From Cepaea nemoralis (Eukaryota > Mollusca > Gastropoda > Stylommatophora > Helicidae), in the NCBI GenBank assembly GCA_014155875.1, contig JACEFZ010012659.1, forward strand, positions 186,001-250,000: a DNA stretch of 64,000 nt. The letters run 5' to 3'. The notes beneath the pieces are model-generated. The model was not told the origin of the DNA, made no database searches, and was given only the letters and a program-made list of their open reading frames with translations. This document shows positions 1 to 64,000 of this stretch, piece by piece. Positions within the stretch are counted from its first letter, which is position 1; every line of letters starts with the position of its first letter. The position numbers and the translations under genes are program-made.

Positions 1-300
1 ACACTGTCACTTCTATCAACCCTCTATCCACACACACAGTCACTTCTATCAACCTTCCACACACACACACACTGCCACTTCTATCAACCCTCTATCCAAA
101 CACACACACAGTGTCACTTCTATCAACCCTCTATCCACATACACACACACACACACTGTCACTTCTATCAACCCTCTATCCACACACACACTGTCACCTC
201 TATCAACCCTCTATCCATACACACACACTGTCACCTCTATCAACCCACTATCCACACACACAGTCACTTCTATCAACCCGCCATACACACTGCCAATTCT
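1..300. repeat. CA-rich minisatellite, ~35-60 bp units
   Basis: Imperfect tandem copies of a unit containing 'cacttctatcaaccctctat' joined by (CA)n runs of varying length. It begins before the window edge. A 67-residue open frame (111-314) is a by-product of the repeat and has no gene-like composition. Confidence 0.85.
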
Positions 301-311
301 CATCACATATC

Positions 312-665
312 TAGCCAAATGGCCCCTATGTAGACATTCATGTTCCCTCTACACATCTCAGTCCTTGGTGTCCTGGATCAATTCTACAGATGATGTTCCT
401 CCCTGCCATCAACTCAAGCCATTCAACATCATCTCTTTCAGTCTGCCTCTTTGACCCCTGATCTGTCCAGTTGTCACAATGTTTCCCAATGCCTCTTTTC
501 TCATGATGTGACCAAACAACATTGTTTATCTCCTTCTTACATTTGTATATAATGTTCTATCTTCATTAGCATTTTCCAGATACCCATTAGTTACTCTGGT
601 AGTTTTCTAAATATTTGTCTCAAACCACATCTCAGTTGCTTCCAAGCTCTACCTAAGTTTGTTTA
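312..665 (-). mobile_element. LINE-G 3' coding fragment
   Basis: Read on the minus strand, this decayed segment encodes a non-LTR retrotransposon C-terminal region (a His-Val/Glu-Lys-Arg-type block followed by a basic RGR-like block). The same sequence recurs at 36785-37060, 18485-18602 plus 25383-25522 (minus) and 10985-11277 (plus). Frames are broken. The family name is local to this window. Confidence 0.6.
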
Positions 666-765
666 TATTCCATGATTCCTTTGCAGCTGTATCAACCCAC
701 ACATACAGTCAGTTCTATCAATCCCATGTACAGCACACAATGAACATTGCTCTCTGCACAAATAC

Positions 766-2061
766 TTACTTGATCTCGATCTTCATGCTGCCCAGTGCGT
801 AATACTCAAAGTCACTGCTAAAAGTACTTTGCTTTTTACGGGAGGATCTCCTGGATGGTGTGATATCTGGGGCAGAAGCAACAGCTTCTTTTGTTGTTAC
901 AGGTGTAGACATTCTCCGGTTACCCGATAGAGATGAACCTCTGGAAAGGTGTGCCTTCTTCACAGCTGAGTCTACCATAGGGCTGCTAGCATGGACAGCC
1001 ATGTCATCGATGGAATCTGCATTTGCGTGGTTGGCTGCATCTGCTGATTCTGTGTCTGCATTTGCAGGAACATTTGCCATGCGCGTGTCAACTTGGTCAT
1101 CTACATTTGTGGAATATGTGTCTGCACTATGAACCTCATTTGTGGAATATGCAATGACACTGTCAGCCACGTGAAGAGTGTCTGTGTATTCACAGTCAAC
1201 TATGTCTGTAGAAGACATACCTTCAAGGTCAAGCACATCAGCAGATTCTGTATGTGAATGTTCAACTGCTTCTGTATGTGATGTGCTTTCGTTGACATCC
1301 ACTTTTGTATGTGATGTGCTTTCAATGACATCCACTTTTGTATGTGATGTGCTTTCAATGGCATCCACTTCTGTATGTGATGTGCTTTCAATGACATCCA
1401 CTTCTGTATGTGATGTGCTTTCAATGACATCCACTTTTGTATGTGATGTGCTTTCAATGACATCCACTTTTGTATGTGATGTGCTTTCAATGACATCCAC
1501 TTTTGTATGTGATGTGCTTTCATTGACATCCACATCTGTATGTGATGTACTTTCATTGACATCCATTTCTGAGTTTTCAAGGCAGACATCTTCAGTATCT
1601 ATGCTTTCATGAATAATACCTGCAGGACTTGTATGTGTATGATGAACTGCATCTGTGGGAACTGTACGTGTATGACGAACCACATTTGCCGATTCTGTAT
1701 ATGCATGGTCAACTGCAATTGTAAACGCTATTTTTTTATAGTCAACCACAGTTGTATTTTCATGAAAAACATTTTTTGGATAAGTGCTTGGATGGACAAC
1801 ATCTGTGCTCGGAAAGTCAATTACATACGTGGAATCTCTGCCTCCGCCACCAGCCATATCAGGAGAATCTGCATCTCCATGACCAGGATTATCAGGAGAA
1901 TCTGCGTCTCTGTGACCAGCCATATCAGGAGAATCTGTGTCTGCATGTGCCACCACATCAAAGCAAGAAGTACTAATACTTGCCATAATTCTGGTTTTAC
2001 TCAATAATTCAATTCCACACGTGAAGAAACTGCTAAATGACAATATGAAATCCTGGTACAA
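766..2061 (-). CDS. Uncharacterised Ser/Thr/Asp-rich protein exon with 11-residue repeats
   Basis: A 431-codon open frame on the minus strand. I do not recognise the protein. A plausible initiator ATG is at 1986-1984; the frame also stays open upstream and could start after an acceptor-like 'catttag' near 2025. Order from the N-terminus: three Ala-Asp-Ser-Pro-Asp motifs, an acidic Thr/His/Val-rich stretch, about nine copies of an 11-residue unit built on Val-Asp-Val-Ile-Glu-Ser-Thr-Ser-His-Thr, a further D/A/N-rich segment, and a basic tail (SRRSSRKK). The last in-frame stop overlaps a strong splice donor (exon end 770, gtaagt at 769-764), so this is more likely an internal or 5' exon than a complete gene. 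Composition suggests a disordered protein, possibly nuclear given the basic tail (inference). No transmembrane segment or known domain is visible. Confidence 0.45.
   Translation of the reverse strand: MYQDFILSFSSFFTCGIELLSKTRIMASISTSCFDVVAHADTDSPDMAGHRDADSPDNPGHGDADSPDMAGGGGRDSTYVIDFPSTDVVHPSTYPKNVFHENTTVVDYKKIAFTIAVDHAYTESANVVRHTRTVPTDAVHHTHTSPAGIIHESIDTEDVCLENSEMDVNESTSHTDVDVNESTSHTKVDVIESTSHTKVDVIESTSHTKVDVIESTSHTEVDVIESTSHTEVDAIESTSHTKVDVIESTSHTKVDVNESTSHTEAVEHSHTESADVLDLEGMSSTDIVDCEYTDTLHVADSVIAYSTNEVHSADTYSTNVDDQVDTRMANVPANADTESADAANHANADSIDDMAVHASSPMVDSAVKKAHLSRGSSLSGNRRMSTPVTTKEAVASAPDITPSRRSSRKKQSTFSSDFEYYALGSMKIEIK
1268..1568 (-). repeat. 33-bp in-frame minisatellite inside the exon
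   Basis: About nine units of 33 bp (e.g. 'acttttgtatgtgatgtgct' plus 13 bases), every unit 33 bp long so that the 11-residue coding period is kept. Variation between units is mostly single substitutions (Lys/Glu, Val/Ala, Ile/Asn). Confidence 0.9.
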
Positions 2062-2424
2062 TTTCCATTCCTTGGTAATGAAGAAGCTTAAGCCACGTAA
2101 ATAAAATGAAGATGTTAACTGCCTACATACTATATGTACATACTGCAGTATGTGATTATGTCTAAGTTATGGAAATTTAACAGTTTAAGAATGATAAAAC
2201 TGGACTAGTAATTCCTCCAGAAACTTTAGTATTCAGAATATACATCTTCCAGAAAATGTGTATCTACAGCAGGGGACAGTTGAATGTTACATCAGACATG
2301 ACACAACCTGAAAAGAAACAAATATCATTACCATCCAACATACTTGTTTATACATAGCAAGAGAATTGTGTTGTCACTAATGCTCAGTTCATCAAGTTCA
2401 GGATAAAAACAGCAGTGATACATA

Positions 2425-3105
2425 AGGAAAATGATCAAACAAACTTGGAATGGAAAATATCAAATAAGCAAGGAGTGTAAAATGATCAAGCGAAAAAGGA
2501 ATAGAAAATTATCAAATGAAAAAGGAATGGAAAATGATTTTCTTCCTCTTCTTCGTTCATCCGGAGTTTTTTTTTCGGACGTGATTGCGTTGTGCCTGTT
2601 TACAGCAGAGCTGCGTTCTTGCGCCGTTAGGCCGACACATCCGACTTCTGCGGGCATTTGTTGACCGGGTTAACCTTCCCGGGGGAAAATGATCTAACAA
2701 ATAAGGAATGAGCAATGATCAAACAAACAAGGAACAGAAAATTAGTAAATATCATTAATAAATTAAATAATTATTAAATTAAATATCATAAATAAATTAT
2801 CAAATAAGCAAGGAATGTGAAATGATCATGCGAATAAAAAGAATGGAAAATGAGCAAGAGAAAAAAAGAATGGAAAATGATCAAACAAACAAGGAATGGA
2901 AAATGATCAAATGAAAAAGGAATTTAAAATTATCAAACAAATAAGGAATGGAAAATTATCAAACAAACCAGGAAGAGAAAACTATTATACAAAACGAAAA
3001 ATAATCAAACAAGGAATGGAAAATGGTTAAATAAATAAGGAATGGAAAAAGGATCACAAACAAACAAGGAATAAAAAACAATCAAACAAACAAGGAAGAC
3101 TATGC
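2425..3105. repeat. Degenerate ~27-bp A-rich minisatellite
   Basis: Repeats of 'ggaatggaaaatgatcaaac' with variable spacers. The array is interrupted at 2539-2683 by a short retroposon-D insertion with a TSD made of array sequence. Small open frames here are repeat artefacts. Confidence 0.8.
2539..2683 (-). mobile_element. Short retroposon-D (SINE-like) insertion
   Basis: A 145-bp element flanked by the 10-bp direct repeat ggaaaatgat (2529-2538 and 2684-2693). Its minus-strand 3' end is a (GAA)n-like tail (ttcttcctcttcttc on plus); its 5' end is the CCCGGGAAGGTTAACCCGG block. The same short form occurs at 4022-4148 and as modules of the longer copies at 33592, 44356 and 61169. TSD plus simple-repeat tail indicates target-primed reverse transcription. 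No RNA polymerase III box is convincing. Confidence 0.8.
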
Positions 3106-4009
3106 AGAGATTAAATACAAATATTCAGTTAGTAGTAGTCAGTCATAAGATTATCCTCACTGAACATCAAACCATTCAGCCCATATGTGCTCAGAGCCCT
3201 TCTCCAGTATCTCTCTCAACATGTAGCAACAGATGACATCAGTTCTGTGTTGTCTGACCATTCTTCTTTGGTCTCCTACACAGCTATTGTCTGGTTCCAC
3301 CACTTTTGACATCTTGCAGTCAGGTCAAGATTGCAGATTCAGTCATCACTCCACCATCGCCCGTCCACTTTCCACAGAAATCCAACCAGCCAACCTATCA
3401 GCTGGTTCCTGTCCTCTTACACCCACATTGCCTGGCACAAACATGAAGGTGATATGTCAGATCTGACCTCCTCTACAACTTCACTGTCTTCCAGCCTGGC
3501 CCACCTCAATTTTCCTGAGCCTATTCATAATGCCTGGGTGAAAGCCTATGTCTTTAGTCTGGCTACTGCCTTAATTACTGCCATGACCTCCACAAACTGG
3601 CAACTTATCACAGTGAAAGCCTTGCAGTCCTTCACAGTTCTCCCTCCGAGCTGTGTTGTAACAGCCCATGACCTTGTCATCTGTCAAACAACAGATCATC
3701 TGTGTAGATTACATCACCCTCAGAAGAATTCTCAAATACCAAGGCCTGAACTTCTGCCTCCACAGTTACTGAGTTTTGTTGTCTGCACTCCGTATCCAGT
3801 CTGATGCGTACTGAAAAGGGTTCCTAGTTCTGCATGGTTCAGTTAGCCATATGATTTATGTTCATTATCCTTGTCTAGTTACTTCCAGCTCTGCATATTA
3901 TTTATTCTATGCAGATTATTATCACTACACTCCTGATATTACCAAAGGTGCTCTGATTTCTTCAGTAATAAATCCAACCGTGCACAGTGATTAATTGTGC
4001 CAGTTCAAT
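3106..4009. other. Non-coding stretch, no feature recognised
   Basis: Plus-strand open frames of 77 and 157 codons (3233-3466, 3331-3804) overlap in two frames and show no domain, so I do not call a gene. No tandem array and no match to the other repeats in the window was noticed. Confidence 0.5.
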
Positions 4010-4021
4010 ACTGACTGACTT

Positions 4022-4148
4022 CTCCTTCTTCTTCTGCGTTCATCTGGACTTTTTTTTTCGGACGTGATTTCGTTGTGCGTTCTTGCGCCGTTAGGCCGAC
4101 ACATCCGACTTCTGTGGGCATTTGTTGACCGGGTTAACCTTCCTGGGG
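4022..4148 (-). mobile_element. Short retroposon-D (SINE-like) insertion
   Basis: A 127-bp copy flanked by the perfect 12-bp TSD actgactgactt (4010-4021 and 4149-4160). It ends at the same 5' block as the copy at 2539-2683, which argues for a defined short element rather than random 5' truncation. Confidence 0.85.
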
Positions 4149-4160
4149 ACTGACTGACTT

Positions 4161-4698
4161 GACGAGCCTACTTGTGTGCTTGGTCTGCTACTCATTCCTG
4201 GTTACTCTGAACCCATGCATACTAATTATCAATGTGGATTCATTTAGCCGAACATCCTTCTTTGTGCTAAATGTATTCATAATGGTAACTCAATCCACAG
4301 GTTAGTTGGCAGAACTAGTTAGTACATCTCTTTCATTGCCTATGAGACATCCGCATGTTCTTGTACAAAGATTGAAAGATGAACGTTAACTATGTATTGT
4401 GGACCCATCAAGGATATTCAATTCAATATCTGTATTCTCAAACTACTTTGACTTTCTGGATCATGCTCAATGGATTATAACACACATGATTTGTCATTGT
4501 GTGTTATGTGTATTGCCACACTGCTTTTTTTAGTTCTACAGGTATTTTTCGTAATTTCCATGGGTCCTTTTTTAGGTCTACAATGTTCCACATAATATAG
4601 TTTCAACTGAACTTTTATGTTGTCATAATAATCATATTTAGTCTGCTTTCATTGCTCCTTTCTTGTTTTCTTCCTCTTCACAAGCACCACTATCTGAT
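4161..4698. other. AT-rich intergenic stretch
   Basis: No open frame of interest, array or recognisable repeat was seen between the two SINE insertions. Confidence 0.5.
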
Positions 4699-4710
4699 AC
4701 AGACAATTAA

Positions 4711-4950
4711 AACACTTGCATATCCTTTACAGGACGTCACAGTCAACCCCAGCATTTTTAATGCTGTTTGAGATTTCTTGGCAAGTTTACGTTCAGCAGT
4801 TTGTCATTAGCTATCTGAACTAGCCTCACCCATACCATTTTGTAAAAAACAACACAAAAAGGTCTGCTGCCAAATCACCCGCAGATTTGTTTTGAACGCG
4901 GTATGCGGGATTGCAAACTGTGTCGGTAACCCCTTAACCACAGAGCCGGC
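4711..4950 (-). mobile_element. SINE-B, tRNA-derived, full length
   Basis: Flanked by the perfect 12-bp TSD acagacaattaa (4699-4710 and 4951-4962). On the minus strand it starts with a tRNA-like head: an A-box-like tggttaagggg and a B-box-like gcgttcaaaac. It continues through a conserved body (tggcaaactac-type block seen in other copies) and ends with the tail motif tcctgtaaaggatatgcaa. Copies recur at 7231, 8255, 10536, 15176, 25533, 29860, 44083 and 44456. Confidence 0.9.
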
Positions 4951-4962
4951 ACAGACAATTAA

Positions 4963-6180
4963 GTCTTTCAAAAACCCTCAATCTGTATTGCTTGTTATCA
5001 ATGCATGAGATATCTTTCTTTCCATCAAGTAAGTGTTTCCTATTATTATTTTCTGATATTATTAGGATTAGGACATCCTCCAGTACTTCTCAGTTCTACG
5101 TAAGCATCATGTTTCGAGCTGAAACTGGACTTCTTTTAGAAAATGATTTCTCATTTTAACCGTCATGTTAATAGGTATTTTATTATGACAGAAACACAAC
5201 TCTGTGGCTTCATGATAACAATAATAACATGCATACAATACAACACAATTCAATTCAATAAATTATCGGGAATTCCTAGCTTGCACATAACCACTGACCT
5301 GCGTGTCTAAAAGGAAAATCTACCACTTGGCATTTTAGCAGTTAAACACTCACAACATCGCTAATATAAGCCACGAAAATATAAAAGGGACTGGTCTTTT
5401 AAAAACACATGGGGCAGTGAACACTTGTGAAGATCTTCTCCAGTGAATAGTGAATCCTATGTTAGAATAGAATCATGAAAGTTAAAATTCGCAGTTCCCC
5501 GCCGAACGGTGTTAAGTCGAGGTCACAACGGTCTACAACTCCCTATAACAATCACAAATTATTTCCAGTGTTCGAAATACAAATAACTCACGAGAAAGGC
5601 ACACAATGATCATCCTTACACTGCTGTAAATACATTCAAAGAAAAATGTGGGAGACAAAAATGTAATCTGTACAACGACAGTTCCTCCGCCATATTTGTT
5701 GTCTATAGTCACGTGATCAACATGTCGCTAGTTTTCGGCGAATATGATGGGCAAGGACATTAACTTTACAATAATAGCTATAATTAGGACAAGTCTTCTA
5801 ATGTCTACTTATTTTTTCTACTTCTATGAGTGTAAATCAATACCTGTGAATTTATTTCTCGTTTTAATGTTATAGTCCATGCCGTGTGGCTTTGGTGATC
5901 TTGTCTTTCCACAGCCATCTGCCCCGTGTACATCCAATTAATAATTATGTTTTATATTGATGGTCCTCCATTCCATGATGTCAAACTGCCAAGCATATTC
6001 TCTCTCTCTATCTCCCCCGACCACTGTTTCCCTTCAACTTTCCCGCTATTTCGCATGCTAGACCAAAATAACAAGTAAAGATCCTGCGGAGAAACCAGCG
6101 CAAATGGATATTGATTTGATTAATCTTGATGTTCATGTTATCTCGGAGCAGTCATAACAATTAACATCTGATGGGAGATG
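4963..6180. other. Intergenic region with a possible promoter near 5690-5740
   Basis: Mostly featureless AT-rich DNA. Around 5690-5720 there is a CCGCCATATTTG motif (YY1-like on the minus strand) and a CACGTG E-box, which could mark a promoter, for example of the minus-strand gene whose exon lies at 766-2061. This is inference from motifs only. Confidence 0.25.
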
Positions 6181-6184
6181 CCTT

Positions 6185-6705
6185 GAAGAAATTAGAACAA
6201 GAATTGCCATTGCGGAGGTAGCCTTTTGCAAGATGAAAAACATACTGACTAATAAAAAGATATCAATTGAAACTATGAAAAGAGTGTTAAAGTGCTACAA
6301 AGAACATGTACTTCTGTGTGGATGTGAAGCGTTGACAATGAGCAGACAAGCTAAAAAAGAAAAAAATCTGATGGCTGTGGAAATGTGGTTTCTGAGGAAA
6401 ATGCAAAGAATACTATGGACAGACAGGAAAAACTAATGAACAAGTCCTGATTAGAGACAGACGTAGACAGTCAAAATTTGTTGAGCATGTTATGAGAAGA
6501 AATGAATTGGAGAACTTGATGACAACTGTCAAGATCGAAGGGAAGAGACCAAGGGGAAGACCTAGAAGTAAATACCTGGATGGCTTGGCCACGTGGCATG
6601 GTCGAGACAGGAACACGGAGCTGATCCACGACTCTGGTGATCAAGTGAGATGGCAAAACACGACCGCCCACACTTATCGGCATGGCACATGATGGATGGG
6701 TGGAT
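6185..6705 (+). pseudogene. Non-LTR retrotransposon C-terminal fragment, frameshifted
   Basis: Two successive frames (6233-6436 and 6492-6692) together encode the region downstream of a LINE reverse transcriptase: a Tyr/Leu-Cys-Gly-Cys-Glu-Ala motif, an EMWFLRKMQRI block, then a basic KRPRGRPRSKYLDG block. This order is typical of the C-terminus of RTE/Jockey-like LINE ORF2 proteins (established pattern). A stop and a frameshift separate the two halves, and the reverse transcriptase proper is absent, so it is a 5'-truncated dead copy. It differs from LINE-A, G and H. Confidence 0.75.
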
Positions 6706-6793
6706 GTTCATATTCTTAGAAGAAAACATGTTGCGATGTAAGGCTGCTTTAGATATCACCATGACAACTTTATGGGTCACTATTTGACCAAAC

Positions 6794-7015
6794 AGACAAT
6801 GAAGTATATACAAGATACAACAATGCAAAAAGACAATGAAGTATATACAAGATACAACAATGCAAAAAACACAATGAAGTATATACAAGATACAACAATG
6901 CAAAAAGATAATGAAGTATATACAAGAAACAACAATGCAAAAAGATAATGAAGTATATACAAGATACAACAATGCAAAAAACACAATGAAGTATATACAA
7001 GATACAACAATGCAT
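6794..7015. repeat. 37-39 bp minisatellite, about six units
   Basis: Tandem units of 'gacaatgaagtatatacaag' plus 'atacaacaatgcaaaaa'. Open frames on both strands here are artefacts of the repeat. Confidence 0.9.
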
Positions 7016-7230
7016 ATATCGGCATTACATTTCAAGCGAATGAAAGAAGCAGAAGTTACCACCATTAAAAAAAAAAATCTTACATATTCTTCTTCTTCTC
7101 TATCTTTCCTCTTTCCCGTGTTCCCTGTTTATTTTCCAATATCAAGCTAAGGGAACAAACAGCGAATTTACTTCACGATTATTAACGTGATGCCCACCAG
7201 CTGATATTTCTGGCATGTATTGCATGGATC

Positions 7231-7446
7231 GCCCGGTCTCTGTGGCTAAGGGCTTGCGAACGCGGATTGTGAGCCTGTATACCTGGGTTCGAAACACAGC
7301 GGTGCTGGTTTTTTCGAAAAAAATATATAGGAGCTGGTCTTTCAGAAAACAATGGCACGTAAAATTTGCCCAGGAACCACGAACAGCGAAAATACTGGAG
7401 TTGACTGCTACGTCCTGTGAAGGACATGCAACGTAATTGTTTATTT
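7231..7446 (+). mobile_element. SINE-B, tRNA-derived, full length
   Basis: Flanked by a 13-bp TSD tattgcatggatc (7218-7230 and 7447-7459). The head contains tgtggctaagggc (A-box-like) and gggttcgaaac (B-box), followed by the conserved body and the tail gtcctgtgaaggacatgcaa and a T/A-rich end. Confidence 0.9.
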
Positions 7447-7459
7447 ATTGCATGGATCT

Positions 7460-8183
7460 CGTGATTGTTTCGCTGTATAAATTATCAATGTTCTAAAGAT
7501 GCATATAGCGTTGTTTGTATCGTTACCCTCCACAAATCTTCAGACCTGCACATAATCTGCGAGGCTTCTGGTCGTCAATGAATGTCCATGAATGTTTCGT
7601 CCCCTGCATAATCTTGACACACTAGGAGAGGACGGTGGTCCTGATTGTGTCTTGACTCTCACATTATTTTCTCCTATTGTGTTTACGTTCCTCAGAAGAT
7701 TTGTTTATACCGCTGCTGGCGCCGTCTCACGAGGCCGGCGCTGATGGTGATACCTCACTAGAACACCGCTGATGGAACGGCGTTGAGTATAGCTTTCTCA
7801 TTGACATCTGGGCACTGGATTTGGGATTTAATAATTATGATTCGTACCTTCCAGTGTGGACCAGGCCAATGCCAGTCTCGTCCCTCGTCCATTTAACCCC
7901 TACCGCAATCTCCTTGCCGGGACTTACTACATTATCCCGGAACTAATTGGCTCCACGCTAACCTTATTGCATCCTGTTTCTATCCACAAGTGCCAACTTC
8001 TAAGAGGAAGCTAGGTCAACCCTAGATGCCAACATTTTACTTGGTGCTGGGACCATTTGACCCTAGTCCAACTAACTCTGATACGGAAAGCAGGCTCCAT
8101 TTAGCGCCCTGTTCTTCACTGGCTCGGTGGAGCCGGTTGGACCACGTTTGTGTGGCATGCGGGATCTTGCTACGGTACGTAGT
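7460..8183. other. Intergenic region, nothing recognised
   Basis: No array, no LINE or SINE similarity and no convincing coding frame. Local GC is higher than the neighbours. The overlapping frames at 8026-8330 on both strands have no domain. Confidence 0.45.
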
Positions 8184-8628
8184 ACAGGGTGTATTTTTAA
8201 TGGCTGTGCAGTGTTGAAAATATTGCCGGTCCAAGTTTTGTATTTACCTATTTTGTTGTTGTTGTTGCATATCCATTACAGGACGTTGCAGTCAACAAAC
8301 ATCATTTTTCAGCTGCTTTTGATGTACTAGGCAAGATTACGTTCAGTAGTTTGTCATTGCTTCCTGAGCGACCGGCTCACCTACCCCGTAAGTTACCGAC
8401 GCGACGAGAACCGCCACCGTTTCTCGCGCACATCACGTTACTCACAAGAGTATACGGGATTACGGAGAAAGGCGTAAACACCTAGGCCAAGGAGACCGGG
8501 TTTTTTAAGAACCTATTTTACTTCTTTACCTATTATATTGCATGAACTTTACAGAGGGTGAATACAAAACTTGGACCGGCAATATTTTCAAACACAGCAG
8601 AGTCATTAAAAATACATCTTATACTTAC
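8184..8628. repeat. Inverted repeat with ~65-bp arms
   Basis: The left arm, about 8184-8247 (gtatttttaatg ... aagttttgtattta), reappears inverted at about 8562-8628. A SINE-B sits in the loop. Without the SINE the loop would be about 50 bp, so the older structure was a compact palindrome, possibly a small fold-back or MITE-type element. Confidence 0.7.
8255..8510 (-). mobile_element. SINE-B inside an inverted repeat
   Basis: Flanked by the 9-bp TSD acctatttt (8246-8254 and 8511-8519). The 3' tail is an (AAC)n run on the minus strand, joined to the gcatatcc tail motif. Confidence 0.85.
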
Positions 8629-8639
8629 TAGACAGGAAG

Positions 8640-9555
8640 GCTGGTATGAGACAATAAACGATAGTTTAGTTTGTGTAGTCGAATCAGAACTCCTATCGCG
8701 TAGAAACATTCGGCCATAAAATCTAACCATCCATGAACAAATCACATCAAGAAACAAGAATTACCGAGCCAACCAAGAGGATAAGAAGCTCTTCTAAAAG
8801 AAGTATGATGCGATGCGGGGAAAGCCGCAAGGAATCCAGGCCGCTGATTGTATTTCTTTCTCGTAGGAAAATCTCCAGGTTTGGCATCTGTAATGTGAAA
8901 CGATGTATCAAATAGGATAGACAGCGCAGGACAATAGGAAAGAAGCCGTCATTATCACGTGCCATGGTGATAAGCGTGGGCGGTTAATGTTTCGCAATCT
9001 CACTCGATCACCAGAGTCGTGGATCGCGATGTTTCTCTGATTCTCTGTGAATTAATTTATTTGGTTGTTTCGGGATTTGAGGTCTGAAGATTGAGCACAA
9101 CCCACTACTGGCAACGCTGATCGTATTCCGGCACGAACCTTGGGCCTTATCTAAGTCAGATAAGAAGCACTAGGCTCGAGTTTCGCTCTCGCTTGAACTC
9201 GTCGGCTTGTCTGTGAATTGAAGACACGTTATTTTATAGGCATCCGTATAGAAGGTAGGTTACCGTGGCTTTCCTTCTTTGCAGTGACCATACTGATCGA
9301 TTACCGTAGCCATTGTCTCAAAATGTAAAAGGAGATTCTCTGCCTACCGTCGTGAAATTTGAGACCATACCACAGCAACTATATGTCGGCTGCTCTTCAA
9401 CTCCATCCACCACCTGCATCCATGGCTTCATGTTACCCTGATTTGGGGTGGGGGGGGGGGGTGTAAACGGATACTCCACCTGGCCCAAATGTATCCTGCA
9501 GGCTAGAAGTGGCTCCTTATTTCTCCTTTGATAGGGGTGCCCCTACCAACCCCGC
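8640..9555. other. Intergenic region, nothing recognised
   Basis: Short open frames on both strands at 8733-8965 overlap and lack domains. A G-run lies near 9450. No dispersed repeat family noticed. Confidence 0.4.
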
Positions 9556-9568
9556 CACCCCAAGTAAA

Positions 9569-9992
9569 AACATGAATAAAATTTGGTGGAACTGCGGTAA
9601 AGCTGTGAAAATGTAAACAATATAAAATGACACAAAGTAGTGCAGCTTTACATAACAGAATTACGACACATACAGGACGTTGCGGCGATTAGCCTTCATC
9701 AGCAAACAAACACATTCACAAAACACAACATATAGTTACAGAGATCTCATGTGACTACATTAAAACGTGACATGGCTGATGTGAAAATGACCAATATACC
9801 AATATATTGTATACTATAAGTAGAAGAATAACTGTCGTCACGTTTTAATAGTCACAGGTGATCTCCGTGACTATATGTTGTGTTTTGTGAATGTGTTTGT
9901 TTTGTGATGAAGGCTAGTCACCGCAACGTCCTGTATGTGTCGTAATTCTGTTATGTAAAGCTGCATTATTTTGTGTTATTTTATATTGCTTA
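9569..9992. mobile_element. Fold-back (MITE-like) element
   Basis: Two inverted arms, about 9612-9771 and 9837-9991, match closely over some 155-160 bp around a 65-bp loop. The unit is flanked by a 13-bp direct repeat caccccaagtaaa (9556-9568 and 9993-10005), consistent with an insertion. No coding capacity. It ends only about 120 bp before the TMEM60 start codon, so it may overlap that gene's promoter or 5' leader. Confidence 0.75.
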
Positions 9993-10115
9993 CACCCCAA
10001 GTAAAGAACGAGATGAGGTATATTTATTCATCACCGGGTTTGAACCTGCCTGCTATGAAGGAACTTTCACTCTCCCGCTGATGAAGTTTACAAACATGGA
10101 CTGGTGTCTGAAGTA

Positions 10116-10272
10116 ATGGCCGCTGTACACAAAGCGCTGTTTACCTGGTTCACCATACTCGTATTTCTCATCTTATTTGTGCTCAGGGCCGACGAGAAAG
10201 TCGACTGGAACTGGTTTCTCATTTTTATACCACTATGGCTCTTCGACGCTGTCATGGTTACGTATATAGCGG
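10116..10272 (+). CDS. TMEM60: TMEM60-like membrane protein, exon 1
   Basis: First coding exon, ATG at 10116-10118, 52 codons plus one base, ending at a donor gtaggt (10273). It encodes a hydrophobic helix at about residues 7-23, a short charged loop (ADEKVD), and a second helix at about 31-51 carrying the hallmark WNWFLIFIPLWLFD. That motif and the joined length (134 residues with exon 2; vertebrate TMEM60 is about 133) are why I name the gene. TMEM60 is a conserved small multipass membrane protein of unknown function; I infer nothing more. The 3.7 kb intron (10273-13972, phase 1) holds a SINE-B, a LINE-G fragment, a SINE-C, a 48-bp array, another LINE fragment and a 53-bp array. The frame is open 12 bases upstream without another ATG. 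Confidence 0.75.
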
Positions 10273-10535
10273 GTAGGTTACTGTGCCTGAGTCAGTCCAT
10301 TAATTAATTTTAAGGCGAAAAATAAAAAAAAATATTTGACAATTTTTGCTTGCAAACACCGGCCTTTTGTTTTATTAATTAATGGCAAGTCAGTCAAATA
10401 AATAAATTTGTTGAAACCTTCAGCACAAAAATAATTAAACTACTTAATTACGAATTAATGATTCCTCAGAAATACAGTGAAAGGTAGAAGAGCACAAATT
10501 AAATTATGGATTAGGATTCTTCAACTTCAAGCTGT

Positions 10536-10786
10536 CCCCCCCCCCCCCCTCCCCCACATCCTGTACAGGACATCGCTGTCAACATCAGCATCTTTCAGCT
10601 GATTGTTGATTTCTTGAAGATTACGCTCAGTAGTTTGCCATTGCTTTCTGAGCGACCGGCTCACATACCCCGTAAGTTACCCACACGGAGAGAACCACTA
10701 CCAATTCTTGCGCATGCCACATTACTCACGAGAGTATACAGGATTACGGAGAAGGTCATGTAACCCCTAGACCTGGGAGACCGGCT
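10536..10786 (-). mobile_element. SINE-B in TMEM60 intron
   Basis: Flanked by the 11-bp TSD cttcaagctgt (10525-10535 and 10787-10797). The minus-strand 3' end runs into a G-rich tract (C-run on plus, 10536-10555). Antisense to the host gene. Confidence 0.85.
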
Positions 10787-10984
10787 CTTCAAGCTGTAAT
10801 AAACAATAAATAATACAATCAATAATAATCAATCAACAACATAAAGTTAATGATTTATAGCGATATCGCAGATGATACCATATCGTGATGTGTGCACCAA
10901 CAACAAGCAGAAAAAGAACTTGGAGGCAGCAAAGATGTTCTTTCTGAGATAAATGGTGGGAATACCGTAGACGGTCAGAGTAAC

Positions 10985-11277
10985 TAACAATGATTGCCTG
11001 GAAGGGAATGACGAAAAGTAGAACATTATGCATAACTGTAAGAAAGACATTTTTATTTGGTCGTATAATGAGAAGAGAGGCACTGGAGAGTACATGGTGG
11101 CAGAAGCAGACTGAGAGAACTGGGGCTGGATGGTCTCAGACAGTGGCCTGGAGGAATGTCATCAGTAGACTTCATCCTGAACACCAGGGACCGAGATCTG
11201 GGTACAGACATGAATGGATGTGCCGTGCTGCAAGGCACATTATGACGTTGCTGATGCACATCATCACTTAGTGTCAA
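10985..11277 (+). pseudogene. LINE-G C-terminal fragment in TMEM60 intron
   Basis: The plus-strand frame 10990-11271 encodes a LINE C-terminal block (FGRIMRREALES..., then WRNVISRLHPEHQGPRSGYR) matching in reverse orientation the fragments at 312, 36785 and the broken LINE at 18485-28660. It is 5' truncated and frame-degraded. Confidence 0.7.
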
Positions 11278-11300
11278 GTGTCAGCCATCATATGTCATGG

Positions 11301-11585
11301 AATGGTCAGCATGGCCAAATGGGTAAGAGCGCTCTACTTAAACATTTGATGTGCTGATGCTGAGGTAGGGGGTTTAACCTCTACACCGGCCAGCTGGACT
11401 AAAATGTTGACTTCTCATCCTTGACTTGAGGACATAAATTACAAGTACCTTTGAGTGGGTTCGCCTGATGTTGAGGGACACTGGTAATAGGGAAAGCTAA
11501 TCCACATGCAAAATTAAGTCCAGTGCTAATAGAAGTAGTGTGTATAGACTACGCTTTAGTTCAAAGTGAGCGAGCGCCCAAAAAA
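11301..11585 (+). mobile_element. SINE-C, tRNA-derived
   Basis: Near-perfect TSD atgtcatgg / atgtcatag (11292-11300 and 11586-11594). The head gcatggccaaatgggtaaga resembles an A-box region and gggggtttaacctc a decayed B-box. The body (aaaatgttgacttctcatcc block) is shared with copies at 17045, 35748 and 37065. Confidence 0.85.
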
Positions 11586-11802
11586 ATGTCATAGGACAAG
11601 AGATCTGCTTGACAGTGTCAATTTCCATGTTAAAAGTATACAAGGTAAAAGATAGTTTCGTAGCAGATACTGCCCTTGAAGTGGGAAGTGTGAGGCCTTC
11701 ACATAGTCTAGCCCATGGCATATGAGGTGAGGTGACCAACTCCCATCCTCATCACCTCTCCAGACAGTTGCCAGAAAATTCTCAGGTGTACATTTTATGA
11801 GG

Positions 11803-12143
11803 CTGGGTCGGCCTACAGCCGTACTGGTCAGACAGAATCACACTACCTCTGCTGGTCGGCCTACAGCCGTACTGGTCAGACAGAATCACACTACCTCTGC
11901 TGGTCAGCCCACAGCTGTACTGGTCAGACAGAATCACACTACCTCCGCTGGTCGGCCCACAGCCGTACTGGTCAGACAGAATCACACTACCTCTGCTGGT
12001 TGGCCTACAGCCGTACTGGTCAGACAGAATCACACTACCTCTGCTGGTTGGCCTACAGCCGTACTGGTCAGACATCACACAACCTCTGCTGGTCGGCCCA
12101 CAGCCGTACTGGTCAGACAGAATCACACTACCTCTGCTGGGGA
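11803..12143. repeat. 48-bp minisatellite, seven units
   Basis: Units of 48 bp (e.g. ggcctacagccgtactggtc ... cctctgctggtc), one unit shortened by loss of 'agaa'. Being a multiple of three, both strands give repeat-based open frames of 60-134 codons; these are artefacts. Lies in the TMEM60 intron. Confidence 0.92.
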
Positions 12144-12311
12144 TTGAACTTGGATCACTCTCTTGGCAGGCAAACACACTGACCACTATACTGTGGTATA
12201 GACCACTAGTCTGTCACATTGTATACTATAGGTATTATGCTTTGTATACAGTATATTCTATATGTATTCTGTTGTGATTAGATACTCTGTTCTTCTTTTT
12301 CTTTCGTTCGC

Positions 12312-12532
12312 TTGAAATATGTCTATAACTGCAATGTTGTCTCTTGTATGAATCTAACAGTCTTTTTTAGTTCACTCAGCGGTCCATAGAGTTTATCTTC
12401 CACTGTTGTCTCTCTAGGCCAGAAGGTTCGCCTGGATATGTTGTAGTTTGGGCAGTCCTGGAGTATGTGCTCTGCTGTCTGAGACTCCAATCCACATGTG
12501 CACATAGCTGTGTCACCAATCTTGAATTTTGT
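12312..12532 (-). pseudogene. Jockey/I-type LINE C-terminal fragment
   Basis: The minus-strand frame encodes Cys-Thr-Cys-Gly followed by QTAEHILQDCPNY and an L.ELKKTVRFI block. This Cys-containing TAEHILQDCP motif is typical of the region after RNase H in I/Jockey-like LINE ORF2 (established pattern). Only about 70 residues remain. Confidence 0.6.
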
Positions 12533-12959
12533 ATACTCTGTTGTATATGATATTCTGTTGTGTATGTTATTCTGTTGTGTATGGTATTCTGTTGTGTATG
12601 ATATTCTTTTATGTAATATGGTGTACTTTTATTGAAGCATTACTGTTGGAATATGTAAGTGCCATTATCTGTCTGGTGACTTATAATGACAGTGGTGTTT
12701 CCCAAAGGCCTTTCTTCATTATGAGATGGTTAGAATCAACATCTAATCCTCCTCAATGATGGAGAAATCAGTTGTGATTTTCTACACTACAGTTAACATC
12801 AAGAACACATCAGAATCAGAATCACAAGTCTTGCTGACTGGCATGTGGGATCATGCTGCTCCACATCCTGAGAACTTCAACAGCGTGTTTCAGTTTGTAC
12901 GCTGACACCCATCTGTGACATGACATAAGGCTGTCAAGAATCTTGTCTCACTGTCTTCC

Positions 12960-13030
12960 TCTCTTCTCTCTCTCTCTCTCTTTTAACTACCCTTCCCCCC
13001 CCCCCCCCCACACACACACACAAATCTGTC
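12960..13030. repeat. (CT)n / C-run / (CA)n simple repeats
   Basis: Adjacent microsatellites in the TMEM60 intron. The remainder of 12540-13537 is AT-rich with no recognisable element. Confidence 0.85.
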
Positions 13031-13537
13031 CAGTTTTTACAACATGTAAAAGTGTTTATTTTCTAATAATGTTGCCAAAATGATAATTACCTTTTACTGA
13101 TGTTTGTGATAAGTTGTCTTTATGTCTTAGCCTCTTTCCCAACATTTAGATTGCTTATTTTGACTGTCCAAGGAATTTTCAATATTCTTCTGTAAAACCA
13201 TATCTGAGGCCTTACAGGGTTTTTGTTGTTGCGTAAGATGTTCTTCATGTTATAAAATGTAGTTTTTCTTGTCCTATTCTGTTCCTTATTTCTATGATTC
13301 ATATTCGAATATATAGCCTAGATATTTAAATTTTTCTACAGGCCCCAAATTCAAACCATTAACTGTACAATTAGGCATCATCCATATCTTTGATATTACC
13401 ATTTTTTCTGTCTTCCTATTAAAGTAGAAACCTGTCCACCAGGTGGAGTGGACTCTAGATATAAAGGTTAACCATCTATATGTTGAATAAGCAGCTGTGG
13501 ATGACTATAGCTGGTGGCTATTGAGAGGGAGGTGAGG

Positions 13538-13752
13538 TAGCTGGTGGGGCCGCTATCTCTACAAAACACCTCAAAACTCAATGACATGACCGTGTGGTGG
13601 GGCCGCTATCTCTACAAAACACCTCAAAACTCAATGACATGACCGTGTGGTGGGGCCGCTATCTCTACAAAACACCTCAAAACTCAATGACATGACCGTG
13701 TGGTGGGGCCGCTATCTCTACAAAACACCTCAAAACTTAATGACATGACCAG
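13538..13752. repeat. 53-bp minisatellite, four units
   Basis: Four nearly identical 53-bp units (ggtggggccgctatctctac ... gacatgaccgtgt); only the last diverges. High identity indicates recent amplification. In the TMEM60 intron. Confidence 0.95.
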
Positions 13753-13972
13753 TGGGGAAGTTAAAAGGTGCCATACATAATTCATGCTTTCTGCTGCCTT
13801 GCAAAGTCTGTTATTTTGGACAAAAGCTTTTGGATTGAAACCATAAACAAACTGCTGGACGACAAGGGGGAAACTGCCATTGTATTATACCTTGTAAAAT
13901 AAATTAGAATTTGTGTTTTTTTTTCTAATGCATTTTTAGTGTTTTGTAACTGTTTTCATTACTATTTTCCAG

Positions 13973-14220
13973 TGAACATCATCATTCACTTTCGGTCAGC
14001 ATATTATGTGACAGTTGATCGGAACGATATGACTAAGAACCGGAAATATGGACTGCTGGGAATCTGCATACTGAAAATTGTATTCCAGGTTCTTCTATGC
14101 CTGCGTCTAGAAGACTTTAACATTAGCCTCTATTATGTCCTCATCCCATTTTGGCTTATGGTGATTGCAGGACTAATAGACAATTTCCGTGTGTTAATTG
14201 CTGATCATCCTTACAGTTGA
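13973..14220 (+). CDS. TMEM60: TMEM60-like membrane protein, exon 2 (last coding exon)
   Basis: Begins after the acceptor ttttccag (ends 13972) and runs to TGA at 14218-14220. Joining exon 1 base 10272 to 13973 keeps frame and gives a 134-residue protein. It encodes a polar loop (residues 59-77), a third helix at about 79-97, and a fourth at about 104-125 with YYVLIPFWLM, echoing the FIPLW motif of helix 2. The C-terminus is short and polar. A 31-bp minisatellite begins about 200 bp after the stop, perhaps within the 3' UTR; I could not assign a polyadenylation site. Confidence 0.75.
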
Positions 14221-14414
14221 CACAGACAAAGGGCCTACTGCATTGTTCGCACTCAAGCTGCAGATTGACCAGACATGTTGTAATGGTGAATGTACGCTTG
14301 ACCGGGAGATACTCCAAACGGGGTCATTTGCTGAGTACATTGAAGGAAAATGGAATGTTACTGACATGTCACACCAAGTCGTCAATACCTTTCAATCATG
14401 TGAAGATGGATTCG

Positions 14415-15165
14415 GTGTTGCAAGATGATAGTTATCTTAAAGCCAGGTGGCAAGATTATATTTATCTTCAAAGTCAAGTTGCAAGATTGTATTTATTTTC
14501 AGAGCCAAATTGTAGGATGATACTTTCTCCGAAGACAATGTTGCAAAATAACACTTTATTTGAAGAGATGTTGCAAGATGATGTTTTATCTGAAGCAAAG
14601 TTGCAAGATGATACTTATCTTCAAAGTAAAGCTGCATTATACTTCAAAGTCAAATTGCAAGATGATACTTATCTTCAAAGCCAGGTTGCAAACAATATTT
14701 ATCTTCAAAGTCAAGTTGCAAGATGATACTTATCTTCAAAGTTAAGTTGTATGTATCTTCAAACTACTTATCTTCAAAGTCAAGCTGCATTATACTTCAA
14801 AGTCAAATTGCAAGATGATACTTATCTTCAAAGTCAAGTTGTAAGATATGTATCTTCAAACAATACTTATCTTCATAGTCGAGCTGCATTATACTTCAAA
14901 GTCAAATTGCAAGATGATACTTATCTTCAAAGCCAGGTTGCAAACAATACTTATCTTCAAAGTCAAGTTGCAAGATGATACTTATCCTCAAAGCCAAGAT
15001 GCAAGATGATATTTATCTTCAAAGTCAAGTTGCAAGATGATACTTATCTTCAAAGTCAAGTTGTAAGACGATACTTATTTTCAAAGCCAGGTTGCATTCA
15101 ATACTTATCTTTAAAGCCAGGCTGCAAAGTCAAGTTGAAAGATGTTTATATCCGGAGTCAAACTG
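14415..15165. repeat. 31-bp minisatellite, interrupted
   Basis: Many variants of 'tgcaagatgatacttatctt' plus 'caaagtcaagt', with larger internal duplications (the block at 14630-14700 recurs at 14785-14860 and 14890-14960). Diverged units continue on the far side of a SINE-B fragment to about 15380. Confidence 0.9.
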
Positions 15166-15175
15166 TAAAAGCAAA

Positions 15176-15290
15176 GTTAGTTGCATATCCTTTACAGGAT
15201 GTTGCAGTCAACCTCAGCATTTTTTTTCTGTTTGTGATTTTTTTGGCAAGTATATTTTCAGTAGTTTGCCATTGCATCTCTGAACTACCG
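15176..15290 (-). mobile_element. SINE-B 3' fragment
   Basis: Only the body and tail (gcatatcctttacaggatgt) are present; the tRNA-like head is missing. It lies within the 31-bp array. Confidence 0.75.
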
Positions 15291-15604
15291 AACTGTACGA
15301 TGATCCTGAATCTGAAGACAATCTTGCAAGATGATACATTCTCTGAAGCCAGGTCACAAGATGATGGTTACCTGTGAAGTCAAGCTGCTAGATAATGTCT
15401 TTACATACCTGTCAACTGTCTGAAGATAACTCCCCTGTACATCACTCCATCAACTTAACAGAGCTACACTAGCACGCACACATCACTTCATGATACAGAG
15501 AATTAAGTTTTCAAAATAATAACACAAAACTCATCTCATTACATACTGTTCATGTATGTTTGAATATATTGTATTTGCATTATAAATCTTGTCATTATTC
15601 ATTC

Positions 15605-15905
15605 ATTCAGTAGCATGTCCTTTGCAGAACCTCACTCCCATAACAACCTTCCGGAAAACCTCTCGATCATAAGCAAGATGTCCCGCGTCTGATACACCCA
15701 TCTGGAGATCATCCACCACATCCTGCACCCATCTTCTCTTGGCCTTCCTCTTCCTCTCTTCCCAGGCATATACCCCTCAATTATTGTTCTCTCCAAACTT
15801 TTGTGACGTTTCAAGTGACCAAAATATTTCAATTTTCTTTGTTTTATTGTCTTTAATAGCCAACCTTCTTCAATATTCAACTCTTGTGCAGAGTTCAAAT
15901 TGTCA
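15605..15905 (-). pseudogene. LINE-A 3' coding fragment
   Basis: The minus-strand frame 15632-15898 encodes a LINE C-terminal domain: KRRKLKYFGHLKRH-type block, IIEGYMPGKRGRGRPR basic block, then a degraded tail. A sister copy is at 37420-37700 (plus). The minus-strand 3' end carries ttctgcaaaggacatgctac followed by an (AATG)n tail. Confidence 0.8.
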
Positions 15906-16221
15906 ACAGATGGTTACAATCCTGTGCTTCACATGTCTCAGTTTACTGTAATGTGAACAATGATATCATTTTTGTAGCTGTCATTAATTTGTTAAAATCT
16001 GGAATTTCTTCATTTTAGAACATTTATCAGTTTCGGGAGGGTCTATGAATTTGAAAAACCGAAAAAAAACAACAAAAGCAAATAATGTGAAAAGAAAGAA
16101 ACTAATTAAAACAGCCTGCAGAAACTACCTGAACACATGTGCATCAAAGACAAGAAAATACCTATACATGTTAACAGGTGTGTTTACGTTGTGCAGCAAA
16201 GCTAGTTACAAGTTGATGTGT

Positions 16222-16622
16222 AGTCTCAGATGCCCAATCAGAGGATGATATAGGGGTCAGATATCCATTCAGAGGATGATATAGGGGTCAGATATCCATT
16301 CAGAGGATGATATAAGGGTCAGATATCCATTCAGAGGATGATATAGGGGTCAGATATCCATTCAGAGGATGATATAAGGGTCAGATATCCAGTTAGAGGA
16401 TGATAAAGGGGTCAGATATCCAGTCACAGGATGATAAAGGGGTCAGATATCCAGTCACAGGATGATATAGATCTGAGATATCCAGTTAGAGGATGATATA
16501 GAACTCAAATATCCAGTTAGAGGATGATATAGATCTCAGATATCCAGTTATAGGGTGAAATAGATCACAATATCAAATCAGGGAATGATACAAATTTCAA
16601 ATATCTAGTCAGAGGATGATAT
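16222..16622. repeat. 31-bp minisatellite, about 13 units
   Basis: Units of 'cagaggatgatataggggtc' plus 'agatatccatt', well conserved at the left and increasingly diverged to the right. Confidence 0.92.
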
Positions 16623-16839
16623 GTCTGCCCTGGCTGCTAGCTGATATCTGTGTTTGTCAAGTAGCCCATACAGCAGTATGATCATGCTGAGTGGTCAAAT
16701 AGTAGGCCCTACAAGATGAGCAATTCATCTATGGAAGGCATGTACAGTATTTGATAAGTTAATGCTCTTTGTTTTCTTTGGAATGTTTTTATGAACATTT
16801 GAAAGTAATCTTCTGGAATATACTGAAGGCATTGCTGAA

Positions 16840-16920
16840 ATACATTTCGGCTAGTATTGTCTAAGTATATTCAATAGTAATACATTTCGGCTAGTATTGT
16901 CTAAGTATATTCAATAGTAC
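16840..16920. repeat. ~40-bp direct duplication
   Basis: 'aatacatttcggctagtatt' plus 'gtctaagtatattcaatagt' occurs twice head to tail; the second copy is identical. Confidence 0.9.
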
Positions 16921-17044
16921 TAACTCTTGATTTCCTTAGTAACTCTGACATTGCTACAAGATATTCCATTTATATAATGTGATTATGTTCTAATGTTATT
17001 AGGATCACATTTTGGATTTGTGCATTAACATTTTTAACATAGGT

Positions 17045-17325
17045 TGTTGTTTTTTCTGCTTTCTCGCTTTTAACTCGAGCGTGGTCCGTACACGCTACTT
17101 CTAGTAGCACAGTACTGAATTTTGCGTGTGGATTAGCTTTCCCTATTACCAATGTCACTCGCCATCTGGCGAACCCACTCCGACTTAAGTGGCACATCCC
17201 CAAGTCAAGGATGAGAAGTCAACATTTTAGTCCAACTGATCGTTGTAGGGGTTGAACCCGCTACCTCGGCATCAGCAGACCGGATGTTTAAGAACAGGCG
17301 CTCTTATCCATTCAGCCATGAATTT
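17045..17325 (-). mobile_element. SINE-C, tRNA-derived
   Basis: Minus-strand head catggctgaatggataagag (A-box region) and gcgggttcaacccctac (B-box) are better preserved than in the copy at 11301. The same body follows and the 3' end is A/C-rich (aacaacaacc). Not a functional tRNA gene: no anticodon arm can be placed with confidence. Confidence 0.85.
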
Positions 17326-17434
17326 AAGCAGTGAGCTTCAGCCTGAGTACAAGGTGATATGAGAATACAACCAAGGCACAGGAACACTGAATACTTGCAG
17401 TAATGGTCCAGTGACCTCCAAGGTTCTCAAACAT

Positions 17435-17635
17435 TAAAGGCTGAACACCACTAATATAAATTATATTGCCATTTTTTGTTGTCATCCAGTATAATTTGTT
17501 TAATATGTTTAAATCGCTAATATTAATTATCATGCCATGTTTTTTTTTTTTGTCATCAAGTTTAATTTGTTTAATATGTTGAAATCACTATAATGCCATT
17601 TTTGTTTTGTCATCCAGTATAATTTGGTTAGAGGG
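17435..17635. repeat. Three degenerate ~65-bp tandem units
   Basis: 'gtcatccagtataatttgtt' and 'taatatgttgaaatc' recur three times with T-runs of variable length. Confidence 0.75.
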
Positions 17636-18165
17636 CAGACGAGACAACATAACAATTGAAAGCTATAGCTTTTATGTTGTCTAATGTTTCCTGAAGTCTC
17701 TACTTCTTTCTTCTACTTCTGTGAGTGCCAAACACTACACTGAGATTTATTGATGAATTGTCTTGGTGGTCTAGGATTGAACCTCTGACAGGCAGACAGT
17801 TTGAGCATTGCTTTACTGATTTGCCTGCGTCTGCAGCTTGTCTTTTTCCAGATGTATTGGTGTTATCTTTCCTCTAGAGTAAACTAGGCAGGCCAAGACA
17901 GGGATCATGCTGTATGAGCAACACGTGATCTCCCAGGTTTTGTGCTACGGAGAGGTATAACTCCATCCCTAGCCTTACCACCATGGGTTGTAGTTATGAT
18001 GCCTTATTATGTTGTGTAAAGTAACACGACGGCAAGGTGCCAAATGTCTTCACGGCCTCAAAGACTTCCGTAATTGATAATTTGGTTAGCTTGTCTGAAC
18101 AGTTTCAAGAATTCCTTCTTTGTAACCTGATTCCAGTTCATATCTTCTAGGTTTTCAGGGATGCT

Positions 18166-18228
18166 GATGGTAGTGACATGGATGCTGATGGTAGTGACAT
18201 GGATGCTGATGGTAGTGACATGGATGCA
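18166..18228. repeat. 21-bp tandem triplet
   Basis: Three exact copies of a 21-bp unit, gatgctgatggtagtgacat plus g. Confidence 0.95.
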
Positions 18229-18602
18229 GAAGCTTGAACAACTATGGTTTTTCACCACTCTGTGAGATTTCATTGTACAAGTTGAGGTAACCAGCACCAC
18301 CAATCACTGACTTGTTGTTTCTTAAACTCGGATACAATTGTATGACTAAGTGTATGTAGATATTCTGCTGTCATGTGTCAATTATCTACTTCTTGAAACC
18401 CTCTACACTGTGGTCTTCCACTTCTCCACTTCCCTAGTACACTTCCCTCCATAATTACCTTTTCCAACATTCATATCTCTTGTACTTCATCATCATGTGC
18501 CCTGCCAGCTGGCGTACACATTCATATCTTTCCACAGATCTCTGTCCTTGGCCCTCTGGATCAACTCTACTGATGATATTCCTCCATGTCACTGTTTCAG
18601 GC

Positions 18603-19333
18603 TGTCACACATTTTCTTGATGATAATATCACGAAGTTCTTACGATGATATGCTCATGATATTATTGTGTGATGGTCGTTGTCTAGGTAACGATACTCAT
18701 GGTGTGTCAATGGAGATATCTGTCTTGCAATGTAACTCACCCCCGCAGTGCATATTCACCAGGCATTAAACAAGATTCCGTTGGCGCACATAATCCTTTA
18801 TTACAGAAATAAGACGGACAAACGGAACATGTTTATACATCCAGAAACATAATGTAATCCATAGAATATAAATATCCTCCTCACAATTTAACCAGCACAC
18901 ATCAATTCCTTCTCACGGCCTGCTTCTAATCTCAATCCACAAGACAGGTAATCCAGCTACAATCCTCGGCTGGATCTCACACAATACAACCCACACATTG
19001 GGTTGGAGCCACTGCTCAACTATAGAACCCACTCTGGGTTCAGGCCTGTCTTCCCAACTAGAAGAACAACACAACACGGAGCTCTCTCTGAAACGACCTG
19101 CCCCGCAGTCAGTCTCCTCTCTCACTGACCTTCCAGTCTCTTGACTTCACACAACACAACTCTCTTTCGACCCATCCCCCTTGGGGCCTTCCCCTCATAT
19201 CCGCCCCATTATTTCTGAGGGTTGATTGTTTTCCTCGTAGCCGGGTCACTCACCTTACTGTCTCCCACTCTCATCTCCATTCTTCCTCATGCCCGGTCAC
19301 TCACCTCAATGTCAGTGACCCAGGCTTATGTCA
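18603..19333 (-). repeat. 3' LTR of the gag-protease element
   Basis: 731 bp. A minus-strand AATAAA (18802-18797) is a candidate polyadenylation signal. Differences from the 5' LTR include single substitutions and 1-bp indels around 19130-19280. Confidence 0.9.
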
Positions 19334-19350
19334 TCACCCCCCTCTTAAAA
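19334..19350 (-). promoter_or_regulatory. Polypurine tract
   Basis: On the minus strand, AAGAGGGGGGTGA directly precedes the 3' LTR, the expected site of plus-strand DNA priming. Confidence 0.8.
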
Positions 19351-19637
19351 GAAAACTTCGTTTTCAAATATTGGGTGGCTAAAACTTACTAAACATGTGA
19401 CCCAGACATATAGCCTGGGTAGCCCTAAGTATGGCTCCACCTCACTTCAGCTACCATCCTAAATAATACATCAAATGCTCATATTACGCTCCCTATATTC
19501 ATCACACATAAATACAAACCATTCTATCTTGTGTATCCAATGCATGAACTAATACATTACATAATAATAATACATCATAGGAAAAGCATTATACTTATGT
19601 ACCCTCAGATCTCTTACTACTTCACGACCACACATTA

Positions 19638-20733
19638 CTATTTGTGTACCAACCCTATATCAGGTGGTTCTGTTCTTGCATTAACCCACCTCTGATTCCT
19701 GTCGATGCTGTGTCTACCTTTCATGTACCCATGACTCATGGTACCTCTACAATTACAACATCTGTTTGCTATCCCTAGCCCTGGGTCAGTAATGTCGCGA
19801 AAACTCTTTTGACCTGACTCAACTTTCCTATCTGCATATTGCACCGTTACACTTGAGTCTCTGTTTAGTCTGAACTCTTTATTCAATCTTGGCCCATATA
19901 TCTGGCACCTTGCTTTCTGCTGCATACGCCTTATGCCTATGTACCCTGCACATGCACTATCCTGAGCTGTTCTAGTATATCGGTCTCTATGTGCTAAAGG
20001 TACTGCTCCTTGCCCACGTGCAGTTCTGCTATCTGAAAACCTGCGAGTGAGAACATTGTTCTTCCTCTCGAAGCACCCTCTACCTTTCTTTGACTGCCTA
20101 TGTTCTACTCTCCTACACCCTTGGGAACATTTGTTCAGAGTAGTATCTTGTCTCTGGGAGTCACTAGCACTATATTTGGGATCCATTCTCATCTGCTCAG
20201 CTGTACTATCCTTGTCCTGAGTTCCTGTGTCTACTTCAAGTGCCTCTTCTACCTCAGCTATACTCTCTAATTTAGGTTCTCTTGTGGTAACTACTTCAAT
20301 ACTGCTTACACTATATTTTTGGTCCCAATAAACTATTTCCTCTTCTGTACAATCTTTAACTCCTATAACATTTCCTATGATCAAATCAGCCACTGGTGAG
20401 TCCAGAAACACACGCTGTCACTCTTCCAGTGATATATGGTGTTTTTACTGTTATTATGGCTACTGGGTAGAACTCTACTGTGCCGTTGAATGTTATGCAT
20501 CTAATCTTTTTCCCTGTATAATCCGAGGGATCTATTAAACTTCTCTTCACTCCGATAGACGTACATCCGGAATCCCTAATTGTTAACGCTGATCTATCAT
20601 TGACAAATCCCTGATGTAGCTTCAAACTTCCTCCTTCATGCACTGCTGATCCTGCTTTAACTGTGTGACCACATATTAAGGACTGGCTGACTGTCTTTTT
20701 CAAAAAGAGGTTTGCACCCACTACAATCTTCAT
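19638..20733 (-). pseudogene. Retropepsin-like protease region, frameshifted
   Basis: Two overlapping frames, 20733-20386 and 20411-19638. The first holds an aspartic-protease core, Ile-Arg-Asp-Ser-Gly-Cys (DSG at residues 54-56), followed by beta-strand-like hydrophobic segments; the second continues with ADLIIGNVIG, the usual protease C-terminal motif, then about 220 residues of low-similarity, Arg/Lys/Gln-rich sequence ending at 19638. DSG instead of DTG is tolerated in retropepsins. A frameshift near 20400 separates the halves. Where integrase or reverse transcriptase would follow there is only this unrecognised tail and then the LTR. Confidence 0.75.
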
Positions 20734-21052
20734 TGTTCAGCGTCTCAATTACTTGCGCTGCATTTGAGTGCTCTGTTTCTCTCATCCTACATTGATGGCT
20801 GATATGACCATTCTTTCCACATTTGAAACAAGTAATCTCCCTTTTAGTGTTGTTCGTTGGTCCATCTGATGGTTGTGCATCACACTGTGCTGCCCTGTGT
20901 CTCCAGCTCCCACAATTCCAACATCCGGCATAATTTGGACGTCTCTGGAAGTTCCCTCTTCTATATGGGTACCGTCCTACTCTACCAACATTGTTTCCTC
21001 GGAAACCATTATCTTGAAGTTCTTGCTGCTCACCTTTCTGTGCTGAATCCAC
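20657..21052 (-). pseudogene. Nucleocapsid segment with two zinc knuckles
   Basis: A 131-codon frame with two CX2CX4HX4C knuckles (Cys44-Cys47-His52-Cys57 and Cys75-Cys78-His83-Cys88), preceded by an Arg/Gly/Asn-rich stretch. It is in a different frame from both gag and protease, overlapping the protease frame by 77 bp. The sequence between the gag stop (21150) and this frame is closed in all three frames at some point, so at least one frameshift mutation is likely. Confidence 0.8.
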
Positions 21053-21149
21053 ACTTTTCGCCCTTGGTCTGATAGACTGGATTCTGGTTCCTGTTTAAGT
21101 GTACGCTGCACAGACTATTTCCTCACTCATTAGTTTCCCAATAGATACG

Positions 21150-22259
21150 TTAGGATGTGCAGGTCATGTAGTTTTGCCCTAACTGAGACATTGTGTCTAT
21201 GTCCTTTGGCTTCCGTTCCTCAAAGAACGCCACTAAATTAGAATTGCATGCAGATACAACCTTGTCTCTTAACATTAGATCTACTAATTTATTAAAATCT
21301 TTCCCTACTTCTGCAAGCTCCATCCACTTATTAAATGTATTCTTTACTGTGTTAACAAAATCTGTGAAATCTTGATTTGTCTCTGGCCCTAACTGTCTAA
21401 ACTTTGTTCTATATCCATGCTCAGTTAGTTGGAACTTTGTCAGCAAACGTTGACGTAAGATAGTGTAGTTGTTCCTTTCTTCTACAGGTAAATTAAACAT
21501 TGTTTCTAGGGCCTTACCCGTTAAATACTCGCCCAGTCTAATTGCGTACTCGCTTTCTGGGATGCCTAATACCTTCACTGATGCTTCGAATCTCGAAAGG
21601 TAGGCCTCAAGGCAATCCCGGTCCGTAAAATATGGCAGTTTTAATCTCTGTGACGACTGCGACGGTTTTCTACTTTCCTCACTTTGACCCTTCGATGCAA
21701 ATTCTAACTTTTTAATAGCAATTTCCGCTTCCATCTTAATCTTCTCTTTCTCAATTTCCATTCTCATGTGTGTCTCTCTCTCTTCCTGTAGACGCTTGGC
21801 TTCCATTTCAGCCTGTCTTTGTTCTCTCTCAGCTAACTTTTCTTCCTGTAGACGCTTGTTTTCCATTTCAGCCTGTCTTTGTTCTCTCTCAGCTAACTTT
21901 TCTTCCTGTAGACGCTTGTTTTCCATTTCAGCCTGTCTTTGTTCTCTCTCAGCTAACTTTTATTCCTGTAGACGCTTGTTTTCCATTTCAGCTAGTTTTA
22001 CTTGTGTCTCTTTCTCTTCCTGTAGACGCTTGTTTTCCATTTCAGCTAACTTTACTTCCTGTAGGCGGTTGGCCTCGAGTTCTGCCTGTCTCTGTTCTCT
22101 TTCGGCTTGTCTCTGGTCTCTTTCAATCTGTTGTTGCTCTTTTGCTTCGGCATACTCTTGTAACTCTTTACCCTTCAGGCCTATTCGTTCACCTGCTTCA
22201 ATATATTCCATTAAAGTAGGCATCTTGTACTTGTGGACACGTTGCTGTCTGTCAGCCAA
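21150..22259 (-). pseudogene. Gag with coiled-coil repeats and SCAN-like domain; one nonsense codon
   Basis: Start codon at 22259. About 99 residues run to an in-frame TAA at 21962-21960, after which the same frame continues to 21150. The neighbouring repeat units have GAA at that position, so the stop is a point mutation. Order: short N-terminus; K/E/Q/R-rich coiled coil with 20-residue repeats (60 bp, near identical at DNA level); a helical region of about 125 residues (KLPYFTDRDCLEAYLSRFE ... AVFFEER-like end) resembling the SCAN-like capsid domain of Gmr1-like gypsy elements, the known source of vertebrate SCAN domains. It would form the particle shell of the element. Confidence 0.8.
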
Positions 22260-24624
22260 CTATAAATGTGACGATTCTGCTGTTAGTCTTTGTGTCACTT
22301 CCCTAAGTACACCCACACTCCCTGTGTACGTCAATTCGTAGTGCTAAAATATCACTCTGTCCTCACCCAGTCACTCTATAAGCACTAGGTAGTGAGGGGG
22401 GAAGTATCACCTATACTCCCTTATATCTATATATCTATGACCAAAAGTTCATAAAGTCCCTGGAAATATTGTTAAACATACATATAAATACATATACCAA
22501 CAAATGGATGATAACACTAAGTGATGACTATCCAACGCTAGACTTCACAAGCTGAGTACACGGAGACGATGATGACACAGAAATAAACCACAGTAACAAC
22601 CACAAGCTTGTGTAGGGACATCCACAGTGCGCGTAAAATATAAACTGACTCAGATACCACTAGATAGTAGACACGACAAAAGTGCACGATAATAACATCT
22701 ATCCGAACACAGCAATTATCATATGTAAATATAACGAAAAGAAGAAACAGAAGAAACAAAAAATTATAGCATAAAATTATACAGAAATCTGACAGTCAAA
22801 CACAAACTGGCACGTTATATAATTCAGGACCGTCCCTGCAGAACCAAATAAACCGACCTTTCGATTTTCTTCCCAGACATTATATATGGTGCACCTCAGA
22901 AAGTAACTTTTCGCCCTGTCTCCCGGCCTTCGAGAAACAACACAAAAATCCCCTACTCTTGACAAACACTGGACCACATACAAATAATTGTGTAACACCC
23001 GACAACAATAAATATGACGATGGGAGCAAAACAATAAAAAATAATAATGTGTAACTGGTTGGCTGACAAATATGGGCCTATTAATCCGTCGCCAAAATTT
23101 CTTTTTATTCAGTCACCAAAGTTTTTTGTTCGTTTTAATAGTTATTCGCAATCCGCTGGAAATGTCTACGACACTAGATTTCAAACCGACTTCTTGTTTT
23201 GTTGAGTGGTTATTGAATTCACGTGGTGATCACAAGTTCCAACTGTCGACAAAAGTTGAAGATGATAGTGATATCCAAACTGTTCTGTCTCGACACAGTC
23301 CGTAACGTTATTGTACTTTCTCTGTACGTGGTGGAATCACAGTAATAATCCAAAGTGTTCTTTCGATTTGTTGTTTCTCTCGTTGCGGAGATGGCGCTTC
23401 GCTGTATCATTAATGTTATGGATTTCCGTTATCCGACAAGATTCACCAACAATTCGTTATCCGACAAGATTAATGTTATGAATTTCCGTTATCCGACAAG
23501 ATTCACCAACAAGAAAAGAAGAATGGCAGCCAATGTTCAGCGCTTTAAATTTGGATATATAGATCCTTATTGCAAAGAAATACGACAATGGTTGCGATGA
23601 CGATAAGTTGAAACTGTTTGCTCATAACAGAATAATGATGACAAAGGCTTGAACAAAGACGAACAATCAAGTCTGGTTTCACACAAAACGCCTTGTTTTG
23701 TTCATTCACAATGAGTCAGCTTGACCACCATAGGTCGTGGAAATTCCCGAGTATCTTTCCTCCTTCCACCCCCAACTCACAATGTCACCTCAATTTCTCT
23801 TATCACTCTCAGTGAAAAATTCCTCCGTAAAACAGTTTTCACACAAACTTGACAGCCCCACCCGGCTGCTATATTAACTTCGTGGAAAATCACACTTTCC
23901 ACTGCTGCCCTAGCACGGCTGTGGTAGGGGTTAACGTAACTTTCCCCTCGTACCTGGACCTGGTGTCTCCACCCGTCCTATTTACTGTGTCGAAAAATCT
24001 TGACCAGTCAACTTGCAACAACACAGTGCGCTTGCCTCCAGCACACACACACACCTGTCAATTATCTTTGGTTCCCAATCCTGTCATTATCACCGACAGC
24101 GGATGTTCTACACACACACACACGCTGCCCTCGCCACTCTGGATTCAACACTGGTCTTTTAGTTTCAGCCCTCCTGCCTGGTATCAAATTTACCTGTCAC
24201 CGTAATGGACTCTCCCGGTTAGTCTGTATGGCGTGTCTTTATCACCGACTTTTGTGCTGCCGCTGCACCCCCACTCGCTTTAGCGATATGGTTGGTTCCA
24301 AATCACCTGTAGTGGACTTCACTTGAACTGTCTGCTAGCTTGTGATTTCCGCCGCGTACCCTCCCCGCGCGCTGACAGTTTTTTTTTTTCGATGTGGCGT
24401 CTTACACACACACAAGAATTGCTGTTAATCTCGTGACGCAGTACTGTCTAAATTGATGGCACGAAGACACCGATAATAACTCCTCTCTGTCAGCAAAGAG
24501 CCCACACATATCTCAGAATTACACAAATGTCTATAATGCAATGGGTTTCTCAATATATCCCCGTCGTTCTTGCCAGGACAGTCCCCAGATGTTCTTGATC
24601 AGACGTAGCCTCCAGATTCTCCTT
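22260..24624 (-). other. Long leader of the gag-protease element
   Basis: About 2.4 kb between the 5' LTR and the gag ATG with no recognisable coding sequence. It contains a duplicated block of about 40-65 bp at 23410-23510 (ttccgttatccgacaagatt occurs three times in part) and CA-rich simple repeats near 24040-24125. This is far longer than a normal retrotransposon leader and may hold captured DNA. Confidence 0.5.
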
Positions 24625-24647
24625 ACTAAGTGACGAGCGCCCAGAAA
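24625..24647 (-). promoter_or_regulatory. Candidate primer-binding site
   Basis: Directly inside the 5' LTR the minus strand reads TTTCTGGGCGCTCGTCAC. TGG three bases in is the usual form of a tRNA 3'-end complement. The tRNA is not identified. Confidence 0.45.
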
Positions 24648-25382
24648 TGTCACACATTTTCTTGAAGATAATATCACGAAGTTCTTACGATGATATGCTC
24701 ATGATATTATTGTGTGATGGTCGTTGTCTAGGTAACGATACTCATGGTGTGTCAATGGAGATATCTGTCTTGCAATGTAACTCACCCCCGCAGTGCATAT
24801 TCACCAGGCATTAAACAAGATTCCGTTGGCGCACATAATCCTTTATTACAGAAATAAGACGGACAAACGGAACATGTTTATACATCCAGAAACATAATGT
24901 AATCCATAGAATATAAATATCCTCCTCACAATTTAACCAGCACACATCAATTCCTTCTCACGGCCTGCTTCTAATCTCAATCCACAAGACAGGTAATCCA
25001 GCTACAATCCTCGGCTGGATCTCACACAATACAACCCACACATTGGGTTGGAGCCACTGCTCAACTATAGAACCCACTCTGGGTTCAGGCCTGTCTTCCC
25101 AACTAGAAGAACAACACAACACGGAGCTCTCTCTGAAACGACCTGCCCCGCAGTCAGTCTCCTCTCTCACTGACCTTCCAGTCGCCTGACTTCACACAAC
25201 ACACAACTCTCCTTCGACCCATCCCCCCTTGGGGACTTTCCACTCATATCCGCCCCATTATTTCTGAGGGTTGATTGTTTTCCTCGTAGCCAGGTCAGTC
25301 ACTTTACTGTCTCCCACTCTCATCTCCATTCTTCCTCCTGCCCGGTCACTCACCTCAATGTCAGTGACCCAGGCTTATGTCA
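24648..25382 (-). repeat. 5' LTR of the gag-protease element
   Basis: 735 bp, direct repeat of 18603-19333. Flanked outside by the TSD caggc. Confidence 0.9.
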
Positions 25383-25532
25383 CAGGCCATCCATCATTAT
25401 TTTTCTTGGTCTGCCTCATACTTCTTTGATCTTTCCAGTTGTCACGATTTTCTCCAATACTTCTCTTCTCATCACATGACCAATGAATGCTCTTTGTCTA
25501 TTTCTTATAGTTCTGAAATAGATAACATTCTT

Positions 25533-25754
25533 TAAAAAAAACAGTTAGTTGCATATCCTTTATGGACGTAGCAGTCAATCCCTGCAATTTTTAGCTGTTC
25601 ATGATTCCTGGGCAAGTTTACTTTCAGTAGTTTGCCATTGCATTCTGAATTACCAGCATCGATACCATTTCATAAAAAAACCAGCGCAGCTGTGTTTCGA
25701 ACGTAGTATGCGGGATTACGAACTGCACCCGTAACCTCTTCGCCATGGAGCAGG
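25533..25754 (-). mobile_element. SINE-B inside LINE-G
   Basis: Perfect 10-bp TSD taacattctt (25523-25532 and 25755-25764). Tail motif gcatatcctttatggacgta; head with aactgcacccgtaacctctt (inverse of A-box region). Confidence 0.9.
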
Positions 25755-25867
25755 TAACATTCTTGTACATGCTCACAATAGTTCATGTTAATTAATTTTT
25801 GGCTGAATAACCTCTTCTTCAATACTGAGTTCTTGTTGGATAGCTCTGTTTGTTCTGTTTGTCTTCT

Positions 25868-28150
25868 GTGAATGAGTTTCTTTAGTATTCTGCAACACTT
25901 GCATTCAGCAGCTCTTGTTTGCTTCTCAACTGATTTGTATACTATTCTGTGAATGAATTTGTATACTATTCTGTGAATGAATTTTTATACTATTATGTGA
26001 ATGAATTTGTATACTATTCTGTGAATGAATTTGTATACTATTCTGTGAATGAATTTGTATACTATTCTGTGAATGAATTTGTATACTCTTCTGTGAATTA
26101 ATTTGTATACTATTCTGTGAATGAATTTGTATACTATTCTGTGAATGAATTTGTATACTCTTCTGTGAATGAATTTGTATACTCTTCTGTGAATGAATTT
26201 GTATACTATTCTGTGAATGAATTTGTATACTCTTCTGTGAATGAATTTGTATACTCTTCTGTGAATGAATTTGTATACTATTCTGCAACACTTACATTCA
26301 GCGGCTCTTGTTTGCTTCTCAACTGATTTGTATACTATTCTGTGAATGAATTTGTATACTATTCTGTGAATGAATTTGTATACTATTCTGTGAATGAATT
26401 TGTATACTATTCTGTGAATGAATTTGTTCACTATTCTGTGAATGAATGTGTATACTATTCTGTGAATGAATTTGTATACTATTCTGTGAATGAATTTGTA
26501 TACTCTTCTGTGAATGAATTTGTATACTCTTCTGTGAATGAATGTGTATACTATTCTGTGAATGAATTTGTATACTATTCTGTGAATGAATTTGTATACT
26601 ATTCTGTGAATGAATTTGTATACTCTTCTGTGAATGAATTTGTATACTATTCTGCAACACTTACATTCAGCGGCTCTTGTTTGCTTCTCAACTGATTTGT
26701 ATACTATTCTGTGAATGAATTTGTTTACTATTCTGTGAATGAATTTGTATACTATTCTGTGAATGAATTTGTTCACTATTCTGTGAATGAATGTGTATAC
26801 TATTCTGTGAATGAATTTGTATACTATTCTGTGAATGAATTTGTATACTATTCTGTGAATGAATTTGTATACTCTTCTGTGAATGAATTTGTATACTATT
26901 CTGCAACCTTACATTCTGCGGTTCTTGTATGCTTCTGAACTGATTTGTATACTACTCTGTGAATGAATTTGTTTACTATTCTGTGAATGAATTTGTTTAC
27001 TATTCTGTAAATGAATTTGTTTACTATTCTGTGAATGAATTTGTATACTATTCTGCAACACTTGCATTCAGCGGCTCTTGTTTGCTTCTCAACTGATTTG
27101 TATACTATTCTGTGAATGAATTTGTTTACTATTCTGTGAATGAATTTGTATACTATTCTGTGAATGAATTTGTTTACTATTCTGTGAATGAATTTGTATA
27201 CTATTCTGTGAATGAATTTGTATACTATTCTGCAACCTTACATTCTGCGGTTCTTGTATGCTTCTCAACTGATTTGTATACTATTCTGTGAATGCATTTG
27301 TTTACTATTCTGTGAATGAATTTGTATACTATTCTGTGAATGAATTTGTATACTATTCTGTGAATGAATTTGTATACTATTCTGTGAATGAATTTGTATA
27401 CTATTTTGTGAATGAATTTGTATACTATTCTGTGAATGAATTTGTATACTATTCTGTGAATGAATTTGTATACTATTCTGTGAATGAATTTGTTTACTAT
27501 TCTGTAAATGAATTTGTTTACTATTCTGTGAATGAATTTGTATACTATTCTGCAACACTTGCATTCAGCGACTCTTGTTTGCTTCTCAACTGATTTGTAT
27601 ACTATTCTGTGAATGAATTTGTTTACTATTCTGTGAATGAAGTTGTATACTATTCTGTGAATGAATTTGTATACTATTCTGTGAATGAATTTGTATACTA
27701 TTCTGTGAATGAATTTGTATACTATTCTGTGAATGAATTTGTATACTATTCTGTGAATGAATTTGTATACTATTCTGCAACCTTACATTCTGCGGTTCTT
27801 GTATGCTTCTCAACTGATTTGTATACTATTCTGTGAATGCATTTGTTTACTATTCTGTGAATGAATTTGTATACTATTCTGTGAATGAATTTGTATATTA
27901 TTTTGTGAATGAATTTGTATACTATTTTGTGAATGAATTTGCATACTATTCTGTGAATGAATTTGTATACTATTTTGTGAATGAATTTGTATACTATTCT
28001 GTGAATGAATTTGTATACTATTCTGCAACGTTACATTCTGTGGTTCTTGTATGCTTCTCAACTGATTTGTATACTATTCTGTGAATGAATTTGTATACTA
28101 TTCTGCAACCTTACATTCTGTGGTTCTTGTATGCTTCTCAACTGATTTGC
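25868..28150 (-). repeat. 24-bp satellite with higher-order units, inside a LINE reading frame
   Basis: Dozens of copies of tgtgaatgaatttgtatact plus attc. About ten spacers (starting near 25886, 26284, 26653, 26902, 27055, 27233, 27553, 27777, 28025 and 28104) break them into higher-order blocks. Each spacer encodes, on minus, the LINE segment KSVEKQTRAAECKCCRI. The leftmost 24-mer (ctgtgaatgagtttctttag, 25868 onward) reads ILKKLIHR, the form expected in the LINE; the others read IVYKFIHR. Minus-strand open frames up to 263 codons follow from the period being 8 codons. Some spacers have a 1-bp deletion (gcaacctta for gcaacactta). Confidence 0.9.
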
Positions 28151-28660
28151 TACATGACTGAGCTTCACACCCGTACGTTGCCATAGCACATACGCATGCT
28201 GAGAGTGTTCTGACTTATCCTAGGTTTCACTCTATAATAGTTTTGATGACTTTAGTTTTGGCGCAGCAGTGTTGGTTCCAGTTGTAATTTCTGTCATCAC
28301 ATTTCCATCACCCGTCAGCCTAAATACTCAAAACTTTCTGTAATTTCTCCTCATTGATAAATAAATCTATTTTTGGTTGTCATTATTTTTGGTTTTGTTG
28401 TATCGAGCTATACATTTTATGTTGTAGTTTTGTCTTTTGCCGACTGTATTACTTTCTTATTTCCCATTTGTGTTGTTTGATAGAAATACTGTGTCATCAT
28501 CATATCAATGTTCAGGTATTTCTTTTTCTCATTATAAAGGGATCATTTTGTTCCTTGTTAATATTTTCTCTAACATTCCTCATGCATTTTTCAGCATATA
28601 AATTAAACAGATAAGAGGACAAAATGAGGCCCTGACCGACTCCCTGTTCTGTTTAAACAC
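28150..28660 (-). pseudogene. LINE-G reverse transcriptase remnant
   Basis: Across shifting minus-strand frames I read a GQGLILSSYLFNLYAEK block (normally RQGC.LSP.LFNLYAE) and YDDDTVFLS (normally YADDTVFLS), then ATYGCEAQSC. These are conserved LINE reverse transcriptase and post-RT motifs. Several stops and frameshifts make it inactive. It joins directly to the satellite at its C-terminal side. Confidence 0.75.
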
Positions 28661-28661
28661 A

Positions 28662-28780
28662 GAAGACATAAACAACAGGTTTCACGATTTATTGCCTGGC
28701 ATATCTGGCTGCATTTCATCATGTGCATATTGCAGAATTATATTTTTTATCAAATGAAGTGAATAGGTGAATAGATATTC
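28662..28780. repeat. Dispersed repeat (attgcctggcat family)
   Basis: The block with 'gatttattgcctggcatatc' and 'catgtgcatattgcagaatt' recurs at 36295-36420, 37890-37965 and 42165-42240. Length is about 100-130 bp; no coding. Possibly the 3' part of an unclassified element. Confidence 0.6.
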
Positions 28781-28955
28781 TGATACTGTTGGATGTGGAG
28801 AAATGTTATTGCCACAGTAATCGCAGTCACTGTGAAATCTTTCTCTCGGTTTTAGATGCCTAATTGCTATGGCCTTTATGTATTTTGAATAATCGTTTAT
28901 TGTTTATCGAATACAGTAAACAAAATGCCTTTTTTGGTTAACTTTATGCCACAAG

Positions 28956-29230
28956 TTAAGAGGTTTTGAGAGATGGCTGAGTTTGGACTTTTATAGCTTG
29001 TCGATCGCACAGGGTTTCCTGAAAACTGATTAACTTTTTCCCCCCACCCGTACTGATGTATGTTCGGTTACTTGATTTGTTGATTGTCATTCTGTTCAAC
29101 CCGTTAAGCTGCTTGCACTTACACTGGAATTGATAAATGCAGTTTGATTTGGTGTGTGGAGACGGTTGTTCTTTCACAGATGGAGTGGTAGTTTTTGAGG
29201 TGGTTTTATATCTGATAATTGGTACACCAG
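28956..29230 (-). pseudogene. Possible Penelope-like GIY-YIG endonuclease remnant
   Basis: The minus-strand frame has CIYQFQCKC followed about 20 residues later by TYIS and a basic stretch. This resembles the 'VY...C..C...YIG.T.R' start of the GIY-YIG endonuclease in Penelope-like elements. Spacing is unusual and catalytic residues downstream are not convincing, so this is a weak call; it may be chance. Confidence 0.25.
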
Positions 29231-29234
29231 GAAC

Positions 29235-29855
29235 AACTGTTTGGTTTACTGCTGTTTTAAGTCGATTGTCTATTGATGGTCAGGTGAAGAAACACTTGAA
29301 GTTTGGGGACCTGTGATTCAGTGCGGGTGAGGTTGTCAAGCTGGTAGTGATGGCTGGATATCCATTAATTGCAGGGTCTGTGTAAGAGTGCCCAATTCTT
29401 CTGATAGTACACAATTGGAGTATATTTGCTAGCTCGATCGAACAGGTCATGCTTTGTCTCAGGTGCAGACGTCGAACCTTTGTCTGACTGTGCTCGTAAC
29501 ATCAGTGTATCCCCCTAAAGATTACACCAATATACCTACTGTTTTTCATCTTTTAGCTATTAATGTATCATTTGCAGTCCTGTTCTTTGTAGTCCTTTTA
29601 TATGATACAACATGTCTGGGTAGATGACAGCATGTGTGTCTAGTTAATCCCATGTCAACTTTTCTTGGACTGCCATCAGTATGTTGATCCTGTTTTTCCC
29701 TGCTATTGTATATTCTTCTGGTATTTTGCTGTATCAAAGCAGACTGGTTTTGGTTCTTTAATCGAAGTTCCTGAGATTAACTTTGAGTGTTGCCATTGAT
29801 AGATCACAGTCAAAACCACAATTAGCACCTGGCAGGGTTGGGCCTTTTGTTGTGC
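29235..29855. other. Intergenic, nothing recognised
   Basis: Short open frames without domains (29546-29737 and 29758-29946 on minus). No arrays. Confidence 0.4.
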
Positions 29856-29859
29856 TTGT

Positions 29860-30110
29860 TCTCCATCTAGAAAACAGTCCTAAAACTGGAACATCCGTGG
29901 CAAAGGAGTTATGGACGCAGTTCGTAATCCTGCATACCACGTTCAAAACACAGCTGTGGACGATTTGGCAGCAGACCGCTTTGCCTTGGTTTTTTATAAA
30001 ATGGTATGGGTGCCGGTTGTTCAGAAACCAATGGCAAACTACTGAATGTAAACTTGCACAAGAATCACGAACAGCCCAAAAAATGATGTTGTAGGACTGT
30101 CAGATGTTGT
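29860..30110 (+). mobile_element. SINE-B, diverged
   Basis: Head with gtggcaaaggagttatggac (A-box region) and ccacgttcaaaac (B-box-like), body with aatggcaaactactgaatg, tail degraded (tgttgtaggactgtcagatg). No clear TSD. Confidence 0.75.
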
Positions 30111-30114
30111 AGGC

Positions 30115-31185
30115 CTTGAGTGCACGGAGGAATAGGTGGCCAGTCTCTCCCTCCCATAGCAAGCGACATGCCCCACATATTGAACCCTCGTCCTTCTGTC
30201 CTCATGCTATGGTCAGTGTAATGTCCTAACCATTCCACCAAAGCTTTCTTCTCCATTGCTGTTGTGTTATTTTGTAATTCCTGTATTGTTGAAGTTGAAA
30301 GTTAGTTATTTCCACAGTTTATGTTTAAAACTATGTGAATGTAACACATAGATATACAGAAACACTTAAAATGTTTAACCTGGGGGGAAAACATAACAGA
30401 GTGTACATGTAAATGGCTACTCACAATTGCTGGCTTCCGATCATCAACCCCAAAGTCTGGCTGTCCAGTTTTTAAGAGTTTAGCCCAGTTTTCTATGGTT
30501 TTGCTAATCTGGTTACTTTTTCCTGTAAACTCAACCCCAGCAATGTTACCTGACTTTATTGTTTCATATTTACACTTTGTTCAGGAATGTACAAGCAGCG
30601 AGTAAGAGCACTGATTATTCACCTTGTTATTTTCATGTTCCAAGGGGTGCTGAGGGATTTTGAATGCATGTGTGTGCACACATGTCCTCCTAGTTCGTTT
30701 CCCTTATCCAAAAAGACTAGATGCCTATTCACTACTTTAGGATTGGGGGGGGGGGGGGGGAAGAGTATATCACCCTGTTCTTATCTTGTACAGATTTATA
30801 CAGTTCACACTGTGAATTGTGTCATATTTGCTAGATCTCACTGTATTGAATTGTTTCAGATATTGATTGTTCTGTTGCCATAGTTTTGATTTTTCATCTG
30901 GTCATCTGTTGTCAGTCATCAGAAGTTTACTGATAAGTATGTGCAGTCTAGCTGTGATATCCCTCAAGATGTGCCTCATGTCTTAGCCAGACACCAGCAT
31001 AGATTAGACAACAGTTTTGAATGACCTGTATTGTTCATGTGACCTTGTAGGGTGTGGGAGGAGGTCAGAAGTAGAGACTGGAAGCTTAGAGACAGGGTAT
31101 TGGCAGAATGGAAACTACAGCAATTGTCCTGCATATAAGGTCTGGTTTATTTAACTGGTTACTGGTTAGAATTTATGTGTGGTTT
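30115..31185. other. Intergenic, low complexity in places
   Basis: A G-run lies near 30747-30761. No gene or dispersed repeat family noticed; the 98-codon frame at 30587-30883 lacks any domain. Confidence 0.4.
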
Positions 31186-31189
31186 AATT

Positions 31190-31790
31190 ATTAGATGCCT
31201 CTCTCTCACTGTCTCTGTCTTTGTCTCTCTGTGTGTCTTTGTCACTCTTTTTCTGTTTTTGTCTCTATACCTCTTTGTTGTAAAATCGCTTTAGTGAATC
31301 ATGTATTATTGATTATTCTCCATGCATTTCAACGCATATTGATCTGTTGTCTAAGATTAGCTTCATAAGTGATGTATAAATGAAATAATGTATGAGAGCA
31401 GAGAGATAAGAGGGGGAGAATGTCAGACGGGCCTGCGTGCCCACTTCTTAACCCTTTGAAAATAAAGTTTGTTTGTTCGTTCTTTCACTCTCTCTGTCTT
31501 TGCTTCTCTCTCTCCCTCTCTGTCTTTGTATCTCTCCCTGTCTGTCTCTGCATCTCTCTCTCTCTCTTTCTTTCTCTCTTTGTCTTTGTCTCTCTCTCTT
31601 TGTCTTTGTCTCTCTTTCTTCCTATCTCTCTGTCTTTGCCTCTCTCTGTCTTTGTCTTTCTCTCTATCTTTGTCTCTCGACCTGTCTTTCCTTCTCCCTC
31701 CCCCTCTCTCCATGTCTCTCTCTCCCTCACTCCGTGTCTTTCTCTCTCTCACTCTCTCTATGCTTTTCTCTTTGATTAGATTAGATAGAG
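31190..31790. repeat. CT-rich (TCTCTGTCTTTG)n low-complexity block
   Basis: About 600 bp of pyrimidine-rich microsatellite. It gives Ser/Leu-rich open frames of up to 162 codons on plus and Arg/Glu/Lys/Asp-rich ones on minus in several frames at once, which marks them as composition artefacts. Confidence 0.9.
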
Positions 31791-31799
31791 TCATTCAAC

Positions 31800-32135
31800 A
31801 TTTTGTGCCACATTTGGAGAAGAGAAAAGCTGCAACATTTGTAACAACTGGAAAGACTTACATAAAAAGAGACAGAGGAAGACAGCGAGAGAAGTTGGCT
31901 AGGCATTTGACTATGGTGGTGACCTGTTATTCATTCATGTTGTCCCTAATATGCTGATTGCTGTTGAGCTAAGCTTAATAGTTGTAAAGCTTTAATGCTG
32001 ACAATATTAATTTATTATATGTATATTCATTACATTATATAAGTAATATATGAAATTATAATGTCATAAAAAATTATGATAACATTTGTTATTAGTATAT
32101 ATGTTGAACTACAGTGTGCAGGGCGGATGAATACT
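31800..32135. other. AT-rich spacer
   Basis: Strongly AT-rich with TA-repeat-like stretches (32000-32100). No feature. Confidence 0.5.
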
Positions 32136-32139
32136 GAAT

Positions 32140-32560
32140 ATCATATGTTCTAGATTCATGGATAATATGGCATGTTCTAGAATCATATGGGATATGTTAT
32201 AGATTAATGGATAATATGGCATATGTTTTAGATTAATGGATAATATGGCATGTTCTAGAATCATATGGGATATGTTATAGATTAATGGATAATATGGCAG
32301 GTTCTAGAATCATTTGGGATATGTTCTAGATTCATGGATAATATGACATGTTCTAGAATTGTATGGGATAAGGTCTAGATTCATGGATAATATGGCATGT
32401 TCTAGATTCATTGATAATATAGCATATTCTAGAATCATGGTTAAAATGGTGTTGTTCTAGATTCGTGGATAATATGGCATGTTCTAGAATCATGGTTAAA
32501 TGGTTTGTTTTTGATTCATGGTTAATATGGCATGTTCTAGAAACATATGGGATATATTGA
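32140..32560. repeat. ~27-bp minisatellite (gttctagattcatggataat)
   Basis: About 14 imperfect units alternating 'ttctagaatcatatgggata' and 'agattcatggataatatggc', suggesting a two-unit higher-order repeat. Confidence 0.85.
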
Positions 32561-32944
32561 ATATCAGTGATTCCCAGAGTGAGTGGTACAGTCCTGGACC
32601 CACCTGCTGGAGATGGTGGACAGATCTTGGCAAGGGGTGGGTGGGTTTGAGGTTTAGAATTAACATGGGATTAATATAAAGCAAGAGGTGTGTGTGTGTG
32701 CATTTTCACACGCTGGCAGTGTGACCTGGATGGCTAGGGAGTGGCAGCCCTGGGAAATTTGGAAATCACTGTTCTATGTGAATTCTAAATGTATGTCTTA
32801 GATTAATTCTAAATGTATATTGAAGGTGAATTCTAAATGTGTGCTGTTGAACAATTGTGAATTTTCTTTGATATAAATTATTTATAACTGTTGTATGGTT
32901 GAATTTATTCTGATTATATATTTTAGAATATTTCTGAATAGAAA

Positions 32945-33070
32945 TCATGATCATGTGTTGTGTGGAGTATGACCATGTGTTGTGTGGAGTATGACCATGT
33001 GTTGTGTGGAGTATGACCATGTGTTGTGTGGAGTATGACCATGTGTAGTGTGGAGTATGACCATATTCCA
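32945..33070. repeat. 22-bp minisatellite, five to six units
   Basis: Units gaccatgtgttgtgtggagt plus at, nearly identical until the last copies. Confidence 0.93.
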
Positions 33071-33214
33071 TATGACCATGCTTTGTCCATGTTCCTATGA
33101 CTGAGTATGATAGCAGAATATGTCACTGCTTCCTGTCTCATATATCCACAATCTGAAATGTCTCATCTAGCCAGCAGAACTTTCATGAGATCAAAAGTTG
33201 AGTTTAGTCCAGAA

Positions 33215-33575
33215 CCAACATAACAGCGTCTGAGACATTCCCATACGTGCCCCATCCTTATCTTCAAAAGCCAGCGAAGAGTCCCAATACTAATGGCCCC
33301 AGTAGCAGTCTGATTATGTGTCCGTCTGGCCTTTCCTCAGAGTTTTTAGTGTCGGCCAGATCTCTGGTCACTTCCAGCAACACCATTCTCTCCGAGCAGT
33401 GCTGATCTGCCCTTTCTTCTGCATTTTGCACATGTTTCCACAGGGCCCCAACAACATCTGCCTTATGATGCACCAATACCCCACTAAGTGGTGCAGACCA
33501 AGCCAATCTGTCCGCTTGCTTATTTCCTACTTCACTAGCATGTCGTGGGGGGAAAATCCAAAGATACTCCCTATA
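33215..33575. repeat. Dispersed ~330-bp repeat
   Basis: Collinear with 42865-43170: shared blocks include agtgtcggccagatc, ctgccttat.gtgcac.aatacccca, and gcatgtc.cggggg. Open frames on both strands do not match between the copies, so I treat it as a non-coding transposon or SINE-like family of unknown type. Confidence 0.6.
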
Positions 33576-33591
33576 TTTGATTGTTGAATGG

Positions 33592-34135
33592 ACTCTTCTT
33601 CTTCTTCTTCTTCTTCTGCATTCATCCGCAGTGTAGTTGTAGACGTAATTGCGCTGTGTCAAGTTTATTTGCGCCCTTAGGCCGACACATCCACCTTCTG
33701 TGGGTGTTTGTTGACCGGGTTAACCTTCCTGGGTGCTTCGAAGGACTTCTGATCTCTCCCGGACGTTTTTGCGTTGTGCCAAGTTTATTTGCGCCCTTAG
33801 GCCGACACATCTGACTTCTGTGGGTGTTTGTTGACTGGGTTAACCTTCCGGGTGTTTCAAGGGACATTCGGCTCTCACTGTTGTGGTGACGTCCACATCC
33901 CAGCTAGTCAAGTTAGAACGGCCAAAGACTTCACGGGCAGCCCTCAAGGGAAGGTAGGGGCAGTCCATGGGCATTATCCGCCATCCAAGGAGGCTTCCAT
34001 AATTGCAGAGCCGACACACAGCGCTCTGGTACTGGGCTCACCCAAGGAATCGTCACGTCCTGCACATGGCTGTTTCACTTCTTCACTTCCGCATATTGGG
34101 CATTTCATTCGCTACTGGGCGCTCCCCAGTTATAT
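33592..34135 (-). mobile_element. Retroposon-D, 5'-truncated copy with duplicated module
   Basis: Starts with a (TTC)n run (the (GAA)n 3' tail on minus). Two tandem modules (gcccttaggccgacacatc ... gttgac.gggttaaccttcc) follow, then the ctagtcaagttagaacggcc ... ccatccaaggaggcttcc segment also present in the full copies at 44356 and 61169. It stops short of their 5' half. No TSD found. Confidence 0.75.
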
Positions 34136-34207
34136 GGATTGAGATCAACTGATTGGGTTATGAGTGGATCGGGTTTGATCAATGGCTACAGTATCATTGC
34201 AGTTTTG

Positions 34208-34330
34208 AATGACTCAGCTGTTGTACATGTGAACTATGAAAGCCATGTGTTGTATGATGCCATTATCTGCTAGTGTTGTACATGTGAACTATGAAAGCCA
34301 TGGGTTGTATGATGCCACTATCTGCTAGTG
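34208..34330. repeat. ~57-bp direct duplication
   Basis: 'gttgtacatgtgaactatga' through 'atctgctagtg' occurs twice with two differences. Confidence 0.9.
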
Positions 34331-34554
34331 TTGACAGTTTGATCAAAACTGAAAAATAAATAGACTGGAATCAGTACCCATGTTGTTTGTTGTGTTATTT
34401 TAGGTGTACCCGTACATAATAACACATTAGATCCTGCAGAGACAGAACTAATACTGTACCTCATATAGATATCAGGATAGGTGCACAGAGACTAACATTA
34501 TCATCAAGTGTCAGCTTCTGATTGAAGATTGACTTAATGTGTCTCCAACATACT

Positions 34555-35655
34555 CTATCCTAAGTCTTCATGATACATTCATGTACGCTTATTCAAGTCC
34601 ATTTCATGATGTTGTCCATCCACCTGTAACATTATTTTCATGATACATTCATATACGCTTATTCAAGTCCATCTCTTGATGTTGTCCATCCACCTGTAAC
34701 ATTATTTTCATGATACATTCATATACGCTTATTCAAGTCCATTTCATGATGTTGTCCATCCACCTGTAACATTATTTTCATGATACATTCATGTACGCTT
34801 ATTCAAGTCCATTTCATGATGTTGTCCATCCACCTGTAACATTATTTTCATGATACATTCATATACGCTTATTCAAGTCCATTTCATGATGTTGTCCATC
34901 CACCTGTAACATTCTCTTCATGATGCATTCATATACACTTATTCAAGTCCATCTCTTGATGTTGTCCATCCACCTGTAACATTATCTTCATGATACATTC
35001 ATATACACTTATTCAAGTCCATCTCTTGATGTTGTCCATCCACCTGTAACATTCTCTTCATGATGCATTCATATACACTTATTCAAGTCCATTTCATGAT
35101 GTTGTCCATCCACCTGTAACATTATTTTCATGATACATTCATATACGCTTATTCAAGTCCATCTCTTGATGTTGTCCATCCACCTGTAACATTCTCTTCA
35201 TGATGCATTCATATACACTTATTCAAGTCCATCTCTTGATGTTGTCCATCCACCTGTAACATTATCTTCATGATACATTCATATACACTTATTCAAGTCC
35301 ATCTCTTGATGTTGTCCATCCACCTGTAACATTATCTTCATGATGCATTCATATACGCTTATTCAAGTCCATTTCTTGATGTTGTCCATCCACCTGTAAC
35401 ATTATATTCATGATGCATTCATATACGCTTATTCAAGTCCATTTCATGATGTTGTCCATCCACCTGTAACATTATTTTCATGATACATTCATGTACGCTT
35501 ATTCAGGTCCATCTCTTGATGTTGTCCATCCACCTGTAACATTATCTTCATGATGCATTCATATACGCTTATTCAAGTCCATTTCATGATGTTGTCCATC
35601 CACCTGTAACATTATTTTCATGATACATTCATATAAGGTTGTTCAGGTCCATCTA
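34555..35655. repeat. 70-bp satellite, about 15 units
   Basis: Regular 70-bp units (gatgttgtccatccacctgt, aacattattttcatgataca ...) with two recurring variants (ttcatgat / ctcttgat; attattttc / attctcttc / attatcttc) that alternate irregularly, indicating multi-unit duplication. Confidence 0.95.
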
Positions 35656-35747
35656 CCTGTAACATTGTCTTCCTCTTGCACACTTCCCCTCCACCCTTCC
35701 GTCCATTATGTCCTTTAACAAAGAGTTGTCTCTGATTGTGGCCAAAG
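35656..35747. other. Flank of the 70-bp array
   Basis: Continues into single-copy-looking sequence (cctcttgcacacttcccctc) that may be the element from which the array arose; not identified. Confidence 0.35.
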
Positions 35748-35900
35748 TACCTTTTATTTCGTTCGCTCGCTTTGAATGCTTGCATAGTTCATACAAATTC
35801 TACTACTTCTAATGCACTGAACTGAACTTTGCGTACAAATTAACTTTCCCAATTACCAATGTCCCTCACCGGCAGGCAAACCCTTTTTGACTTTAGAGGT
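35748..35900 (-). mobile_element. SINE-C 3' fragment
   Basis: Matches the 3' half of the copy at 17045-17325 (ctactacttctaatgcactg, taactttcccaattaccaat). The tRNA-like head is absent. Confidence 0.7.
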
Positions 35901-36290
35901 AATTGTTGTCAATAAATTCACATGTTCTACAGAAAGGGTTTGCAACTTCTGCTTACTTTACATTGTTGTCAATAAATTAATGTGTTCTACAGAAAGGGTT
36001 TTCAACTTCCGCGTGGTTGCTACTTTGTTGTTATTGATCCAGACATGGCCAGGCTCTTGTCACATGGCCCAATGCCAACTAGTGATACATGCCAGTGTTC
36101 ATGAGTTGTTCTGTTGTCCTATGTAAATTGTTCCGTTATCTGGCTGTGGTGGACGCCACGATCTCCTGACATCTGCAAGAGCTGAACACTCACAGAGCTG
36201 ATGTTTGTCATGTTGTTTGAGTTTTGGAAGGATATCTGTGAATTGGACACTAGAGGATGAACTGTTAAATTCTGTTCAGGTACATACTAC
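35901..36290. other. Intergenic with a ~65-bp duplication
   Basis: 'tcaataaattcacatgttctacagaaagggttt' type blocks occur twice (35905 and 35965). Nothing else recognised. Confidence 0.5.
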
Positions 36291-36294
36291 ATTT

Positions 36295-36420
36295 TTCTGT
36301 GCCAAAGACCACAGAAGTCACAAACAATATCTTGCTCGATTTATGCCTGGCATATTTCGCTGCATCTTGTCATGAGCATACTGCAGAGTGATATGTCATG
36401 TGAAGTGAATAAATGAATAA
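36295..36420. repeat. Dispersed repeat (atgcctggcat family)
   Basis: Second copy of the family at 28662-28780, with the same order of motifs (cacagaag, gcctggcatat, tgcagagtga, gtgaataaatga). Confidence 0.6.
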
Positions 36421-36784
36421 CACTTGAGCTTAAACACATCGTCACAAGTATTGTTTGAATATGGAGTATTTGTTTTCCACACAGTCATTTCAAATTTAAC
36501 ATGAATTCTTTCTGTTTGCATAAAACTGGCTGGAAATACCTAATTTTTAATGCTTAATATTTGAGCAATTTGAACTGTTCTTTGAATACAATATATGAAA
36601 TGCTTTTCCTTTGTTAAGGTTATGACCATTGTTTTAGGTGTTGAGAAATCAAGTTTTGAACAATGGTGTATTGTTTTCTTTCTCCATAGGAGATATGCTT
36701 TTCTTAACTCCTGTCCAACCCAGTTGTTGCATTAACCCATTATATCCTAATTGTCCCTTTAACTCTGCTGTCCCATCATCATCA

Positions 36785-37060
36785 TCACATGGCCTGCAAA
36801 CTGGTGTAGACATTTATACATCTCCACAAATCTTTGTCCTTGTTCTGAATCAGTTTTAGTGGTAATATTCCTCAATGCCACCATCTTAGGTCAGCCTGCC
36901 TCATTTGTTTTCTCCATCTGTCACTGTTTCTGCTGGTATTTCCAGTCATATTTTCCAATGCTTCTCTTGTCATCACATGACCAAAGAGCATTGTCTTCTT
37001 CTTATAAACTGTGTATAATGTTCTACTTTCATTACCCTTTTCAAAACAGTTGTTTATTAT
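36785..37060 (-). pseudogene. LINE-G 3' coding fragment
   Basis: The minus-strand frame 36872-37123 encodes ESRTLYTVYKKKTMLFGHVM plus TREALEN, the LINE-G C-terminal block. The 3' end has a (GAT)n-like tail (catcatcatcatcaca on plus, 36777-36790). Confidence 0.75.
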
Positions 37061-37248
37061 TTTTTTGTTGTATTTGTTGTTGTTTGCGTTCTCTTGTGTT
37101 GAGCTCAAGCGTAGTCCATACACATGCTACTGATAGTGAGTGCACTGGACTGATGTGTGCTTGTGGGTTAGCTTTCTTTATTAACCGGGTTGTACCTTGC
37201 CATCAGGATGAGAAGTCAACATGTTAGTCCTATTGACCAGTATAGGGG

Positions 37249-37325
37249 TTCAGGGGCGTCACTAGGGGGGTGCGGGCCGCACCGGGTGACACCATCAAGG
37301 GGTGACACCAAAATAAAAAAATTGC
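37249..37325. mobile_element. hAT-like terminal fragment
   Basis: The start caggggcgtcactagggggg and the ggtgacacc doublet look like the CAGGGGCG terminal inverted repeat of hAT-type elements. The matching right end is absent, so it is a fragment or was truncated by the adjacent LINE-A. Confidence 0.45.
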
Positions 37326-37419
37326 AAATTTGACAAAACAGAAATACCAAGGCTGAGAAGACACCTGACGGCAGCAGATATTGATATCCACAAAGCCAAA
37401 GACTGGTCAATATTTGATA

Positions 37420-37700
37420 TTTTAAAATTCATAGTTGACTGGGATTTCCTTGAATCTCTCTTGAAATATTTTGGTTACTTGAAACGTCATGAAAGTTTGG
37501 AGAGAACAATAATGGATGGATATATACTTGGGAAGAGAAGAAGAGGAAGGCCAAAGAGAAGATGGGTGCAGGATGTGGCGGATGATCTCCAGATGGGTGG
37601 ATAGGTCGGAGACATCTTACTTATGACCAATAAGTTTTCCGGAAGGTGATTGTTATGGGAGCGAGGTTCTGCAAAGGACATGCTACTAAATGAATAAATG
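37420..37700 (+). pseudogene. LINE-A 3' coding fragment
   Basis: Encodes KYFGYLKRHESLERTIMDGY, KRRRGRPKRRW and a following QDVADDLQMGG block, sister to 15605-15905. The 3' end gttctgcaaaggacatgcta is followed by an (AATGAATA)n tail. Confidence 0.75.
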
Positions 37701-37954
37701 GATGAGCGCTACCCCGGTTTCAGCACACCGAATGTTTAAGAATAAGCGTGCTTATCCATTCAGCCATGCTGACCTCCGATTATGATGGCAGCATTATATT
37801 TGTATGTTTCCCATCTCGCAAAGGCAGCTTTTGTCAAGATACAGAATATATACAAAACAATGTTCAATTCAACAACGAAGTCACAAACAATAGACTGCAC
37901 AATTTAATGCCTGGCACATTTGATATTTTGATTCATCTCTTAACGTGCATATTG

Positions 37955-38141
37955 CAGAATTCACACAACATAAGCCAACACAATAAGATAAATCACATGT
38001 ATATTGCAGAATTCACACAGCATAAACCAACATAACAAGATAACTCACGTGGATCTTGCAGAATTCACACAACATAAACCAACATAACAAGATAAATCAC
38101 GTGTATATTTCAGAATTTACACAACATAAACCAACACAATA
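37955..38141. repeat. 52-bp array, left part
   Basis: Units of gcagaattcacacaacataa plus gccaacacaataagataaatcacatgtatatt. It is continued after a LINE insertion at 41943. Confidence 0.85.
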
Positions 38142-38174
38142 GCATATACATGCCTGTGAATATAAATATTATAG

Positions 38175-39013
38175 ATGGATTCTAAGAATATCTTGGAAAG
38201 AGAAGAGAACAAATGCCATAGTGTCCATAGGAATAGTCTATGGAATGCTATGCAGGAATTTGGAATACCAAGGAAGTTAATCAACATGACCAGACTATGC
38301 ATGGAAGATACTTATAATATAGTAACATATAAAGGCAGGAAATCAGACCCTTTCCAAATAACATCTGGCTTGAAACAGCGTGATGCACTATCGCCGCTAC
38401 TCTTCAATCTGGCTCTAGAGAAAGTTTTAAGGAAGGTAAAGGAGGAATGTGATATTGGAGGAACATCCAAGCTGCTTGGTTATGCAGATGATATAGATAT
38501 TATAGGGCAAAGTGAACAAAAGACATTGGAAATATTGACTCACTTAAAGGAAAAAGCCCAACAGATGGGGCTGGTTATCAACCAAGATAAGGCAGAATAT
38601 ATGGTAATTTCAAAAGACGGAATGGCTAAAAACTCTGGCCACATACACATAGATAATATGACCATTAAAAGAACGGAAACATACAAATACCTGGGTACAA
38701 TCTTCAACTGCTCCAACATCATAAGGGAAAAAATACAAACTAGAATCAACTCTGGAAATAAGATATACTATGCACTACAACATCTATTAAAATCAAATGC
38801 GCTGTCTCGTAACACCAAGATCACAATATACAAAACACTGATCAGACCAGTTGTGCTGCATGGTTCTGAAACCTGAAGTACAACGAAAGGAGACGAAGCC
38901 TTGTTACAAACCTTTGAGAACAAAATTTTAAGACGCATCTTTGGACCCATTAGGGATACACAAAGTGGAGAGTAGAAAAGAAGAAGTAACAAAGACATTT
39001 ATGATCTGTTTAA
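38175..39013 (+). pseudogene. LINE-H reverse transcriptase, C-terminal half
   Basis: Open for 233 codons: NSLWNAMQEFGIPRKLINM, ITSGLKQRDALSPLLFNLAL (normally KQGD), GYADDIDIIGQ (catalytic YADD), LVINQDKAEYM, TYKYLG. The N-terminal RT fingers and the endonuclease are missing through 5' truncation. A TGA at 38874 replaces Trp and a TAG follows near 38971; beyond them the frame continues ILRRIFGPIRDTQ ... DIYDLF up to the TTAA at 39010. Resembles RTE/Jockey-superfamily LINEs; clade not assigned. Confidence 0.85.
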
Positions 39014-39039
39014 ACTCTTTCACTACCAAACAAAAACTG

Positions 39040-40140
39040 GGCTGTGACCAAACAGACATTTATGGCAGAAAATTGGAACTAGGGGTGTGTTACAATAATG
39101 CTTTTAAAATGGTTAAGGTGGTAGAAGACCTATTGTATTACATATCAAATTAAAGAGGATTGCACAAGGAACATGACAGTGTTAATAATATATTGATAGG
39201 TTACAAATATTATGACAATAATGAGAGGTTTAATAATAACAAATGAAATTAAAGAGGTAAAAATTATTTAAAAAACTGCACATATAAGGTGTTTTCTACA
39301 CTCCTATACTGCTAATCATGTTTAATTTACTGAATAATCAAACAAACACCACTTGTCTTCAAGAATATAAACAGTATTGCGCATTAAAGTAACCCAAAAA
39401 GAAGTTTTGGTGCATATTCTGAACCATGTATTTTTCACAAATAATGACAAAAAATAATGGCTGAAATCTTGAAGGTGGGGTCTGTCACAGTAAAGTTATG
39501 AAAATGGTTACAATTGTAGCAGAAATGTTGTATTATATATCAAAATAAAGGGGATTGCACAAGGAATATGTTGGTAGGAGAATGTTTGCTTTAGGTTGTA
39601 AATAAAATAAAAATAATAATATAATTTGTAAAATAATTGGACAAAAGTAGGTAAAAATAATGTAAACATTGCACTTAGAATGTGTTTTCTACACTCCTAT
39701 ACTGCTAATCATGTTTAATTTACTGAATAATCAAACAAACACCACTTGTCTTCAAGAATATAAACAGTATTGCTCATTTAAATCACCCAAAAGGAAGTTT
39801 TGGTGCATATTCTGAACCATGTCTTTTTCACACAAATGAAAAAAACTAATGGCCGAAATCTGGAAATTGGTGTATGTCGCAATAATGTTATGAAAATGGT
39901 TAAAATTGTAGCAGAAATGTTGTATTATATATCAAAATAAAGGAGATAGCACAAGGAATATGTTGGTAGGAGAATTTTTGCTGTATGTTGTAAATAAAAT
40001 ACAAATAATAATATAACTTCTAAAATAATTTGTTAAAAAGAGGTAAAAATAATGTAAACATTGTACTTACCGAGGGGGCGTTGTTATCCAATATCCTGAT
40101 CACTGCTAATCCAATTGAATTTACTGAACAAACAACACTA
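39040..40140. repeat. ~392-398 bp tandem repeats inside the piggyBac element
   Basis: About 2.8 copies: the block agaaatgttgtattatatatc occurs at 39521 and 39913 (diverged at 39123), and actcctatactgctaatcat occurs at about 39300 and 39690. Confidence 0.85.
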
Positions 40141-40894
40141 TTCTAAACTATAAACACCATTGCTTCCAATCAACCATCCGAAAAGAAGTTTCGCCGCAGA
40201 TTCTGAATCATGTATTTTTTTTCAGACAAAAATTAGGAAAACACTTGGCAGATTTACATTTAATTGTCATGTCTGTTTGTTTTTATTTACTATATGTGGC
40301 AGTCTATTTGTGATAGGCTGCAACGCAAACTTTGGCGCACAAGTCTGGTCTATTAGTACAGCCGGAGCAAACAAAAGATGATATGTGTCGTTTAGTTCGA
40401 GTGCTGCAAAGTGTCGTTTAGTTCGAGTGCTGCAAAAAACACAGTCTCTATTGACACCGACAAATTCTATTAAATGCTTGGCTCATGTAAATCTTTCGGC
40501 ATAATTTCCTGCAACAGACTGAAATTCTTCGGCAGGCAGAGTGTCAAACTTTCAGGAATACTCTGAGCTACTTCGCGATGAGCACTTTCCTTTACTTGAA
40601 ATCCTTCTGTAACAATTTTTTTCCTCCTTTCTCTGTTTGCCATATGGAATGTAGGATGTGAGCATTGATCTGTGCAATTTCAAAGATCTAGTAGTAGATA
40701 TTCTTCCACCACGTAATGGTTTTCCTATCATGGATATTATAATATCCAACCATTTGGTCCATTCTGTCGCAGCCATTCATCGCCGTTTTATTTTCATGGA
40801 GACCATCTTCAGCTTGCTTTGCGGTTTTCGCAATCCGCTCTCAACAATTCTAACTACAGACTTGGTAGAGACAACAATGCATGGTTTTTTTAGC

Positions 40895-41150
40895 TTTGTT
40901 TAGCCCTTCCACCAAATAATCATATCATCAATGGACACATTTTCAAATGGGTAAAATGCTTCCTGGATATTCTTCAGAGTCAACAAGAGGATACATTTTT
41001 TTTTTTTGGGGTACCCTCAGGTTGACATACATGAAATATGGTGTGATAAATATATTATAATTTTCTAATTGATTACTGGGAAACGTAGTGGCAGTGCCAC
41101 ATACCAAGGAGTATATAAATGTGCACTTGTACACCGGTAGTCTTTGATAC
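40895..41150 (-). pseudogene. piggyBac transposase remnant
   Basis: The minus strand reads MYPLVDSEE, then after a frameshift FYPFENVSIDDMIIWWKG (40968-40903). The order PL(V/I)D ... F..(Y)P...(L/V)SIDE.M..(F)KG is the part of piggyBac transposases containing the first catalytic Asp. A stop follows the KG, where a GR would be expected. Coding further on (to about 40550) is too decayed to align by eye. Confidence 0.6.
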
Positions 41151-41657
41151 ATGGTCTTGGATCAAGTCCCATAGCAATAATGACAGACGTAAACTTCAGC
41201 CATTCGTGCTTCGTTGTCAAACACTCAGCTGTTGACGAACATTCACTGGTTTTTCTTTATCACCACGTGCTAAAACTTTAGACACAACTAAAACTACTTT
41301 CTAAATATTCACATTCACATATTATTATAAACAATAATCTAGCTTGATCTCAAGTCATACTACGTGGACGCAAACTGGTGGGCGTTTCCATTGTGAAAAA
41401 CCAAAACAAACAAATTAACACTACCTTAAAACTGAAAATTCACAAGAATCCAAAATTAGAAAACGATTGACCGCTCCGAGATGGCGTAGAGATCTTTCGG
41501 CTGTACTACTTTTTAGTTTACTGTAACTTAAAATTCCGAAACGGAGCAGAAATATGTGAAATAAACCACTGATCATTTTGTGGCACTAAAACGGCGGACT
41601 GCCATCTCAGGAAATACAACGTGCCATCAGATGGGATCACGGTAGCGAAAGAGTTAA

Positions 41658-41942
41658 GTCCCCGCTAATCACTGGTATCATGAAGGCTAATAGACTACAA
41701 TGGCTGGGGCATATAGAAAGAATGGAAGACAATAGGGAAACAAAACTCGCTTATACTCAGGAAATAAATGACCGTAGACCCCGAGGTAGACCAAGAAGAC
41801 GGTGGAGAGATAATACATATACAGACTTACAAGCACTTGGAATCAACGACTGGCAAGAGAAGGTCCACCAGAGAGACGAATGGAGACGGATTGTATCTGC
41901 AGCAAAGAACCTCAATGGCTCGGAACGCTGACGAAGAAGAAG
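41658..41942 (+). pseudogene. LINE-H C-terminal domain and tail
   Basis: Continues the LINE after the piggyBac insert: NRLQWLGHIERMED, RRPRGRPRRRWRDN, ending at TGA (41929-41931) and a (GAA)n tail. Frame is intact over 84+ codons. Confidence 0.85.
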
Positions 41943-42160
41943 AAACCAACACAATAAGATAAATCATGTGTATATTGCAGAATTCACACAATATAAACCG
42001 ACACAATATGATACATCACGTGTATATTTCAGAATTCACACAACATAAGCCAACACAATAAGATACATCACCTGCGTATTTCAGAATTCACACATCAACA
42101 CAATAAGATACATCACGTGCATATATTGCAGAATTCACACAACATAAACCAACACAATAA
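41943..42160. repeat. 52-bp array, right part
   Basis: Four further units of the array at 37955, more diverged, then the gcctggcatat dispersed repeat at 42165-42240. Confidence 0.85.
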
Positions 42161-42349
42161 GATACATTCCTCAGACTGCACAATTTATCGCCTGGCATAT
42201 TTCACTGCCTCACAACAAGTGCATCCTGCATAATTAATTGCTTTTCATACAGAAATGCAAACAAGACAAGATAGTCGGTTTAAACTGTGCTAGTGCGAAA
42301 ACGCCAGCCTGAGATCCAACCGAGATCGACTGCTTCACCAATGCCCATT

Positions 42350-42358
42350 AAAAAAAAA
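42350..42358 (-). terminator. RNA polymerase III terminator of tRNA-Ser
   Basis: Nine consecutive A on plus (T on minus) five bases after the tRNA 3' end. Confidence 0.85.
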
Positions 42359-42362
42359 TAAT

Positions 42363-42444
42363 CGACGAGGATGGGATTCGAACCCACGCGGGGAGACCCC
42401 AATGGATTAGCAGTCCATCGCCTTAACCACTCGGCCACCTCGTC
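42363..42444 (-). tRNA. tRNA-Ser (anticodon GCU)
   Basis: 82 nt on the minus strand. The acceptor stem GACGAGG / CCTCGTC pairs perfectly with discriminator G; the A-box is TGGCCGAGTGGTTAAGG and the B-box GGTTCGAATCC. The anticodon GCU is at 42411-42409 (minus), flanked by a perfect anticodon stem (ATGGA/TCCAT), with a long variable arm (GGGGTCTCCCC) as required for tRNA-Ser. No intron, no CCA encoded. It decodes AGC and AGU. Both internal promoter boxes and the T-run support an active gene. Confidence 0.97.
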
Positions 42445-42449
42445 TTGTG

Positions 42450-42860
42450 CCACGTATTATTTTGCTGTGGTCAAAATCTCGGCATCCACCCCAACATTAC
42501 ATATGTTGTTCTATTGGGAGCACCAGCTCGAGTGCATATTTAGTTTACCTGCGTTTTCGCTCGGTGGTAAGTGTAAGAATCAACCAGTATTCCATTGATA
42601 AGCAATGACGAGTATCCTCACTAAAGTGAAATGAAATGAGGCATACGAATAAGATAAGATAAGTAAGCAGACTTTTTGTATTTGCTGACATTATGCGATA
42701 CATAACATAAATAACTGATAATAATTAAATTAATTTAGTATTATCAGTTAGTTGAGTTATGAGTTAGTTATTGCCTATCTATCGCTATCACTATTCACTA
42801 TGGACATCGGATAAATGTAGTTGTGCTGAGTCGTGCTGAGTTGTGCTGACATCACATCAC
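42450..42860. other. Intergenic, nothing recognised
   Basis: AT-rich around 42640-42790; no repeat family or coding sequence noticed. Confidence 0.45.
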
Positions 42861-42864
42861 AACA

Positions 42865-43170
42865 TCACAGCGCTCAGGACATTCCTATAACTAACGTAAA
42901 GTATAAGCGTTGTCCTCATCTTCAACAACCTGCGAAGAGTCCTTTCCTCGGAGTACTGAGTGTCGGCCAGATCCTCTGGCCACTCTCTGTCGCACCTTAC
43001 TTTTCAGGCAATGCTGTTGTACCTTTTCTTCCACACGACACACATGATCCCATCATAGTGCCTTGACCAAATCTGCCTTATCGTGCACGAATACCCCACC
43101 CAGCGGCGCAGATCCGGCTAATTTCCCACCATACCAGCATGTCCCGGGGACAAGATTCAAATGATGCTAC
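42865..43170. repeat. Dispersed ~330-bp repeat, second copy
   Basis: Collinear with 33215-33575 (gcgaagagtcc, tgtcggccagatc, aataccccacc.agcggcgcaga). Confidence 0.6.
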
Positions 43171-43194
43171 CTATCTTTAGATTTTTAAAAATTG

Positions 43195-43640
43195 AAGAGT
43201 GACACTCTGTACAAAACACGTCTGTCTTAGTCTTCAGTCTTCTGAGTCGCTTAAAAGTCGACAGGGTCGACTTCATTGCACCGGGTTTGATCCCATATGA
43301 CCCAGTCTCTTTCCGCAGCGCGGAAAGCGTCGCACAAAGCACGAACTCTGTAGCTCCAGTGACGACCCCCAGAAGTCTCAGAAATAAATGCACCCGTGAA
43401 CCGAAGGACGCGGCTTGGAATCGAACCCACAACCTTCGGAGCCCGAGTCAGACGGCTTGGCCACGGAGTCTCCCAAAAAGTCTTAAAAGTCGAGAGGATC
43501 GACTTCATTGCCCCGGGTTTTATCCGATAGAGCTCGGTCTCTTTCCGCAGGGCGACCTGCAGAAAGCACGAACTCCGTAGCTCCGGCGACAACCCCCAGG
43601 AGTCTCCGGAGTCCATTGCACTCATGATATATGTGTAGAT
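43195..43640 (-). repeat. tRNA-like dispersed element with an internal duplication
   Basis: Minus strand at about 43480-43410: ccgtggccaagccgtctgac followed by gtgggttcgattcc, an A-box/B-box pair as in tRNA-derived SINEs. Flanking blocks (aaaagtcga.agg.tcgacttcattg ... agctcc.g.gac.acccccag.agtctc) occur twice, at 43250-43385 and 43485-43615. Minus-strand open frames are unsupported. Confidence 0.55.
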
Positions 43641-44082
43641 CTTGTCCTCCAGCCAGCGGAACGCCACAGTGGCTCCCTCTACCTGCATTCTCATACTAAG
43701 ATGTCCCGCTCTCCCTACTAAACACATTCCGTGAATCTTCGCTGCGAACTCCCAGGAACTTCTTTAGTCACTTAGCTAGCACAGTCATCCATGTAGATGA
43801 TTACATCACCTGGGTGCGATTGTCGTGGATCATTTGTTACTATTACACGTCCATTCAGCGCAGCCTATTGGCCAATCCCTGCACTTCCAATCTTGTGTGA
43901 TTATGATTATGACCTTGCACAGGTCTGACATTATGGCCCATTCTTCTCCTCTCAAAATATTTTCTAGCAAACAAACTTCTTTGATTGTGTTCTCCGCCTG
44001 AGCCATCCACAATTTTCATCTATCAGCCTGTGGCCTAAATTCTTTATTTGCAGGGGGTGTTGAGCGTTCCTTGTCGGTATGA

Positions 44083-44210
44083 GGCTTGAGCCTTTCAAAC
44101 ATAAATGGCAAACTACTGAACTAAGGTTGCTTAGTAATTCACAAACAGTAGGTAAATGCTGGGGTCTATTACAACGTCCCGTGAAAGACATGTACTTAAC
44201 TTTAACTATA
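44083..44210 (+). mobile_element. SINE-B 3' half
   Basis: Contains aatggcaaactactgaacta and acgtcccgtgaaagacatgt, the SINE-B body and tail. Confidence 0.7.
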
Positions 44211-44455
44211 GAGGAAGAAGACATTGTCTTCCTATTCTTCATCGTCGTCGTCGACTTTCACGTTCACATCTTGTCGTTTCCGACAACAGTTTAAAGTCGT
44301 GGCGGGTATTTTATTAATGCTTGTCTTTACTCCTTTGTTGTTAGTATCCACGTCTTCTTCTTCTTTTCGCTCATCCGGAGTGTTTTTTCAGATGTGATTG
44401 CGGTGTGTCAGTTATGCGCCCTTGGGCCGAAACCCGTAGGCCAACACATCCGGCT

Positions 44456-44692
44456 CTGGCTGTAGGGTTACAACACTTTCTCTCTGTAATCCCGTTTATC
44501 ACGCAGAGTCTCGTAGCGGAGCGAGAGCTGAGGCGGTTCGACCCCCGCTCGTGACTTGCGGGATACTGAGCCGGCCGCTCAGAAAGCAATGGCAAACTAC
44601 TGAGCGTAATCTTGCCAAGAGATCAACATACAGCTGAAAGATGCTGGTGTTGACAGCTAAGTCCTGTAAAGGATATGCTAAAAAGAAAAAAA
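44456..44692 (+). mobile_element. SINE-B inside retroposon-D
   Basis: Head with gagcgagagctgag and a canonical B-box ggttcgacccc, body with aatggcaaactactgagcgt, tail gtcctgtaaaggatatgc. It replaces about 26 bases present in the other full-length retroposon-D copy. Confidence 0.85.
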
Positions 44693-45029
44693 GCATTCCT
44701 GGGAGACTCTCACTTTTGTGGTACCATCTACAGCCCAGCTGGCCAAGGTTGAACGGTCGAAGACAACGGTCATCCCTCAAAGGAAGGCAGGGACAGTCCA
44801 TAGCATTTTCCGCCATCCAAGGTTGCTTCCATAGTTGCAGGGCCGACACATAGCGCCCTGATTCTGGGCTCACCGAGAGAAATCGTCACGTCCTGCTCAT
44901 GGCTGCTTTAAATCCTCACTTCAATATATTGGTCATTTCGTTTGCCCCGGGCCATTCCTGCACAAACCAGTCAAGTTTGCAGACGGTATCCACTCAGCGA
45001 GTTTTCGGACATGTGCTTGTCGTTGCGCC

Positions 45030-45150
45030 CGTCAGAGCTGTTCCAGGCACGACAGACATTCGGAAAACTACCTAGTCAGAGCTGTTCCGAACAAGAGCGG
45101 CATTCGGAAACTAGGTAGTCAGAGCTGTTCCTAGCACGAGAGACATTCGG
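45030..45150. repeat. 43-bp triplication within retroposon-D
   Basis: gtcagagctgttcc ... acattcgga occurs three times; the copy at 61169-62742 has it once. Confidence 0.85.
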
Positions 45151-46173
45151 ACGAGACATTTCACTCGGACGTAATTGCGTAGTGTCAATTTTTAGTTTGC
45201 CACCCGTAGGACGACACTTCCGACTTCCGGCGGGCATTTTTTAATGAGGTTAGCCTTCCTCTGGTTTCGAGGCACGTTAGACTGTTGTGATGTCGCCCTC
45301 ATCTCAGCTGGTCAAGATAGAACGATCAACGACATCGCGGTCGGCCCTCAAGGGAAGGCAGGGGCAGACCATGGGCATTCCCTCGCTATCCAAGGAGGCC
45401 ATAATTGCAGTGCCGGCACATATTGCTCTGAAACTGGGCTGACCCGAGGAGTTGCTACGTCCTGCTCATGGCTGCTTTAGTTCCTCACGTCCATGTGTTG
45501 GGCATCTCGCTTGCCACTGGTCGCTCAAGGACACACCAGGAGCGGTCAGACTGCGAGCGACATCCACTCGGTAAGCTCTTGCTTTTGACTTCGGACCACG
45601 CAATAGGTTCGCTCGCCGTGCGTTCCATTTCGTGTCATTGGGACGTTCTTCCACTTTTGTCTACACTCTCTATGAGTTAGATACAGACAGTTTTCGTAAC
45701 CATGTCCTTCGACTGGGGCACTTTTCTGACATTTTGTACTCGCTCACGAGGTAGGCTACATGTGCTGCCGGCTCAGCACCTTACCTTCGTGCAGCAGTGA
45801 ACGAGAAACGGCCTGGCCCTCTCATCCGGGAATCTCTCATATCCCCCAGCTGAGAGCCTTCGAACATGTATCAGACCTGAGCATGTAGCTTGCTCAGTAT
45901 CACGCCTCTATTTTTGGGCGTTCAGCCACAGCCCTCGACGGGGAGCCTTAAGAGTTTTGTCCGGACCAAGAACTTCTGCCTTCGTGCGCCTGATTTAAAT
46001 TTTTGACTGCTATCCTCAGTCTCCCTGCAGAGCAGCAGGTTGTGTCTCTCTTAGTCTGGTAGGCTGTCCGATATGTAGTTTTTCATTCATCGGCAAGCAA
46101 ATGGGGTCGATGGGACACGCAAGCTCCCCCACCACGGCAAGGTGGAGACACATCGGGGGAGGTATCCACGTCT

Positions 46174-46351
46174 GATATCGATAGTGCAACAATCACAGTA
46201 AAGGGGCGGACATACAATACAGATCACATTACAGGGATGGACATAAAAAAATTACAGTACTGTAGGGAAGGGCATACAATCACGATAAGGATCACGACAA
46301 AGGGATAGAACTGAGGAAACATAATTCTCGAACTCCAGACTGCACTCCCGC
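46174..46351. other. Spacer between retroposon-D and the satellite
   Basis: Short sequence with a diverged direct repeat (catacaat.acgat.a.gg.tcac-like); no gene. Confidence 0.5.
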
Positions 46352-47360
46352 CATACCGTGGCTGTTACAGTGTTGTTACATGTATGTATCAGTTGTTTCC
46401 CACCATACAGTGCCTTTACAGTGTTGTTACATGTATTATTAGTTGTTTCCCACCATACCGTGGCTGTTACAGTGTTGTTACATGTATGTATCAGTTGTTT
46501 CCCACCATACAGTGGCTGTTACAGTGTTGTTACATGTATGTATCAGTTGTTTCCCACCATACAGTGCCTTTACAGTGTTGTTACATGTATTATTAGTTGT
46601 TTCCCACCATACCGTGGCTGTTACAGTGTTGTTACATGTATGTATCAGTTGTTTCCCACCATACAGTGCCTTTACAGTGTTGTTACATGTATTATTAGTT
46701 GTTTCCCACCATACCGTGGCTGTTACAGTGTTGTTACATGTATGTATCAGTTGTTTCCCACCATACAGTGGCTGTTACAGTGTTGTTACATGTATGTATC
46801 AGTTGTTTCCCACCATACCGTGGCTGTTACAGTGTTGTTACATGTATGTATTAGTTGTTTCCCACCATACCGTGGCTGTTACAGTAATGTTACATGTATG
46901 TATCAGTTGTTTCCCACCATACCGTGGCTGTTACAGTAATGTTACATCTATGTATCAGTTGTTTCCCACCATACCGTGGCTGTTACAGTAATGTTACATG
47001 TATGTATCAGTTGTTTCCCACCATACAGTGGCTATTACAGTGTTGTTACATCTATGTATCAGTTGTTTCCCACCAAACAGTGGCCGTTACAGTGTTGTTA
47101 CATGTATGTATTAGTTGTTTCCCACCATACCGTGGATGTTACAGTGTTGTTACATGTATGTATCAGTTGTTTCCCACCATACAGTGGCTGTTACAGTATT
47201 GTTACATGTATCAGTTGTTTCCCACCATACAGTGGCTGTTACAGTGTTGTTACATGTATCAGTTGTTTCCCACCATACAGTGGCTGTTACTGTGTTGTTA
47301 CATGTATGTATCAGTTGTTTCCCACCAAAGTGTGGCTGTTACAGTGTTGTTACATGTATG
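46352..47360. repeat. 48/52-bp satellite, left block
   Basis: About 20 monomers of cagttgtttcccaccatacagtgg-type sequence (48 bp), most with an extra gtat (52 bp). A 47-48 bp variant with cctttacagtg is interspersed. Ends exactly at the LTR element. Confidence 0.95.
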
Positions 47361-48209
47361 TGTACTCGGCTCGCGATGATGGTGGAATTCTGCAAGAGGG
47401 CGTCTGATTGGTCTGGAACTCTGGGACCCCAGTATAAAAGGCCCCGCACAGGTAGAACTGGCCTTTTCCGTAGTCCACCACACTGAGTGACAAGGCGCCA
47501 ATGTCTATTTCTATTGTGTGTTTAGTAGTTAGACCCTGAAGTTTTGCGGTGGAATTTCAATTTGCTGAAAAGAGCTGGCACAACAGAGTACACAGTAAAC
47601 AGTGAGTACAAGACGTGCAGCAAGAAATGGAAAAGCCAGAATTCTAGTTTTAGATTTTAGATTTTCCTGGGTTTTTTGGTGGACTAGAAGTTTTTGATAA
47701 ATTAGTTTTAGTGGATCAGTTGTTGGTGGATTAGTGTTTGGTAGATTGTAGCTTTTACTGGATTAGAAGTTTTTGCTACACTTAGGAATATGGTTTGTTA
47801 GGTTAGTGTCTTTGCTGTTTGATTTTTGCTGTATCCTAATTTCTTTGTTGATGCTACATGTCTGTATATTATTGTGAAGTTTAGAAGTTTAATAAACAAA
47901 TGATGCTTGTGTTACTCTTACTTTGTTGTTTAGTTGATAGACTCTAGTTATAGTCATTGGTGTTAGAACAGCCCTTGGAGTAATTCTTTGTCTGGGATTG
48001 GAGAATATTGTTCTAATCCCCTGTCGGCCCACCCTGGACCTTCTTAAACCTTAATTCTTTTCTATTCTTGTTAACCGAGGACGGTGAGAGGTTCTTTCTC
48101 TTTATTCATTTTCTTCTTTGGCCCTACGCAGTCAGGGTTTGCGCTCTTCTCCTCACATCACCGTAGCAGAAGTAAGTGGTCCTTGCTTCCTGTTATACCT
48201 CTGTTTTCA
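47361..48209 (+). repeat. 5' LTR of the gypsy element
   Basis: Contains a TATA box tataaaa (47433-47439), an inverted CCAAT (attgg, 47408-47412) upstream, and AATAAA (47891-47896) followed by a GT-rich stretch: the promoter and polyadenylation signal of the element. Confidence 0.93.
47433..47439 (+). promoter_or_regulatory. TATA box in 5' LTR
   Basis: tataaaa, about 25 bp downstream of an inverted CCAAT motif, in a GC-richer segment. Likely drives the genomic RNA. Confidence 0.7.
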
Positions 48210-48230
48210 AGTGGCGAGCCTGTACCAGGT
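48210..48230 (+). promoter_or_regulatory. Candidate primer-binding site
   Basis: Starts two bases after the LTR with tggcgagcctgtaccagg. TGG is the complement of a tRNA CCA end; the tRNA species was not identified. Confidence 0.55.
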
Positions 48231-48425
48231 TAGTGACAGCCTTGGAATTATTCTGGTAGGATTGTTTTGGTACCAAATGAGTGTTTTAGTTGAGATCTTT
48301 AGTTGGTTTCTTTGTCGGTTCATTTTTGGTATAGTTGGTAATAGTCTTCTAGAGATAGCAAAACCCAGGTTAGCTAGTTAGGCTCCATTGCAGAACCACC
48401 CGTAGCATAGTATCTTGTCCTCAAG

Positions 48426-49484
48426 ATGGAGACCAGAAGTACTCGTGCGGCAGTGAGAGTTGAAGAAGACGAGTCGCCGCCAGTTTCTACGATGGGAACC
48501 GAAGATTCCCGCCCAATGGAAGCTCCACCACGCGAGCTCACTGAGGCTTTGAGGTACGTTGTAGTACCAACCAGAAAGCCTGTTCGGTGTTTTGGGGAGA
48601 AAGGTGGGCCATCAGTAGAAGAGTACGTCAGGGAGGTGAGGTCAGCTTGGAGGGCTGGCATGTTAGAGACTGTCGATAAGGTGGATGTTATTTTCGACAG
48701 CATAACCAGTCCTGTCAGGAGGGAGTTGGAACTCCATGCTTCTGAGGAAGATCCCGAGGCCATGCTACAGGCCTTGCTGAAGATATATGGTGAGAAGAAA
48801 AGTCTACGGGAGCTCCTGGCAACGTTATTCACAATACGCCAGCGAGCTGGGGAGACAGTCCATGACTTCTCCCATAGGGTCAATGCTGAGTTCAAGAGGG
48901 TAGTGAAGGCCCAGGAAACGCAAGGTGTCCCTGTGTTGGATGGGGAGGCCCTTCGAGACCAGTTTGTGGCTGGCATAAGGGACAGTTTCACCCAAACTGT
49001 CCTAAAAGAAAAGATCGCACAAGATTCATCTGTGACTTTTCTTCAAGTCAGGGAGTGCGCACAAACATGGGAAGGTGTGCGGGCCCCACCGGGTGCTGAA
49101 ATCAGAGAGGTAGAGGTGAGAGCCAGAAATGAGAACACTGGGGAAATTCAGTCAAGCGTACCTTCAGCAGTGAAAGTTGAGTTTCAGCAGGGGCGGTATG
49201 GGCCGGTGCAGGCTGAGGTAGTCCCACAAACGGTAGAATGTAGGCCAGCACATACTGAGCCAGCTCGAGTACCACCAAGAACTGAGTTTACTTCCAGGCA
49301 GGGTGAAATTGACTTTCTTCAGAGGGAGATGTCTGAGATTGGTGCCAGGCTGAACAGACTCACCACCAGCGATCAACAACATCAAGTGCCACGTTGCTGG
49401 CGATGCAATCGGGTTGGTCACTTGAGACGAGAGTGCAGACAAGTATTAAACGGGACCCCTCTAAGGCTGGGAGCCAGGTATTAG
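48426..49484 (+). CDS. gag: Gag polyprotein of the gypsy element
   Basis: 352 codons, ATG at 48426 in good context (caagATGg). Residues about 90-200 form a helical capsid-like region (retrotransposon Gag type, with LFTIRQRAGETVHDFSHRVN), followed by a variable linker and a C-terminal CX2CX4HX4C zinc knuckle (residues 324-337, CWRCNRVGHLRREC) that would bind genomic RNA. The stop at 49482-49484 lies 91 bp inside the pol frame, which is in the -1 phase, so Gag-Pol is presumably made by -1 ribosomal frameshifting. No internal stop; 216-bp leader from the LTR. Confidence 0.92.
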   Translation: METRSTRAAVRVEEDESPPVSTMGTEDSRPMEAPPRELTEALRYVVVPTRKPVRCFGEKGGPSVEEYVREVRSAWRAGMLETVDKVDVIFDSITSPVRRELELHASEEDPEAMLQALLKIYGEKKSLRELLATLFTIRQRAGETVHDFSHRVNAEFKRVVKAQETQGVPVLDGEALRDQFVAGIRDSFTQTVLKEKIAQDSSVTFLQVRECAQTWEGVRAPPGAEIREVEVRARNENTGEIQSSVPSAVKVEFQQGRYGPVQAEVVPQTVECRPAHTEPARVPPRTEFTSRQGEIDFLQREMSEIGARLNRLTTSDQQHQVPRCWRCNRVGHLRRECRQVLNGTPLRLGARY

Positions 49485-52400
49485 AAGGGGAGCGTCATGG
49501 CTCGGACATTAAAATTGTGGGTGGTAGGCCCGAAGAGACTGTTTTAATAGGTGGCAAGAGTTTCCAGTGTGTCATCGATACAGGTTCTCAGGTTTCCACC
49601 ATCACTGAGGCCTGTTTCAAGGGCATGTTCCAGGACTTTGTTCTAAAGGAAGGACAATTCGTTAGGTTGACGGCCGCAAATGGCGTAGTGATTCCAGATG
49701 TGGGGTACTTCATGTGTGACATTGTGTTGGGTGGGACACAAGTGAAGGACTGGGGGGTGTTTGTCACCAAAGACATGGACAATGGGGAGAGAAGGGTGCC
49801 TGGCATTATTGGCACGAACATTTTACAGTCAGTACCGAATCTGTGTAGGTTTCTTAATTGGAGCAGCCCAGCGGAGATTCCTGGAGTCGGACTGGATGGT
49901 GTTAAAGTGTTTGTTGACAATAGAGTTTGCGTACCTGCCCGCTCCATCACTGCAGTTAGTGTAAAATGTGTAAGATTTGTGCGTGAAAATATGCATGTCA
50001 TTTTCAGCCCAACTCGAGACTTGGAGCACAAGGGTTTGCTTTTCTCCCACACTTTGACTACCTTGAGACGGGGCGTATGTCAAGTCCAAGTGGTCAATCT
50101 GGGGGATGAAGACATATTCTTGTCGAAGGGTACTCAAGTTGGGGATATTTCAGATGGTACTGTAGATTTGACCAACCATTTTAAAATGGTAAGTGCTCAG
50201 GAGGTTGAGGTTTCAACACGGCCGTATGCCGGAGGGAAAGATGATGTTAGGTGCCCTGTAGATTTGAGCAGTTTTGAGGGTAGTAATAGAGATAGGAAGA
50301 AGTTAGAGGAGTTATTAGTTAGGTATGATAGTCTTTTTGCCAAGGGAGATACTGACATAGGCTATACAGATAGAGTAACCCATAGCATTCAGTTGACAGA
50401 TGAGACCCCCATCAAGCAGCCTTATAGGAGAATTCCCCCAGCATTTTATAGAGAAGTACAAGATCATCTCCAAGGTTTATTAGATAGTCAGATAATTAAA
50501 GAAAGTTCCAGTTCTTGGGCTTCTCCGGTGGTCCTCGTGAGAAAAAAGGATGGTAGACTTAGGTTATGTGTCGATTATCGGGCTGTAAATGTTAGGACAA
50601 AGAAAGATGCATACCCTCTCCCTAGAGTAGATGAGTATCTAGATGCCCTGGGTGGTGCCAAATTGTTTTCAACTCTAGATCTTGCCAGTGGGTATTACCA
50701 GGTGGCCATGAAGCCAGAGGATCAAGAGAAGACTGCTTTTACCACCCTGTTTGGTTTGTATGAGTATACGCGTATGCCAATGGGACTTTCAAACTCCGCG
50801 AGCAGCTTCCAGAGGTTAATGCAATGCTCTCTGAATGACTATTTTTTTCAGATTTTGTTGGTATACCTTGATGACATTTTGGTGTTTTCTGGGGATTTTT
50901 CAGAGCATTTGAGTAGGCTTGAGAAAGTGTTCGAGAGACTGCAGTCCATTGGGCTAAAACTAAATCCTGAAAAGTGTAACTTTTGTCAGAAAAAGGTTGA
51001 GTTTTTAGGGCACACCATTTCAGAAGAAGGCATTGGTACCATGGATGATAAAGTTGCAGCCATAAAAGAAGCACCTGTGCCCAGAACTCAGACAGAACTT
51101 AGGTCATTTCTAGGGTTAGCCAGTTATTATAGACGGTTTGTCCCAAAGTTTGCTAATATTGCAAGACCACTACATGAGCTCGTTGGCCAACTCAACCAGC
51201 AGCAGACCGGTGATACTAAGAAGAAGAAAGGACCAATAGGGCGGTTGTGGACTCCAGAGTGTGACGAGGCGTTTAATCGATTAAAAGAGGCACTGACATC
51301 AACACCCCTTTTGGGCTTCCCAGACTTCTCATTACAGTTCATATTGGAGGTAGATGCCTCATACCAGGGTTTAGGTGCTGTCCTCTCGCAAATTCAAGAT
51401 GGTAAGAAAAGAGTCTTAGCTTACGCTAGCCGCACGCTACGCCCCTCAGAACGAAATGCTAAAAGCAGTTCTAAGCTTGAGTTACTTGCGTTGAAGTGGG
51501 CTATGACTGAGAAGTTTAGAAGTTATCTTTTAGGTACTAAAGTAGAAGTTTTTACAGATAGTAGGAATTTAGCTTTGTGGCAAAAGGCAAAACTGGGTGC
51601 CATTGAGCAGAGATGGATAGCACAGATGTCGATGTTTGACTACACCATTAAGCACAAACCAGGTCGTGCTAATGGAAATGCTGATTATTTGTCCCGCTAC
51701 CCTTTTGAAGCCCCAGGAAGATCAGATGAAGAAGGTGACATTTCAATCAGTCACATAGCTGCTACACCAGTTAGTCCAAACTTAAGAACTGCTAGGATAG
51801 GAGAGATTGTAGATGTAGATATACAGAATAACCCGGTAGGTAATGTGCCACTGTTATCATTACCATCATATTCAGCTGGAGAGTTGATAAAACTACAAGC
51901 AGAAGATGTGCATGTGTATAAAGTGTTAACTTGTGTGGGTGAGAGAGTGAGACTGAGTAAGATAGAGATGAGGGGTTTACCCCCTGAAACCAAAAGCTTG
52001 TTGAAGCAGCGAAAGAGGTTGAATGTGATTAATGGGTTGTTGTACAGGAAATTAAAGAGGCCAGGTAGAGGGTGGATTTCTCAATTAGTGGTACCTGATG
52101 CATTGAAGCAGAGAGTGTTAGAATCGGTGCACAGCACCGGCCATCAGGGCAGAGATAGGATGATACAAATCCTTAGAAGTAGATGTTATTGGGTTGGCAT
52201 CACGAAAGATGTTGAACTGTTTTGTAAAAGATGCCAGAGGTGTAATATTGCTAAACCACCCTATATTAAACTGCAGGGTCCTTCAGGTAATTTATTAGCA
52301 CCTAGGCCTTTTGAGGTGGTGACCATGGATTTTACTATGTTAGAGAAGGATAGTCGGGGGTATGAAAATGTGTTGGTCATTACAAATGTTTTCACCAAAT

Positions 52401-53143
52401 TTACAGTTGCTGTTCCCACAAGGGATCAGAAGGCCTCGACAGTTGCAAAAGTTCTGGTGGAGAAATGGTTTCTGTATTTAGGTGTACCCCATAGACTCCA
52501 TTCAGATCAAGGCAGGAACTTTGAATCGGCTGTGATTGCAGAACTCTGTAGAGTGTACGGGATTCAAAAGAGCCGTACCACGAGTTACAATCCAAAAGGG
52601 AACGGTCAGTGCGAAAGGTTTAATAGGACCCTACATGATCTTCTGAGGCCACTAGAGGCAAGCCAGAAAAGGAAATGGTCTGAACATATAGCTGAGGTTT
52701 TGTTAGTTTATAACTCTACGCCCCACTCGTCCACAGGTTACTCCCCGTACTACTTGGTGTTTGGAATAGAACCCAGATTGCCAGTAGATTTCATGCTAGA
52801 TGCTAGTGATGATAGTGATTGTAATGATGGGGAACCAAATGTTGAGAACTGGGTGACTGGACATCTTTCCCGTCTGCGTAATGCGCATGTTAGGGCAGGC
52901 GAACAGTTAAGAAAGTTAGCTGCTGTAAGGAAAGAGAGATGTGACAAGACATCATCCTCTAAATTGCTAACCATAGGAGAAGTAGTTAGGAAGAGAGTCC
53001 ACTATACAGAGAGGTGCAAGATTAAAGACCAGTGGTCTGTAGATAAATATACAGTGGTGCAGGTCCCAAAAGCATCGGAGGCCCATATGTTATTAGAATG
53101 GGAGAGAATGGACCTGACATTAGAGCAGCAGGACACGAGTTAA
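49394..53143 (+). CDS. pol: Pol polyprotein (protease, RT, RNase H, integrase)
   Basis: 1249 codons from the start of the open frame. The first codon listed is TTG; translation probably enters by -1 frameshift from gag. Protease: DTG at residues 62-64. Reverse transcriptase about 340-540: VDYRAVN at 393-399, Asp429 in LDLASGYYQ, YLDD at 491-494. RNase H about 650-770: Asp654, Glu696, Asp722, Asp764. Integrase: zinc-binding His913, His917, Cys944, Cys947; catalytic Asp979, Asp1038, Glu1074, giving an exact D,D-35-E. All key residues are present with no stop or frameshift before 53143, so the enzyme set looks functional. It copies the element RNA in Gag particles and inserts the cDNA. The chain ends abruptly after the integrase core; a second frame continues (see next). 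Confidence 0.95.
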   Translation: MLAMQSGWSLETRVQTSIKRDPSKAGSQVLEGERHGSDIKIVGGRPEETVLIGGKSFQCVIDTGSQVSTITEACFKGMFQDFVLKEGQFVRLTAANGVVIPDVGYFMCDIVLGGTQVKDWGVFVTKDMDNGERRVPGIIGTNILQSVPNLCRFLNWSSPAEIPGVGLDGVKVFVDNRVCVPARSITAVSVKCVRFVRENMHVIFSPTRDLEHKGLLFSHTLTTLRRGVCQVQVVNLGDEDIFLSKGTQVGDISDGTVDLTNHFKMVSAQEVEVSTRPYAGGKDDVRCPVDLSSFEGSNRDRKKLEELLVRYDSLFAKGDTDIGYTDRVTHSIQLTDETPIKQPYRRIPPAFYREVQDHLQGLLDSQIIKESSSSWASPVVLVRKKDGRLRLCVDYRAVNVRTKKDAYPLPRVDEYLDALGGAKLFSTLDLASGYYQVAMKPEDQEKTAFTTLFGLYEYTRMPMGLSNSASSFQRLMQCSLNDYFFQILLVYLDDILVFSGDFSEHLSRLEKVFERLQSIGLKLNPEKCNFCQKKVEFLGHTISEEGIGTMDDKVAAIKEAPVPRTQTELRSFLGLASYYRRFVPKFANIARPLHELVGQLNQQQTGDTKKKKGPIGRLWTPECDEAFNRLKEALTSTPLLGFPDFSLQFILEVDASYQGLGAVLSQIQDGKKRVLAYASRTLRPSERNAKSSSKLELLALKWAMTEKFRSYLLGTKVEVFTDSRNLALWQKAKLGAIEQRWIAQMSMFDYTIKHKPGRANGNADYLSRYPFEAPGRSDEEGDISISHIAATPVSPNLRTARIGEIVDVDIQNNPVGNVPLLSLPSYSAGELIKLQAEDVHVYKVLTCVGERVRLSKIEMRGLPPETKSLLKQRKRLNVINGLLYRKLKRPGRGWISQLVVPDALKQRVLESVHSTGHQGRDRMIQILRSRCYWVGITKDVELFCKRCQRCNIAKPPYIKLQGPSGNLLAPRPFEVVTMDFTMLEKDSRGYENVLVITNVFTKFTVAVPTRDQKASTVAKVLVEKWFLYLGVPHRLHSDQGRNFESAVIAELCRVYGIQKSRTTSYNPKGNGQCERFNRTLHDLLRPLEASQKRKWSEHIAEVLLVYNSTPHSSTGYSPYYLVFGIEPRLPVDFMLDASDDSDCNDGEPNVENWVTGHLSRLRNAHVRAGEQLRKLAAVRKERCDKTSSSKLLTIGEVVRKRVHYTERCKIKDQWSVDKYTVVQVPKASEAHMLLEWERMDLTLEQQDTS

Positions 53144-53328
53144 AGCGGTGTGAGAAAGATGCGGTAATTGAGGTACCGGAGGCGACGATAAGACTACCCG
53201 AATTGCCTGTCGTGGCAGAGGTTGAGGAACCACGGGATAGACCGCCAAGAAGTGACTGGTACATGTTTGAGCCAGGAGACTTGAATGTGAGGCGATCAGA
53301 GAGAATCCGTCTTAGAAGAGATAGATGA
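53098..53328 (+). CDS. Short third frame, likely Pol C-terminal extension
   Basis: 76 codons in another frame, overlapping the pol end by 46 bp. The C-terminus is basic (NVRRSERIRLRRDR), a composition common at the end of gypsy Pol proteins. It could be the displaced Pol tail after an indel near 53095, or a small separate ORF reached by frameshifting. No transmembrane or signal segment, so not env-like. Confidence 0.45.
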   Translation: MGENGPDIRAAGHELKRCEKDAVIEVPEATIRLPELPVVAEVEEPRDRPPRSDWYMFEPGDLNVRRSERIRLRRDR

Positions 53329-53334
53329 TGTTAT

Positions 53335-54213
53335 TTTTTAATACATTTTGTTTCAAATACTCAGTGTTGAGGCAAGTGGTAAACTGTATAAAGGTTGCTG
53401 ATTGTTTGTGTAACTTTTATGATTGTTTAATTATTTTTATGTAAAAAGTGAGGGTTGTATTCATTTGGTTATGATTGCTCATGTAGCAGAGGGGCTATTT
53501 CTCCTCACTGATGTTGATTTAGTCACTGAGTATTAACTTGTACTAGTATAAGGATGGCTTATGCTTATATGGTATTAATGTTATTTTGGACTTATTGATG
53601 ACTGGTGACGTACATGTATACTGTTTCACATTATAAATCTGGGTAGAATGAGTAAATTGTTTTATAATGGTACTGTTTAGGGATGTAACCAGCAGTTCAG
53701 GTGTTGAGGGCAGTGTCCTCAAGAGTGACAGGTTTTTGTTGTTGTTGCTGAGAGATGTGTTCCTTGGCATAGAATTATCCGAGCATAGAGGTGTGAAGGT
53801 AACTACTTGTTTGATAAGTGTAGCAGAGACTATGGTCCGGTTGACGAAACGACAACAGTTAAAGAGGGGGAATTCTTCATTGTTTTTGTAATTGTTCGTA
53901 TAATATTGTGAACACTAAGGTGGCGGGAGACTGTCTCCCTGTTGATTGCATTATTTTTTTTCACTGCTGATATTAGTTTAGTCGTGAATAATGACTGGTA
54001 TTAATGTAAATGTACTTTGTATTAGCATGTGACCATTATTCTTGTTGGTACCTGATGTACATTTTTGGGGTGTTTTACTTGATGAGTGATGTCTGGTGAG
54101 GATAGGAAAAAAAAATTTTTGAGCTCCATCAGTAGTGGAGGACTATAAAGTAGGGGTCAGAAATTATCCCTCCTTTACCCAAGGCACTAGGGGTGTAATG
54201 TTTAGTTGTCTGG
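53335..54213 (+). other. 3' untranslated region of the gypsy element
   Basis: About 0.9 kb without coding potential beyond frames of 75 codons. It contains a first polypurine copy at 53847-53875 (see finding). Confidence 0.6.
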
Positions 54214-54224
54214 GACGACAACAG

Positions 54225-54241
54225 TTAAAGATGGGGAATAA
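54225..54241 (+). promoter_or_regulatory. Polypurine tract
   Basis: ttaaagatggggaata lies directly before the 3' LTR. A near copy, ttaaagagggggaatt, is at 53859-53874. Confidence 0.8.
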
Positions 54242-55090
54242 TGTACTCGGCTCGCGATGATGGTGGAATTCTGCAAGAGGGCGTCTGATTGGTCTGGAAC
54301 TCTGGGACCCCAGTATAAAAGGCCCCGCACAGGTAGAACTGGCCTTTTCCGTAGTCCACCACACTGAGTGACAAGGCGCCAATGCCTATTTCTATTGTGT
54401 GTTTAGTAGTTAGACCCTGAAGTTTTGCGGTGGAATTTCAATTTGCTGAAAAGAGCTGGCACAACAGAGTACACAGTAAACAGTGAGTACAAGACGTGCA
54501 GCAAGAAATGGAAAAGCCAGAATTCTAGTTTTAGATTTTAGATTTTCCTGGGTTTTTTGGTGGACTAGAAGTTTTTGATAAATTAGTTTTAGTGGATCAG
54601 TTGTTGGTGGATTAGTGTTTGGTAGATTGTAGCTTTTACTGGATTAGAAGTTTTTGCTACACTTAGGAATTTGGTTTGTTAGGTTAGTGTCTTTGCTGTT
54701 TGATTTTTGCTGTATCCTAATTTCTTTGTTGATGCTACATGTCTGTATATTATTGTGAAGTTTAGAAGTTTAATAAACAAATGATGCTTGTGTTACTCTT
54801 ACTTTGTTGTTTAGTTGATAGACTCTAGTTATAGTCATTGGTGTTAGAACAGCCCTTGGAGTAATTCTTTGTCTGGGATTGGAGAATATTGTTCTAATCC
54901 CCTGTCGGCCCACCCTGGACCTTCTTAAACCTTAATTCTTTTCTATTCTTGTTAACCGAGGACGGTGAGAGGTTCTTTCTCTTTATTCATTTTCTTCTTT
55001 GGCCCTACGCAGTCAGGGTTTGCGCTCTTCTCCTCACATCACCGTAGCAGAAGTAAGTGGTCCTTGCTTCCTGTTATACCTCTGTTTTCA
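54242..55090 (+). repeat. 3' LTR of the gypsy element
   Basis: 849 bp, same length as the 5' LTR. Poly(A) signal AATAAA at 54772-54777. Confidence 0.93.
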
Positions 55091-58000
55091 TATGTATCAG
55101 TTGTTTCCCACCATACAGTGGCTGTTACAGTGTTGTTACATGTATGTATTAGTTGTTTCCCACCATACCGTGGCTGTTACAGTAATGTTACATGTATGTA
55201 TCAGTTGTTTCCCACCATACCGTGGCTGTTACAGTGTTGTTACATGTATGTATCAGTTGTTTCCCACCATACAGTGGCTGTTACAGTGTTGTTACATGTA
55301 TGTATCAGTTGTTTCCCACCATACCGTGGCTGTTACAGTGTTGTTACATGTATGTATTAGTTGTTTCCCACCATACCGTGGCTGTTACAGTGTTGTTACA
55401 TGTATGTATCAGTTGTTTCCCACCATACAGTGGCTGTTACAGTGTTGTTACATGTATGTATCAGTTGTTTCCCACCATACCGTGGCTGTTACAGTGCTGT
55501 TACATGTATGTATTAGTTGTTTCCCACCATACCGTGGCTGTTACAGTGTTGTTACATGTATCAGTTGTTTCCCACCATAGTGTGGCTGTTACAGTGTTGT
55601 TACATGTATGTATCAGTTGTTTCCCACCATACAGTGGCTGTTACAGTGTTGTTACATGTATGTATTAGTTGTTTCCCGCCATACAGTGGCTGTTACAGTG
55701 TTGTTACATGTATCAATTGTTTACCACCATACCGTGGCTGTTACATTTTGTTACATGTATCAGTTGTTCCCCACCGTACCGTGGCTGTTACAGTGTTGTT
55801 ACCTGTATCAGTTGTTTCCCACCATACCGTGGCTGTTACAGTGTTGTTACATGTATCAGTTGTTCCCCACCATACAGTGCCTTTACAGTGTTGTTACATG
55901 TATGTATCAGTTGTTTCCCACCATACAGTGGCTGTTACAGTGTTGTTACATGTATGTATCAGTTGTTTTCCCACCATACCGTGGCTGTTACAGTGCTGTT
56001 ACATGTATGTATTAGTTGTTTCCCACCATACCGTGGCTGTTACAGTGTTGTTACATGTATCAGTTGTTTCCCACCATAGTGTGGCTGTTACAGTGTTGTT
56101 ACATGTATGTATCAGTTGTTTCCCACCATACAGTGGCTGTTACAGTGTTGTTACATGTATGTATTAGTTGTTTCCCGCCATACAGTGGCTGTTACGGTGC
56201 TGTTACATGTATGTATCAGTTGTTTCCCACCATACCGTGGCTGTTACAGTGTTGTTACATGTATCAATTGTTTAACACCATACCGTGGCTGTTACATTTT
56301 GTTACATGTATCAGTTGTTCCCCACCGTACCGTGGCTGTTACAGTGTTGTTACCTGTATCAGTTGTTTCCCACCATACCGTGGCTGTTACAGTGTTGTTA
56401 CATGTATCAGTTGTTCCCAATCATACAGTGGATGTTACAGTGTTGTTACATGTATCAGTTGTTGCCCACCATACCGTGGATGTTAGAGTGTTGTTACATG
56501 TATCAGTTGTTCCCCACCATACAGTGGCTGTTACTGTGTTGTTACATGTATCAGTTGTTTCCCACCATACAGTGGCTGTTACAGTGTTGTTACATGTATC
56601 AGTTGTTTCCCACCATACCGTGGCTGTTACAGTGTTGTTACATGTATCAGTTGTTCCCCACCATACAGTGGCTGTTACAGTGTTGTTACATATATCAGTT
56701 GTTTCCCACCATACAGTGGCTGTTACTGTGTTGTTACATGTATCAGTTGTTTCCCACCATACAGTGCCTTTACAGTGTTGTTACATGTATGTATCAGTTG
56801 TTTCCCACCATACAGTGGCTGTTACAGTGTTGTTACATGTATGTATCAGTTGTTTCCCACCATACCGTGGCTGTTACAGTGTTGTTACATGTATGTATTA
56901 GTTGTTTCCCACCATACCGTGGCTGTTACAGTGTTGTTACATGTATGTATCAGTTGTTTCCCACCATACAGTGGCTGTTACAGTGTTGTTACATGTATGT
57001 ATCAGTTGTTTCCCACCATACCGTGGCTGTTACAGTGCTGTTACATGTATGTATTAGTTGTTTCCCACCATACCGTGGCTGTTACAGTGTTGTTACATGT
57101 ATCAGTTGTTTCCCACCATAGTGTGGCTGTTACAGTGTTGTTACATGTATGTATCAGTTGTTTCCCACCATACAGTGGCTGTTACAGTGTTGTTACATGT
57201 ATGTATTAGTTGTTTCCCGCCATACAGTGGCTGTTACGGTGCTGTTACATGTATGTATCAGTTGTTTCCCACCATACCGTGGCTGTTACAGTGTTGTTAC
57301 ATGTATCAATTGTTTACCACCATACCGTGGCTGTTACATTTTGTTACATGTATCAGTTGTTCCCCACCGTACCGTGGCTGTTACAGTGTTGTTACCTGTA
57401 TCAGTTGTTTCCCACCATACCGTGGCTGTTACAGTGTTGTTACATGTATCAGTTGTTCCCCACCATACAGTGCCTTTACAGTGTTGTTACATGTATGTAA
57501 CAGTTGTTTCCCACCATACAGTGCCTTTACAGTGTTGTTACATGTATCAGTTGTTTCCCACCATACCGTGGCTGTTACAGTGTTGTTACATGTATCAGTT
57601 GTTCCCAATCATACAGTGGATGTTACAGTGTTGTTACATGTATCAGTTGTTGCCCACCATACCGTGGATGTTAGAGTGTTGTTACATGTATCAGTTGTTC
57701 CCCACCATACAGTGGCTGTTACTGTGTTGTTACATGTATCAGTTGTTTCCCACCATACAGTGGCTGTTACAGTGTTGTTACATGTATCAGTTGTTTCCCA
57801 CCATACCGTGGCTGTTACAGTGTTGTTACATGTATCAGTTGTTCCCCACCATACAGTGGCTGTTACAGTGTTGTTACATATATCAGTTGTTTCCCACCAT
57901 ACAGTGGCTGTTACTGTGTTGTTACATGTATCAGTTGTTTCCCACCATACAGTGCCTTTACAGTGTTGTTACATGTATGTATCAGTTGTTACCCACCATA

Positions 58001-61000
58001 CAGTGGCTATTACAGTGCTATTACATCTATGTATCAGTTGTTTCCCACCATACAGTGGCTGTTACAGTGCTGTTACATCTATGTATCATTTGTTTCCCAC
58101 CATACAGTGGCTGTTACAGTGTTGTTACATGTATGTATCAGGTGTTCTCCACCATACAGTGGCTGTTACAGTGTTGTTACATGTATCAGTTGTTTCCCAC
58201 CATACAGTGGCTGTTACAGTAATGTTACATGTATGTATCAGGTGTTCTCCACCATACAGTGGCTGTTACAGTGTTGTTACATGTATCAGTTGTTTCCCAC
58301 CATACAGTGGCTGTTACTATGTTGTTACATGTATGTATCAGTTGTTTCCCACCATAGTGTGGCTGTTACAGTGTTGTTACATGTATGTATCAGTTGTTTC
58401 CCACTATACAGTGGCTGTTACAGTGTTGTTACATGTATGTATTAGTTGTTTCCCGCCATACAGTGGCTGTTACGGTGCTGTTACATGTATGTATCAGTTG
58501 TTTCCCACCATACCGGGGCTGTTACAGTGTTGTTACATGTATCAGTTGTTTCCACCATACCGTGGCTGTTACAGTGTTGTTACATGTATCAGTTGTTTCC
58601 CACCATACCGTGGATGTTACAGTGTTGTTACATGTATCAGTTGTTCCCCACCATACAGTGGTTGTTACTGTGTTGTTACATGTATCAGTTGTTTCCCACC
58701 ATACAGTGGCTGTTACAGTGTTGTTACATGTATCAGTTGTTTCCCACCATACCGTGGCTGTTACAGTGTTGTTACATGTATCAGTTGTTCCCCACCATAC
58801 AGTGGCTGTTACAGTGTTGTTACATGTATCAGATGTTTCCCACCATACAGTGGCTGTTACTGTGTTGTTACATGTATCAGTTGTTTCCCACCATACAGTG
58901 GCTGTTACAGTGTTGTTACATGTATCAGTTGTTTCCCACCATACAGTTGCTGTTACAGTGTTGTTACATGTATCAGTTGTTTCCCCACCATACCGTGGCT
59001 GTTACAGTGTTGTTACATGTATCAGTTGTTCCCCACCATACAGTGGTTGTTACAGTGTTGTTTCATGTATCAGTTGTTCACCACCATACAGTGCCTGTTA
59101 CAGTGTTGTTACATGTATCAGTTGTTTCCCACCATACAGTGGCTGTTACTGTGTTGTTACATGTATCAGTTGTTTCCCACCATACAGTGGCTGCTACTAT
59201 GTTGTTACATGTATGTATCAGTTGTTTCCCACCATAGTGTGGCTGTTACAGTGTTGTTACATGTATGTATCAGTTGTTTCCCACCATACAGTGGCTGTTA
59301 CAGTGTTGTTACATGTATGTATTAGTTGTTTCCCGCCATACAGTGGCTGTTACGGTGCTGTTACATGTATGTATCAGTTGTTTCCCACCATACTGCGGCT
59401 GTTACAGTGTTGTTACATGTATCAGTTGTTTCCCACCATACCGTGGCTGTTACAGTGTTGTTACATGTATCAGTTGTTCCCCACCGTACCGTGGCTGTTA
59501 CAGTGTTGTTACATGTATCAGTTGTTTCCCACCATACCGTGGCTGTTACAGTCTTGTTACATGTATCAGTTGTTCCCCACCATACAGTGCCTTTACAGTG
59601 TTGTTACATGTATGTATCAGTTGTTTCCCACCATACAGTGCCTTTACAGTGTTGTTACATGTATCAGTTGTTTCCCACCATACCGTGGCTGTTACAGTGT
59701 TGTTACATGTATCAGTTGTTCTCCATCATACAGTGGCTGTTACAGTGTTGTTACATGTATCAGTTGTTCCCCACCATACCGTGGATGTTACAGTGTTGTT
59801 ACATGTATCAGTTGTTCCCCACCATACAGTGGCTGTTACTGTGTTGTTACATGTATCAGTTGTTTCCCACCATACAGTGGCTGTTACAGTGTTGTTACAT
59901 GTATCAGTTGTTTCCCACCATACAGTGGCTGTTACAGTGTTGTTACATGTATCAGTTGTTCACCACCATACAGTGGCTGTTACAGTGTTGTTACATGTAT
60001 CAGTTGTTCCCCACCATACAGTGGCTGTTACTGTGTTGTTACATGTATGTATAAGTTGTTTCCCACCATACAGTGGCTGTTACTGTGTTGTTACATCTAT
60101 GTATCAGTTGTTTCCCACCATACCGTGGCTGTTACAGTGTTGTTACATGTATCAGTTGTTTCCCACCATACAGTGGCTGTTACAGTGTTGTTACATGTAT
60201 CAGTTGTTCTCCACCATACAGTGGCTGTTACAGTGTTGTTACATGTATCAGTTGTTCCCCACCATACAGTGGCTGTTACTGTGTTGTTACATGTATGTAT
60301 CAGTTGTTTCCCACCATACAGTGGCTGTTACTGTGTTGTTACATCTATGTATCAGTTGTTTCCTACCATACAGTGGCTGTTACAGTGTTGTTACATGTAT
60401 GTATCAGTTGTTTCCCACCATACAGTGGCTGTTACAGTGTTGTTACATGTATCAGTTGTTTCCCACCATACAGTGGCTGTTACTGTGTTGTTACATGTAT
60501 CAGTTGTTCCCCACCATACAGTGGCTGTTACTGTGTTGTTACATGTATCAGTTGTTTCCCACCATACAGTGGCTGTTACTATGTTGTTACATGTATGTAT
60601 CAGTTGTTTCCCACCATACAGTGGCTGTTACTGTGTTGTTACATGTATGTATCAGTTGTTTCCCACCATACAGTGGCTGTTACAGTGTTGTTACATGTAT
60701 CAGTTGTTTCCAACCATACAGTGGCTGTTACTGTGTTGTTACATGTATCAGTTGTTCCCCACCATACAGTGGCTGTTACTGTATTGTTACATGTATCAGT
60801 TGTTTCCCACCATACAGCGGCTGTTACTGTGTTGTTACATGTATGTATCAGTTGTTTCCCACCATACAGTGGCTGTTACTGTGTTGTTACATGTATGTAT
60901 CAGTTGTTCCCCACCATACAGTGGCTGTTACTGTGTTGTTACATGTATCAGTTGTTCCCCACCATACAGTGGCTGTTACTGTGTTGTTACATGTATCAGT

Positions 61001-61168
61001 TGTTCCCCACCATACAGTGGCTGTTACTGTGTTGTTACATGTATCAGTTGTTCCCCACCATACAGTGGCTGTTACTGTGTTGTTACATGTATCAGTTGTT
61101 TCCCACCATACAGTGGCTGTTACTGTGTTGTTACTTGTATCAGGTGTTTCCCACCATACCGGGGCTGT
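55091..61168. repeat. 48/52-bp satellite, main block
   Basis: About 120 monomers. 52-bp monomers (with gtat) dominate the left, 48-bp the right. Higher-order structure is visible: a marker string (catagtgtggctgttac, a cccgccatac monomer two units later) recurs near 55570, 56075, 57115, 58345 and 59230, and tcaattgtttaccacc/acattttgttac recurs near 55713, 56265 and 57305. All three plus-strand frames lack stops in the monomer, which gives artefactual frames of up to 979 codons. Confidence 0.95.
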
Positions 61169-62742
61169 CTCCCCCGATGTGTCTCCACCTTGCCGTGGTG
61201 GGGGAGCTTGCGTGTCAAATCGACCCCATGTGCTTGCCGATGGATGAAAACTACATATCGGACAGCTTATGGGATAGGGGCCAGACTAAGAGAGACACAA
61301 CCTGCTGCTCTGCAGGTAGACTGAGGATAGCAGTCAAAAGTTTAAAGCAGGCGCACGAAGGCAGAAGTTCTTGGTCCGGACAATACTCTAAGGCTCTCTG
61401 TCGAGGGCTTAGGCTGAACGCCTCTAAGCCACAAACCCTCGGATGTGAGAGCCAGGCCGATACCCACCTACCGAAAAATAGTGGTGAGATACTGAGCACG
61501 CTACATGCCCATTTCTGATACTTGTTCGAAGGCTCTCAGCTGGGGGATATGATGGATTCCCGGATGAGAGGGCCTGGCCGTTTCTCGTTCTCTGCTGCAC
61601 GGAGGTAAGGTGCTGAGCCGGCAGCACATGTAGCCTACCCCGTGAGCGAGTACAAAAAGGCAGAAAAGTGCCCCAATCGAATGAAATGGTTACGAAAATT
61701 GTCTGTATCTAACTCATAGAGAGTGTAGACAAAAGTGGAAAAACGTCTCAATAACACGAAATGGAACGCACGGCTAGCGAATCCATTCTGTAGTCCGAAG
61801 TCCGAAGCGAAAGCTTACCGGGTGGATGTCGTCTGAAGTCTGACCATTCCTGGTGTGTGCTTGAGCGACCAGTGGCAAGCGAGATGCCCAACACATGGAA
61901 GTGAGGAACTAAAGCAGCCATGAGCAGGACGTGGCAACTCCTCGGGTGAGCCCAGTCTCAGAGCAATATGTGCCGGCTCTGCAATTATGGAAGCCTCCTT
62001 GGATAGCAGGGAACGCCCATGGCCTGCCCCTGCCTTCCCATGAGGTTTGACCGTGATGTCGATGATCGTTCTATCTTGATCAGCTGAGATGTGGGCGACA
62101 TCACAACAATAAGTCTAACGTGTCTCGAAACCCGAGGAAGGCTAACCTCATTAAAAAATGCCCGCTGAAGTCGGAAGTGCCATCCTACGGGAGGCAAACT
62201 AAAAATTGGCACTACGCATTTACGTCCGAGTGAAATGTCTCGTCCGATTGTCTCTCGTGCCTGGAACAGTTCTGACAGGCGCAACGACAAGCACATGTCC
62301 ATGTCGAAAACTCGCTGAGTGGATATTGTCTACAGACCTGTCTGGTTTGTGCGGGAACGGCCCGGGGCGAACGAAATCCCAATATATTGAAGTGAGGAAT
62401 TAAAGCAGCCATGAGCAGGACGTGACGATTCCCTCGGTGAGCCCAGCACCAGGGCGCTATGTGTCGGCCCTGCAATTATGGAAGCAACCTTGGATGGCGG
62501 AAAATGCCATGGACTGTCCCTGCCTTCCTTTAAGGGTTGACCGTTGTCTTCGACCGTTCCAACTTGACCAGCTGGGTTGTGGATGGTTCCGAAAAAGTGA
62601 GAGTCTCCCAGGAATGCTACCTGGTCAAAAATAAGTACGCTATAGCCGGATGTGTCAGCCTACGGGTTTTGGCCCAAAGGCGCATAACAGACACACCGCA
62701 ATCACATTTGAAAAAACACTCCGGATGAACGCAAAGAAGAAG
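61169..62742 (+). mobile_element. Retroposon-D, full length, inserted in the satellite
   Basis: 1574 bp. Preceded by ataccggggctgt (61156-61168) and followed by ataccgtggctgt (62743-62755), a 13-bp TSD with one mismatch formed from a satellite monomer. Begins CTCCCCCGATG, ends aaagaagaaga. The first 38 bases form a nested hairpin: CTCCCCC (61169-61175) with GGGGGAG (61200-61206), CCAC (61185-61188) with GTGG (61195-61198). Internally repetitive in its 3' half. No convincing open frame. Confidence 0.87.
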
Positions 62743-62835
62743 ATACCGTGGCTGTTACAGTGTTATTACATGTATGTATCAATTGTTCCCCACCATACAG
62801 TGGCTGTTACAGTGTTGTTACATGTATCAGTTGTT
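62743..62835. repeat. 48/52-bp satellite, right remnant
   Basis: Two monomers after retroposon-D, ending in ttgttgttgttgac; shows that the array extended across the insertion point. Confidence 0.9.
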
Positions 62836-62839
62836 GTTG

Positions 62840-64000
62840 TTGACTATAGGCATATGGAAAGCCACACAATAAATCAGATTAAAATGGACTGACCAAATGA
62901 TCGCGACAAAAACTCCGAGCTGGGCAAATCAAACGTAAAAGAAAAGAAAATTGGGTCTGGTGGGGGTCACTGAGGAGAAAGATGAAATTGCAGCGTGAAG
63001 GTGGATCTGTATCATTCTGCAGGAACCAGTCATGGCTTGTGTATCCTTTGTTGGTCATCAGTTCCCTCACAGTTGATGTAGCACTGGACTTCCTAAGTCT
63101 CCTAGGGCCATTGGTAATTTGTGTGGTATACTGACTCACAAGCCGTTACTAGCTGTCAAGATCTCCTCAAATTGAAACTAAATTGTACTAGAACGTAAAC
63201 CACTGGTACCATTAATACTTGGGGGATAGTGGACAATCAACACCGCCCCGGATTGGAAAACACACACTTCAGGAATCAAGAGCGGATATGGGGTAAAACT
63301 TCAACACGGAGAAAGCTGAGATATAAACAGCTACAATCGATTTCCGGCCTCATTTGTAACAACAAAACAGCGACTGGTCACAAACCAAGATGTGCATGCA
63401 GAATGGTAGCTTTTAACTCGCCACGACTAAGTGAGAACATTGTCTAAAGAGAAGAAGGACCATACATGCAGCAGCCAGTATTTGGAAACAACCAAATCTA
63501 AGACCTTACTTCTTGGTGATGTCAAATGTTGACACGTATTGTGAAGCTGTCGTGTTTTGATGAGGTGAATATAATTTAGTTTAAATCTTAGATTAAATGT
63601 GAGCCTATTTTTCCTAGAAGAAGATTTGGTAAGTAGACTAGGTGAACACGTGTGAGGAATTCTTAAGGAGTTAATTTAATTGTTATAGTTTATAGATAAA
63701 CTATTAATTAAGAATACCCATAATGAATTTAACTTCTCCCAGCTAAACAACTTAGTTAATGTATAAAACATTAGACACATGTTATACATTTTATTTCTTA
63801 AGCATGAAACTGAATCTACAATGAATTAGAGTGACTTAAGGAAATTCAGAATTCTTAGTACAGTGGTAAGGACATAATGTTTATGGCCCACTGGTAAGAT
63901 TAAAAACTAGTTTACATGTGCCATCACTAATAGAGAATTTAGTGGAATGTGTATAGTCAAGTAGATGGAGCACATAAGTCAGTAGATTTAATTGTGACAT
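62840..64000. other. Intergenic, nothing recognised
   Basis: AT content rises after 63550. Small open frames (62879-63139 minus, 63229-63447 plus) lack domains I know. No array. Confidence 0.4.

What the first reader, a model, noticed from the sequence alone, without database searches (positions are those of the whole stretch)
25868..28150. A 24-bp satellite that grew in frame inside a LINE coding sequence
Seen: the 24-bp units and their spacers translate, on the minus strand, as KSVEKQTRAAECKCCRI plus repeated IVYKFIHR, and this sits exactly between LINE-G segments (CEAQSC upstream, TELSNKNSVLKK downstream). The leftmost unit keeps the presumed ancestral form ILKKLIHR. The period equals 8 codons and spacers were co-amplified about ten times. 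Inference: slippage in the LINE made the 24-mer, then larger duplications made higher-order units. It captures the birth of a satellite from a mobile element, ancestral unit still in place.
Basis: partly seen in the sequence, partly recalled or inferred. Interest (0 to 1): 0.8.

Follow-up and report, generated by a model that had tools for sequence, protein, structure and literature searches.

The report
Minisatellite grown inside a dead LINE
A stretch of a long-dead jumping gene in a mollusc-like genome has stuttered into about 70 copies of a 24-letter repeat at what looks like one place; its origin can be read letter by letter, but this way of making repeats is already well known.

Summary
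The array is real: 71 24-bp units and ten 56/57-bp spacers inside a decayed LINE (window 25,881-28,149). Three parts of the reading fail. (1) No satellite family: all 55 perfect and all 35 one-mismatch 24-mers lie at two places, the window and a related stretch on contig C20276 with 35 units and six spacers, probably the other haplotype (unproven). (2) The leftmost unit (ILKKLIHR) is not the ancestor: of 20 array-less copies read (about 15 distinct loci), 19 fit the array monomer better, one ties. (3) 'In frame' means little: the 5' LINE flank is full of stops, half the spacers are frameshifted, and 92% of shuffled 24-mers have an open frame. Likely start: slippage or unequal exchange, perhaps between two CAGAA copies 24 bp apart (at the seed in none of 29 copies examined, and not intact in C20276), then block duplication with the neighbouring 57 bp. 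A clean new member of a known kind: a TE-derived single-locus minisatellite.

The parts
28150..28720 (-). 5' LINE flank (sense), decayed reverse-transcriptase end with CEAQSC next to the array
   Evidence: 39 further rows in the own genome at 69-80% identity; weak RT similarity
28094..28149 (-). spacer 1, type B (56 bp), continuous with the 5' LINE flank
28014..28069 (-). spacer 2, type B
27766..27821 (-). spacer 3, type B
27541..27597 (-). spacer 4, type A (57 bp)
27221..27276 (-). spacer 5, type B
27044..27100 (-). spacer 6, type A
26892..26947 (-). spacer 7, type B
26643..26699 (-). spacer 8, type A
26274..26330 (-). spacer 9, type A
25881..25937 (-). spacer 10, type A, the only one followed by the edge (non-amplified) unit
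25938..28093 (-). 71 units of 24 bp, consensus CAAATTCATTCACAGAATAGTATA, in blocks between the spacers
25700..25868 (-). 3' LINE flank (TELSNKNSVLKK...); its left end is approximate and meets another dispersed repeat (25,535-25,750)
   Evidence: relatives align through it

Best explanation
A single-locus, two-component minisatellite that grew in place inside one old, dead LINE copy. Shown: a short stretch of LINE tail (57 + 24 bp) supplies both components, the 'spacer' and the unit; other LINE copies carry this stretch once, without an array; a second place in the genome has a shorter array with the same two edges. Inferred: the first 24-bp duplication came from slippage or unequal exchange, plausibly between CAGAA copies 24 bp apart. 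A second exchange, bounded by CAAAT inside the array, brought the 57-bp block along. Unequal crossing-over or conversion then spread blocks of (spacer + n x 24) and homogenised the units, while the edge unit, left out, drifted. I saw no sign of selection on the peptide or of any function.
For: Joined array-less sequence: 51 matches in the own genome (40 of 577 candidates scored); 16 lie in the two array loci and 35 elsewhere, of which 27 start at or before base 50 and end at or after base 135 of the query and so span joint and seed unit in one piece, with lengths -10 to +3 bp from the query. 0 of 28 LINE-flank relatives carry a 24-mer within 5 mismatches. 24-mer pattern with up to 3 mismatches in 3.47 Gb: 116 hits, 106 in the two arrays, including all 55 perfect and all 35 one-mismatch hits; reversed-pattern control 2. 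Second locus C20276: 35 units and spacers B B B B B A, same edges. Paired CAGAA at the seed: present in the window copy, absent from the 20 copies and the nine. Repeated variant strings show block duplication within the array.
Against: Ten of the 116 pattern hits lie elsewhere (2-3 mismatches, not listed by the tool) and were not examined; that is more than the control's 2. The LINE assignment of this decayed copy is weak on protein evidence alone (RVT_1 E 0.015, below its cut-off; tblastn pieces E 5e-4 and 1e-3) and rests mainly on the DNA relatives. The seed repeats are uncertain: in C20276 the second CAGAA reads CATAA; the CAAAT pair 57 bp apart is in neither edge and in 1 of 29 LINE copies (at 56 bp), so it is seen only inside the array; other lags in the edge sequence score as well as 24.
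Confidence: 0.92

Rival explanations
1. A pre-existing 24-bp satellite inserted into, or was captured by, the LINE.
For: Array monomer and edge unit differ at 4 of 24 positions in the window.
Against: No other place has perfect or one-mismatch monomers; LINE copies contain the spacer and a monomer-like stretch natively.
Confidence: 0.03
2. The C20276 locus is an old segmental duplication rather than the other haplotype, so the array-length difference is between paralogues, not alleles.
For: Only about 20.6 of 56.6 kb of C20276 matches the window (blocks of at least 250 bp above 88%), with unmatched stretches up to 13.9 kb; block identities are 88-96%, and even the four best flank blocks differ by 3-4% in substitutions. 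One further block matches out of order (window 45,313-44,692, inverted). The copy-number control (PF00562) did not complete.
Against: The matching blocks keep order and orientation from window 3,673 to 63,127; C20276 has an empty site for the window's 6.8-kb LTR element; among 20 LINE stretches read, four pairs on different contigs are near-identical (0-5 differences), as in an assembly that keeps haplotigs.
Confidence: 0.3
3. One reading: recent birth with the ancestral unit preserved at the left edge.
For: Only the left edge is continuous with the 3' LINE flank, and only type A spacers keep the ancestral state at two fixed sites (a T and the base missing from type B) where type B is derived.
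Against: LINE copies favour the array monomer over the edge unit (19 of 20, one tie); spacer tree.
Confidence: 0.04

Closest known systems
TE-derived single-locus minisatellites (slTRs) of the human genome (Ahmed and Liang 2012, PMC3389668; abstract and first part of Results read)
   Same: Array inside a TE copy, unit drawn from the TE, found at one locus, grown by local duplication; 7,276 human cases, of which they list 601 for L1 after setting the L1PA subfamilies apart
   Different: Mollusc-like host, 71 units, two component units with block structure; at about 28% GC it would fail their 40% GC filter
Minisatellites seeded by 5-10-bp flanking direct repeats (Haber and Louis 1998, as described in the review PMC6947457; passages read)
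   Same: A 5-bp direct repeat at exactly the period in the window copy
   Different: A second, 57-bp unit is co-amplified, whose seed repeat is seen only inside the array
Satellites from retrotransposon-derived tandem repeats (PMC7004042; title and start of abstract seen in a search listing)
   Same: TE-derived tandem repeat as source
   Different: By its title and abstract that work concerns satellites in long arrays; this one stays at one locus

Membership tests
TE-derived single-locus minisatellite | unit sequence belongs to the TE | tested here: met
   array-less LINE copies carry it once
TE-derived single-locus minisatellite | array lies inside a TE copy | tested here: met
   LINE on both sides
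TE-derived single-locus minisatellite | one locus | tested here: inconclusive
   two places; single-locus only if C20276 is the other haplotype
Satellite DNA family | long arrays at many loci | tested here: not met
   about 2.2 kb and 1.2 kb at two places; arrays missing from the assembly cannot be excluded
Expressed or selected repeat protein | frame kept through the array | tested here: not met
   5 of 10 spacers carry a 1-bp deletion; stops in the 5' flank, although the 3' side is open to 25,670
Non-LTR LINE of the kind annotated 'endonuclease-reverse transcriptase' in sea slugs | reverse-transcriptase similarity | tested here: inconclusive
   host copy only weak; an open frame in related locus L023 is clear. 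RTE/BovB-like is recalled from the motif, not tested

The most novel reading that the evidence does not exclude
One copy-specific small change in a dead LINE created a CAGAA pair 24 bp apart and set off the 24-bp repeat. An exchange between an expanded and a non-expanded allele then capped the array with a non-amplified spacer and unit and brought in the 57-bp component, so the whole birth, including the triggering mutation, can be read from two haplotypes and dozens of array-less siblings.
Probability: 0.25. Interest if true: 0.45.

Novelty: new member of a known kind. Interest (0 to 1): 0.27.

Why it matters
It is a well-resolved worked example of how a minisatellite starts: source element, array-less siblings, both edges and two array states are all in hand. 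It also suggests that the edge unit of an array need not be its ancestor: homogenised internal copies can keep older states while the excluded edge drifts. The general phenomenon is already documented.

Tried and rejected
Rejected: coding selection on the array (frame breaks; 92% of 20,000 composition-shuffled 24-mers have an open frame on the strand). Rejected: dispersed satellite. Rejected: edge unit as ancestor. Led nowhere: lag-24 self-similarity of the edge sequence is not unusual. The Pfam scan of the 3' side gave only a below-cut-off CtIP_N match. My first parser mis-framed the C20276 array because of a 2-bp insertion (second half ignored); its 35 units come. Order of the 24-bp and 57-bp events: unresolved. 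On rechecking the CAAAT pair proved absent from both edges and nearly all LINE copies, and C20276 matches the window only in blocks; I therefore lowered the novel case from 0.35 to 0.25 and raised the paralogue rival from 0.2 to 0.3.

Never answered: the haplotig control (Pfam PF00562 in the own genome), last asked. Not examined: the ten weak 24-mer hits elsewhere, and 7 of the 27 junction-spanning places, which I did not fetch.

Full report
Tandem Repeats Finder places a period-48/72 array at 25,933-28,105, with period-24 rows inside it. Both components begin with CAAAT in the consensus. The window is rich in tandem arrays anyway: with periods of 7 or more they cover 26% of it, 17% of contig C20276 and 9.2% of the 28 LINE-relative loci.

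The host is an old LINE. The 571 bp beside the array (28,150-28,720) find 39 further rows in the own genome (3.47 Gb, 26,579 contigs) at 69-80% identity, plus C20276 at 91%; only 40 of 2,226 candidates were scored. Protein evidence on the decayed copy is weak: RVT_1 E 0.015, below cut-off, and two tblastn pieces at E 5e-4 and 1e-3 against an open frame in locus L023, the second running over the array-less joint. That L023 frame is clearly a reverse transcriptase; its named relatives include endonuclease-reverse transcriptases of the sea slugs Plakobranchus ocellatus and Elysia marginata. The host is therefore probably a mollusc (inference). Resemblance of the tail to RTE/BovB-type LINEs is recalled, not tested.

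The array came from the LINE. I joined the 5' flank to the last spacer, edge unit and 3' flank and searched the genome (40 of 577 candidates scored). Of 51 matches, 16 are in the two array loci. Of the other 35, 27 start at or before query base 50 and end at or after base 135, so they cover the joint (56/57) and the seed unit (about 106-130) in one piece with lengths -10 to +3 bp from the query; two more start at base 54, inside the joint's margin, and six cover one side only. None of the 27 has room for an array. Some of these places are twin copies of one locus (below). None of the 28 flank relatives L018-L045 has a 24-mer within 5 mismatches, and several align continuously across the joint.

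The array exists at two places, perhaps one locus in two states. All 25 matches of the edge region lie on C11710 (the window's contig) or C20276. The monomer with up to 3 mismatches occurs 116 times; 71 + 35 = 106 are in the two arrays, with all perfect (55) and one-mismatch (35) hits among them; ten lie elsewhere with 2-3 mismatches, and the reversed-pattern control gives 2. Blocks of C20276 match the window in order and orientation from 3,673 to 63,127, but they add up to only about 20.6 of its 56.6 kb (at least 250 bp, above 88%), with unmatched stretches up to 13.9 kb and one block out of order. Four of the best flank blocks differ by 3.0, 3.1, 4.1 and 4.0% substitutions, and the LINE flank by 39 of 988; other blocks are as low as 88% identical. 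C20276 lacks the window's 6.8-kb LTR element. Its array has 35 units and spacers B B B B B A. Among the 20 LINE stretches, four pairs on different contigs are near-identical: L076/L077 (1 of 246), L085/L086 (0 of 251), L083/L089 (4 of 246), L088/L090 (5 of 238); a fifth close pair, L080/L082, lies on one contig. A further pair I tried, L091/L092, was not close. That is what an assembly with retained haplotigs would show. I therefore read C20276 as the other haplotype, unproven.

The edge unit is not the ancestor. In the 20 stretches fetched (of 27 spanning places; about 15 distinct loci), the internal monomer form fits better in 19, ties in one and loses in none. In the 28 flank relatives it is never worse, and is better in all nine that align well. 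Site by site in those nine, when aligned to the array form, relatives support the array state at three of the four unit positions and are mixed at the fourth; alignment to the edge form weakens but does not reverse this. In the spacer tree the leftmost copy sits inside the type A group (support 77), and the LINE outgroup joins elsewhere with weak support. In fairness, type A as a whole keeps the ancestral state at two fixed sites, including the missing base, where type B is derived.

How it grew. The window's edge sequence holds CAGAA twice, 24 bp apart, matching the unit length; none of 20 LINE copies has a CAGAA pair 20-28 bp apart, and of nine others two have one, 27 bp apart and well upstream of the seed. 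C20276 reads CATAA at the second place. A CAAAT pair 57 bp apart bounds the type A spacers inside the array, but it is absent from both edges and, within 50-62 bp, from 28 of 29 LINE copies (L021 has it at 56). The 24-bp start therefore fits slippage or unequal exchange at short direct repeats, the mechanism that the review PMC6947457 attributes to Haber and Louis (passages read); the 57-bp step is less well explained. Later growth was by blocks: the string 'A, T23A, C11T+T23A' and the ending 'T23A, T6G, then B' each occur twice in the window, and spacers 8 and 9 are identical. Relative age: types A and B have 4 fixed differences in about 40 columns, and both ends (B first, A last) are shared by the two places, so the spacer duplication probably predates their split.

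Place among known things. Ahmed and Liang (PMC3389668; abstract and first part of Results read) found 7,276 human minisatellites (23%) to be TE-derived, with 5,747 of 5,932 clusters at a single locus, and argue for local expansion. This locus is a further, unusually legible example; their 40% GC filter would have dropped it. Paper searches were not aimed at this locus, and I make no claim about print.

Noticed in passing
window 46346-61168: A 48/52-bp tandem array (46,346-47,361 and 55,092-61,168) is split by a Ty3/gypsy-type LTR element (47,361-55,090) whose 849-bp LTRs are 99.8% identical; gag-like (weak matches only) and pol frames are open.
   Followed up: partly
window 44348-46161 and 61169-62751: Inverted repeats (86-90% identical in pieces, about 1.5 kb in all) flank that whole 48-bp array, as if it were the core of a larger terminal-inverted-repeat or foldback unit; a related piece lies at 33,752-34,126.
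   Followed up: no
window 18603-25382: LTR element with 735-bp LTRs 98.1% identical, absent from C20276, which keeps an empty target.
   Followed up: partly
window 25535-25750, 29894-30088, 4716-4949, 7233-7446, 8265-8499, 10555-10784, 15163-15290, 44551-44678: A short dispersed repeat family (roughly 100-230 bp, about 72-88% identical) adjoins the LINE tail and recurs through the window; SINE-like by size, not identified.
   Followed up: no
L025, L035, L038, L045: Several LINE-relative loci also carry long tandem arrays of other units, so minisatellites are common in this genome.
   Followed up: partly
window 42363-42444: tRNA-Ser (GCT) gene on the minus strand.
   Followed up: no
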